A DNA stretch of 46,715 bases. It comes from Candidatus Omnitrophica bacterium CG_4_8_14_3_um_filter_43_15 (lineage in GTDB: Bacteria; Omnitrophota; Gorgyraeia; Taenaricolales; Taenaricolaceae). Made by a program: the position numbers and the translations under genes. The stretch covers positions 1 through 46,715 of the forward strand of contig PFHB01000059.1 of the NCBI GenBank assembly GCA_002783585.1. The letters are read 5' to 3'. Below the pieces are notes generated by a model. That model ran no database searches, was not told the DNA's origin, and was given only the letters and a program-made list of their open reading frames with translations. Of this stretch, positions 1 through 46,715 are shown one piece after another. Every line of letters starts with the position of its first letter. Positions within the stretch are counted from its first letter, which is position 1.

Positions 1-329
1 ATCCTCAGGCGCGGCTTTAAGTTTGCCTTGGCAAGATCGCTTGCTGCCGGTAAAACATTAATCAATGCATCATACGCGCCTGTAAGCTCAATTCTTTGTA
101 AATTCAATTTAATCGTCTTTACCAATAGCTTTGCATCGGTTTCATCATTTTTAATACTATGGCATGGCATAATAAGGCATAAGTGATTTTTGTCTGCGGC
201 CTTTTTTATCAGCGCAGCAACTACAGCAGAATCAATACCGCCTGATATGCCGCAGATTAGGCCCTTGGCTCCGGCCTCTTTCATCTTGGCTTTTAGCCAT
301 TTGACAAGTTTATCTTCTAATGTTTTCAT
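1..329 (-). CDS. nadE: NH3-dependent NAD synthetase, N-terminal part (cut by window edge)
   Basis: Makes NAD from deamido-NAD, ATP and ammonia in the cytoplasm. About 109 residues are visible, starting MKTLEDKLVKWLKAK. The PP-loop pyrophosphatase motif GISGGIDSAVVAAL begins near residue 27, so the protein starts directly at the synthetase domain and lacks the nitrilase-type glutaminase domain of glutamine-dependent NadE. It should therefore use free ammonia. The reading frame is open to the edge. No clear Shine-Dalgarno precedes the ATG at 329; a GC-rich palindrome separates it from guaA upstream, with which it may be co-transcribed. The C-terminal part is outside the window, so the alternative that it is a related PP-loop ATPase cannot be fully excluded, but the motif and spacing fit NadE well. 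Confidence 0.82.
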   Translation of the reverse strand, partial: MKTLEDKLVKWLKAKMKEAGAKGLICGISGGIDSAVVAALIKKAADKNHLCLIMPCHSIKNDETDAKLLVKTIKLNLQRIELTGAYDALINVLPAASDLAKANLKPRLR

Positions 330-343
330 TTTTTAACCGTTTC

Positions 344-382
344 ACGCCCCCGGGGAGTCCTTTCGGGCCACCCCGGGGGCGT
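344..382. repeat. GC-rich perfect-arm palindrome between guaA and nadE
   Basis: Arms ACGCCCCCGGGG and CCCCGGGGGCGT (12 bp) surround a centre that can pair further (GGCCCGAAAGG-like). On the minus strand, the direction of guaA and nadE, no T-run follows. A T-run follows on the plus strand, where there is no gene to terminate. It is better read as a REP-like palindrome than as the guaA terminator, although a stable hairpin here could protect the guaA mRNA end. Confidence 0.6.
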
Positions 383-391
383 TTCGTTTTT

Positions 392-1933
392 TTACTCCCA
401 CTCGATAGTGCTTGGTGGTTTGGAGGATATGTCGTAAACAACGCGGTTTATACCTTTGACTTCGTTTATTATGCGGTTGGAAATCTTGCCGAGCAATTCG
501 TAAGGCAGTTTCGCCCAGTCAGCTGTCATTGCATCCTGGCTTGTTACAGCGCGTATTGCCGCGACGTTTTCATATGTACGCTCATCACCCATTATGCCGA
601 CTGACTTTACCGGCAAAAACACAGCAAATGCCTGCCAAAGCTTCCTGTAAAACCCTGCCTTTTTAATCTCGTCGATAACTATATAATCAACCTCTTTTAA
701 TATATCAAGGCGCTCGCGGGTTACATCGCCTATGATGCGCACTGCAAGTCCTGGGCCGGGGAAAGGTTGCCGCCATACAAGTTCATCTAACATGCCAAGC
801 TCTTTGCCTAATTGCCTTACCTCGTCTTTAAATAATTCCTTAAGCGGTTCAACCAATTTCAAGTTCATTTTTTTCGGCAGGCCGCCGACATTGTGATGCG
901 TCTTTATAGTGGCGCTCGGGCCGCCGAATGCTGAACGCGATTCAATAACATCAGGATAAAGCGTGCCTTGCGCTAAGAATTTGACGCCGCCTATGGCCTT
1001 TGCCTCTTTCTCAAACACCTTTATAAATGTCTTGCCGATAATCTTTCTTTTTTTCTCAGGGTCTGTTTCGCCTTTAAGATTTCTTAGGAATTGGCCTGCG
1101 GCGTCAACGCACTTTAAGTTCATCTTAAAATGCCTGCCAAACACCTCTTTAACCTTTTCACGTTCGCCTTTTCTTAAAAGGCCATTATCAACAAATATAC
1201 ACCTCAGCCGCTTTCCTATTGCCTTATTTAAAAGCACTGCTGCAACAGATGAATCAACCCCGCCTGATAATCCTAAAACCACCTTTTCATTTCCAACGGT
1301 ATTTTTTATGTTTTGTATTGATTCTTTTATATATGACTTCATGGTCCAATTGCCGGAACATCCGCAGATATCAAACAAAAAGTTCTCAAGTATCTTTTTG
1401 CCGTACTGCGTATGCGCTACCTCAGGATGAAACTGAACGCCGTAAAATTTCCTTTTTCTGTCAGCAAATGAGGCAGCCTTTGTATTCTTTGTATACGCTA
1501 AACCCATAAAGCCCTTTGGCAACTTTGATATATGGTCGCCATGGCTCATCCACGAAACGATATGCCTTGGCAGGCCTTTAAATAAATCCTTATTATCATC
1601 GATTGAAAGCTCAGCCCTGCCGTATTCACGCTTTTTTGCCCTGGTAACATTACCATTAAGCATGTGCGCCATAAACTGCATGCCGTAACAAATACCTAAA
1701 ACAGGTATGCCTAAAACAAAGATGCGCGTATCGCACCTTGGGGCATTTTTCTGATATACGCTTGCCGGGCCGCCGGAAAGTATTATACCTTTGGGATTTA
1801 ATTTTTCTATTGCCTGCAGGCTTATATCAGGAGAAACAAGCCGGCAGAACACATTGTTCTCGCGCACGCGCCTTGCTATAAGCTGATTGTATTGCGATCC
1901 GAAATCGATTATAAGGATGGATTCCTTGTTCAT
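392..1933 (-). CDS. guaA: GMP synthase (glutamine-hydrolysing)
   Basis: Converts XMP to GMP using glutamine nitrogen. 513 residues, the usual family length. Class I glutamine amidotransferase domain at the N-terminus with [18 protein letters not shown] near residue 6 and the nucleophile loop GICYGMQ near 83; the partner His lies in FHPEV near 168. PP-loop ATP-pyrophosphatase domain follows with [16 protein letters not shown] near 220, then the dimerisation domain ending in PPSTIEWE, the family's standard C-terminus. A strong promoter sits so close that the mRNA should be leaderless or nearly so, and there is no Shine-Dalgarno. It faces gltD across a 230-bp palindromic element. Another consumer of glutamine in this nitrogen-rich region. 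Confidence 0.97.
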
Positions 1934-1939
1934 AGTGAG

Positions 1940-1971
1940 ATTATATTATCACAACGGCGGGGTAGTGTCAA
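1940..1971 (-). promoter_or_regulatory. guaA promoter, probably giving a leaderless mRNA
   Basis: -35 TTGACA at 1971-1966, 17-bp spacer, -10 TAATAT at 1948-1943 with upstream TG (extended -10). An overlapping TATAAT lies at 1945-1940. With either -10 the expected start is within about 0-3 nt of the ATG at 1933, and no ribosome-binding site is present. Sequence reading only; no transcript data. Confidence 0.75.
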
Positions 1972-1988
1972 TAACAACAACTGTGTTT

Positions 1989-2218
1989 GTAGCCTGTTCG
2001 CAGCTCCAGAAAAATTTTCCCCTCATCACTTGTGGGGACACACCTTAAAGGTGTGTCCCCACAGCAGTTGGCTCGGGACGCTTTTTGCTTCGGACTAAAG
2101 CGGGGCCGGTGAACTCAGGGGCACATAAAGTGCCCCTTCGAACATCCACCGGCCTTTTACAAACCGCTTTAGCCCTCGCAAAAAACTGAAATTTTTAATT
2201 CCGCTGCGAACAGGCTAC
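1989..2218. repeat. 230-bp nested palindromic (MITE-like) element
   Basis: Bounded by a perfect 16-bp inverted repeat, GTAGCCTGTTCGCAGC at 1989-2004 and its complement at 2203-2218. Inside are a GGGGACACACC palindrome (2031-2063) and a three-level nested hairpin: CTAAAGCGG (2095-2103 with 2164-2172), GGCCGGTG (2104-2111 with 2147-2154) and GGGGCAC (2118-2124 with 2130-2136). No open reading frame of substance. It fills the gtlD-guaA gap and could act as a transcript barrier between gltD and guaA. Looks like a non-autonomous mobile repeat; no clear target duplication was identified. Confidence 0.7.
2031..2063. repeat. GGGGACACACC-type palindrome
   Basis: 33 bp with arms TGTGGGGACACACCTT and AAGGTGTGTCCCCACA. 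The same core recurs in the glnA leader (9884-9913) and as a half-copy at the end of carB (10494-10515). Flanks (CTCATCACT before, CTCGGGA after) resemble those of the glnA-leader copy. Confidence 0.85.
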
Positions 2219-2241
2219 GGCACACAAACAATTCCATGAGT

Positions 2242-3618
2242 TTACAATATAGGCAGGCCGGAAGAACCCATGAGGTATTTATCAACGCAGTATGCAGCGC
2301 AGCGGCCTTCTGAAATGGCCCAGACAATCAGAGACTGGCCCCGACGCATGTCACCCGCGGCAAATATGCCTTTTTGCGGAGTCATATAGTTATCATCTGT
2401 CCTGATGTTGCCGCGGTTATCAAGCTGGATATCAAGCTCCTTTATCATGCCGGTTTTTTCAGGATGCAGAAAACCCATGGCAAGTATCACCAAATCAACG
2501 CCTATCTCAAACTCATTATCACCGCTTACGCACATAAGTTTCCTGACGCGGCCATTTTCGCCTGCAAACTCTTTTGTATTAACAGACCATTTGCGGTCTG
2601 CGCCCTCTTCGTGGCTGCTTGATGTCTTAAGTAAAAGCGGGTATTTCGGCCAAGGCATATTTGGCGGCCTGCATGTTGACGGCTGAGGCAACAATTCAAT
2701 CTGCACTACGCATTTTGCGCCCTGGCGATTGGCTGTGCCTACGCAGTCAGAGCCGGTATCGCCGCCGCCTATAACAACAACGCTTTTGCTCTTGGCATCA
2801 ATCAAATCTTTATCCGCGATTTTTTCTCCTCTAACGCGCATGTTTGACTGGGTCAGATAATCCATGGCAAAATATATGCCCTTTAAATCCCTGCCCGGAA
2901 TATTTAAATCACGCGGCACTCTGCACCCGCCTGCTAAAACAATAGCGTCAAAACCTTTTGGCTTTATATTAACAGACGAATTCAGTTTAAATACCATGCC
3001 TTCTTTTTTAAAAATATTTATCCGCCTGTCCAAAATGCTTTTTTTCAATTTGAAATCCGGTATGCCGTAACGCATTATACCGCCGGGTAAATCATCCTTC
3101 TCAAATACAATTACATTATGGCCTGCCTTATTTAACTGGTCAGCGCAAGCCAAACCAGCCGGGCCTGAACCTATAACAGCAACCTTTTTCTTTGTGCGTA
3201 TTTTAGGAGGCCTTGGTTTTATAAACCCTGCTTTAAAGGCGTGTTCTATTATCGCAAGTTCGTTTTCGCGTATTGTAACAGGGTCATCATTTATACCAAG
3301 GACGCACGCGTATTCACACAACGACGGGCAAATCCTGCCTGTAATCTCAGGAAGATTGTTCGCGGCATGAAGCAGGTCTATCGCCTTTTGCCATTTACCT
3401 GTAAATACGGCATCGTTCCATTCGGGAATATAATTACCAACCGGACAACCCCAATGGCAAAAAGGCGTTCCACAATCCATGCAGCGCGACGCCTGGTCTT
3501 TTGAATGGCTGGCCCAAACAGGCGCGATCACTTCTTTATAATCTTTGACGCGCTCACATACAGGCCTGTATTGCATTGCCTGGCGTTTTACTTTTAAGAA
3601 ACCTTTTGGATCACCCAT
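2242..3618 (-). CDS. gltD: Glutamate synthase (NADPH) small subunit
   Basis: Passes electrons from NADPH to the large subunit GltB for glutamate formation from 2-oxoglutarate and glutamine. About 458 residues. N-terminal ferredoxin-like cysteine region with CMDCGTPFCHWGCPVGN near residue 48 and CPSLCEYACV near 97. FAD-binding GSGPAG near 150, the NADPH-binding GGGDTGSDCVG near 285, and the second FAD segment GIFAAGDMRRG near the end. I prefer the ATG at 3618 (MGDPKGFL, as in homologues, with AGAGG upstream) over a TTG two codons earlier. Overlaps the end of gltB by 8 nt, third gene of glnA-gltB-gltD, so it should follow the glnA leader's control. Confidence 0.95.
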   Translation of the reverse strand: MGDPKGFLKVKRQAMQYRPVCERVKDYKEVIAPVWASHSKDQASRCMDCGTPFCHWGCPVGNYIPEWNDAVFTGKWQKAIDLLHAANNLPEITGRICPSLCEYACVLGINDDPVTIRENELAIIEHAFKAGFIKPRPPKIRTKKKVAVIGSGPAGLACADQLNKAGHNVIVFEKDDLPGGIMRYGIPDFKLKKSILDRRINIFKKEGMVFKLNSSVNIKPKGFDAIVLAGGCRVPRDLNIPGRDLKGIYFAMDYLTQSNMRVRGEKIADKDLIDAKSKSVVVIGGGDTGSDCVGTANRQGAKCVVQIELLPQPSTCRPPNMPWPKYPLLLKTSSSHEEGADRKWSVNTKEFAGENGRVRKLMCVSGDNEFEIGVDLVILAMGFLHPEKTGMIKELDIQLDNRGNIRTDDNYMTPQKGIFAAGDMRRGQSLIVWAISEGRCAAYCVDKYLMGSSGLPIL

Positions 3619-6600
3619 CCGCAACCTCTGTTAAATCAAGTATGCGTTTATATTCTATCGGCATAATCTTGATGAATTTTTTTATTTCTGTTTTGAAATT
3701 ATCTAAAACGCCTTTGGCTGCCTTGCTGGCTGTATATTTATAATGGCTGGTGAGCATATTTTTTACAGTTTCGCAATCATCCTTATCTAATAGCTCAAGT
3801 TCAACCATATCCAAGTTGCATTTTCCTTTAAAGGTTTTGTCTTTATCATAAACATATGCAATGCCGCCCGACATGCCTGCCGCAAAGTTCCTGCCTGTCT
3901 GGCACAGCACCACAACCCTGCCTCCTGTCATATACTCGCAGCCATGATCTCCGACGCCCTCGACAACCGCGTAAAGCCCTGAATTTCTTATACAAAATCT
4001 TTCACCGGCTAAACCGTTTATATATGCCTGGCCGTTTATTGCGCCATAAAAACATGTATTGCCTATGATTATATTCTTATCCGGTTGGTAGCCGGATTTT
4101 TTATCAGGATAGATTATAATCTTGCCTCCTGATAACCCCTTGCCCACATAATCATTTGCCATGCCTTCAAGGCAAAATGTCACGCCTTTTGCAAGCCATG
4201 CCCCAAAACTCTGGCCTGCAGTACCTTTGAACTTACAATAGACAGTATCTTCGGCTAGGCCGCCTTCGCCGAAGTTTCTGCAAATCTCTCCGCTTAACAT
4301 GGCGCCGGTTGCGCGGTTTATATTTTTAATCTCCAAAGATATTTTCACCGGCTTTGAATTTTCTAAAGCGCCTTTGGTAAGCTCAATAAGCTTTTTATCC
4401 AAAATATCGTCGATACAGCGATCCTGCGCCTGCGTACAAAAAACAGGCTGCGAGGATTCAGGCTTATATAAAATCTTTGAAAAATCTATCTTCGCGAACT
4501 TTGGAATTACTATACTATTGTTTTTTTCCAATAAATCTGTTCTACCGATCATATCATCAAGTTTACGCACACCCAGATCAGCCATTATCTCGCGTAATTC
4601 CTGGGCTACAAAATTAAAATAATTCACTATATATTCCGGCCGGCCGCTAAAACGGCTTTCCAGTATTTTATCCTGTGTCGCCACGCCGACCGAACAGTTA
4701 TTAAGATGGCAGTGCCTTAACATAACGCATCCTGAAACAATCAAACACGCCGTGCAAAAACCGAATTCCTCAGCGCCCAGAAGCGCTGCTATGGCTATAT
4801 CCCTTCCTGTGCGCATCTGGCCGTCTGTCTGAAGCCGCACCCTGCTTCGTAAATCATTTAGCACAAGTGTCTGATGGGCCTCAGAAAGGCCCAGTTCCCA
4901 AGGAAGGCCGGCGTGCCTTATGGAGCTGACAGGAGAAGCGCCTGTTCCGCCGTCGCCGCCTGATATCAAAATCATATCAGCATGGCCTTTGGCAACGCCC
5001 GCTGCAACAGTACCTACGCCTATTTCTGAAACAAGCTTTACGCTTATGCGCGCTTTAGGATTTGTATTTTTTAAATCAAATATCAGCTGCGCCAGGTCCT
5101 CAATGGAATATATGTCATGATGAGGCGGGGGCGAAATCAAAGTAACCCCAGGGGTTGTGTATCTGGTCTTTGCTATTGTTACGCTGACTTTATGGCCCGG
5201 CAGCTGCCCACCTTCACCTGGTTTTGCTCCCTGCGCTATTTTTATTTGAAGCTCGTCGGCGTTAACCAGATAATTTGTCGTAACGCCAAACCTGCCTGAG
5301 GCAACCTGTTTTATGGCGCTTCGCTTTGAATCACCATTAGGCAGCGGAATAAAACGCGCCGGGTCTTCACCGCCCTCTCCTGTATTGGACCTGCCTTTTA
5401 ACCTGTTCATGGCTATGGCAAGCGTTTCATGCGCTCCTCCTGAAATAGAGCCGAAACTCATTGCGCCCGTTGCAAGGCGTTTTGTTATACTGCTTGCCGG
5501 CTCAACCTCGTCGATAGATATAGAGTCGGTTTGTTTAAACTTCAGAAGGCTGCGCAGCGTTGTCGGATTATTCGACTGGTCATTGATAAGCGCCGCAAAC
5601 TCCTTATATCTTTTATAATCATTATTTCTGGCAGCATCCTGCAAAGCGGCAATGCTGTCAGGATTCCATAGATGAAACTCTCCGTCTCTTTTCCACTGGT
5701 ACGCGCCGCCTGTGGCAAGATATGGAAATTCTATTTTCATCCGGTTTAATGCATCCTGATGCATGGATATCGCCTCTTTAGCTATTGTTTCAAAATCGGC
5801 TCCGCCTATCCTTGAAACCGTACCTGTAAAACAACGCTTGATAACCTCGTCGGACAGCCCCAGCGCCTCAAATATCTGCGCGCCCCGGTAGCTCTGAAGG
5901 GTTGATATACCCATTTTTGACAAAATCTTTAAGATCCCTTTTTCAGCTGCCTTTATATAATTTTTCTGGGCGGATTTAAAATCCATTTTAAGCTCTACCT
6001 GCTCTATAAGCCTTTTTATGGATTCATATGCCAGGTAAGGATTTATGCATTCGGCGCCAAAACCAAAAAGCAGGGCAAAATGATGCACCTCTCTTGCATC
6101 GGCTGTTTGAATAACTATGCTTATCTGCGTACGCATGGATTTTTTCACCAGATAATGGTGCACTGCCCCGCAAGCCAAAAGGCCGGGCAGCGCCGCGTTA
6201 TCAGCATCTATGCCTAAATCGCTTAATACAATAAATGTAAAACCGTCTTTTATCGCTGCGACAGATTCGGCGCAAATACGGTCAATGGCCTTTGTAAAAC
6301 CGTTTTTCTCCGATACGCTAAAAAGCGTTGATATGGTTTTTGTTTTAAAACCGTGCCTCTTTACGGATTTTAACTTTGCCAATTCCTCGTCGGTTAATAT
6401 GGGCCTTTTTATCCTCAGCCTCATGGCATGTTCAGGCCCGGGCTCTAAGATATTCTTTTCAGGCCCCATGTATGTATCAAGGCTCATGACAAGCTCTTCT
6501 CTTATGGGGTCAATAGCAGGATTTGTAACCTGGGCAAATAACTGTTTAAAATAATTGTATAAAACCTGCGGTTTTTTGGACAAGACCGCATGCGGCGTAT

Positions 6601-8107
6601 CGTTACCCATGGAACCTGTAGGCTCCTGAGCGCTTTCTGCCATGGGCTTTATTATAAATTTAAGGTCTTCCCGCGTGTAACCAAAGGCCTTTAGCGTGGA
6701 AAAACTATCGAGTTTTGGAGTTTTAGAGCTTGGGGATTTAGAGTTTGCGGTTTTTAAATCATCAAATTCTAAAAGATTTTGCCTGATCCATTTGCTGTAC
6801 GGCTTTTGTGAAGAAATATTCTTTTTTAACTCGGCATCCTCTATTATACGGCCCTGTTTTGTGTCTATATAAAACATCCTGCCGGGAAGCAGCCGGCCTG
6901 ATAAAATTATATCCTTCGGCTTTATATCCAATACGCCGACTTCAGATGCCATAACTACAAAATTATCCTTAGTAACTATATAACGCGCTGGGCGCAGGCC
7001 GTTTCTGTCTAAAACAGCGCCTATCGTTTCGCCGTCGGTAAATGCTATTGCCGCAGGGCCGTCCCATGCCTCGCTTAAACAGGCATTATATTTATAAAAA
7101 TCCCTGATGCCTTTATCCATGAGATTATCCTGCTGCCATGCCGGAGGAATAAGCATCATCATTGCCTCAGGCATGCTGCGGCCTGCCAATACAAGAAGTT
7201 CAAACGCATTATCTATAGCCGCCGAATCGCTGCCTCCGGGAGAGATAACCGGATATGTATATTTAAGATTTTCACCCAGGGCGCGGCTTTTAAACAGGCC
7301 TTCTCTGGCTTTTATCCAGTTTATATTTCCCCTTAATGTATTGATCTCGCCGTTATGCGCCAGAAACCTGAAAGGCTGCGCAAGGTCCCATGTGGGAAAT
7401 GTATTAGTGCTGTAGCGCGAATGCACAAGGCATAAAGAACTTTTCAATGCGCTGTTTTTTAAATCAAGGAAAAAATTCTCCACCTGCTGCGGCATAAGAA
7501 GCCCTTTATATGAAAACGTGCGGCTTGAAAGGTTTGTTATGTAAAAAAACTGCTTCTGTTTTATTTCTGAGCTACGGATTGAGTTTTCTATGCGCTTTCT
7601 AAGAATGTAAAGCTTTCTCTCTAAATCAATGCCGATAGATCCTGATATAAAAGGTTGCTCTATAGATGGCTGGGAGGCCTTTGCGGCGCTTCCTATATCA
7701 GAATTATCAACCGGCACATTACGCCAGCCCAAAAGATTAAGCCCGGCTGATTTGAGCTCGCGGGAAAATATACTTTTGCAGAATACGCGCTCTTTTTCAT
7801 TTACAGGCAAAAATACAAGCCCGGTGCCATAACTGTTTTTAGCGGGCAAGCCAATGCCTTCTTTTTTGGCAACCTTAACAAAAAATTCGTGAGGCATCTG
7901 GATAAGTATACCTGCGCCGTCTCCTGTGGCAGGATCAGCCCCTGTAGCGCCCCTATGAGACAGGCGATTTAAAACCTCAATACCTTGCTTTATTATATTA
8001 TTTGACGGGCTGCCTTTTATGTCGCATACAAAGCCGACGCCGCAGGCATCATGTTCAAAACGACTGTCATATAACCCGTATTTTTCTAAGCTCTGTCTTC
8101 TGTCCAT
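3611..8107 (-). CDS. gltB: Glutamate synthase large subunit (GOGAT)
   Basis: 1498 residues, close to the bacterial norm. Short propeptide then the N-terminal nucleophile Cys22 in HDACGVGFV, class II glutaminase domain to about residue 430, central domain, FMN-binding synthase domain with SGGDGGTGASP, the 3Fe-4S cysteine cluster CVMLRHCHLNNC near residue 1110, and a C-terminal GXGXG beta-helix rich in Gly. Hydrolyses glutamine, tunnels ammonia to 2-oxoglutarate, and makes two glutamates. Starts 2 nt after the glnA stop without its own strong ribosome site, so translation is probably coupled to glnA. A short region near residues 455-475 (NSKSPSSKTPKLDSFS) is low-complexity and may be a linker. 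Part of the ANTAR-leader operon. Confidence 0.97.
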   Translation of the reverse strand: MDRRQSLEKYGLYDSRFEHDACGVGFVCDIKGSPSNNIIKQGIEVLNRLSHRGATGADPATGDGAGILIQMPHEFFVKVAKKEGIGLPAKNSYGTGLVFLPVNEKERVFCKSIFSRELKSAGLNLLGWRNVPVDNSDIGSAAKASQPSIEQPFISGSIGIDLERKLYILRKRIENSIRSSEIKQKQFFYITNLSSRTFSYKGLLMPQQVENFFLDLKNSALKSSLCLVHSRYSTNTFPTWDLAQPFRFLAHNGEINTLRGNINWIKAREGLFKSRALGENLKYTYPVISPGGSDSAAIDNAFELLVLAGRSMPEAMMMLIPPAWQQDNLMDKGIRDFYKYNACLSEAWDGPAAIAFTDGETIGAVLDRNGLRPARYIVTKDNFVVMASEVGVLDIKPKDIILSGRLLPGRMFYIDTKQGRIIEDAELKKNISSQKPYSKWIRQNLLEFDDLKTANSKSPSSKTPKLDSFSTLKAFGYTREDLKFIIKPMAESAQEPTGSMGNDTPHAVLSKKPQVLYNYFKQLFAQVTNPAIDPIREELVMSLDTYMGPEKNILEPGPEHAMRLRIKRPILTDEELAKLKSVKRHGFKTKTISTLFSVSEKNGFTKAIDRICAESVAAIKDGFTFIVLSDLGIDADNAALPGLLACGAVHHYLVKKSMRTQISIVIQTADAREVHHFALLFGFGAECINPYLAYESIKRLIEQVELKMDFKSAQKNYIKAAEKGILKILSKMGISTLQSYRGAQIFEALGLSDEVIKRCFTGTVSRIGGADFETIAKEAISMHQDALNRMKIEFPYLATGGAYQWKRDGEFHLWNPDSIAALQDAARNNDYKRYKEFAALINDQSNNPTTLRSLLKFKQTDSISIDEVEPASSITKRLATGAMSFGSISGGAHETLAIAMNRLKGRSNTGEGGEDPARFIPLPNGDSKRSAIKQVASGRFGVTTNYLVNADELQIKIAQGAKPGEGGQLPGHKVSVTIAKTRYTTPGVTLISPPPHHDIYSIEDLAQLIFDLKNTNPKARISVKLVSEIGVGTVAAGVAKGHADMILISGGDGGTGASPVSSIRHAGLPWELGLSEAHQTLVLNDLRSRVRLQTDGQMRTGRDIAIAALLGAEEFGFCTACLIVSGCVMLRHCHLNNCSVGVATQDKILESRFSGRPEYIVNYFNFVAQELREIMADLGVRKLDDMIGRTDLLEKNNSIVIPKFAKIDFSKILYKPESSQPVFCTQAQDRCIDDILDKKLIELTKGALENSKPVKISLEIKNINRATGAMLSGEICRNFGEGGLAEDTVYCKFKGTAGQSFGAWLAKGVTFCLEGMANDYVGKGLSGGKIIIYPDKKSGYQPDKNIIIGNTCFYGAINGQAYINGLAGERFCIRNSGLYAVVEGVGDHGCEYMTGGRVVVLCQTGRNFAAGMSGGIAYVYDKDKTFKGKCNLDMVELELLDKDDCETVKNMLTSHYKYTASKAAKGVLDNFKTEIKKFIKIMPIEYKRILDLTEVADG

Positions 8108-8109
8108 AA

Positions 8110-9618
8110 TTAAATATCAAAGTAGAGATAAAATTCATATGGATGCGGGCGCATTCTCACTGCATCCACTTCTCTTTTTCTCTTATACTCTATCCAGGCA
8201 TCAATAACGTCTTTTGTAAATACGCCGCCTCTTAAAAGATAATCATGATCTTTTTCTAAAGCGTCAATTGCCCTCTTTAAAGACGACGGCACTGTCGGTA
8301 TCTTTGATAACTCCTTCTCGCTCAACTCAAACAGATCCTTATCTGTCGGATCGCCCGGGTCTATTTTGTTTAAGATGCCGTCAAGGCCTGCCATAAGCAT
8401 GGCGCTGAAAGCGATGTAGCCGTTACATGACGGGTCCGGAGGCCTGAACTCTATCCTCTTTGACTTCGGATTGTCCGAATACATCGGAATCCTGACAGCT
8501 GCAGAGCGGTTCCTTGCCGAATACACAAGATTAACCGGCGCTTCATACCCAGGCACCAGGCGCTTGTAAGAGTTTGTCGTAGGCGCGCAGAATGCCATTA
8601 AACTGTTGGCATGCTTTAGGAGCCCCCCTATATAATACTTTGCTGTCTGGCTTAAAAGGGCGTATCCGTTTTTATCGTAAAAAAGGTTTACCCCGTTTTT
8701 CCATAAGCTCTGATGGCAATGCATGCCCGAACCGTTATCCGCAAAAAGCGGCTTAGGCATAAACGTAGCAACCATATTATTCTTTCTTGCCATATTCTTG
8801 ATTATGTACTTGTACATCAACAAGCTGTCTGCCATTTTTGTCATCTTATCGTACTTAATATCTATTTCACACTGGCCTGCCGTGGCGACCTCATGATGAT
8901 GAACCTCTGCGTTTACACCGGCCTCTTTCATCTTAAGTATCATCCTGCTGCGCAAATCCTGCAGAGAATCATGCGGCGGCACAGGAAAATACCCTTCTTT
9001 AAAACGTATCTTGTAACCTAAATTCGGTTTTTCATCCTTGCCTGTATTCCAATCACCTTCCTGTGAATCAATGAAATAATAACTGGAATTTTCCGTCTGA
9101 TCAAACCTTACGTCATTAAATAGAAAAAACTCCGCTTCAGGCCCGAAATAAACGCTGTCAGCTATGCCTGAATCCTTTAAAAACTTCTCTGCTTTTTTGG
9201 AAATATAACGCGGGTCGCGCGTGTATGCCTTTCTTGTCAGCGGGTCGTAAATATCGCAGATAATGCTTAGTGTCGGAACCTCACAAACCGGGTCAAGCAC
9301 TGCTGTTGACGGGTCAGGTATCATAATCATATCCGACTCCTGAATCTTCTGAAAACCCCTGATGGATGAACCGTCAAACCCTATCCCATCCACCCATATC
9401 GAACGCATGATATCAGGCATCTCCAATAATTCTGAAGCAGGTATGGAAAAATGCTGCCACAAACCAGGCAAATCATTAAATTTAAGGTCTACGATCTGTA
9501 TGCCTTTATCCTTTACCATTTTCATTACGTCCCTTGCCGCCTTCTCGTCAAAAGAACCGTTGATGAGAGGATTCTTTGTTTTCACCTCTGCAACCTTTTT
9601 CGACTTTTTACTATTCAT
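8110..9618 (-). CDS. glnA: Glutamine synthetase type I (beta-like), adenylylation Tyr absent
   Basis: Forms glutamine from glutamate, ammonia and ATP. 502 residues with a roughly 30-residue N-terminal extension rich in Lys. Visible family motifs: DGIGFDGSSIRGF near 77, FGPEAEFFLF near 150, HHHEVATAGQCEID near 240, NGSGMHCHQSLW near 296, SYKRLVPGYEAP near 350 and RIEFRPPDPSCNGY near 385. It has the insertion between the first metal residues typical of the beta type, but the loop that carries the adenylylated Tyr in enterobacteria reads DKDLFEL, with Phe in place of Tyr, so control by adenylylation is unlikely. ATG at 9618 has AAAGGAGGATGGAAAA upstream. First gene of glnA-gltB-gltD, behind a long leader with attenuators. 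Confidence 0.97.
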   Translation of the reverse strand: MNSKKSKKVAEVKTKNPLINGSFDEKAARDVMKMVKDKGIQIVDLKFNDLPGLWQHFSIPASELLEMPDIMRSIWVDGIGFDGSSIRGFQKIQESDMIMIPDPSTAVLDPVCEVPTLSIICDIYDPLTRKAYTRDPRYISKKAEKFLKDSGIADSVYFGPEAEFFLFNDVRFDQTENSSYYFIDSQEGDWNTGKDEKPNLGYKIRFKEGYFPVPPHDSLQDLRSRMILKMKEAGVNAEVHHHEVATAGQCEIDIKYDKMTKMADSLLMYKYIIKNMARKNNMVATFMPKPLFADNGSGMHCHQSLWKNGVNLFYDKNGYALLSQTAKYYIGGLLKHANSLMAFCAPTTNSYKRLVPGYEAPVNLVYSARNRSAAVRIPMYSDNPKSKRIEFRPPDPSCNGYIAFSAMLMAGLDGILNKIDPGDPTDKDLFELSEKELSKIPTVPSSLKRAIDALEKDHDYLLRGGVFTKDVIDAWIEYKRKREVDAVRMRPHPYEFYLYFDI

Positions 9619-9652
9619 TTTTCCATCCTCCTTTTCATACCGTTATCCCTCG

Positions 9653-9698
9653 TCCCGAGACGCTGCTACGTAAGACTGTTACGGCGCAGGACTCGGGA
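9653..9698. repeat. Imperfect palindrome in glnA leader
   Basis: Outer arms TCCCGAG / CTCGGGA, then inner complementary pairs CTGC/GCAG and GTAA/TTAC around a short loop. Lies just upstream of the glnA ribosome-binding site. Confidence 0.55.
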
Positions 9699-9730
9699 TT
9701 AATTCACAGACGCCCCGCTAATGCGGAGCT

Positions 9731-9761
9731 ACAACTTACGTCGCTTCGCTCCGTAAGTTGT
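9731..9761. repeat. ACAACTTACG palindrome, half-copy shared with the pyrG leader
   Basis: Arms ACAACTTACG and CGTAAGTTGT with an 11-nt loop. Read on the minus strand it follows TTTAATGAGCA directly after the second glnA terminator; the pyrG leader has the same TTTAATGAGCA followed by one arm (20857-20878), so the two leaders share ancestry downstream of the terminator. A smaller hairpin GCTCCGC-ATTA-GCGGGGC lies next to it. Confidence 0.7.
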
Positions 9762-9770
9762 CTGCTCATT

Positions 9771-9824
9771 AAAAAAACAGCGCCCTCTTAACATCAAAAT
9801 CACCTTTGATGCAATAGGACGCCA
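9771..9824 (-). terminator. Second attenuator terminator in glnA leader
   Basis: RNA arm GGCGUCCU (to 9824) pairs with AGGGCGCU, an inner stem GCAUCAAA/UUUUGAUG extends it, and seven U residues follow (9777-9771). Its 5' arm overlaps the P2-like hairpin at 9817-9830, so the two folds exclude each other. Confidence 0.7.
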
Positions 9825-9859
9825 TTATCCTGAAATTTCCAGCTAAATCTTTTTTGCTG
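9817..9859 (-). promoter_or_regulatory. Second ANTAR-type tandem hairpin in glnA leader
   Basis: In RNA order: P1 at 9859-9840, stem CAGCAAA/UUAGCUG with one A-A mismatch and hexaloop AAAGAU; 9-nt linker; P2 at 9830-9817, stem GGAU/GUCC with hexaloop AAUGGC. Both loops have A at position 1 and G at 4. P1 lies within a dispersed repeat family, so it may be partly coincidental; P2 matches the other leaders closely. Confidence 0.6.
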
Positions 9860-9925
9860 AAATTTCATCCCGAGTCACCCGCTGTGGGGACACACCTTTA
9901 AGGTGTGTCCCCATAAGTGACGAGG
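9830..9925. repeat. About 95-bp dispersed repeat with central GGGGACACACC palindrome
   Basis: Read on the plus strand: AAATTTCC...CTTTTTTGCTGAAATTT, then CCCGAGTCACCCGCT, a palindrome with GGGGACACACC arms (9884-9913), then AGTGACGAGGGA. The same outer modules recur at 21137-21240 and, in part, at 10434-10515; the opposite orientation is seen at about 2012-2080. Confidence 0.7.
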
Positions 9926-9927
9926 GA

Positions 9928-9970
9928 TAAAATAAAAACGTTCGCAATTGCTTCTGTGCATTGCGAACGT
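9928..9970 (-). terminator. First attenuator terminator in glnA leader
   Basis: RNA arms ACGUUCGCAAUGC (9970-9958) and GCAAUUGCGAACGU (9951-9938) with a single bulge and loop ACAGAA, followed by UUUUUAUUUU. A strong intrinsic terminator placed between the promoter and glnA, so it acts only if not prevented. Its 5' arm is shared with hairpin P2. Confidence 0.88.
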
Positions 9971-9997
9971 CATTGTCGCTTTTACTACTTTGTAAAA
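9963..9997 (-). promoter_or_regulatory. ANTAR-type tandem hairpin (P1-P2), first in glnA leader
   Basis: P1 at 9997-9980: stem UUUUAC/GUAAAA with hexaloop AAAGUA. P2 at 9979-9963: stem GCGAC/GUUCGC (one bulge) with hexaloop AAUGAC. Both loops carry A1 and G4, the invariant bases of RNAs bound by ANTAR domains. P2's 3' arm GUUCGC is part of the terminator's 5' arm, which gives a binding-dependent antitermination switch. P1 begins at about the expected transcription start. Confidence 0.82.
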
Positions 9998-10000
9998 TTA

Positions 10001-10028
10001 ATTATATCACAATTTCATGATTTGTCAA
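10001..10028 (-). promoter_or_regulatory. Promoter of glnA-gltB-gltD
   Basis: -35 TTGACA at 10028-10023, 16-bp spacer, -10 TATAAT at 10006-10001 with TGA just before it (extended -10). Matches the housekeeping sigma consensus at every position, as do the pyrG-, DUF1846- and guaA-type promoters here. The -35 is just past the stop of the preceding small gene. Strong constitutive initiation fits control by attenuation downstream. Confidence 0.88.
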
Positions 10029-10041
10029 GCGCAAAATTTTA

Positions 10042-10425
10042 TCAGCGGCGCGCAGCAAGGCCTTCCTGATAACCTGCCTTAAACCCATCTTGATAACCCT
10101 TCTGATATGAGGCATCGCTGGGTGATACCGGCTGCGGCGCATAAACCGGTTGCGGCGCGTATACTGGCTGCTGCTGCGCAGGCGCAGAAGGCTGCCCACT
10201 AGAAAAAACCGTATCAAGAACTGCTCCGCCTATTACGTTTGTACCCGCTCCTATTAATGCGCCTTTGCCTGCTTTTCCTCCCGAAGCGCCGGCTGCAACT
10301 GCGCCCGTTGCCGCGCCAAGCACGCCTTGCTTAAGAATCTTGTTTGATGCCTCATCGCTAAAAGCAGGCACAACCATCATGACCACAACAATACATATCA
10401 CAGCTGTAAAAATAAAATTTTTCAT
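10042..10425 (-). CDS. Exported glycine-zipper protein with YAPQP repeats
   Basis: About 127 residues from the ATG at 10425, which has GGAGGGCAATAAG upstream; an in-frame start further up has no such site. Signal peptide MKNFIFTAVICIVVVMMVVPAFSD, then a Gly/Ala-rich segment (GAATGAVAAGASGGKAGKGA, residues about 35-60) typical of glycine-zipper outer-membrane or lipoprotein-associated proteins, a Pro/Gln stretch with three near-identical VYAPQP units, and a C-terminal YQKGYQDGFKAGYQEG repeat of about 8-residue period. Function unknown; likely envelope. Lies between carB and glnA and may be carried on the carB transcript. Confidence 0.75.
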   Translation of the reverse strand: MKNFIFTAVICIVVVMMVVPAFSDEASNKILKQGVLGAATGAVAAGASGGKAGKGALIGAGTNVIGGAVLDTVFSSGQPSAPAQQQPVYAPQPVYAPQPVSPSDASYQKGYQDGFKAGYQEGLAARR

Positions 10426-10433
10426 CTTATTGC

Positions 10434-10515
10434 CCTCCAAATTTTCCAGTAGAATATTTTGTCCGAAAATTTGTCCCGACTCCCTCACCGCTTATGGGGA
10501 CACACCTTTATGGTA
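10434..10515. repeat. Dispersed repeat copy with half palindrome forming the end of carB
   Basis: Read on the minus strand: AAAGGTGTGTCCCCATAA, then GCGGTGAGGGAGTCGGGAC, AAATTTTC...GGAAAATTTG, ending at the ribosome-binding site of the glycine-zipper gene. It resembles 21137-21240 and 9830-9925. The carB stop codon lies inside the GGTGTGTCCCCA arm. The AAATTTTC/GGAAAATTTG arms could form a hairpin next to the ribosome site. Confidence 0.65.
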
Positions 10516-13500
10516 TTCCTGAAGGGACTTTACCTCAAACTTATTCTTTATAAGCCCCTCAATGCCGTTTACCGTTGCCTCTGCGCCGGAAATAGTGGTA
10601 ACAAGAGGCACATTATACAGGATTGCCGTTGACCTAATAGAAGTCTCATCCTGCTTCGTAGCCTTACTGCTGGGCGTATTTATTATCAAGTTTATATCGC
10701 CTGATTTTATCCTGTCAACAACATTGGGCCTTCCCTCATGCAGTTTAGGCACAATCTCAACATCAAGGCTGTTTTTGTTTAACGCGTTGGCAGTGCCTGT
10801 TGTAGCAAAAATTTTAAACCCAAGGTCTGACAGCTTCTTGGCGACAAATATTATTTTTCTCTTATCCTCGTTTTTGACGCTTATAAAAATATTCCCTTTT
10901 ACCGGCAGTTTCTGGCCTGCGGCTATCTGCGATTTGGCAAACGCCATACCCAGCGTCTTGTCTATGCCCATTACCTCGCCTGTTGATTTCATTTCAGGCC
11001 CCAATACAGGATCAACCCCCGGAAAACGCACAAACGGAAATACTGATTCCTTAACGCACGTATATTTTATATTCACCTCTTTTGTAAACCCGAGTTCCTT
11101 CAACGTAGAACCAAGCATAATCTTTGTCGCAAGTTTTGCCAACGGCACACCTATAGCTTTTGAGACAAAAGGTATTGTCCTGGATGCGCGCGGATTAACC
11201 TCCAGTATATAAACGGTATTATACCTTACCGCGTACTGAATGTTTAAAAGCCCCTTTACCTTTAATTCCAGGGCGATCTTCTTGGTATACTCACGGATTT
11301 TCTGTATTATATCATCTGTCAGTGTGTGCGGCGGAAGAACCATCGCGGAATCGCCTGAATGTATCCCTGCCGCCTCTATATGCTCAAGTATTCCTCCGAT
11401 AACACATGCCTGGCTGTCGCAGATAGCGTCAACATCAACCTCTATTGCGTCCTCGAGAAATTTATCTATCAGGACCGGATGCTCGCCTGAAACTTCAACT
11501 GCGTGTTCCATGTACAATTCAAGTTCCTTTTCATCCTGCACTATTTCCATTGCCCTGCCGCCTAAAACATACGACGGCCTGACCAAAACAGGATACCCTA
11601 TCCTGGAAGCTATAACCCTTGCCTCTTTAAATGACTTTGCGGTATCATTCTCAGGCTGAAGTATTCCGAGTTTTTTCACTATAACCCTGAAACGCTCCCT
11701 GTCTTCAGCTATGTCTATTGAATCAGAAGACGTACCAAGTATTTTAAGGCCTGCCTTCTCAAGCTGTATCGCAATATTTAGCGGAGTCTGCCCGCCAAAC
11801 TGAACAATAGCGCCTATGGGCTTCTCAAGATCCGCGATGTTCATTACGTCTTCAACCGTCAGCGGCTCAAAATAAAGCTTATCCGAGGTATCATAATCCG
11901 TGGATACGGTCTCAGGGTTACAATTAACCATTATACTTTCAACGCCTTCTTCCTTTAAGGCATACGATGCATGGCAGCAGCAATAATCAAATTCTATGCC
12001 CTGGCCTATTCTGTTCGGGCCCCCGCCTAAAATAAGCACCTTTTTCTTATCAGAAGACGGCGCGCTTTCATTCTTTGTCTCGTAAGTGGAATAATAATAA
12101 GGCTTCTCTGCCTTAAACTCGCCTGCGCAGGTGTCAACCAATTTATACGCCGGCTTTATATTTAATTTTTTTCTTGCCTGCCTCACATTCTTCTCCCTTG
12201 AATTTAAAAGCACTGCCAGCTGCACATCGGAAAAACCGTGCGTCTTTGCCCTGACAAACATCTCTTTTGGCATATTTATTTCATCGTCTATATTTTTATT
12301 CCTGTATTTTTTTATCTCATCCTCTGTTTCCACAATCTGCCTCAGGTTGTCAATAAACCACCTGTCTATCTTAGACAACTCGTATATCTCATCCGTAGTC
12401 AATCCTATTTTTATCGCATACCTTAAATAAAAAAACCTGCCGTCATTGGGCTTGCGTATCATATCCTTTATTTCGCCTGTAATCTCCGGCGACGGATTTT
12501 TAAGCATATCGTCTGTTATCTTATCCTTACCGTCAGCGCCTAAGCCAAACCTTTTTGTCTCTATGGACCTGATGCCTTTCTGCAATGCCTCGCGGAAATT
12601 CCTTCCTATTGACATAGCTTCCCCGACCGCCTTCATTGATGTATTCAATATCCTTTTTGTCCCTGGGAATTTTTCAAACGTGAACCTGCATATTTTAAAT
12701 ACACAGTAATCGACTGTGGGCTCAAAAAACGCGGTTGTCTTTCCTGTTACCTGATTTAATACCTCAGGCAAAGTAAGGCCTACCGCAAGCTTTGTTGCAA
12801 CGCGCGCAATAGGAAAGCCTGTTGCCTTTGACGCCAAAGCAGAACTCCTTGAAAGACGCGGATTTACCTCTATAATTACTATTCCACCGTTATCCGGATT
12901 CTGCGCAAACTGTATGTTCGCGCCGCCGCCTGTTATACCTATTTTTCTTATGATTTTTTTAGAAAGATTTACAAAATTAGAGTATTCCTCTTTCGTCAAA
13001 GTCTGAGAAGGCGCCACAACAATACTGTCGCCGGTGTGCACGCCCATAGGGTCAACATTTTCCATGGACGTGATCATAATGACATTGTCCACGCAATCCC
13101 TCATTACCTCAAACTCTATCTCTTTCCACCCAAGGACAGATTGCTCTACCAGAATCTGGGCTACAGGACTTATCTCAAGGCCTTTTGCCAAAAATATCTC
13201 CAACTCTTCCTTATTATACGCGATTGAACCACCGCTTCCGCCAAGCGTATACGCAGGCCTTAATATAAGAGGAAACCCGATCTTAAGCCCAATCTTCATC
13301 CCCTCTTCAACACTGTGGGCAATACCGCTTTTCGGCATGCTTACGCCTATCTCAAGCATCGCCTTTTTAAACAATTCCCTGTCCTCGGCGCGCGAGATGG
13401 CATCAACATCCGCGCCTATTGATTCAATCCCGTATTTTTTCAAAATACCCTGCTTCATAAGAAAAAACGCCAAATTTAATCCTGTCTGGCCGCCCAAAGT

Positions 13501-13764
13501 AGGCAATATAGCGTCGGGCTTTTCCTTTTTTATTATTTCTATAACAGTTTCTATATTAAGCGGCTCTATATACGTAACATCGGCCATATTAGGATCTGTC
13601 ATTATAGTAGCCGGGTTTGAATTGACGAGTATTGTAAAATAACCCTCTTCTCTTAACGCCTTACACGCCTGAGAACCGGAATAATCAAATTCACATGCCT
13701 GGCCTATAACTATAGGGCCGGAACCTATCATTAAAATCCTTTTTATGTCTTTACGCTTTGGCAT
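10492..13764 (-). CDS. carB: Carbamoyl-phosphate synthase large subunit, full length
   Basis: 1090 residues, the full four-part layout: N-terminal ATP-grasp half (carboxyphosphate synthesis; [17 protein letters not shown] near 12, [22 protein letters not shown] near 300), oligomerisation region ending [20 protein letters not shown] near 560, C-terminal ATP-grasp half (carbamoyl phosphate synthesis; [21 protein letters not shown] near 585, [16 protein letters not shown] near 860), and a C-terminal MGS-like allosteric domain from about 950. Overlaps the degenerate CarA by 14 nt, third gene after DUF1846. Because its partner lacks a working glutaminase it may run on ammonia. Its last residues KGVSP and stop are encoded by half of a palindromic repeat. 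Confidence 0.96.
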
Positions 13765-14854
13765 GTTGCACCCCTTTTGTAGCCTTGTTTGATTTTGTCA
13801 TGTTAAGAAATCTTTCAAACGCCTCGTTTACCTCATTAAATCCTGGGCTCGCAGGGCAATATTGCGCTGATAAAAACTTCAGGGGCTTGCTTTCCATTTC
13901 CTCTATTGAATCGTCATTTATATTCCGCAACGTTATATTTACGTCTTTTCTATTCTTTATGCCTGCCTCATCCAGAACGTATGAATGATTCTGGGCAGTG
14001 ATATCGCCCTTAAATGAATCAAGTGCTTTTATAGGATAATTCACGCCGTGATGCCCAATCTTCATCTTCTTCAGTTTACCGCCGAGAGCAAGCCCCAAAA
14101 CATGATGCCCTGTTGAAATACCCATAATAGGCATCTTTCCTAAAAGATTTTTTACATTTTCCGCGATATCCGGGATAGCCGGATCATTTTCAGGCCCGCT
14201 TGATACAATTAGGCCGTTTAAATTCAACGCCATTATCTTGGCGCTTGGCGTATCATAAGGCAATAATATCACATTGCAGCCAAGAGTATTTAGCTGCCTG
14301 ATAAAACTCCTCGGCATGCCCAAATCCACAACACCGATATTGTATTTCAAAACGCCTGCCTTAAATTCTACCGGTTTTTTTACTGATGTATCTTTTATAA
14401 AACCTTCTTTTTTATGATTCTTTATTTTTTTAAGCAGCGATTCTTTATTAAAATCCTTAGTTGATATTATGCCTGGCTGCTCGCCTTTATCTCTTATTTC
14501 AACCGAGAGCGTCCTTGTGTCAATGCCGCTTATCGCAACAGCGTTTTCTTTTTTCAAAAATTCACCAAAAGGCCCTTCTGCCTGCCAATTAGAATACATC
14601 CTTGACATCTCTTTTATAACCAATCCGGCAGCCTGACATTTGCTTGATTCACTGAATTTTTTCGCTACGCCGTAATTTCCTATCAAAGGATATGTCAAAA
14701 CAATTATCTTTCCGGCATTGGCTGCATCTGTAACCATCTCCTGATAACCAACGACAGCCGTATTGATAATGACGTCTCCAACCCTCTCGCCGGCAGCGCC
14801 GCAGGCGGTGCCTTCATATACACTTCCGTTTTCAAGCACCAGTATCGCTTTCAT
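13751..14854 (-). CDS. CarA-like subunit with lost glutaminase triad
   Basis: 367 residues from the ATG at 14854 (GGGAGAG upstream; homologues start MKAILVLE-). Keeps the N-terminal CarA fold ([28 protein letters not shown], about 37-63) and class I amidotransferase domain. But the nucleophile loop reads GISTGHH (Ser247 for Cys), and the His-x-Glu segment reads QYCPASP where active CarA has QFHPEASP, so His is Cys (about 333) and Glu is missing. Ammonia-dependent animal CPS I also has GISTG. The frame is intact and flanking motifs such as GHHGVNYP and QNHSY remain, so it looks maintained, perhaps as a structural or allosteric partner of CarB. It overlaps carB by 14 nt. An active paralogue lies at 18113-19222. 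Confidence 0.9.
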
Positions 14855-14864
14855 AGCTCTCCCT

Positions 14865-16388
14865 CTACGTAACAAACAAATTATTTGAAGAAAACTTACC
14901 GTCTGTTGTCACATTTACGCCCAGCATCTTTAATCCTACCTCATCGCCCGGGGTAGATATATGAGTTATGTGCATCTGGCAACCGCGCAACTCCGCCAAT
15001 TTCTTCATCGCTATCTCGGCTGTGTGATTCGTAGTCGCGCTTATTGAAAGGGCTATCAGGGCCTCCTCCAAATCCAGACTCTCCGGCTCCAAACCCAAAA
15101 TGCTTTCCTTTAATACTGATATCTGCCTTATTATCTGCGGCGATAAAAGCAATATTTCATCCGGTATCTTTGCCAACACTTTAACCGCATTTATCACAAG
15201 GCTTGACGCCGCATGCATCAACTTCGAATTCTTGCCTGTTACAATCTTCCCATTTTTTAACTCAAGCGCCGCGCCGCAATAAATACCGGCGAAGCCCTTG
15301 CCTTTCTTTTCGGCATCTTCTGACGCTTTTCTGGCAACATTGACTACGGGCCTGTCAGTAACGTCCACACCCAACTCTTTCATCAAATCCATTGCGCGCT
15401 GAACCGTCTCTTTCTTTTCTATACCAAGAAGGTATTCGGCATTATACCTGAAATACCTCCTTATCAACTCCTGCTTGGCTGCCTCTTGAACTATTTTGTC
15501 GTTTACTATGCCAAAACCGGCCCGGTTTACACCCATATCAGTAGGTGAATTATACACGGGCATGGTTTTTTTACCGTCACATATTTTAGCAAGTATTGAT
15601 TTTAATATCGGAAAGCTTTCGACGTCGCGATTATAATTAATCACTTTCTTTTTATATTTTTTAAAATGATGCGGATCAACCAGGTTAAAATCCTGTATGT
15701 CCGCGGTTGCCGCCTCATAGGCGACATTAACAGGATGTTTCAACGGAATATTCCAGATAGGAAACGTCTCAAATTTCGCATAACCGGCGTTTATCCCCTT
15801 TTTATGCTCCTGGTACAATTGCGATAAACATGTGGCGAGCTTGCCGCTGTTAGGCCCTGGCCCGGTTATTATCACAATGGGTTTTTTGGTTTTTATATAA
15901 TCGTTCTTTCCAAAACCCTTATCGCTTGCGACTAAATCTATATTTGTGGGATAATTTTTTATAGGATAATGCAGGTATACCTTTACGCCCCTGCGCTCTA
16001 ATTTGTTCTTGAATGTAACTGCCGCTGATTGATTCGTAAACCTGGTAATAACAACCGATGATATATCAAGCCCCCATTTCCTCAGGTCGTCAATCAATTT
16101 AAATGTGGCAGCGTCATATGTTATTCCGAAATCGCCCCTGACCCTGCCTTTTTCAATATCTCCGGAATAGATACATAAAACTATCTCTATTTTATCTTTT
16201 AATTTTTGAAGTAGCCTTATTTTTACGTTGGGGTCATATCCCGGAAGGACACGCGCGGCATGATAATCAAAACAGAGCTTTCCGCCGAATTCAAGATAAA
16301 GCTTGTTGCCGAATTCGGCAACCCTGCCTAATATCGCGGCGGTTTGTTCTTTTAGATATTTCTCGTTATCGAAGCCATTTTTTTTCAT
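14865..16388 (-). CDS. DUF1846 family protein
   Basis: 507 residues, the usual size for this family, whose biochemical role I do not know. Matches family hallmarks from the start (NGFDNEKYLKEQTAAILGRV) and includes GGKLCFDYHAARVLPGYDPN near 35, IITGPGPNSGKLATCLSQLY near 175 (P-loop-like but not a standard Walker A), TDMGVNRAGFGI near 285, and HTAEIAMKKLAELRGCQMH near the end. First gene of DUF1846-carA(degenerate)-carB, 10 nt before the next start. That placement under an ANTAR-type leader suggests a job tied to ammonia or carbamoyl phosphate, but this is inference. No Shine-Dalgarno is visible: the bases before ATG are CCAATACCCTCCA. Confidence 0.85.
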   Translation of the reverse strand: MKKNGFDNEKYLKEQTAAILGRVAEFGNKLYLEFGGKLCFDYHAARVLPGYDPNVKIRLLQKLKDKIEIVLCIYSGDIEKGRVRGDFGITYDAATFKLIDDLRKWGLDISSVVITRFTNQSAAVTFKNKLERRGVKVYLHYPIKNYPTNIDLVASDKGFGKNDYIKTKKPIVIITGPGPNSGKLATCLSQLYQEHKKGINAGYAKFETFPIWNIPLKHPVNVAYEAATADIQDFNLVDPHHFKKYKKKVINYNRDVESFPILKSILAKICDGKKTMPVYNSPTDMGVNRAGFGIVNDKIVQEAAKQELIRRYFRYNAEYLLGIEKKETVQRAMDLMKELGVDVTDRPVVNVARKASEDAEKKGKGFAGIYCGAALELKNGKIVTGKNSKLMHAASSLVINAVKVLAKIPDEILLLSPQIIRQISVLKESILGLEPESLDLEEALIALSISATTNHTAEIAMKKLAELRGCQMHITHISTPGDEVGLKMLGVNVTTDGKFSSNNLFVT

Positions 16389-16405
16389 TGGAGGGTATTG
16401 GTTTT

Positions 16406-16453
16406 AGAAAAACGGCGCTTTTAGTGCTGACAATCCAACACTCAAACGCCGTT
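16406..16453 (-). terminator. Attenuator terminator before DUF1846
   Basis: RNA arms AACGGCG... and ...CGCCGUU with an extended imperfect inner stem (GAGUG/CACU) and loop near UUGGAUUGUC, followed by UUUUUCU. It lies between the promoter and the first gene; its 5' arm is shared with the P2 hairpin. Confidence 0.82.
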
Positions 16454-16459
16454 GTTTAA
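16442..16459 (-). promoter_or_regulatory. ANTAR-type P2 hairpin, DUF1846 leader (no P1 found)
   Basis: Stem UUAAAC/GUUUGA with hexaloop AACGGC (A1, G4). The predicted start is about 16456, so this hairpin is at the extreme 5' end and there is no room for P1. Single-hairpin recognition or a different start site are both possible. Confidence 0.65.
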
Positions 16460-16462
16460 CAC

Positions 16463-16490
16463 ATTATACCACTATCTGGAAAACTGTCAA
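16463..16490 (-). promoter_or_regulatory. Promoter of DUF1846-carA(degenerate)-carB
   Basis: -35 TTGACA at 16490-16485, 16-bp spacer, -10 TATAAT at 16468-16463 with TGG before it. The -35 begins 8 nt after the stop codon of the upstream half-length carB. Confidence 0.88.
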
Positions 16491-16497
16491 TACAAAA

Positions 16498-18129
16498 TTA
16501 TCTATCGTATGTGGAGTAATAATACGGGGTAAAGGCGCGAAACTCCGCAGCGCAAGTATCAACCAGCTTGAAATTGGGGGCGATATTCATGGATTTGCGC
16601 AGGTTATAGGCCTCTTCTTCGGATTTGCCCAAAAGCCCACCCAGTTGCTTATCGCTGAAACCATATTCCTTTGCTTTTGTCAAAAGCTCTTTGGTAATAC
16701 TACTTTTATTCTTTATTATCTCTTTCTCAGTATCTATTATCTCCTTAATATTATATAAAAACCACGGGTCTATTGAAGTCATTTTGTTTATTTCTTCAAG
16801 GCTCATCCCAAACCTTATTGCATCGGCTATAAAAAATATGCGCTCGGCATTCGGCGTTCTTAATTTTTCGTAAATAAGCTCTATATCCTTTATCCTGAGG
16901 GACTCAAGCCCTGATTTTTTTATCTCAAGCGAACGCAGGCCTTTTTGCAGCGCCTCTTTAAAAGTCCTGCCTATGGACATCGCCTCGCCTACCGATTTCA
17001 TTGATACAGTTAAAGTTGAATTTGACGCCTTAAATTTCTCGAATGTAAAGCGCGGTATTTTGACCACGCAGTAATCTATCGACGGCTCAAAACACGCGGG
17101 CGTTTCTTTTGTTATATCGTTTGAGATTTCATCCAGTGTGTATCCGACGGCAAGCTTTGCCGCGATCTTTGCTATAGGAAAACCCGTTGCCTTTGACGCC
17201 AACGCAGAACTCCTTGAAACCCTTGGGTTCATTTCAATAACAACCATGCGGCCGTTTTTCGGGTCAACCGCAAACTGTATATTAGACCCCCCTGTCTCAA
17301 CGCCTATTTCGCGTATACACGCAATGGCCGCATCTCGCATCTTTTGGTATTGCCTGTCAGTCAATGTCTGTATAGGCGCGACTGTAATAGAGTCGCCTGT
17401 ATGGATACCCATTGGATCAAAATTTTCTATTGAGCAGATAATTACAACGTTATCCTTTTTGTCGCGCATCACCTCAAGCTCAAATTCTTTCCAGCCTGCA
17501 ACCGATTCCTCTATAAGGATCTCGCTTATCATGCTGGACTCCAAGCCGCGTTTGGCAAGCTCTTTAAATTCTTCCATATTATATGCAATGCTGCCGCCTG
17601 CGCCGCCTAAAGTAAAACTCGGGCGTATAATAACCGGAAAACCTATCTTCTGAACAACATCTGCTGCCTCTTTCTGATTATACGCCTTGTCGCTTTTTGG
17701 CAAATCAAGGCCTATCTTCTCCATAGCCAGTTTGAATAAACACCTGTCCTCGCCTTTTTTTATAGCGGCGATGTTGGCGCCTATTACCTCCACCTTGTAT
17801 TTCTTAAGTATACCTTTTTTATCCAGGTCAACTGCCGCGTTTAACGCAGTCTGGCCACCCAGTGTGGCAAGCAAGGCGCATGGCCTTTCTCTTTCAATAA
17901 TCTTCTCTATGACCTCTGTTGTTATTGGCTCTATATAAGTCCTGTCAGCAATATCAGGGTCTGTCATTATAGTAGCAGGGTTTGAATTGACAAGCACAAC
18001 CTTAAAGCCCTCCTGGCGCAGGATCTTACACGCCTGGGAACCTGAATAATCAAATTCGCATGCCTGGCCTATTACTATCGGGCCGGAACCGATTATTAAA
18101 ATCTTTTTGATATCAGTTCTTTTTGGCAC
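16498..18129 (-). CDS. Carbamoyl-phosphate synthase large subunit, N-terminal half only
   Basis: 543 residues that align with residues 1-560 of the full CarB nearby. The carboxyphosphate ATP-grasp domain is intact ([17 protein letters not shown] near 12, [22 protein letters not shown] near 300), with the helical oligomerisation region after it. It stops at [21 protein letters not shown], just where the two halves of CarB join. No C-terminal-half coding remains downstream: the next 100 bp is the DUF1846 promoter and leader. Overlaps carA by 17 nt. Split CarB is known in some archaea and deep-branching bacteria, and isolated halves can work as homodimers. Here the matching C-half is not beside it. 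It may be a dedicated half enzyme, a partner of the full CarB, or decaying. Confidence 0.93.
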
Positions 18130-19221
18130 GGTGTTTCTCCATCATCTCCACAAATCTTTTAAACAAATATTGCGCGTCATGCGGGCCAGGCGAGGCCTCC
18201 GGATGAAACTGCACGGAAAATATAGGCAGTTTTTTATGCCGTAAACCCTCAAGCGTCTTATCATTTAAATTTATATGCGTTATCTCTATATCTTTTTTAT
18301 CAAGCGAATCCATGTCCACACAAAATCCGTGGTTTTGCACCGATATAAAGGCCTTTCCTGTTTTTAAATCTTTTACCGGTTGATTGCCGCCATGATGCCC
18401 AAATTTAAGCTTATATGTCTTCCCGCCAAAAGCAAGGCCAAGCATCTGCTGGCCAAGGCATATGCCGAATACCGGAAGCTTACCTATCAGCCGGCTGGTT
18501 GTCTCTATAACATACGAAACCGCGGATGGGTCGCCAGGGCCGTTTGAAAACAAAACCCCGTCCGGTTTTATTTTTAAAATATCATTTGCAGTTGTCGTTG
18601 CCGGGACAACCATAACCTGACAACCTACTCTTTGCAAATTGCGCAATATATTAAATTTAACCCCGCAGTCAACCACCACCACCCTTTTACCAAAGACCGT
18701 ACCCGGGGCGGCCTTGGTTTTCCATTCATACGGCTTTTTACAGGTAACCTCTTTAACCAGGTCAATGCCTACCAGCCCCTTTGAATTCTTCGCTTTTTTA
18801 ACAAGGGCCTTTTCATCTAAATCAATTGTTGACAGAACCGCTTTCATCGCGCCTACAAGCCTTATATGCAAGGTCAGCTGCCGAGTATCAATACCTTCTA
18901 TGCCGAGTATGTTATTTTCCTTAAGATAATCGCCCAGAGACTGCTGCGAATGCCAATTACTTGCGATCTTGCTGTATTCCTTAACAACAAATCCCTCGAC
19001 AAAAGGCTTATGCGATTCTACGTCCTCTTTATTTACCCCATAGTTTCCTATCAAAGGATAAGTCATTGTAACTATTTGGCCTTTATAAGATGGGTCGGTT
19101 AGTATCTCCTGATAACCAGTCATACTGGTATTAAACACAACCTCCCCGTATCTTTCGCCGCCTGCTCCAAAAGACCTGCCTCTGAATATTTTTCCGTCTT
19201 CTAACGCTAATATCGCATTCA

Positions 19222-19222
<1 letters not shown>
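18113..19222 (-). CDS. carA: Carbamoyl-phosphate synthase small subunit (active-type)
   Basis: Glutaminase subunit that feeds ammonia to CarB. 369 residues. N-terminal CarA domain ([20 protein letters not shown] near 31), then class I amidotransferase with nucleophile Cys255 in GICLGQQM and His340/Glu342 in [13 protein letters not shown], so the triad is complete, in contrast to the paralogue at 13751-14854. Its ATG overlaps the pyrG stop (TAATG) and its 3' end overlaps the half-length carB. Middle gene of pyrG-carA-carB(N). It supplies glutamine nitrogen for pyrimidines and arginine. Confidence 0.95.
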
Positions 19223-20874
<1,652 letters not shown>

Positions 20875-20879
20875 TCATT

Positions 20880-20922
20880 AAAAATGGCGTTTAGGGCCGG
20901 CAATTCAGCCTCTAAACGCCAT
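20880..20922 (-). terminator. Attenuator terminator before pyrG
   Basis: RNA arms AUGGCGUUUAG and CUAAACGCCAU, 11 bp, around a GGCUGAAUUGCC-type inner hairpin, then UUUUU. The 5' arm overlaps P2. After the U-run the sequence AAUGAGCACGCAACUUACGGA is also found (with two differences) after the second glnA terminator. Confidence 0.88.
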
Positions 20923-20953
20923 TGTTTTGATCTAGCAGTTCTTCTTTGGACTA
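20911..20953 (-). promoter_or_regulatory. ANTAR-type tandem hairpin (P1-P2), pyrG leader
   Basis: P1 at 20953-20936: stem UAGUCC/GAACUG with one C-A mismatch and hexaloop AAAGAA. P2 at 20930-20911: stem UCAAAAC/GUUUAGA with one mismatch and hexaloop AAUGGC. Both loops have A1 and G4; linker 5 nt. P1 starts at the predicted transcription start. P2's 3' arm GUUUAGA is part of the terminator 5' arm. Confidence 0.82.
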
Positions 20954-20959
20954 TCTATT

Positions 20960-20987
20960 AGTATACCACGATTTCAAAATATGTCAA
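20960..20987 (-). promoter_or_regulatory. Promoter of pyrG-carA-carB(N)
   Basis: -35 TTGACA at 20987-20982, 16-bp spacer, -10 TATACT at 20965-20960 with TGG before it. The -35 overlaps the stop codon of the 48-residue Cys-rich gene. Confidence 0.86.
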
Positions 20988-21130
20988 CTTTTTCTCTTGC
21001 AAGCCTTTTTGGCAGAAAAATGCTTTTTCTGCTCAAAATTAAATTCTTCGCAGTATACAACAGGGTATCTTTTTGTAAAGGTGCAATCTTTGTCTTTCAC
21101 ACAAGTAACGCATAATCCTTTACCGCTCAT
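20984..21130 (-). CDS. 48-residue Cys-rich protein (CxxC...C...CEEF type)
   Basis: Starts at the ATG at 21130, with GGAGGTGGTT directly upstream; a longer in-frame reading enters the repeat and is not favoured. Sequence begins MSGKGLCVTCVKDKDCTF and has four cysteines in the order CVTC, DC, YCEEF, then a Lys-rich tail. This looks like a small zinc or Fe-S knuckle. I recall similar small proteins with a CxxC...CEEF pattern in anaerobes but know no function. Third gene after GAF-ANTAR and the FMN glutamate-synthase-like protein, separated from the latter by a 110-bp repeat. Confidence 0.75.
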   Translation of the reverse strand: MSGKGLCVTCVKDKDCTFTKRYPVVYCEEFNFEQKKHFSAKKACKRKS

Positions 21131-21136
21131 AACCAC

Positions 21137-21240
21137 CTCCGAATTTTCCGGTAGAATCTTTTTGGCTGTCCCGTTCACGGGATGCCGTGTTCGGCAAAAT
21201 TCGTCCCGAGTCACCCGCTATCTCGAGCAGTGACGAGGGA
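21137..21240. repeat. Dispersed repeat copy between FMN-GltS-like and Cys-rich genes
   Basis: Carries GTCCCTCGTCACT / AGCGGGTGACTCGGGAC flanks around a short CTCGAG centre, then AATTTTGCCG ... CGGAAAATTCGG arms with two small hairpins (GCCG-AACA-CGGC and TCCCG-TGAA-CGGGA) inside. Shares modules with 9830-9925 and 10434-10515. The final GGAGG serves as the ribosome-binding site of the small gene. Confidence 0.65.
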
Positions 21241-21241
21241 C

Positions 21242-22825
21242 TTAAAGAACCGCTTCGGCCTCTTTTCTGTAGGCATCCATTACATAAGCGATACCTGACA
21301 CCTTTGCCGCATCTTCTGTCAGGCTCATCAGGTCTTTTCTTGAAATGGTGTTTACCCTAAAATTTCTGGAGCCTGCCATCAATTGCTGCAAACCAACTCT
21401 TATTCTCTGGCTGAATGTATAAACCCCGACAGCGCCCAAAGGAATATCTTTCATGTCCTTGCCGTATTTATCCGCAAGCTCTTCATAAGAAACGAATATC
21501 TCTTTGGCGGTCTTGCCGAATTCGGATACGGTAGACGGCAATGTATTGGTTTTAATCCATTCCTCTATATTCTTACCGACAAAACCGGGTATCATTAACG
21601 CCCTTCCCATGCAAACCGCTTTTACATAAGGCGCGCCCATTGCTATGGCCTTAAAAACGTGATCCTCCAGGGAAAATCCGCCTGCCATCGCAATATCAGG
21701 AATTCTCATTTTCTTTTTTGCCAATTTCTCACAAAATTCATACATAAGCGCTTCCAGATAAAATGTCGGTATGCCCCATTCCTGCATCATGCGCCACGGG
21801 CTCATCCCTGTGCCACCGGGCGCGCCGTCAATTGTCAATAAATCTATATTCGCCATTGACGAAAATTTAATCGCCTGCGCAAGCTCAACCATTGAATAAG
21901 CGCCTGTCTTTAAGGTTATTCTCTTAAACCCGAGGTCTCTTAAGCGCTTTATCTCTTTCATAAAGCTTTCCTCGGAGACAAAACCAAGCCGCGAATGCCT
22001 TTCAAATTCCTTTATCGCCTTGTCTTTAAACGCTTCCTGTGTTGCATGAACTGTCGGGTCAGGCGTAACAATATAGCCGCGCTTTTTAAGCTCCTGCGCC
22101 CTTTCAATACTTTTTACTTTTATCTCACCGCCTATACACTTTGCGCCCTGGCCCCATTTCAACTCTATAGTTTCCAAACTGTGTTTTTTTCTTACATACT
22201 CCGCGACGCCAAGCCTGGTATCTTCGACGTTCATCTGAACAAGTATTTCGCCGAAACCATTATGAAACTTTTTATACACCTCAATACGCCTGTCCATGTC
22301 AGGCGCCTTGGTAATTTTGCCTTTGAAATCCAGCTCAAGTTTCGGGTCAATACCGCAAACATTTTCCCCGCACACAAGTGTAATGCCTGATATCGCGGCG
22401 CCTATAGCAAAAGATTCCCAATGTTTACGCGCGATTTCCGTCGATCCTAAGGCGCCGGTAAAAATCGGTACCTGCATCTTTACCTTTTTATCCCAGCCGT
22501 ATTCTATCTGGGTATCCACATCGGGAAATGTAGCTGTGTCAGGATTGCCCTCTATACCTTTTTCCAGGCCTTTTGCGCCCTGGGCATAGCCCTGTATATT
22601 AAGATGAGAATAATCTATCGGATAATTTTTATCGCCGCCGGCTGTCATCTCTCCAAACGGCCCCGGATATATAACCTCTCTGCCTCTAAATGAAGATTTG
22701 AAAATCTCGCAATTGCCCCTGCATGACTCAAGACACTTTGAACACAAACCTGAACATGGTACTACGTTTTTCGAACGATTAAAAGTCCCTGTAGCGTCGT
22801 TGCTATTAGGCTTTAACAGATTCAT
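21242..22825 (-). CDS. FMN-binding glutamate-synthase-domain protein with N-terminal Cys cluster
   Basis: 527 residues. The body is the FMN/2-oxoglutarate-binding synthase domain of GltB (LTIDGAPGGTGMSPWRMM near 330, AGGFSLEDHVFKAIAMGA near 380), but there is no glutaminase domain and no GXGXG domain, so any glutamate or other amination would need ammonia from elsewhere. Residues 24-42 hold five cysteines (CSGLCSKCLESCRGNC), likely an Fe-S site in place of the usual one. Second gene after the GAF-ANTAR regulator, 18 nt downstream. The context points to nitrogen assimilation, but the true reaction is not known to me. Confidence 0.88.
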   Translation of the reverse strand: MNLLKPNSNDATGTFNRSKNVVPCSGLCSKCLESCRGNCEIFKSSFRGREVIYPGPFGEMTAGGDKNYPIDYSHLNIQGYAQGAKGLEKGIEGNPDTATFPDVDTQIEYGWDKKVKMQVPIFTGALGSTEIARKHWESFAIGAAISGITLVCGENVCGIDPKLELDFKGKITKAPDMDRRIEVYKKFHNGFGEILVQMNVEDTRLGVAEYVRKKHSLETIELKWGQGAKCIGGEIKVKSIERAQELKKRGYIVTPDPTVHATQEAFKDKAIKEFERHSRLGFVSEESFMKEIKRLRDLGFKRITLKTGAYSMVELAQAIKFSSMANIDLLTIDGAPGGTGMSPWRMMQEWGIPTFYLEALMYEFCEKLAKKKMRIPDIAMAGGFSLEDHVFKAIAMGAPYVKAVCMGRALMIPGFVGKNIEEWIKTNTLPSTVSEFGKTAKEIFVSYEELADKYGKDMKDIPLGAVGVYTFSQRIRVGLQQLMAGSRNFRVNTISRKDLMSLTEDAAKVSGIAYVMDAYRKEAEAVL

Positions 22826-22843
22826 AACCCCATCCTTTCTTTA

Positions 22844-23545
22844 TTATTGTTTCTTAAATTCGTGGGCCAGAATAATAGCTTCTGCGACTTCGCGCATGCT
22901 CTTTCGCATGTCCATACTGTATTTCTGAAGCTTCAGGTAAGCCTGGTCCTCTGCCATACCTTCCTCTTTCATTAAAATACCTTTTGCGCGCTCTACTTTT
23001 TTACGCGCCTCGAGTTCCTCTCTTATTATTTTTGTCTTTACCAACAACTCTGTGTTCTCTATGGCAACAGCCGCCTGGCTAGCTATTGAAGTGAGGATGT
23101 TGATTTCCGTATCGCTAAAATTGTGGGCCTTGTTTGTATAGCAGTTTATTGCGCCTATAACCTTGTTTTTTACCACCAGCGGAACACATAAAAGCGATTT
23201 GAGGCCTTCTTTTTTCGCTATATCTTTATGCTTATACTCGGCTTCCTTTGTTACGTCTTTTACCACAATAGGCCTATTTTGCTCAATAGCTTTTCCCGCA
23301 ATGCCTTCGCCTATCTTAAGAGGCTTTTTCTTGTTATACTCTTCACTAATGCTTTGTGTAGCCCTAATAACCAGCTCCTGTTTTGCTTCATCTACAAGTA
23401 TTAGAGAACATATATTAGAACCCATTACCTCTGCCGTAACGCTGACTATAAGACGCAAAATATCCTCAAGATATAAATCTGAGGCTATTGCCTTGCTTAT
23501 TTTAGACAGCGCTTTTATATTTTCTTGAAAATTTATATTTTCCAT
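22844..23545 (-). CDS. GAF-ANTAR RNA-binding antiterminator
   Basis: 233 residues. GAF sensor domain about 8-165 (DLYLEDILRLIVSVTAEVMG, GEGIAGKAIEQNRPIVVKDV, VPLVVKNKVIGAINCYT). C-terminal ANTAR domain about 173-228 with the three-helix signature RKKVERAKGILMKEEGMAED, AYLKLQKYSMDMRKSMREVA. ANTAR domains bind tandem hairpins with A1/G4 hexaloops and block terminators. No receiver domain, so the trigger is probably a ligand or redox signal at GAF. It leads its own operon behind the same kind of leader, which implies autoregulation. The ATG abuts the terminator U-run with no Shine-Dalgarno; no upstream in-frame start exists because a TAA lies in the terminator arm. Confidence 0.95.
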   Translation of the reverse strand: MENINFQENIKALSKISKAIASDLYLEDILRLIVSVTAEVMGSNICSLILVDEAKQELVIRATQSISEEYNKKKPLKIGEGIAGKAIEQNRPIVVKDVTKEAEYKHKDIAKKEGLKSLLCVPLVVKNKVIGAINCYTNKAHNFSDTEINILTSIASQAAVAIENTELLVKTKIIREELEARKKVERAKGILMKEEGMAEDQAYLKLQKYSMDMRKSMREVAEAIILAHEFKKQ

Positions 23546-23588
23546 AAAAAATAAGGCGTTTTACGTCAGTTGTACGACATAAAACGCC
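23546..23588 (-). terminator. Attenuator terminator before the GAF-ANTAR gene
   Basis: RNA arms GGCGUUUUAUGUC and GACGUAAAACGCC (13 pairs, one G-U), short loop, then UUAUUUUUU running directly into the AUG. The 5' arm contains the P2 3' arm. Confidence 0.9.
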
Positions 23589-23621
23589 ATTGTCCCTTTT
23601 TTAAGCGCTTACATTGCGCTC
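23581..23621 (-). promoter_or_regulatory. ANTAR-type tandem hairpin (P1-P2), regulator's own leader
   Basis: P1 at 23621-23603: stem GAGCGC/GCGCUU with loop AAUGUAA (seven bases, A1 and G4 kept). P2 at 23596-23581: stem GGGAC/GUUUU (G-U pairs) with hexaloop AAUGGC. Linker 6 nt. P2 is weak compared with the 13-bp terminator, so default termination would dominate without protein. Confidence 0.78.
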
Positions 23622-23639
23622 TATTCTATTATTGTTTTA

Positions 23640-23668
23640 ATTTTATCACAAAATACGATACTTGTCAA
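23640..23668 (-). promoter_or_regulatory. Promoter of the GAF-ANTAR operon
   Basis: -35 TTGACA at 23668-23663, 17-bp spacer, -10 TAAAAT at 23645-23640 with TGA before it. Lies within 20 nt of the gdhA stop codon, with no terminator visible between. Confidence 0.85.
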
Positions 23669-23687
23669 TACTGATCTTGATTGATTT

Positions 23688-25025
23688 TTAAACCAGGCCC
23701 TGGTCAATCATCGCATCAGCGACTTTTACAAATCCGGCAATGTTAGCGCCTTTTACATAATTGATGTATTTGCCTTCCTTGCCGTATTTGACACACTGTT
23801 CGTGTATCGCTATCATTATGTCGTGCAGTCTTCTGTCAACTTCTTCCCTTGTCCATGACAGCCTCATACTGTTCTGCGACATCTCCAAGCCGCTTGTCGC
23901 GACACCGCCTGCGTTGGCTGCCTTTCCAGGAGCATAAAGAATCTTTGCGTCCTGAAAAACCTTTATACCTTCAGGAGTTGTAGGCATATTGGCGCCTTCA
24001 CCTATTGCCATACAGCCGTTTTTGACCAGAGCCTTTGCGTCAGCCTCGCTTATTTCATTCTGTGTAGCTGAAGGAAACGCTATATCGCATTTTATCCTCC
24101 ATGGCCGCTCGCCTTCAAAATACTTGCAGCCAAATTCCTTTGCGCAATCCTTAATCCTTGCCCTTTTCACGTTCTTGAGGTGTAAAACGCAATCAAGCTC
24201 TTTTTTGTCTATGCCACCTTCGTCATGAATAAAACCGTTTGAATCAGAAAGTGTTACAACCTTCGCCCCTAATTCAATAAGTTTCTCCACTGTATATTGC
24301 GCGACGTTTCCTGAACCTGAAACAGCGCATATTTTACCTTTAAAAGATTCTCCTCTTGTCTTCAACATTTCCTGCACAAAATAAACACAGCCATAACCTG
24401 TTGCTCCAGGCCTTATCAAACTTCCGCCCCAATTTAAAGCTTTTCCTGTTAACACTCCTGTAAATTCATTGCGCAACCTTTTGTACTGACCGAACATATA
24501 CCCTATTTCGCGGCCGTCTGTTCCGATATCGCCTGCAGGCACATCGGTATCAGGGCCTATATACCTCTGTAATTCTGTCATAAAACTCTGGCAGAATTTC
24601 ATTACCTCATTATCTGATTTTCCCTTCGGGTCAAAATCAGAACCACCCTTGGCCCCACCCATAGGAAGAGTTGTTAAACTATTTTTAAAAACCTGCTCGA
24701 ATGCCAAAAACTTAAGGACTCCGAGATTTACGCTGGGATGAAGACGAATGCCGCCTTTGTACGGGCCTATGGCGCTGTTCATCTGTATGCGAAAGCCCCT
24801 GTTTACCTGGATCTCGCCTTTATCATCCAGCCACGACACGCGAAACATAATTACGCGCTCAGGCTCAATCATTCTTTCCAACACCTTATGTTGCTGGTAT
24901 TTCGGATTTTTGTCAATAAACGGCATTACCGACTCAACCACCTCTCTTACTGCCTGGTGAAACTCTTTTTCGCCCGGATTCTTTTCAATCACCCTTGCCA
25001 TAAAGGCTTCAATTTTGCTGCTCAT
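23688..25025 (-). CDS. gdhA: Glutamate dehydrogenase (probably NADP-dependent, hexameric)
   Basis: Reversibly aminates 2-oxoglutarate with ammonia. About 445 residues. Substrate-domain motifs GPYKGGIRLHPSVN near 90, LPMGGAKGGSDFDPKGKS near 120 with the catalytic Lys, and GPDTDVPAGDIGTDGREIGYMFG near 155; nucleotide-binding domain with VSGSGNVAQYTVEKL near 235; C-terminal NAGGVATSGLEMSQNS near 370. Length and motifs are those of the small hexameric family. The ATG at 25025 (AGGCGGAAAA upstream) seems better than the one at 25040. Last gene of the run glnA(alpha)-nfnA-nfnB-gdhA, where NfnAB could supply NADPH for it. Confidence 0.96.
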   Translation of the reverse strand: MSSKIEAFMARVIEKNPGEKEFHQAVREVVESVMPFIDKNPKYQQHKVLERMIEPERVIMFRVSWLDDKGEIQVNRGFRIQMNSAIGPYKGGIRLHPSVNLGVLKFLAFEQVFKNSLTTLPMGGAKGGSDFDPKGKSDNEVMKFCQSFMTELQRYIGPDTDVPAGDIGTDGREIGYMFGQYKRLRNEFTGVLTGKALNWGGSLIRPGATGYGCVYFVQEMLKTRGESFKGKICAVSGSGNVAQYTVEKLIELGAKVVTLSDSNGFIHDEGGIDKKELDCVLHLKNVKRARIKDCAKEFGCKYFEGERPWRIKCDIAFPSATQNEISEADAKALVKNGCMAIGEGANMPTTPEGIKVFQDAKILYAPGKAANAGGVATSGLEMSQNSMRLSWTREEVDRRLHDIMIAIHEQCVKYGKEGKYINYVKGANIAGFVKVADAMIDQGLV

Positions 25026-25063
25026 TTTTCCGCCTGACATACATTGTCAAATTTAGCCCGCTC

Positions 25064-26506
25064 TTACAGTGAGCGAAGCACGTTAATTATCCCGTTTGCC
25101 GCTTTTTTAGCCATTCCCATGGCCTCTATTACTGTACCTTCGCCTCCTACTATATCGCCTCCCGCAAAAACCCTTTTTATAGAAGTCTCCATTGTCTCAG
25201 GGTTGACCATAACATCACCATATTTATCAACCTTTAATTGCGGCGTTACCTTTGTTAAAATCTGATTTGCCTTAAGGCCGACTGCTATAACAGCCATGTC
25301 ACATTCCATATCAAAGTTACTGCCGGGCTTTTCAACAGGCCTTCTTCTACCTGAGGCATCAGGTTCGCCTAGCGTACATTCAAGGCTTGTAAGTTTTTTT
25401 ACAAACCCGTTTTCATCTCCTACAAATTCACTTGGTTTCACCAAAAACCTAAAAATCACGCCTTCTTCCTTAGCGTGTTCTATCTCAAGCCTACGCGCAG
25501 GCATTTCAACTTCTGTGCGCCTGTAAACAATGGTCGTATCAGGTTTCATGCCTGCTCTTTTCTGAAGGCGCAAGGCGCACCTTGCAGCATCTATGGCGGT
25601 ATTACCACCGCCTACAACTATAATATGCTTACCTTCATTAACAGGCGTATGCGCCTGGGGGAATTTATAGGCAGACATCAGGTTAACCCTTGTCAAAAAT
25701 TCATTAGCTGAATATATATTACACAGATTTTCGCCTTTTATGACTAAAAATGACGGAATACCCGCTCCAAGCCCTAAAAATATCGCTGAAAATCCATCAA
25801 CAAATAGTTCATCTAAAGTCTTTGTTTTTCCGACGATAAAATTGGTATCTATTTCAACGCCCAGGTCTTTAAGGCAGTTTATTTCAAAATCCAGTATATC
25901 CCGCGGCAACCTGAACGGCGGTATGCCATAGCGAAGCACTCCGCCTGTCTTATGCAAACCTTCAAAAATAACAACCTTTATGCCGTTTCTGACAAGCTCG
26001 CCTGCGCAACAAAGCCCGGCAGGCCCCGAACCAACAATAGCAACCTTGAATTTAGAAAGCGGCCGCGTGATGGGGACAGGTTTTAAACCTGTCCCCATCA
26101 CGTCAGAAATTTTATTTTTCATCCCGTAATCGCCGATAAACCTTTCCAAAAAATGTATGTTGATTGCGCCGTCACTGGCAAAAGGCTCATCTTTTTTAGT
26201 AAATATGCATGTTTTTCTGCACTGGTATTCTGCCGGGCAGACCCTGCCGCAAAGAGAAGGAAAATTATTTTTCTCCCTTATCGTCCGGTATGCCGCCCTG
26301 TAATCTTTCTGCGTTATCTGGTAAATAAATTTTTTTATGCCTATGCCTACCGGACAGCCTGCAACGCATTTCGGCGCCTTGCACTGTATGCAGCGCGCCG
26401 CTTCGGCAAGGGCATCGCTTTCACTGTAACCAAGCACCACCTCATCAAAGTTTACGGATCTTTTCAATGCGTCTATTTCTTTTGGTTTTAAAGGAGTTTT
26501 GTTCAT
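25064..26506 (-). CDS. nfnB: NfnB / GltD-like large subunit of NADH-dependent ferredoxin:NADP oxidoreductase
   Basis: 480 residues. N-terminal 4Fe-4S region (CIQCKAPKCVAGCPVGIG near 39, CGRVCPAEYQC near 87), FAD-binding GSGPAGLCCAGE near 160, NADPH-binding VVGGGNTAIDAAR near 290, C-terminal FAD segment VFAGGDIVGGEGTVIEAMG. Paired with NfnA by a 4-nt ATGA overlap, so it is read as the bifurcating transhydrogenase that couples NADH, ferredoxin and NADPH, rather than as GltD. The older name is sulfide dehydrogenase or GltA. The linker between Fe-S and FAD domains contains a 37-bp palindromic repeat translated in frame as DVMGTGLKPVPIT. Confidence 0.9.
   Translation of the reverse strand: MNKTPLKPKEIDALKRSVNFDEVVLGYSESDALAEAARCIQCKAPKCVAGCPVGIGIKKFIYQITQKDYRAAYRTIREKNNFPSLCGRVCPAEYQCRKTCIFTKKDEPFASDGAINIHFLERFIGDYGMKNKISDVMGTGLKPVPITRPLSKFKVAIVGSGPAGLCCAGELVRNGIKVVIFEGLHKTGGVLRYGIPPFRLPRDILDFEINCLKDLGVEIDTNFIVGKTKTLDELFVDGFSAIFLGLGAGIPSFLVIKGENLCNIYSANEFLTRVNLMSAYKFPQAHTPVNEGKHIIVVGGGNTAIDAARCALRLQKRAGMKPDTTIVYRRTEVEMPARRLEIEHAKEEGVIFRFLVKPSEFVGDENGFVKKLTSLECTLGEPDASGRRRPVEKPGSNFDMECDMAVIAVGLKANQILTKVTPQLKVDKYGDVMVNPETMETSIKRVFAGGDIVGGEGTVIEAMGMAKKAANGIINVLRSL
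26066..26102. repeat. 37-bp perfect palindrome inside nfnB
   Basis: Arms CGTGATGGGGACAGGTTT and its complement around one centre base. In frame with nfnB and without a stop. Shares GGGGACA...TGTCCCC ends with the GGGGACACACC repeats elsewhere. Confidence 0.92.
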
Positions 26507-27360
26507 AATTTATTCAGGTTGCAAATATGTTTTTCCTTGTCTATATAAATCCTGCTTCTTTTTGTCAATTCATCCCAATCCACAAGATGAGCGTCAAAAT
26601 CAGGCCCGTCCACACAGCTGAATTTTGTTTCATTGCCGATTGTAACGCGGCAGCAACCGCACATACCCGTAGCATCCACCATAAGCGCGTTTAATGAAAC
26701 TAATGTCTTGATGCCTGCCGGCTTGGTAACGGATGAAACCGCCTTCATCATTGGAATTGGCCCTACGGCGTAAACAAGGGCTGTAGGGACAGAACACTGT
26801 TCTGTCCCTACATTATCGCATTTCGCAATAACATCTTTCAGCACATCTGTCACAAAACCTTTTCTGGCATAAGAACCATCGTCTGTAGTTACATGCAATT
26901 CGCCTGAAACCGCTTTTAATTCTTTTTCCAGAATTAAAAGCTCTTTTGACCTGGCGCCGATTATAGTTATGACTTTATTTCCTGCCTTTTTTAATGCCTT
27001 TGCTACAGGATATATCTCGGCTATTCCAACCCCGCCGCCGACTAAAACCACCTGGCCGTAATTTTTTATTTCTGTAGGATAGCCAAGAGGGCCAACCATG
27101 GAATATAAAGAATCTCCCGGGTTTAGCCTGCCAAGAAGTTTAGTGGTCAGGCCAACCTCCTGTAATATGATCGTGATCACGCCCTTTTTTGCATCGCTAT
27201 CAACAACAGTCAGTGGAATCCTCTCGCCCTGCTCAACTGCCATGACAGCAATAAACTGCCCGGGGGAAGCCTTTGAAGCCAATAAAGGCGCGTGGATATC
27301 CATACGTAAAATCCTGACGCCATGGACGTCTGATAAAATTTCTTTATCCATTATCTTCAT
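26503..27360 (-). CDS. nfnA: NfnA, small FAD/2Fe-2S subunit of ferredoxin:NADP oxidoreductase
   Basis: 285 residues. FAD-binding domain with PGQFIAVMAVEQGERIPLTV near 38, NAD-binding domain with VLVGGGVGIAEIYPVAKAL near 105 and YAVGPIPMMKAV near 205, and a C-terminal 2Fe-2S motif MCGCCRVTIGNETKFSCVDGP near 245. This order is that of NfnA and of archaeal SudB. Overlaps nfnB by 4 nt and starts 10 nt after glnA(alpha). A 31-bp palindrome is translated in frame as NVGTEQCSVPTA in the NAD domain. The start could also be the ATG three codons later (27351). Confidence 0.9.
   Translation of the reverse strand: MKIMDKEILSDVHGVRILRMDIHAPLLASKASPGQFIAVMAVEQGERIPLTVVDSDAKKGVITIILQEVGLTTKLLGRLNPGDSLYSMVGPLGYPTEIKNYGQVVLVGGGVGIAEIYPVAKALKKAGNKVITIIGARSKELLILEKELKAVSGELHVTTDDGSYARKGFVTDVLKDVIAKCDNVGTEQCSVPTALVYAVGPIPMMKAVSSVTKPAGIKTLVSLNALMVDATGMCGCCRVTIGNETKFSCVDGPDFDAHLVDWDELTKRSRIYIDKEKHICNLNKL
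26782..26812. repeat. 31-bp perfect palindrome inside nfnA
   Basis: Arms TGTAGGGACAGAACA and complement around one base. In frame with nfnA, no stop. Third centre type among repeats with GGGACA...TGTCCC ends in this window. Confidence 0.92.
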
Positions 27361-27370
27361 AAGGGTATTT

Positions 27371-28702
27371 TTATAGTATAGGCAGGTATTTGTTTATTTC
27401 GTACTGTGTAACCTGGGCTTTATATTCATCCCATTCCATTTTTTTGTTCCGGATAAAATACTCAAAAACCTTTTCTCCCAATGATTCTTTTATCAGTTTA
27501 CTGCTTCCTGTAATCTTTATCGCCTCAAACAAATCTTCAGGCAAAGATTTTATGCCGGCCTTGAGTTTTTTTTCATCACTCATATGATAAATATTATCAT
27601 TTGCCGGAGGCGCAAGTTTATATTTCTTTTCTATCCCTTCAAGCCCTGCGGCAAGCATCGCCGAAAACGCAAGATACGGGTTACACGCCGGGTCAGGAGA
27701 CCGATATTCAATACGCGTTGCTTTTTCCTTGCCTGGTTTATACATAGGCACGCGCACAAGCGCAGAACGGTTCATCTGCGCCCAACAAATATAAATAGGC
27801 GCTTCATATCCCGGCACAAGCCGCTTGTAAGAATTAACCCACTGGCTTGTGATAGATGTTATTTCAGGCGCATGCTTTAACAGGCCTGCAGTATACGCCT
27901 GGCCGGTTTCTGAAAGATTATATTTACCCTTGGCGTCAAAAAACGCGTTCTTATCGCCTTTAAACAATGACTGATGAACATGCATACCTGAACCGTTTAT
28001 TCCGAATATGGGCTTTGGCATAAATGTCGCATAAACTCCGTGTTTTCTGGCAATTTCTTTTACCACAAGCCGGTATGTCATAACGTTATCGGCCATTGTA
28101 AGGGCGTCTTTATAACGAAGATCTATCTCATGCTGGCTTGCAGCAACCTCATGATGGCTATATTCAACCTGAATGCCAAGTTGCTGCAATATAAATATTG
28201 TATCGCGCCTTAAATCCTGCGCCACATCAAGCGGCACAAGATCAAAATACCCGCCGTTATCCAGCGGCTGGGGAACCTGCGAATCCTTGAAATAAAAGAA
28301 TTCAAGCTCAGGCCCGACATTATATGTAAAACCCATGGCCTTTGCCTTTGCAAGCATGCGCTTTAAAACATAGCGCGGATCGCCCTCAAACGGCTTGCCA
28401 CTTGGCTCGTATATATCGCAAAACATCCTGGCTACGCTGTATTCGTCTCCTGAGCGCCATGGAAGTATGGCAAATGTATCCATGTCAGGCCTTGCGATCA
28501 TATCGGATTCTTCTATACGCGCAAACCCCTCTATGGAAGAACCGTCAAAACCCATGCCCTCATCAAGCGCATTTTCCAGTTCATCTGATGTAATGGCGAA
28601 TCCTTTTAAAAAACCCAAAACATCCGTAAACCACAAGCGTATAAATTTAACCTTGCGCTCTTTTACAATTTTTAATACGTCTGCCTTTGTTTTTTTAGCC
28701 AT
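27371..28702 (-). CDS. glnA: Glutamine synthetase type I (alpha-like)
   Basis: 443 residues from the ATG at 28702 (AAGGAGAAGTCC upstream); a longer in-frame reading would start upstream of this ribosome site. GS motifs: DEGMGFDGSSIEGFARIEE near 47, VGPELEFFYF near 112, HHEVAASQHEIDLRY near 180, NGSGMHVHQSLF near 235, SYKRLVPGYEAPIYICWAQ near 290 and RIEYRSPDPACNPYLAFSAM near 325. No beta-type insertion and no adenylylation-site motif; the C-terminus QYEINKYLPIL resembles alpha-type enzymes. Second GS in the window, not behind an ANTAR-type leader, followed by nfnAB and gdhA. The pair may serve different nitrogen conditions. Confidence 0.96.
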   Translation of the reverse strand: MAKKTKADVLKIVKERKVKFIRLWFTDVLGFLKGFAITSDELENALDEGMGFDGSSIEGFARIEESDMIARPDMDTFAILPWRSGDEYSVARMFCDIYEPSGKPFEGDPRYVLKRMLAKAKAMGFTYNVGPELEFFYFKDSQVPQPLDNGGYFDLVPLDVAQDLRRDTIFILQQLGIQVEYSHHEVAASQHEIDLRYKDALTMADNVMTYRLVVKEIARKHGVYATFMPKPIFGINGSGMHVHQSLFKGDKNAFFDAKGKYNLSETGQAYTAGLLKHAPEITSITSQWVNSYKRLVPGYEAPIYICWAQMNRSALVRVPMYKPGKEKATRIEYRSPDPACNPYLAFSAMLAAGLEGIEKKYKLAPPANDNIYHMSDEKKLKAGIKSLPEDLFEAIKITGSSKLIKESLGEKVFEYFIRNKKMEWDEYKAQVTQYEINKYLPIL

Positions 28703-28724
28703 GGACTTCTCCTTATTATATATA

Positions 28725-29324
28725 TTATTTAAAAATATGCCCTGTTTCTTCGGACCAAAATAATAAATCAAGCTCTACCATAGGAATGCCTATATCTTTG
28801 GAAAACCTGCGCATTTTATCTTCAATTATAAGGTATTGTTTGGCTGAAATGCTTTCAGGTATCCTTTTTATTACACCACACCTGCTGAGATTTGTCAATA
28901 CATGTCTATCTATTATAGCCAAGTCACTTCCAAGGCCTATGTTTCTTAAAAAATGACTGGCCTCTTTAAGCCCCAGGCCCTTGATATTTTTAACAAGCCA
29001 TTTGCGGTTCAATTCAGGCCTGTCAAAAAATATTTTCCTGGCCCGGACTATATATTTCGCCTTGTTATTATGAAAACGTACCAAACCTTTAAGATATCTA
29101 GCTATATCCTCAGGCACGGCATTATACAACGCTTTTGCCTTAACAAGCTGTTGTATCGCCTTATCGCAATTAACTGCCTTTGATTGCGGGGTGCATATAC
29201 AAAAACACAATTCCTTAAACAACCTCTTGTTACCAAGTTTGCGGACGCGGTTAAACTGCGCCAGGCGTTGTTTTATTTCTTTTTTTCTTTTTTTATATGC
29301 CGACAATAAATCTTTACGATTCAT
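28725..29324 (-). CDS. N-glycosylase/DNA lyase of the Ogg2 type
   Basis: 199 residues, helix-hairpin-helix GPD fold. Removes 8-oxoguanine and cuts the abasic site. The hairpin and catalytic Lys lie in IKGLGLKEASHFLRNIG near 115, and the catalytic Asp in LAIIDRHVLTNL near 138. Short length and lack of an extra N-terminal domain match the Ogg2 family common in archaea and anaerobic bacteria. Overlaps the phosphatase gene upstream by 4 nt and ends 22 nt before glnA(alpha). Confidence 0.88.
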   Translation of the reverse strand: MNRKDLLSAYKKRKKEIKQRLAQFNRVRKLGNKRLFKELCFCICTPQSKAVNCDKAIQQLVKAKALYNAVPEDIARYLKGLVRFHNNKAKYIVRARKIFFDRPELNRKWLVKNIKGLGLKEASHFLRNIGLGSDLAIIDRHVLTNLSRCGVIKRIPESISAKQYLIIEDKMRRFSKDIGIPMVELDLLFWSEETGHIFK

Positions 29325-29731
29325 TCTAAAGCATCCTTCAGGTAAACAGCTACCATCCTGCCTGTCCTGTGCACGCCGTTATGGCAATGGATAAAAACAG
29401 GCCTGTTTTTTGGGTCTTTGGTTATTTTTAAAAACATTTCAACCTGTTTTTGTTCAGGCAGGCCATAAATAGGGTTTAACGGAATATTAATATATCTTAT
29501 CGCTAACTTCTCAGCAAGCCGTTTTTCCTTCAGTACAGAGGCCTTCCCGGTTCTAAGGTCTATTATGGCTTTGATACCTTTGTCTTTAAGATGCTGCATG
29601 CCCTTTTCACCTGGTGCGGCCCCGCGATAAATGCCGCTGTCAACCTTATAAAATTTAGCTATTGGGCAGTTATCGGCAAAAGATACTGCCGCTATGCTTA
29701 AGACGACTAAAAATACAAAAACCTTTTTCAT
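29321..29731 (-). CDS. Exported tyrosine/dual-specificity phosphatase
   Basis: 136 residues. Signal peptide MKKVFVFLVVLSIAAVSFAD followed by a compact phosphatase domain with P-loop HCHNGVHRTGR near 115 (HCx5R) and the general-acid region near IPLNPIYG. Should act in the periplasm. Overlaps AmrA upstream and Ogg downstream by 4 nt each (ATGA). Substrate unknown; exopolysaccharide control or phosphosugar/inositol phosphate removal are possible but unproven. Confidence 0.85.
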   Translation of the reverse strand: MKKVFVFLVVLSIAAVSFADNCPIAKFYKVDSGIYRGAAPGEKGMQHLKDKGIKAIIDLRTGKASVLKEKRLAEKLAIRYINIPLNPIYGLPEQKQVEMFLKITKDPKNRPVFIHCHNGVHRTGRMVAVYLKDALE

Positions 29732-30282
29732 TTTGATTGTTTTTCCGAAAATACATCGGCAGTAAACACATGTATTTCGCAGGATTTATCTTTCCATGCA
29801 TCTTTGGCAAGCCCGGCTTTATGCGCGCACAGGTTTGATAAAAATTCTTCCTTATTCCAACCGGTTTCTGTTGCAACCTGCGGCAGAAACAGGCCTGAAT
29901 TTAAGCCTTTCCTCACCAGCGCTCCATGCGTGCCAAGCCGGAATTCGCTTATATCGCTAATCTTTTTCAGCGGCGATAAAACTGATATTTCGATTTCAAT
30001 ATTTTTAAGTTCTTCTTTTTTTACCGGCGCGAACCTCGGATCAGCAACAGCGGCGGCTATTGCCATATCTATGATTGTTTCATAAAGCGCTTTTTGAGAT
30101 ATAATATTTCCTATGCACCCTCGAAGTTCGCCATTTTCATGCAAGGTCACAAACGCGCCGCAGGCCTGTATTAAATCAGCGTCTGTTTCTGTAAAATCAG
30201 GCTTCCTGCCGGTAGAAAGATACTCTTCTATTGTTTTTCTGGCAATGCCAAGCAGCCTTTTTTTCTGTTTTAAGTTTAGCAT
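29728..30282 (-). CDS. amrA: AMMECR1-family protein AmrA
   Basis: 184 residues. Signature LRGCIGN near 53, followed by AAVADPRFAPVKKEEL near 77, IEISVLSPLKKI near 97 and GLFLPQVATETGWN near 130. AMMECR1-domain proteins often occur with Memo and a radical SAM protein, but neither Memo nor the typical AmmeMemoRadiSam enzyme is seen here; the radical SAM at 33907-35145 is only a neighbour in the same directon. Biochemical role unclear. Two nt after the Omp85 stop and 4-nt overlap with the phosphatase. Confidence 0.88.
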   Translation of the reverse strand: MLNLKQKKRLLGIARKTIEEYLSTGRKPDFTETDADLIQACGAFVTLHENGELRGCIGNIISQKALYETIIDMAIAAAVADPRFAPVKKEELKNIEIEISVLSPLKKISDISEFRLGTHGALVRKGLNSGLFLPQVATETGWNKEEFLSNLCAHKAGLAKDAWKDKSCEIHVFTADVFSEKQSK

Positions 30283-30284
30283 TT

Positions 30285-31343
30285 CTAAAACCTCATGCCC
30301 AAACCTGCATGCACTCTGCCTCCGCGCTGGCGGGTATTGCCGTTTAACCCGTAACCGTAATCAAGGCGGGCCGTGCCGAAGCGCGTCACCCACCTCAAGC
30401 CCGCACCTACTCCGGACTTAGTATCGTTCAGGTTTAAATCAGCTGTCTTTTCCCATGCATTGCCCTGGTCATAAAAAAGCGCTGCTTTTATATCTTTCCA
30501 CACAGGATAACGCGCCTCAAGCGTCCAGGCCGCCATGCAGTTACCTCCTATCGGTTCGTCATCCTTATCTCTGGGGCCAAGATAGCGCGGCATATAACCG
30601 CGCACTGTTGTGGTGCCGCCAGCGTAAAACCTTTCAAAAAAAGGAATCTCATCATCTCCGGCAAACCTGTTCATAAATCCGGCCTGCTGAATAAAAGCGA
30701 ACGTTAATCTGCTTAAAGGGTTATTTAATTCTACCGGGGTATAATAAAAAGCGTTGCCTGCGGTTAACCTTAAAAAATTAAAGTCACTGCCAAGCGCCTG
30801 CGATGAAACCTCAAAAGCCATGTCCGTCTTGCGGCCTGACGTCGGATAATCATCATTATCAACGGGCGAGTTTTCACATCTGAATAACAGCGCGCTGACG
30901 CTATTGGACCCGACGTGCTTTTTTATGCGCTCATCGGCAGCATCGCTTACATGATAAATTTCCGGCTGCGAATATTTAATCTCGGAGCTAAACCTGGTGT
31001 ATTCATCCATGTCCGTATAAACATATGCCCCGATAACGGGCGTCTCCTGCTTGTATCTTTTATCATCAAGAAATGCCGCCCCTGCTTCAATGCCGATTGT
31101 CTGTTTTTCGGATAAAAAAGGCTTTTTTTCGGCAAGGGCCTTGATGGATGTGCCAAGGTCGTTTATATCGCCTCCTATAAAAAACTTTTCGCCGGCGCCC
31201 AGGGTATTTTCGCTCTTTACGCCAAAATGCCCGCGCTCTTTGCCGAGATAATCAAGATAATCGTTAAAATCGGCATAACAATTAAGCGTAAAACTTAAAG
31301 CGAAAAGCGAAAAACTAAAACTTAAAACTAAAAACTTTTTCAT
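30285..31343 (-). CDS. Omp85-family outer-membrane barrel without POTRA domains
   Basis: 352 residues. Signal peptide to about residue 24, then a barrel-forming region with alternating aromatic strands. The Omp85 hallmark ERFYAGGTTTVRGYMPRYLG near 235 carries the conserved RGY of the channel loop; the C-terminus GLGMRF ends in Phe, as outer-membrane proteins do. No POTRA repeats precede the barrel, so it is not a full BamA or TamA and may act as a simple insertase, pore or patatin-less relative. Shows that the host has an outer membrane. Packed 3 nt after maf and 2 nt before amrA. Confidence 0.82.
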   Translation of the reverse strand: MKKFLVLSFSFSLFALSFTLNCYADFNDYLDYLGKERGHFGVKSENTLGAGEKFFIGGDINDLGTSIKALAEKKPFLSEKQTIGIEAGAAFLDDKRYKQETPVIGAYVYTDMDEYTRFSSEIKYSQPEIYHVSDAADERIKKHVGSNSVSALLFRCENSPVDNDDYPTSGRKTDMAFEVSSQALGSDFNFLRLTAGNAFYYTPVELNNPLSRLTFAFIQQAGFMNRFAGDDEIPFFERFYAGGTTTVRGYMPRYLGPRDKDDEPIGGNCMAAWTLEARYPVWKDIKAALFYDQGNAWEKTADLNLNDTKSGVGAGLRWVTRFGTARLDYGYGLNGNTRQRGGRVHAGLGMRF

Positions 31344-31346
31344 ATT

Positions 31347-31931
31347 TCACCTCATAAAATCAAATATGTCGTACTCTAATTTTTTAAATAATTCTGCGAG
31401 TTTGGCCATCGGAAGCCCGAGCACATTAAAATAAGAACCTCTTATATCGTCAAATATCAAAGACCCGGCGCCTTCTATAGAAAAACCGCCTGCTTTATCC
31501 GGCGGCCCGAGCGCGGCAAGATATTTGTCAATATCCGCGGGTATTATCTTCTTTACTTTTAAGCCGGTTTTCTCAACGCCATAAACGCATCTGCCTGATA
31601 CAACATCAATAAGAAAAAGCCCGGTGTACACAACAATATGGCGGCCGCTGAACGACTTAAGCATCTTTCGCGCATGCATGGCGGTTTTTGGCTTGCCTAT
31701 ATTTTTTCCTTTAAATAAAACTACCGTATCTGCTCCCAATACAATGCCTGATTTGAAATTCCCGGCCGCGGCGCGGGCCTTTCTTTTAGCGTTCTCAATA
31801 ACAAGCCTTGCCGCATGAAACCTGCCGTGGCTTGCCTCTTTTATTCCTGTAACAAAAATCTTATGCCTTATACGGCATGACTTGAGTATATCTGTGCGGC
31901 GCCTTGATGCAGAAGCAAGTATAAACCTCAT
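31347..31931 (-). CDS. maf: Maf-like nucleoside triphosphate pyrophosphatase
   Basis: About 194 residues from the ATG at 31931 (CGGAGAGAATTT upstream; homologues begin M-F/I-ILASASxRR). Motifs: ILASASRRRTDIL at the start, VLGADTVVLFKGKNIGKP near 65, KSFSGRHIVVYTGL near 88 and DKAGGFSIEGAGSL near 145. House-cleaning nucleotide hydrolase acting on dTTP/UTP or modified pyrimidines. Unusually basic for the family. Confidence 0.88.
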   Translation of the reverse strand: MRFILASASRRRTDILKSCRIRHKIFVTGIKEASHGRFHAARLVIENAKRKARAAAGNFKSGIVLGADTVVLFKGKNIGKPKTAMHARKMLKSFSGRHIVVYTGLFLIDVVSGRCVYGVEKTGLKVKKIIPADIDKYLAALGPPDKAGGFSIEGAGSLIFDDIRGSYFNVLGLPMAKLAELFKKLEYDIFDFMR

Positions 31932-31951
31932 AAATTCTCTCCGCTCTACCA

Positions 31952-31976
31952 AAAGACCGCCCCGGGCTCGGTCTTT
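31952..31976. repeat. Palindromic direct repeat, left flank of the transposase
   Basis: 25 bp, AAAGACCG-N9-CGGTCTTT, identical and in the same direction as the copy at 32650-32674. It overlaps the transposase stop codon. Confidence 0.9.
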
Positions 31977-32637
31977 ATAAATCTTTTAACTTTGCCAATT
32001 CTCTCTGATAATCAATTCTTTCATCAGTAAACGCCCCGTAGGAAACCGGCTCAACATCCAAAATACCCTCATAATCACAAACTTTCTCATCTTTATCTAC
32101 TTTTGATAAGTATTCATTGTATGAAGACCATAGCCATTGCTCCGGTTTATCAACCAAAAAAGCAGTTACTGGATTCAAATGCACATATCTCGTGAGATGT
32201 AACAACTGTTCGTCAGTTTCTACAAATTTATTCTGAAATCTACTTTCCCATAAAGGACCTTTTCTTTTATGTTTAATATTAAAATAATGGCTATAGCTAT
32301 TAAGAATATTTCTCATAAAAATCGATATGCCTTTTTCTTTCAACTGTTTCAAAATTAAATGAAAATGAGTAGGCATGATACAATAAGCGATTATTTGCAC
32401 CAGTTTTTCTTTTCCCTGTGAAAAAGAAATAAAACTGCTGTTGAATCCGTCTTCTTTGATTTTTTCAAGCGTTATAAATTTAGAGAACTTAAAATCTGCG
32501 CTTTCTATTTGATAGTATCTTATCATATTTTTTATCCGCAGATATTCAAGATCGTTATTGAATATCTTGAAATCTGCGATACTTCTATTAAAAATATGAT
32601 AAACAGTTCCTTCTACCAGTTTTTCTTTTCTTTCCAT
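31975..32637 (-). CDS. REP-associated tyrosine transposase (Y1/IS200-like)
   Basis: 220 residues. HUH motif in MPTHFHLILKQL near 92, catalytic Tyr in LLHLTRYVHLNPV near 150, and WSSYNEYLSK near 170, the pattern of RAYT proteins that process REP palindromes as single strands. N-terminus VYHIFNRSI typical. Flanked by two identical 25-bp palindromes, which supports a REP-type unit. Sits between the flavoprotein and maf on the same strand. More AT-rich than its neighbours, consistent with acquisition. Confidence 0.92.
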   Translation of the reverse strand: MERKEKLVEGTVYHIFNRSIADFKIFNNDLEYLRIKNMIRYYQIESADFKFSKFITLEKIKEDGFNSSFISFSQGKEKLVQIIAYCIMPTHFHLILKQLKEKGISIFMRNILNSYSHYFNIKHKRKGPLWESRFQNKFVETDEQLLHLTRYVHLNPVTAFLVDKPEQWLWSSYNEYLSKVDKDEKVCDYEGILDVEPVSYGAFTDERIDYQRELAKLKDL

Positions 32638-32649
32638 ATTCTACCCTTC

Positions 32650-32674
32650 AAAGACCGCCCCGGGCTCGGTCTTT
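32650..32674. repeat. Palindromic direct repeat, right flank of the transposase
   Basis: Same 25 bp as 31952-31976, located 12 bp upstream of the transposase ATG, so the gene may carry part of its own substrate in its leader. Confidence 0.9.
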
Positions 32675-32684
32675 GGTTTTTAGA

Positions 32685-33935
32685 TTATAGGTTTTCTCCG
32701 CATACATAGCCTGTTGAAAAAGCGGCTTGCATATTGTATCCGCCTGTCTTGGCATCAACGTCTATTACCTCGCCGGCAAAATAAACGCCCTTGATAACCC
32801 TGGATTCCATTGTCTTTGGATTAATCTGCCTGGTTGACACTCCGCCGCGCGTTATTATAGCATCTTTTATCGGGCCTGTCCTTACTATTTCAAACCTGAA
32901 ATCAAAAAGGCTTTCCATAAGCTTTTTTCTCTCATCCTTTGTTATCTGGTTGGCTTTTTTGGCAGGGTTTAAAGCGCAGTATTTCAAGAATTCAGGGACA
33001 AGCCGCGCAGGTAAAAGCTGAATGAGTATATTTTTAAGTATCTTTAAGGGTTGCTCTAAAAACTCCCTTTGCAGCCTTGCGTCAAGTTTTTTAATATCCA
33101 GGCCGGGTTTTAGATTTATGCTTACAAAAACTTGCTTGTCTTTTTGCAGCAAATCATATATCAAACCGCTTAAATCAAGTATAACGGGGCCTGACAAACC
33201 GGAATAAGTAAATATCATATCCCCCTGACGGCTATCAATGATTTTACCGCCTGTATGCACAGCGCAAGAAACATTTTCCAGAGAAAGGCCTTCGAGGTTT
33301 CTCGGCATTACGGATTTTACCACAACGCCCACAAGCCCCGGCGAGGCGGCTATAACATTATGGCCCATATTTTTTGCCATGGAAAAACCGAATCCCGTTG
33401 ATCCGGTTAACGGATAAGACAAACCCCCGGTGCATACAGCAACGCTCATCGCGTAGTATTTGCGGCCGCTTTTTGCAGCGACGCATTTTATTCCGTATTT
33501 TTCAATATAGATATCGACAACTTCCTCATCGCGCGCAATCTTGACATTATTTTTTTCAAGATGCTGCTTAAGGGCATTGAGTATATCAGCCGAGGAGTCA
33601 GATAAAGGAAATACCCTGCCTCCTCTTTCTGTTTTAAGCGGGCAGCTTGATTCCTCAAAAAACGCTATCAGGTCGTCATTAAAAAATCTTGAGAATGCGT
33701 TTCTTAAAAAAACTCCTGAAGGAGAAAACTTTTCCAGGAATTTATCAATATTACCTGAATTAGTCAGGTTGCACCTGCCCTTGCCTGAAATCAAAAGCTT
33801 CCTTGCCACAGAAGGCATTTTCTCAAGCAGGATAACCCTGCGGTTGCGCCTTGATGCGGTTATGGCAGCCATGATGCCTGCCGGGCCCGCGCCTATTATA
33901 ACTGCGTCATATAAACTTCGGGTTAAAATATCCAT
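32685..33935 (-). CDS. YhiN/HI0933-family flavoprotein
   Basis: 416 residues. N-terminal FAD-binding DAVIIGAGPAGIMAAITASR near 9, the family block LLISGKGRCNLTNS near 47, CTGGLSYPLTGSTGFGFSMAK near 168 and a C-terminal GEVIDVDAKTGGYNMQAAFSTG near 390. Members are putative reductases of unsettled substrate. Overlaps the radical SAM gene's 3' end by 29 nt. No membrane segment. Confidence 0.9.
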   Translation of the reverse strand: MDILTRSLYDAVIIGAGPAGIMAAITASRRNRRVILLEKMPSVARKLLISGKGRCNLTNSGNIDKFLEKFSPSGVFLRNAFSRFFNDDLIAFFEESSCPLKTERGGRVFPLSDSSADILNALKQHLEKNNVKIARDEEVVDIYIEKYGIKCVAAKSGRKYYAMSVAVCTGGLSYPLTGSTGFGFSMAKNMGHNVIAASPGLVGVVVKSVMPRNLEGLSLENVSCAVHTGGKIIDSRQGDMIFTYSGLSGPVILDLSGLIYDLLQKDKQVFVSINLKPGLDIKKLDARLQREFLEQPLKILKNILIQLLPARLVPEFLKYCALNPAKKANQITKDERKKLMESLFDFRFEIVRTGPIKDAIITRGGVSTRQINPKTMESRVIKGVYFAGEVIDVDAKTGGYNMQAAFSTGYVCGENL

Positions 33936-35145
33936 GCCTTAATCCCGGAAAACGTTTGTCAGTTTCTTCTATGAGCCGCTTCACCCCGATTAATTCATCC
34001 GGGGCTGTCCGTGTTATTTTCATCTTTTTAAAATAGTCAACAGGGTCGTAATTCAGATTACGCCATTGTATCATATCTATCTTCGTATCCCTGATAAAAT
34101 TATAAAGCGCGGCTGCCTCGCCCCTTAAATCAGTAAAGCCCGGCATTACAAGATAGTTTATCGAAACAAATCCGCCTGAAGACTTCATTGCGTTTACAGA
34201 CGATAAAACATCGCTGAACGTATAATTTTTCGGCTTGTAATAAATATTATAAAACCGCTCTCTTAAGCTGTTTAAGCTTACCCTAATACTGTCTAAGCCG
34301 GCAAAGCGCAGCTTTTTTATCTTTTCAGGAGAGTTGGCGTTGGTATTTAAATTTATTACGCCTTTTTGTGTTTTGGCCCTTATAAGCTTGATCGCCTCTT
34401 CAAGCACTGCGGACACCATAAGAGGCTCGCCCTCGCATCCCTGGCCGAAACTAACAACAGGATCCCTGACAGCCTTAATGTGATACAGGGCAACTTCCGC
34501 AATTTCCGACGCTGTCGGGATAAATTTTATGCGCGGCTGCACATGCGGGCATGTCTTTGAATGGCTGACGCTTATACAGCCGATGCAGCCCGAATTACAA
34601 TGAGGCGATGCCGGAAGCGGGCATTCATAACGCTGAAGGAAAAAATTTTTTGCCGCAGGGCATCCGTAAACGCAGGCGCATGACACAAGATGCCTTATAA
34701 GCCTGTTTTTAGGAAAGATCTTTCTGAACCTGCGGACATTACTGCGCAAAAGTCCGATATCCATAAGGCGCAAGTCCTGCCTTTTTTCACGATCCACCTT
34801 TACAGCCGTTGTATAAAATCCGCCTTTATACCAGCAAACCGCTGCATAAGAAAATAACGGCAGCAGTTTTGCGTCGGATTTTTCTATATAGGCAGCGTTG
34901 TATGTTACCGTATAACCGGGAGACAAAAATGCAGCCACCGGAAAAACTCCGCCCGGCACAGGCTTATTGCCAAACCCTACAGGGATCCTGTCTTGGAGCA
35001 TAAAAAGTTCACTGCCATAAGGCAATGGGATTAATTCATCTTTCCTCAACGGGTAAAAATTGCCCGCCTTCATCCCTGCCGCGGCCATTGAGCTTACATC
35101 AAATATTCTATTCTTGCTGTCTGAAACCAATAGTTTTGGCTGCAT
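33907..35145 (-). CDS. Radical SAM protein with extra N-terminal Cys cluster
   Basis: 412 residues. The first 150 are not a family I recognise. A CACVYGCPAA motif lies near 157 and the SAM-binding 4Fe-4S motif CNSGCIGC (CxxxCxxC) near 183, followed by VVSFGQGCEGEPLM near 230 (the GGE-like strand), NLNTNANSPE near 265 and IRVSLNSLRERF near 285. The C-terminal part is a normal radical SAM barrel. Substrate unknown. First gene of the 35.1-23.7 kb directon, behind a promoter that gives a very short leader. Confidence 0.85.
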   Translation of the reverse strand: MQPKLLVSDSKNRIFDVSSMAAAGMKAGNFYPLRKDELIPLPYGSELFMLQDRIPVGFGNKPVPGGVFPVAAFLSPGYTVTYNAAYIEKSDAKLLPLFSYAAVCWYKGGFYTTAVKVDREKRQDLRLMDIGLLRSNVRRFRKIFPKNRLIRHLVSCACVYGCPAAKNFFLQRYECPLPASPHCNSGCIGCISVSHSKTCPHVQPRIKFIPTASEIAEVALYHIKAVRDPVVSFGQGCEGEPLMVSAVLEEAIKLIRAKTQKGVINLNTNANSPEKIKKLRFAGLDSIRVSLNSLRERFYNIYYKPKNYTFSDVLSSVNAMKSSGGFVSINYLVMPGFTDLRGEAAALYNFIRDTKIDMIQWRNLNYDPVDYFKKMKITRTAPDELIGVKRLIEETDKRFPGLRHGYFNPKFI

Positions 35146-35157
35146 TTTTATGGTTTT

Positions 35158-35186
35158 ATTCTATCAGATTTTACTTGCATTGGCAA
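35158..35186 (-). promoter_or_regulatory. Promoter of the radical SAM gene
   Basis: -35 TTGCCA at 35186-35181, 17-bp spacer, -10 TAGAAT at 35163-35158. Expected start near 35151, only about 6 nt from the ATG at 35145. Confidence 0.6.
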
Positions 35187-35203
35187 TGCGATTATGATAG
35201 AAT
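35175..35203 (+). promoter_or_regulatory. Divergent promoter of the lipoprotein gene
   Basis: -35 TTGCAT at 35175-35180, 17-bp spacer, -10 TAGAAT at 35198-35203. The -35 abuts that of the opposite promoter. The ATG at 35211 is 7 nt past the -10, so the mRNA would be leaderless. Confidence 0.55.
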
Positions 35204-35210
35204 CCTTGTA

Positions 35211-35579
35211 ATGAAAAATTCTTGCAGGATATTTATTTTAATACCGATTCTTGCGGTATTTGTATTTACGCTAAACGGCTGCGGCGTTTCCAAAAACAAA
35301 TATGATGAACTGGTAAAAGAAAACAAAGCCACACAGGACAAGCTGGCGCTTGCCTTAAGCGAAAAAGACGCTTTTAAAGCAGAACATGACAAGATATTAA
35401 ATGAAAAAATAGCTTTAAAGACAAGTTACGACACGCTGTTCAGCGAAAAATTGGCGTTAAAGGCTGAATACGATAAGATATTACAGGAAAAAGTCGGTTT
35501 CTCTATACAGGTTGACACCCTTACTTCAGAAAAAAACAAGCTTCAGGAAGAACTGAATATGCACAAAAAGAAAAAATGA
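35211..35579 (+). CDS. Coiled-coil lipoprotein with 14-residue repeats
   Basis: 122 residues from ATG 35211. Lipoprotein signal MKNSCRIFILIPILAVFVFT with lipobox LNGC at about residues 22-25. The mature part is a coiled coil built of 14-residue (two-heptad) repeats: KDAFKAEHDKILNE, KIALKTSYDTLFSE, KLALKAEYDKILQE, KVGFSIQVDTLTSE, then KNKLQEEL and a Lys-rich end. Resembles Lpp-like envelope lipoproteins in form, not by detectable homology. No ribosome-binding site; probably leaderless. Confidence 0.8.
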   Translation: MKNSCRIFILIPILAVFVFTLNGCGVSKNKYDELVKENKATQDKLALALSEKDAFKAEHDKILNEKIALKTSYDTLFSEKLALKAEYDKILQEKVGFSIQVDTLTSEKNKLQEELNMHKKKK

Positions 35580-35603
35580 TTTTGATTTGAAAGGAGTTAC
35601 GCT

Positions 35604-36020
35604 ATGCCAAAATTTATAACACTATTTACAGTATTGATTCTTGCGGGACTTTTAGCCGCAGGCTGCGCTAAAAAAGAAAACTCTGCCGAATCTATGGAAA
35701 TGACCATCCCTATGTCAATCAGCGTTGACGGAAAATCGTCTACAAACATGGTTACCAAAGAAGGCCTGCCGGTTGAAACAAGCGCTGCGCAAATGCCGGA
35801 AAACACGCAGGAAGCAAGCTTTCTTCCCAGCAACCAGGACATACAGATGGCCCTTAAGAATGCCGGGTTTTACAAGGGCGCTATTGACGGCAAAATAGGC
35901 CCTGCCAGCAAAAAGGCCTTAACAGAATTTCAGCAGCAAAATGGCTTAACAGCTGACGGCAAGGCCGGAAAGAAAACCTGGGAAAAATTAAAGTCATATT
36001 TAAACCAGGCGCAGCAATAA
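35604..36020 (+). CDS. Lipoprotein with peptidoglycan-binding domain
   Basis: 138 residues. Signal peptide and lipobox LAAGC near residue 21, a variable linker of about 50 residues, then a PG_binding_1 domain (IQMALKNAGFYKGAIDGKIG near 78, KKALTEFQQQNGLTADGKAG near 103, TWEKLKSYL). It should tether the outer membrane or another partner to peptidoglycan. ATG at 35604 has GAAAGGAGTTACGCT upstream. Follows the coiled-coil lipoprotein by 24 nt. Confidence 0.9.
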   Translation: MPKFITLFTVLILAGLLAAGCAKKENSAESMEMTIPMSISVDGKSSTNMVTKEGLPVETSAAQMPENTQEASFLPSNQDIQMALKNAGFYKGAIDGKIGPASKKALTEFQQQNGLTADGKAGKKTWEKLKSYLNQAQQ

Positions 36021-37265
36021 TTGTTAAAACAATTTGTACCGAATGAAATTTGTTTAAAATGTGATGCGTGTTGCAGGTTCGTTCAGCAAAACAGCCGGTA
36101 TGCGCCGGTTTTGTTGAGCGATTCTTTTTCAGATAGCACTTGCCGGTTATCGCTTAAACCTCACAAAGACATATTTATCTGCCAAAATTTCTCTCCGGAA
36201 TCAAATTCCTGCAATATATACGCGCACAGGCCGCTTGACTGCCAGCTCTATCCCTTCATGGTTACATATAACAAGGAATACGAAAATATAGTCCTTGTCC
36301 TTGATGCCAAATGCCCTTATGCGAAAGTGATAACCGGCCACCCTGAGTTCAACTACACCAGCCTGCCGCACAGCTTCGTAATGCCATACCAGCCGGATAC
36401 GATAAAGATTACAACGATAAAAAACCTGGGCGGGTTTAAAGCGCTCGCGCTTGAACACAAACCCTTATTTAATAAATATCTGAACAATTCAGAGTATTCC
36501 GCGAGGTCATTCGTTAATATATACATATGGTCGGATTTATTCAACATATTATGGAAGATTATTGACAATAACCTGTGCGTATTTTACGAATATAAAAATG
36601 AATTCAACATGCTGATTTCCTCGCCTAAAGGTATGCATTTATTAAAACCCGGAGGCCGTATCGAAAATATCGCTGAGAAAGAAATTAAGGCGTTTGAAGG
36701 CGCCGGAATAAAAATCCACAAAAATACAGACGAGTATATATACCTAGCCAAAGATATTGCGGAATTAAAAGGCAATAGATTCTCCTCGCAGCGCGCCGCA
36801 AAGAATAATTTCATAAAAAACAACAAATTTATTTACAGACCTTTTGTAATAAGCGATATTGATGAATGCCTAAACCTGTATAGCAGCTGGGCTAAAAGAA
36901 AGATGGGGACGCACGACAGCGTATATCATCAACTTATCGCTGATAGCTTCTCTGCCCATAAAAAGGCAATGCTTGATTATGAAGAACTGGGGCTTACAGG
37001 CAGGGTTGTTGACATAGATGAAAAAATACGCGCCTATACGTTCGCGTTTGAAATGAATACCGATACGTATTGCGTCGTCTTTGAAACCGCTGATACAACC
37101 ATAAAAGGCCTTAGCCAATTTATATTCAGCCACCTTGCGCAGGATATCGCAAAAGAAGCAAAATACATCAACACAATGGACGATTCAGGCCTTGCCAATC
37201 TTAAAAAAGCCAAACTCTCCTGGCATCCTCACCGGACACTTACAAGTTATATAGGGACAGTTTAA
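36021..37265 (+). CDS. YkgJ-type Cys cluster fused to a DUF2156 acyltransferase-like domain
   Basis: 414 residues from a TTG directly after the previous stop; no in-frame ATG lies before the Cys cluster, so a non-ATG start is likely. Residues 11-80 hold CLKCDACCRF, then C...C...CNIYAHRPLDCQLYPF, the YkgJ metal-cluster family. From about 195 the chain matches DUF2156 (GNAT-like, as in phosphatidylglycerol lysyltransferase C-termini): YIYLAKDIAELKGNRFSSQR near 240 and the end AYINTMDD-like to KKAKLSWHPHRTL. The fusion suggests a metal- or redox-dependent acyl or aminoacyl transfer, but this is inference. Shares its stop (TTAA) tail-to-tail with mgtE. Confidence 0.78.
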   Translation: MLKQFVPNEICLKCDACCRFVQQNSRYAPVLLSDSFSDSTCRLSLKPHKDIFICQNFSPESNSCNIYAHRPLDCQLYPFMVTYNKEYENIVLVLDAKCPYAKVITGHPEFNYTSLPHSFVMPYQPDTIKITTIKNLGGFKALALEHKPLFNKYLNNSEYSARSFVNIYIWSDLFNILWKIIDNNLCVFYEYKNEFNMLISSPKGMHLLKPGGRIENIAEKEIKAFEGAGIKIHKNTDEYIYLAKDIAELKGNRFSSQRAAKNNFIKNNKFIYRPFVISDIDECLNLYSSWAKRKMGTHDSVYHQLIADSFSAHKKAMLDYEELGLTGRVVDIDEKIRAYTFAFEMNTDTYCVVFETADTTIKGLSQFIFSHLAQDIAKEAKYINTMDDSGLANLKKAKLSWHPHRTLTSYIGTV

Positions 37266-38662
37266 TACTGAAGGGCTGGGATAAAAAGCTGGGCTATCTT
37301 AAAATATATTATAAGGCCCACGACATCGACTATGCTGGTGGTAATCGGGCCTGCCAGCACAGCAGGGTCAAGCCCGACCTTTTTTGACGCAAGCGGCAGG
37401 AAAATGCCGGTAGCTATAGCAAGTATCGCGATAAAAAGCATGCTTATGCCTACTACGCCGGCAATAAAGAAATCTTTTTGTAACAAGAGCGCCCTTGCAA
37501 AGGCAACAATACCTACAATTACACCCATCAAAAGCGCTGCCGCAAATTCAAGCTTTATAACTTTAAGTACGTTCTTGAAATTGACATCTCCTGTAGCAAG
37601 GCCTCTTATAATCGTTATAGACGCCTGAGCGCCCGCGTTACCTCCGGTATCAAGAAGCATCGGTATAAAAAACGCCAGCGCCACCACGGAACTTAACACA
37701 TTTTGAAAGCTCTTAAGCACAGTGCCTGTTAAAAAATCAAATACAAGAAGCAAAATCAGCCATCCGGCGCGGCGCTTGACAAGGTCAAACATGGTTGCCG
37801 TGGCATAGCTTATAATCTCGCCGCCTCTGGCATCCATTTTTCCTATTTCATACAAATCCCTGGTGCTGCGTTTTTCTATTGTCTCGATTATATCGTCAAC
37901 CGTAATTATACCTACGAGCAGATTATCCTTATTTACGATCGGCGCGTCAAAAAGGTCATATTTTTTAAATGTCGTGGAAACCTCTTCCTGCGGAGTATTC
38001 GGATCTATTTTTACAAGTTCCACGCTCACCATTACATCCTTGATCAATATATCAGGCGGGGCCTTTATAAGGTCCTGCAGGGAAATACTTCCCAGAAGCT
38101 TGTGGTTTTCATCCGTCACAAATACAGAATAAACGTTTTCGTTAAAGTCAGAGCGAAGGTTCTCCTGAAGGCTAATTATCGCCTGCCTTGCCGACATATC
38201 CTTTTTAATTTCAACAAGGTCTGTTGTCATCAAGCTGCCGGCTGTGCCCTCTTCATAATTTAAAAGCTGCCTTAAATTCTGTTCTTCTGTCTTGTTTACA
38301 AATTTAAACAGCTTTTTTGAAACCTTCTGCGGCAGGTCCTTAAAAAGGTCTGCCCTTTCATCAGGCGCCATTTCGTTTATAATCTGCGAGACATCGGCAT
38401 TTTCAAGGTTGTTCAGTATATATTCCTGCTCGCTAAGATTCAGGCTTTCAAAAACCTCCACGGCCCTTTTGGCGGAGAAAAGCTTAAAAATAAAAATTTT
38501 ATCCTGCGATTCAAGATGCCTCCATCCATAGGCAATATCAACAGAACGAATATTTTTAAGCACCTGTTTTAAGCCTGTAAAATCCTTGGCTGCCAGTAGG
38601 CTCCTGATTTCAGGAAGAAACAGCGCGAATATGTCAGGATTTTTACGCTGGGCTGTTTTCAT
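37262..38662 (-). CDS. mgtE: MgtE-family magnesium transporter
   Basis: 466 residues. N-terminal superhelical MgtE_N domain (residues about 10-135), two CBS domains (about 140-260: TTDLVEIKKDMSARQAIISL, VDDIIETIEKRS), a connecting helix, and five membrane segments from about 290 with the pore motif FIPMLLDTGGNAGAQASITIIRGLATGD near 340. Imports Mg2+ and is gated by Mg bound to the CBS/N domains. Last gene of the trehalose-to-mgtE array, overlapping fba by 20 nt. Confidence 0.95.
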   Translation of the reverse strand: MKTAQRKNPDIFALFLPEIRSLLAAKDFTGLKQVLKNIRSVDIAYGWRHLESQDKIFIFKLFSAKRAVEVFESLNLSEQEYILNNLENADVSQIINEMAPDERADLFKDLPQKVSKKLFKFVNKTEEQNLRQLLNYEEGTAGSLMTTDLVEIKKDMSARQAIISLQENLRSDFNENVYSVFVTDENHKLLGSISLQDLIKAPPDILIKDVMVSVELVKIDPNTPQEEVSTTFKKYDLFDAPIVNKDNLLVGIITVDDIIETIEKRSTRDLYEIGKMDARGGEIISYATATMFDLVKRRAGWLILLLVFDFLTGTVLKSFQNVLSSVVALAFFIPMLLDTGGNAGAQASITIIRGLATGDVNFKNVLKVIKLEFAAALLMGVIVGIVAFARALLLQKDFFIAGVVGISMLFIAILAIATGIFLPLASKKVGLDPAVLAGPITTSIVDVVGLIIYFKIAQLFIPALQY

Positions 38663-39662
38663 AAAGTTTTATCATATCTTTAAGAGTAGCTGTCTTGACA
38701 TATTTTATATGCCCCGCTGTGCCGAAAGCCGTCATCCTCTGGGCAATAATATTTGACAGGGCCTCCCTGGCAGGCTTAAGGTAATCCCTTGGATCAAATT
38801 TATCAGGGCTGTCAACAAAAACCTTCCTTATTGCCGCTGTAACGGCAAGCCTGCCGTCGGTATCAACGTTGATTTTATTAATCCCGAGCTTTATAGCTTT
38901 TTGCAGGCTTTCAACAGGCACGCCCATAGTCTTCTGCATATTGCCGCCGTATTTATTGATAAGGTCTATCAACTCGTGCGGCACGCTTGAAGAGCCGTGT
39001 GAAACCAGAAATACATCCGGTATCGTTTTGCGGATTTTTTCTATTATATCAAAAGCGATTTTCGGTTCTTCCTTAAATTTATAAGCGCCGTGCGACGTGC
39101 CTATTGCTATAGCAAGCGCATCAACGCCTGTTTCTTTTACGAACTTCACTGCCTGATTGGGGTCTGTCAGGTGAATCTTGCCTGAACCAACTCCGTCTTC
39201 TATGCCGCCAAGCGTCCCCAGTTCGCCTTCAACCGTAACCCCAAACTTATGCGCGTAATCAACAACGGCCTTTGTCACTTTCACATTATATTCGTAGTCT
39301 GAGGCTGTCTTGCCGTCTTCTATCAGGGAGCCGTCTATCATAACAGAAGTAAAACCAAGGGCTATCGCTTTTTTTACAGTGTCAAGGCTGTTGCCGTGGT
39401 CTAAATGCATGGCTATTGGTATGCCCGGATTAAGCTCAGCGGCCGCCAGCATAAGATGTTTTAAATAATCCATGTCCGCGTATTTCAACGCTCCGCGGCT
39501 TGCCTGTATAATAACAGGCGACTGCGTTTTGTTGGCAGCCATCATTATGCCCTGTATCTGTTCCATGTTATTTACGTTATAGGCGCCTATAGCATAAGGC
39601 TTGCCTGTCTTGTAAGCATCCAAACTTGCCTGTAAAATCATTCTCATCGGTATCAAAGCCAT
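38643..39662 (-). CDS. fba: Fructose-bisphosphate aldolase, class II
   Basis: 339 residues. Metal-dependent cleavage or formation of fructose 1,6-bisphosphate. Zinc and substrate motifs: IGAYNVNNMEQIQGIM near 22, AMHLDHGNSLDTVKKAI near 83, VMIDGSLIEDGKTASDYEYN near 107, GVTVEGELGTLGGIEDG near 140, IGTSHGAYKF near 187 and INVDTDGRLA near 250. ATG at 39662 preceded by GGAGGGTTAGATC. Followed by mgtE. Confidence 0.95.
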   Translation of the reverse strand: MALIPMRMILQASLDAYKTGKPYAIGAYNVNNMEQIQGIMMAANKTQSPVIIQASRGALKYADMDYLKHLMLAAAELNPGIPIAMHLDHGNSLDTVKKAIALGFTSVMIDGSLIEDGKTASDYEYNVKVTKAVVDYAHKFGVTVEGELGTLGGIEDGVGSGKIHLTDPNQAVKFVKETGVDALAIAIGTSHGAYKFKEEPKIAFDIIEKIRKTIPDVFLVSHGSSSVPHELIDLINKYGGNMQKTMGVPVESLQKAIKLGINKINVDTDGRLAVTAAIRKVFVDSPDKFDPRDYLKPAREALSNIIAQRMTAFGTAGHIKYVKTATLKDMIKLYENSPA

Positions 39663-39665
39663 GAT

Positions 39666-40184
39666 CTAACCCTCCATTATTGATTTTTCTTCCTTAAAAA
39701 ACAAATCCTGCGGCGCCTTAAGATAATCATAGGTAGACGCTATTATACTATAATGCGCCTTCTCTTCCTTTATCAGAAATTTATACAGCTCCTTAATGTT
39801 TTTATCTTCTATTGAATTTGCCGCCTTCTCATAAAAATTATACCCTCTTGTCTCCAAATCCATGGCTATCTCGTAAGCCTTAAGCTGGCCACTGTCAGCT
39901 GAGATACCTTTAAGCGCCTCTTTAGGGCCTTTGCCAAAAAGAAGCCTTTTGTTTATATCCGCATGCTCCGGCATGGCAATAGACAATTTAGGCATAGCCA
40001 AATCCCCGGCCAAATTTTCAGAATATTTTTTAATGGCGTCTATATGCCTGTTTTCATCTTCTGCCAGCGCCTGAAATATCTTTTTAGCTGCCGCGCTTTT
40101 GGCCTTATTTGACGCCTTGATATAAAAATCATATCCCTGCTTCTCCATATCAAAAGATGTATCCAAAGCTTCTTTTATAGTCAT
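39666..40184 (-). CDS. Ferritin-like diiron protein (rubrerythrin-related)
   Basis: 172 residues, four-helix ferritin-like fold. Paired iron-ligand signatures EKQGYDFYIKA... EDENRH (near 14 and 44) and ETRGYNFYEKAAN... EEKAHY (near 107 and 140). No C-terminal rubredoxin Cys motif, so it is an erythrin-type domain alone. Likely peroxide handling or iron oxidation in an anaerobe. GGAGGATAGC precedes the ATG; 31 nt after the DUF362 gene. Confidence 0.85.
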   Translation of the reverse strand: MTIKEALDTSFDMEKQGYDFYIKASNKAKSAAAKKIFQALAEDENRHIDAIKKYSENLAGDLAMPKLSIAMPEHADINKRLLFGKGPKEALKGISADSGQLKAYEIAMDLETRGYNFYEKAANSIEDKNIKELYKFLIKEEKAHYSIIASTYDYLKAPQDLFFKEEKSIMEG

Positions 40185-40215
40185 GCTATCCTCCGGCTGG
40201 AATTATATCATACGG

Positions 40216-41271
40216 TTACAATTTTATCAATTCATAATCTAAATTGCCAATACCAATTACCCGGGCATACCTTAACTGCTTTAAAGCGTCCCTCTCAGGC
40301 CACACCTGTTTGAATACATCCATGCCGCAGGCAACATTTACCATATCAAAACACGCCTTGTCTATGCTGACCGGATCCGATGAGGCAAATATACCGACAT
40401 CAGGCGAAATTCTGGGGTCATCCTTTGCCAGGCAATCACATTCTTTTGTAATTTTTATCGCAAAATTAAAAAATGCCGCCTTGTGTTTTTTTGTATCCAG
40501 CACTGCCTTGGCATGCTCTATCATCTTCTCCTGAATATTGCCCGCGCCCGACTCCCAATGCACATCAATAGCGTTGTGAGGACAGGCTGCTATACAGCTT
40601 GAGCAGCCTATGCATTTTTTGGAATCTATCTGCGATTTATTGTTTATTATACTTATGGCATCCGCCAGGCATACCTTTTCGCATTCACCGCAACCGGTGC
40701 AGTTTTTAACTCTCACCAGCGGCGCAACATCAGAATGCTGGGCGAGCTTGCCCTGCCTGGATGCGCAACCCATACCTACATTTTTTAAGGCGCCGCCAAA
40801 ACCTGCCATTATATGGCCTTTAAAATGGCTGACAACAACCAATGCGTCGGATTCAATAAATAAAGGCGCCACCTTTGCCTTGGCAATAAACTTTCCTGCC
40901 ACAGGCACCTCGATATTTCCTTCGGCTATAACAACAGGCGCGCCGCAAACTTCCGGAGTAAAACCGTGCTCATAAGCAATCTTTTTATGGCCTTCGGACG
41001 CCATCCTTCTTCCGCGATACAGAGTATTTGTGTCTGCAAGCACTGGCGATGCGGCATGCCGCGTTATGGCGCTTGTAATAACTTTAAGGTATTCGGGCTT
41101 TACAAAACCGGTATTGCCTTCTTCGCCGAAATGCAGCTTGACTGCAACCTTATCATTGGGTTTTATAAAATCAAGGATGGCGCTTTCAGCGATGAGCCGG
41201 ATGAATTTTTCTGTTATCGCCTGAGTGGTATCAGAATTTTTTACGCTTATAAAATATACTTTGCTTTTCAT
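40216..41271 (-). CDS. DUF362 protein with two 4Fe-4S clusters
   Basis: 351 residues. DUF362 region (KVAVKLHFGEEGNTGFVKP near 45, VVVSHFKGHIMAGFGGALKNVGMGCASR near 150) and two ferredoxin motifs, CTGCGECEKVCLADAI near 192 and CIGCSSCIAACPHNAI near 220. The function of the family is not known to me; some members appear near corrinoid or flavin redox systems. Cytoplasmic by sequence. Tightly packed in the trehalose-mgtE array. Confidence 0.88.
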   Translation of the reverse strand: MKSKVYFISVKNSDTTQAITEKFIRLIAESAILDFIKPNDKVAVKLHFGEEGNTGFVKPEYLKVITSAITRHAASPVLADTNTLYRGRRMASEGHKKIAYEHGFTPEVCGAPVVIAEGNIEVPVAGKFIAKAKVAPLFIESDALVVVSHFKGHIMAGFGGALKNVGMGCASRQGKLAQHSDVAPLVRVKNCTGCGECEKVCLADAISIINNKSQIDSKKCIGCSSCIAACPHNAIDVHWESGAGNIQEKMIEHAKAVLDTKKHKAAFFNFAIKITKECDCLAKDDPRISPDVGIFASSDPVSIDKACFDMVNVACGMDVFKQVWPERDALKQLRYARVIGIGNLDYELIKL

Positions 41272-41277
41272 TATAAA

Positions 41278-42489
41278 TTACAGGCTTACAACATCTTCCG
41301 GGTGATATAAGGAAAGGAATAAAAGCATATAATCTCGTATATGGCGGGTTATAAGAAAATTATTTCTCACATGTTCTCTGCCGTTTTCAGCCAGTTTCTT
41401 TGCGTAGCCCGGGCTGTTTAGAAGCTGCTTTATCGCAAACGCGGCTCCTTCTATAGAATGGCATAAAAGCCCTGAATACTTGTGCTTTATCTGAAGCGGT
41501 ATACCGCCTGTGTCAGTGGCGACTACCGGCTTTGTCTTCCACAACGCCTCTGAAACAGTCAGGCCAAAACCCTCCCTTGACGACTTCTGCATTATAATAG
41601 TGGAAGCGCGCTGCAAGGCATTAACCTCTAAATCGTTCTGCGGCAGGAGCAGGATATGTATATCCTTGTCTTTTTTGGCTTTTTCCCTGACCTCGGCTAA
41701 AACCTCGGCGCCTTCAGGGTCATCAACAGCAGTGCCTCCGGCTAAAATAAGCTGGCAATCTATATATTTTTTTACCTGCAGATACGCGTCTATAACGCCC
41801 ACAGGGTCTTTAAGCCGGTCAAAACGCGATATCTGGGTAATTATCGGCTTGTCCGCCTCTATTTCGTACTTTCTTAATACGGCGTCAATCTCCTGCTGGG
41901 GCAGCTCCCGGTTTTTATCGCTTAAAGGGTCTATCGACGGAGATATAAGAAACTGCCTTATCGGCATTTTCTGGCAAAAGCTCGGAGCCGAAAATACGGC
42001 TGAATCGTAATTTTTTATATACCCTTTTAAAAAATTCCAGACATCTTTATTCGGCCTTGAAACATCTATATGGCAGCGCCAAACCCATTTGTTGCCCTTT
42101 TTCTTTTTTACCAGGGCTACAGGCTGCGGATCGTGTATAAAAACAATATCGCCGTATGTATCAAGTTCCTCTATATTCTTTCTGCTTGTATCTTCAAAAA
42201 TCTCAAAATCATGCTTTGTAATATCCTCTTTTTTTCCGTGAAGGGCGTTATGAAATTTTTTGGTAACGTCAAAAAACTGCGCCCCTCCTTTTATAAAGTC
42301 CCAGCGGCTGTCAACGCCAAGCTCCTTTAAAAGAGGGATCATCCTGTTTAAAATCTCGGCAACCCCGCCTCCGACAGAAGTGGAATTGACCTGCTGTATA
42401 ACCTTGCCTTTTAAACGCTCTGCCAAAAGCTTAAGGTCGTCTATTATCGACTGCCCTACTATGGGTATATATTCGCCCAACCGTTCCAT
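41278..42489 (-). CDS. treT: Trehalose synthase TreT (nucleotide-sugar:glucose transferase)
   Basis: 403 residues, GT4 fold. Makes trehalose directly from a nucleotide-glucose and free glucose, reversibly. Motifs: VGGGVAEILNRMIPLLKELG near 40, DIVFIHDPQP near 112, WRCHIDVSRPN near 133, TQISRFDRLKDPVGVIDAYL near 210 and SSREGFGLTVSEALWKTKPVVAT near 300. Gives a second trehalose route next to OtsA/OtsB. A general GT4 glycosyltransferase is the fallback call. Confidence 0.88.
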   Translation of the reverse strand: MERLGEYIPIVGQSIIDDLKLLAERLKGKVIQQVNSTSVGGGVAEILNRMIPLLKELGVDSRWDFIKGGAQFFDVTKKFHNALHGKKEDITKHDFEIFEDTSRKNIEELDTYGDIVFIHDPQPVALVKKKKGNKWVWRCHIDVSRPNKDVWNFLKGYIKNYDSAVFSAPSFCQKMPIRQFLISPSIDPLSDKNRELPQQEIDAVLRKYEIEADKPIITQISRFDRLKDPVGVIDAYLQVKKYIDCQLILAGGTAVDDPEGAEVLAEVREKAKKDKDIHILLLPQNDLEVNALQRASTIIMQKSSREGFGLTVSEALWKTKPVVATDTGGIPLQIKHKYSGLLCHSIEGAAFAIKQLLNSPGYAKKLAENGREHVRNNFLITRHIRDYMLLFLSLYHPEDVVSL

Positions 42490-42491
42490 GA

Positions 42492-43157
42492 TTATACGCT
42501 CTTTTCTATGATCTTAATTAATGTGTCCCTTAAATCCTCCAACGTGTGCGTGTAAGGATCCAGGTTTGCTATTTTATCCGCGAGTTTTTTATTTCCTATT
42601 GATGTTTCTATCCAGTAAGAAAAATCGTTTGTCTTTTTTTCAAGCCGCAGCCGCGCTTCAAAGATATGAAAATACACGGAATCCATTGTTATCTTCGCAA
42701 GCACATCTATGAATTCCTTGAGATCATTTACCACATATTTGGTGGGAAGTATAAAGCTTACTGATTTGATAAAGTGAAATTCCTGGGCTTCCTCTGCGAA
42801 CTTACGTTTTGACTTTGGGTTGGCTTTAATATACTGCTCTATTTTCGCTATCATCTCCTCGCGCAAACCGCGTATAGTGGAAAACTGCACTGTATCTATG
42901 CTGGCCAATCTTTCCGCAAGCTCATCTTCTCCAAGGGCGCTATTTACCCAATAAGCAAAATCATTGGGCGGCTCAGGCGAAAGATACTGATGCTGTTGCA
43001 GAAACCTGTGCGTGTGATGATATATACATGAACCGGGCACCTCTTTCATTAAATCAAGCAATTCTTCAAGCGTCGTTGCCTTAAAACCGGTAAGCTCTGA
43101 CAGGTGCAGGCGCGTATAAAACCTGAAAGGCTCTTTGGCTTTTATTAATTCCGGCAT
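42492..43157 (-). CDS. DUF5752 protein, internal duplication
   Basis: 221 residues. Two repeats of about 100: FRFYTRLHLSELTGFKATTL...NDFAYWVNSALGEDELAERL and FHFIKSVSFILPTKYVVNDL...NDFSYWIETSIGNKKLADKI, each ending in a helix that reads LEDLRDTLIKIIE or similar. Function unknown. It is regularly sensible as a partner here because it lies between treT and otsB with 2-3 nt gaps. Confidence 0.75.
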   Translation of the reverse strand: MPELIKAKEPFRFYTRLHLSELTGFKATTLEELLDLMKEVPGSCIYHHTHRFLQQHQYLSPEPPNDFAYWVNSALGEDELAERLASIDTVQFSTIRGLREEMIAKIEQYIKANPKSKRKFAEEAQEFHFIKSVSFILPTKYVVNDLKEFIDVLAKITMDSVYFHIFEARLRLEKKTNDFSYWIETSIGNKKLADKIANLDPYTHTLEDLRDTLIKIIEKSV

Positions 43158-43160
43158 GCT

Positions 43161-43928
43161 TTAACCTCTCTTTAAACTATAAATCCTTTTTAAAAACCCG
43201 TAAACCTCTTGTGTGTTTTTAAGATAATATTGGGCAAGCGAACGGCGGGATGAGCCTACAAACACCGTAATGCCTTTATTCTTTAAAACCCTGAAGGCAT
43301 CTTCGTCTGTTATATCATCTCCTATATAAATTGGCAAGTTTTTTCCGCAAAGCCGCAGGACAACGCTGCCCTTGTTCCAGTCAAGCGCGGGCCTTACTTC
43401 AAAAACCTTTTTGCCGGGTTTTACCATAATTTTATTTTTCTCAGGATGAGAATTAACGATTTCATGAAAAATAGTCTTTACCAAACGCTGCCTCGAGGCA
43501 GGCGCGCGCCTGTAATGAACGGACAAGGTAATACCTTTATCCTCTATCAACACCCCTTTTATGCCTTTTAATCTTCTGATAAGGGCGCGTTTTATTTCTT
43601 TTACGGCATGCGCGTATTTTAAAAGATTGGGGCTATGTTTTATCTTTGGGCCTTCTATCTGGAAACCATGGTTGCCGCTATATATTATGCCCGGCACACC
43701 AACCAGGCGTTTTACACTTTTTAAAGACCTGCCGCTTATAACAGCTATCTTAACGCTTTTTATGCCGGCAATCTGTTTAAGTATATGTTTTGTCTTTGAA
43801 GGAACTCTGGCCTTATCAGGAGCCGGCGCTATCGGCGCTAAAGTGCCGTCACAATCAAGAAACAATATTATACTGCTCAAACATAGCGCCTTTGCTATAC
43901 CAGGCCAGCTTTTAAAAACATGTTTCAT
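43161..43928 (-). CDS. otsB: Trehalose-6-phosphate phosphatase
   Basis: 255 residues, HAD superfamily. Removes phosphate from trehalose 6-phosphate. Motif I FLDCDGTLAPIAP near 24, motif II VISGRSLKSVKRL near 62, GNHGFQIEGP near 85, motif III/IV YIGDDITDEDAF near 200. One nt after mscS stop and 3 nt before the DUF5752 gene. Confidence 0.94.
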   Translation of the reverse strand: MKHVFKSWPGIAKALCLSSIILFLDCDGTLAPIAPAPDKARVPSKTKHILKQIAGIKSVKIAVISGRSLKSVKRLVGVPGIIYSGNHGFQIEGPKIKHSPNLLKYAHAVKEIKRALIRRLKGIKGVLIEDKGITLSVHYRRAPASRQRLVKTIFHEIVNSHPEKNKIMVKPGKKVFEVRPALDWNKGSVVLRLCGKNLPIYIGDDITDEDAFRVLKNKGITVFVGSSRRSLAQYYLKNTQEVYGFLKRIYSLKRG

Positions 43929-43929
43929 A

Positions 43930-44985
43930 TTATCCCGCTTTTTCCTGATCGTAGTTTATAGCCCTTATAGGATACGGTATATTAATGCCTTCTTTGGCGT
44001 AGCGCTCATGCAGGCGCTTTACAAATTCGTGTTTAACAAGATACTGGTCCACAAATTCTTTCGCGCGCAGTATCACTGTAAAATTTATGCTGAAATCCCC
44101 GAATGTGTGATACCTTATAAAGGGGTCAAATCCCGGAACGCCTCCGAGCACTTCTTTCATAACCTCTTTTGCCACTTCACATGTTACTTTTTCGACTTTC
44201 TTAAGGTCGCTGTTGTAATGCACGCCTACATTTATCAAAACAGCCATTTCTTTTTCCGGAAGATAATAATTTGTTATTATCACTTTAGCCAATTTATCGT
44301 TTGGCACCAAGACAACATTATTAGGAAGCATCCTTATCTTTGTAGTGCGCCAATTTATATCTATAACATACCCTTCCTCTCCTGACTCAAGCTTGATATA
44401 GTCGCCTATTCTCACCTGCCTGGCGACTGTTATATGAAACCCCGCGAACAGGTTTGATAATGTGTCCTGCAAGGCCAGCGCAACAGCAAGGCCTCCTACG
44501 CCCAGAGTCGCAAGTATTGGCGTAATGCTCACTCCGAAACTATTAAGTATTATAAGTATGCCTATGCCGAAAACTACCAACCGCGTAATATTCTGGGTAA
44601 CGCTTGTAACCGGCAGGGCTGTATTTATTTTACTCGAATACGCGCTTATGGATTTTGAGATCACGGTTGATAAAACCATCATTGCTGAAATCGCGCCGAG
44701 AACAAAAAACATTTTCCCTGCAATACGAACTACGTTTTCCGGCATATGCGAAACCGCTAAACTAAAATATATCCCGAGCATGATAAACCATATTATAAAC
44801 GGCGCCTTTGCCGCCTCCAGCGCTATATCGTCTATCTGCGTTTTTGTATGGCTGGCCCAGCGCGAAACCCTGGAAAATAATATTTTTCTCGCTATATAAC
44901 CGATTATAACCGTCCCGATAAATACAGCCACAGGTATCACGGCTTCTGACAGAACTTTTTCAGAAAAAATAAAACTTATATCCAT
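43930..44985 (-). CDS. MscS-family mechanosensitive channel
   Basis: 351 residues. About four to five membrane segments in the first 185 residues (VIPVAVFIGTVIIGYIARKI, FIIWFIMLGIYFSLAVS, MFFVLGAISAMMVLSTVI, VVFGIGILIILNSFGV), the pore helix GVGGLAVALALQDTLSNLFAGF near 155, and the cytoplasmic beta domain (VRIGDYIKLESGEEGYVIDI near 195). Opens under membrane tension to release solutes. AAGGAGGCGCTTGAT precedes the ATG; lies between otsA and otsB, which ties it to osmoprotection. Confidence 0.92.
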   Translation of the reverse strand: MDISFIFSEKVLSEAVIPVAVFIGTVIIGYIARKILFSRVSRWASHTKTQIDDIALEAAKAPFIIWFIMLGIYFSLAVSHMPENVVRIAGKMFFVLGAISAMMVLSTVISKSISAYSSKINTALPVTSVTQNITRLVVFGIGILIILNSFGVSITPILATLGVGGLAVALALQDTLSNLFAGFHITVARQVRIGDYIKLESGEEGYVIDINWRTTKIRMLPNNVVLVPNDKLAKVIITNYYLPEKEMAVLINVGVHYNSDLKKVEKVTCEVAKEVMKEVLGGVPGFDPFIRYHTFGDFSINFTVILRAKEFVDQYLVKHEFVKRLHERYAKEGINIPYPIRAINYDQEKAG

Positions 44986-45001
44986 ATCAAGCGCCTCCTT
45001 C

Positions 45002-46715
45002 TCAACCCAATGCGGTTAAATCAGTAATTATACTCGCTGCCCATTTATAAACATTGTTTTCCGAAACCACCCTGCGCATATTTTCCATGCGCCGCCTTTT
45101 TTCAGCCTGCGGCATCTCCACAGCCAGTTTTATGCTGTCAGCGAATTCTTCTATTGCATACGGGTTTATCTGTATGGCGTCTGTAAGCTCTTTTGATGCG
45201 CCTGTAAAACTGCTTAAAATCAAAGAGCCGCCTAAATCCTCCCTTGAGGCTATAAATTCTTTTGCGACAAGGTTCATCCCGTCATGCAGCGAGCTTACAA
45301 TGCAAACATCGGCTAAAGCATAAAACGGGGCTATTTCCTCAGGAGAAAACTGCTTTTTTAAATATATTATCGGCTTCCATGCCCCATTGGAATATTTCCA
45401 GTTTTTCTTTTCAATAAGCTCGTCTATCTCGGCTATCAGGTCGTGATAGCGTTTTATATGCGTCCTGCTTGGGGCGGCAAGCTGAATAAATACAAACTTG
45501 TTTTTGTATTCCGGATTTTTTTCAAGAAATCTGTCTATAGCAAGTACTCTTTCTATTATGCCTTTTGTATAATCTATCCTTTCAACGCCTAAAGCTATAA
45601 TTTTACCCTTAAGATCATACTCTTCTATAATTCTTTGCTTTTGAGGCCTTGCGGCCTTCACCATAGACATTGCCATAGACACGTCTACGCTTATAGGAAA
45701 AGACCTGACATGGGTTTCCATGCCTGAGCGCACTATGCTGAATTTTTCCGTATCAACGCGGCATTCAAGAAGCCGGTTTGCGGTATCCAAGAAATTATTG
45801 CAGTGAAACTGCACGTGAAAACCAACCAGGTCGCAGCTTAACATACCGTCTAAGATCTCATGCTGGTACGGGCATATCGAAAACACCTCAGGATTAGGCC
45901 ACGGTATATGCCAGAACAAAGCAATAATAACGTCCGGCCGCTTCTCTTTAATCATTTTCGCTAAAAGTGTAAAATGATAATCCTGTATGAATATAAAAGG
46001 CCTGCTTGCAGGCAGCTCTTCAAGAACCGCGTCAGCAAATTTCTGATTAACCTTTTTATAGGTCTGCCAGTCAGAGTCGCGGAAGATAGGCCTTGTATGC
46101 GTCATATGGCATAAAGGCCAAAGGCCTTCGTTTGAAAATCCGTAATAATAGCCATCTTCCTCTTCTTTTGTGAGCCATACCCTTTTTAATATATAGCGGT
46201 TGTCTCCTGGAGGCACGCCGAGTTTGTTTTTTGAATTGACAAATTTTTTATCCGCATTACCCGATGCCTGCGCAACCCATGTGCCGCTGCAGGCGCGCAG
46301 TATTGGGTCTATCGCTGTTACAACACCGCTTGCCGGCCGCACACACTTTGCTAAACCGGATACATCATCAATAACATGCATATAGGGCTCTCTGTTTGAA
46401 ACAACAAAAAGCGCGCCATCAGCCAGTTTTGCCCTTACAAGGGTTTTAAGTTTTGAATCAGTCCATAATTCATCTTCTTTGACGCGGACAGCCGCTTCTT
46501 TTGACATTGTCTTACGAGCTATACGCATCTTTAATGCTATCTCCTCGACCTCGCTGGCTAAATTTCCCAAAACGCCCGGCTCTCTTATTGGCTGCTTATC
46601 ATCTATGTCGCCTTTTTGAAAATGCTGAAACCATTCTGTAAGTTTTTTTACAGGAAGTATAAAGATATGCCTTTGTATAAAAACGGCTATAACAAAAATA
46701 AGCGCGATTAACACC
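45002..46715 (-). CDS. otsA: Trehalose-6-phosphate synthase with membrane/HAMP N-terminus (partial)
   Basis: Cut by the window edge, so the start and any upstream sensor are missing. The visible part opens with a membrane segment (LIALIFVIAVFIQRHIFIL), then a HAMP-like segment PVKKLTEWFQHFQKGDIDD to about residue 70, a helical linker, then GT20: VVSNREPYMH near 104, HIPWPNPEVF near 270, VERIDYTKGI near 375 and SLHDGMNLVAKEFIASR near 475. It forms trehalose 6-phosphate from a nucleotide-glucose and glucose 6-phosphate. Soluble OtsA lacks the membrane and HAMP parts, so this form may be membrane-bound and signal-responsive. Directly upstream of mscS and otsB. Confidence 0.9.
   Translation of the reverse strand, partial: VLIALIFVIAVFIQRHIFILPVKKLTEWFQHFQKGDIDDKQPIREPGVLGNLASEVEEIALKMRIARKTMSKEAAVRVKEDELWTDSKLKTLVRAKLADGALFVVSNREPYMHVIDDVSGLAKCVRPASGVVTAIDPILRACSGTWVAQASGNADKKFVNSKNKLGVPPGDNRYILKRVWLTKEEEDGYYYGFSNEGLWPLCHMTHTRPIFRDSDWQTYKKVNQKFADAVLEELPASRPFIFIQDYHFTLLAKMIKEKRPDVIIALFWHIPWPNPEVFSICPYQHEILDGMLSCDLVGFHVQFHCNNFLDTANRLLECRVDTEKFSIVRSGMETHVRSFPISVDVSMAMSMVKAARPQKQRIIEEYDLKGKIIALGVERIDYTKGIIERVLAIDRFLEKNPEYKNKFVFIQLAAPSRTHIKRYHDLIAEIDELIEKKNWKYSNGAWKPIIYLKKQFSPEEIAPFYALADVCIVSSLHDGMNLVAKEFIASREDLGGSLILSSFTGASKELTDAIQINPYAIEEFADSIKLAVEMPQAEKRRRMENMRRVVSENNVYKWAASIITDLTALG

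Follow-up and report, generated by a model that had tools for sequence, protein, structure and literature searches.

The closest described system is EutV of Enterococcus faecalis, a REC-ANTAR protein, together with the dual-hexaloop RNA of the eut leaders (PMC3369931, PMC8934654). In this system, the leaders have tandem hairpins (P1 and P2) with A1 and G4 in the loops and A-U and C-G closing pairs, P2 overlaps an intrinsic terminator, and the ANTAR domain has a G4 pocket; the locus described below has these in common with it, except that one of its leaders lacks P1. Swapping the A-U and C-G closing pairs in P1 of eutP abolished induction by EutV, and the same paper reports such RNAs for glutamate synthase, glutamine synthetase, PII, ammonium transporter and arginine genes (Ramesh 2012, PMC3369931). 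The ANTAR nitrogen regulons predicted there for Desulfotomaculum and Pelobacter comprise several nitrogen operons, like the one proposed here. NasR with the nasF leader (NIT-ANTAR; PMC7496416) is likewise a one-component ANTAR antiterminator for nitrogen assimilation, and its NIT domain senses nitrate. PtsP (EI-Ntr) has a GAF domain that binds glutamine (PMC4848567), but its output is a phosphotransferase and not RNA binding.

We analyzed a window of 46,715 nt, which is one contig (C68) of a 1.28-Mb assembly that is 94% complete. Judged by the ANTAR protein, its nearest named relatives are Candidatus Omnitrophota MAGs. The genes under study all lie on the minus strand, in the series guaA, gltD, gltB, glnA, a second carB-carA pair with a DUF1846 gene, a half-length carB, carA, pyrG, a glutamate-synthase FMN-domain gene and the GAF-ANTAR gene; beyond the latter are gdhA, a gltA-like gene, a dihydroorotate-dehydrogenase-B-like (DHODB-like) gene and a second glnA. 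The FMN-domain gene lies 18 nt downstream of the ANTAR gene, and the two are presumably cotranscribed. The features are listed in Table 1.

Table 1. Genes and leader elements of the window (L1 to L4, leaders)
Feature	Positions	Strand	Details
gltD	2242-3624	-	
gltB	3611-8107	-	
glnA	8110-9618	-	glnA-gltBD span 2242..9618
L1 (glnA leader) terminator	9930..9970	-	intrinsic, with U-tract; overlaps P2
L1 P2 hairpin	9964..9979	-	hexaloop AAUGAC
L1 P1 hairpin	9981..9996	-	UUUAC-AAAGUA-GUAAA
L1 promoter	10001..10028	-	
carB, full-length	10492-13764	-	within carAB span 10492..14875
second carA	13751-14875	-	within carAB span 10492..14875
DUF1846 gene	14865..16388	-	
L2 (DUF1846-carAB leader) terminator	16405..16453	-	intrinsic, with U-tract; overlaps P2
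L2 P2 hairpin	16442..16459	-	UUAAAC-AACGGC-GUUUGA; at presumed transcript 5' end
L2 promoter	16463..16490	-	
carB, N-terminal half only	16498..18129	-	543 aa
carA	18113..19222	-	
pyrG (CTP synthase)	19222..20844	-	
L3 (pyrG leader) terminator	20880..20922	-	intrinsic, with U-tract; overlaps P2
L3 P2 hairpin	20913..20928	-	AAAAC-AAUGGC-GUUUA
L3 P1 hairpin	20937..20952	-	AGUCC-AAAGAA-GAACU; one mismatch
L3 promoter	20960..20987	-	
Glutamate-synthase FMN-domain gene	21242..22825	-	PF01645 1.5e-17
GAF-ANTAR antiterminator (predicted)	22844..23545	-	233 aa; Pfam GAF_2 3e-27, ANTAR 1.6e-19
L4 (ANTAR leader) terminator	23546..23588	-	intrinsic, with U-tract; overlaps P2
L4 P2 hairpin	23581..23596	-	GGGAC-AAUGGC-GUUUU
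L4 P1 hairpin	23604..23620	-	AGCGC-AAUGUAA-GCGCU; heptaloop, same type in relatives
L4 promoter	23640..23668	-	TTGACA-17-TAAAAT

A sequence-only reading of the window had claimed four leader promoters, and its coordinates were exact; all four have boxes of the TTGACA-16/17-TATAAT type. The four P2 loops that it named were also present, with the P2 loop and 3' arm forming the 5' arm of the intrinsic terminator in each leader. L1, L3 and L4 have both hairpins in tandem (3 bp or more in each, with a short linker). L2 has P2 only, which lies at most a few bases from the presumed start site and leaves no room for a P1. The P1 loops AAAGUA, AAAGAA and AAUGUA(A) are present too, the last being a loop of 7 nt and not 6; the P2 loop has 6 nt in all four leaders. 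As claimed, A1 and G4 occur in all seven hairpins of the window (three P1 and four P2). The linkers between P1 and P2 are 1 nt in L1, which is below the 5-12 nt of the eut leaders, 8 nt in L3 and 7 nt in L4. The terminator fold was 9-17 kcal/mol more stable than the fold with P2 enforced in 4/4 leaders, so that P2 would need help to persist. Searches against Rfam gave no gathering-score match in the window and nothing relevant at E ≤ 1 for the leaders. A T-box, a riboswitch and PyrR-type attenuation were considered and dropped, because no family matched and the co-occurrence with ANTAR (see below) would be left unexplained.

Such structures could also be ordinary terminators or unregulated attenuators whose hairpin loops have the A..G pattern by chance, since the motifs are short and the seeds were hand-picked. 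The window has four copies of the P2 core ACAANGRCGTT, one at each of the four leaders, while 100 shuffles gave a mean of 0.16 and a maximum of 2. Four more copies exist in the genome outside these leaders, all within reading frames of 290-939 codons. A first scanner with a strict terminator gave one leader only, as it overlooked bulged stems and long loops, and a looser scanner was therefore used. In a loop-swap control, run on the window plus 20 regions that surround ANTAR orthologues, A..G loops gave 18 hairpin-terminator structures, and eleven other loop types gave 1-10 each, with a mean of about 5.5, so that other loops still give some structures. The seed leaders were chosen by a scanner that demanded A1 and G4, and the conservation of these bases is thus partly circular.

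We then searched the relatives with covariance models. The first model (R1) was built from ten leaders aligned with equal-length N linkers (alignment A2), because the stems were misaligned in a MAFFT alignment of the full leaders (A1); the second (R2) used 31 leaders from other genomes and contained no window sequence. PF03861 was present in 72/99 genomes, with one copy each. R1 matched (E ≤ 0.05) in 31/71 ANTAR-bearing class relatives and in 0/27 ANTAR-less ones (Fisher, p = 5e-6), and in 26/64 against 0/27 with the training genomes removed (p = 2e-5), p-values that overstate independence because the genomes are kin. R2 repeated this pattern, with zero matches in ANTAR-less genomes at the same threshold. 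The presence and absence of ANTAR alternates inside families (e.g., f3, f8 and f32), and 40/71 ANTAR-bearing relatives had no R1 match at E ≤ 0.05. The type of switch is known; in its recurrence across this phylum, the RNA features are unusual and the targets are not those expected.

R1 was also run on 80 loci around ANTAR genes from a separate collection, whose genomes partly overlap the 99. All 29 R1 matches in these loci were on the coding strand (29/29, p = 2e-9). Twelve of them, distributed over ten loci, precede the ANTAR gene itself by 100-380 nt (two elements in series in L152 and L156), which suggests that control of the ANTAR gene is conserved in the close group. The glutamate-synthase FMN-domain orthologues have an ANTAR leader of their own in G090, G061, L177 and L228; the last two are records labelled Aerophobetes and Deltaproteobacteria, respectively, in which the element precedes the glutamate-synthase-domain gene. 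Together with functionally coherent target genes, the absence of matches from ANTAR-less genomes, the strand preference and the four window copies make chance loops extremely improbable.

In the own genome, R2 matched L3 and L4 only (E = 0.0024 and 0.0026). L1 was recovered by R1, whose training included it, and was not reported by R2, so the support for L1 consists of R1, the 11-mer count and the anatomy. A weak match at contig C39 (E = 0.49) was rejected, its surroundings having no recognisable leader context.

The covariance-model search in relatives that the sequence-only reading had proposed as a check came out positive, and the stems covary. Over both stems, both sides had changed in 39 cells; shuffles gave 16, and all slid registers were far lower. 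The alignment was fitted to a model and is hence biased towards the structure. In 31 non-training leaders, P1 was paired in 95.5% of cells and both sides were changed at 4/5 pairs. P2 was more constrained, as expected of a hairpin whose 3' arm is shared with the terminator, and its closing pairs were A-U and C-G in 31/31 leaders. In the 34 leaders outside the window, G4 was invariant, A1 was kept in 33/34 for P1 and 32/34 for P2, and the linkers were 0-14 nt. The P2 loop always had 6 nt, and the P1 loop had seven bases in 20/34 and six in 14/34, so that P1 often differs in loop length from the eut leaders. A terminator, which is outside the model, follows at 40/45 non-training sites and overlaps P2.

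The target genes were also examined. Nitrogen-assimilation or glutamine-using genes follow 27/37 non-training sites (E ≤ 0.05), namely glnA (8), gdhA (5), pyrG (3), PII (3, counting one that was deduced from a contig end), carA/carB (2), the glutamate-synthase-domain gene (2) and, at one site each, amtB, purF, a GMP-synthase C-domain gene and a DHODB-like gene. At weaker or training sites, the element also precedes carB (G014, G074), amtB (G077) and a type III glutamine synthetase gene (in G057, and in G080 by the scanner only). For pyrG orthologues of at least 73% identity in ANTAR-bearing genomes, 7/11 (own included) have a leader with P2 and terminator; the leader in G084 is P2 only, and those in G057 and G080 are irregular. 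The element was absent from G081, the sole ANTAR-less genome with a close pyrG orthologue. Distant pyrG genes (60-70% identity) and most gdhA upstream regions also lacked it, even in ANTAR-bearing genomes, so neither gene has the element throughout.

L2 is the weakest of the four leaders. Instead of being an ANTAR target, it may be a constitutive partial terminator or a decayed relic, and we consider this a substantial possibility, not far short of even. P1 is missing and P2 sits where the transcript presumably begins, the tandem score is poor (13.2 bits, E = 5), and in the EutV system P1 is essential, both hairpins being needed in vivo (PMC3369931). However, P2 of L2, one of the four copies in the window, fits the consensus perfectly, and the P2-only layout is shared by the pyrG leader of G084. 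In addition, carA and carB have full tandem elements in G018, G014, G095 and G074. P2-only leaders, which L2 would exemplify, set these RNAs apart from the eut leaders.

The GAF-ANTAR protein is the sole PF03861 match in the genome, and its ANTAR domain scored 69.8 bits against the Pfam cut-off of 27.3. AlphaFold predicted a GAF domain, a 50-residue helix and an ANTAR bundle (pLDDT 87), with ANTAR helices at residues 145-195, 199-213 and 217-232. The ANTAR part aligns with EutV (6wsh) without gaps. Eleven RNA-contact residues of EutV are numbered in PMC8934654, and seven of them are identical here (R142, K143, K149, E160, Y164, M172 and R175), including all of the G4 pocket (R142, K149, E160, Y164, M172 and R175). 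K147R is a conservative change, while R168Q, N173D and R177S are the three that differ. The positions of R142, K143, K149, M172 and R175 were invariant in 21 orthologues, and that of Y164 was Y or F. The protein also differs from EutV in having a GAF domain instead of the phospho-receiver. This domain is closest to that of PtsP both by sequence (3trc, 4.6e-16) and by fold (TM 0.88 on target); other good matches were cyclic-nucleotide-binding and redox-sensing domains. Searches of the assembly, from which about 6% of the genome is missing, found no PII, sigma-54 or AmtB, so the GAF-ANTAR protein may have a leading part in nitrogen regulation.

The window leaders are thus very probably ANTAR-target transcription attenuators that are antiterminated by the single GAF-ANTAR protein. 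Co-occurrence, covariation, nitrogen and glutamine targets and the element before ANTAR in relatives agree with the regulon that had been read from the window; the DUF1846-carAB leader, lacking P1, fits it less well. By analogy with EutV, each leader would fold by default into the intrinsic terminator. The active GAF-ANTAR protein, presumably a dimer, would bind P1 and P2 at their A1/G4 loops and hold P2 folded, the 5' arm of the terminator would become unavailable, and the polymerase would read through into glnA-gltBD, pyrG-carAB and probably DUF1846-carAB. Read-through into the ANTAR gene and its glutamate-synthase-like partner would form a feedback loop, that is, positive autoregulation of the GAF-ANTAR gene.

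From the similarity of the GAF domain and the target list, we infer that nitrogen or glutamine status may be sensed directly by the PtsP-like GAF, with read-through when glutamine is low; we give this about an even chance. The same switch could instead be active at nitrogen sufficiency, or its GAF domain could relay a nucleotide or redox cue. The glutamine consumers carAB, pyrG and purF are among the targets, which a starved cell might not induce, and the GAF domain also resembles the cyclic-nucleotide-binding and redox-sensing ones. However, PtsP, which binds glutamine, is the nearest GAF by sequence and structure, and the starvation genes amtB and PII have the element in relatives. Such another signal is a real possibility, if a minority one.

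Since nitrogen targets of ANTAR have been published, namely glutamate synthase, glutamine synthetase, PII and amtB in Ramesh 2012 (PMC3369931), the novelty is narrower than the sequence-only reading claimed. Its claim for pyrG and carAB still stands in that we found no paper in the literature examined with pyrG, carAB or purF under ANTAR; the supplementary tables of Ramesh 2012, which are outside this comparison, may list such targets. New here are the phylum, the one-copy GAF-ANTAR protein, the glutamine-consuming nucleotide-synthesis targets, the heptaloop P1 and the P2-only leaders. Set against the Desulfotomaculum and Pelobacter regulons, so far as these were compared, this one would be in Omnitrophota, have a single GAF-ANTAR gene, add pyrG, carAB and purF, and control the ANTAR gene itself. 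It would differ from EutV in its targets, which are nitrogen assimilation and nucleotide synthesis, and from NasR in its PtsP-like GAF and its many operons.

It is a tentative idea, rather unlikely as it stands, that small-genome Omnitrophota have handed nitrogen control to one RNA-binding GAF-ANTAR protein that senses glutamine directly by its PtsP-like GAF. It would set glutamine supply (glnA, gltBD, gdhA) and demand (the amidotransferases CarAB, PyrG and PurF) jointly by antitermination, through a variant RNA whose P1 loop has seven bases or which has P2 alone. In the literature examined we found no experimentally characterised GAF-ANTAR protein, and here is one with a plausible ligand. The many new leaders, with heptaloop P1 or P2 only, bear on why two hairpins are needed. 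Judged from sequence, ANTAR control would extend to glutamine-consuming nucleotide synthesis, and a phylum for which we found no nitrogen regulation described gains a concrete, testable nitrogen-control system.

The window holds two copies of carB. That of the pyrG-carA operon (16498-18129) comprises only the N-terminal half, with 543 aa, and ends shortly ahead of the promoter of L2, the DUF1846-carAB leader; a second carA is followed by a full-length carB (10492-13764).

PII (PF00543), sigma-54 (PF04552) and the ammonium transporter (PF00909) were not found in the organism's own genome, of which the assembly is 94% complete. The cluster with the second glnA (see the table) is without an ANTAR element in this genome; by contrast, gdhA and glnA do have one in relatives. 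Both palindromes sit downstream of the terminator of L1, the glnA leader, and ahead of glnA itself. They look like dispersed REP-like repeats, and a related sequence also occurs near window position 20858.

Features in the window and at numbered loci (L) from the set around ANTAR genes
Feature	Coordinates	Remark
Paired ANTAR attenuators	L152:5687-5921, L156:5136-5304, L177:4045-4154, L228:1453-1560, L091:141-307	in series ahead of a single gene
Secreted, porin-like proteins	L096:4893-5654, L089:2799-3614, L101:2539-3279, L043 near 7196	behind ANTAR leaders, several relatives
Second glnA, gdhA, gltA-like and DHODB-like genes	window 27371-28771 and 23688-26506	directly upstream of the GAF-ANTAR gene
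Two near-perfect palindromes	window 9734-9759 and 9885-9913	ACTTACGTCGCTTCGCTCCGTAAGTT; TGGGGACACACCTT/AAGGTGTGTCCCCA
Conserved small ORF, about 170-190 aa	L086:4623-5135, L088:2838-3416, L084:4842-5390, L096:5805-6314, L080:1652-2170, L094:2001-2510, L087	after ANTAR elements

A Pfam scan of three of the secreted porin-like proteins gave no matches. The conserved small ORF showed weak matches to sigma-70 region 2 and to a LuxR-type HTH, and in the relatives G077, G045 and G092 it lies immediately 3' of the ANTAR gene. Its product is possibly a second regulator of the circuit.
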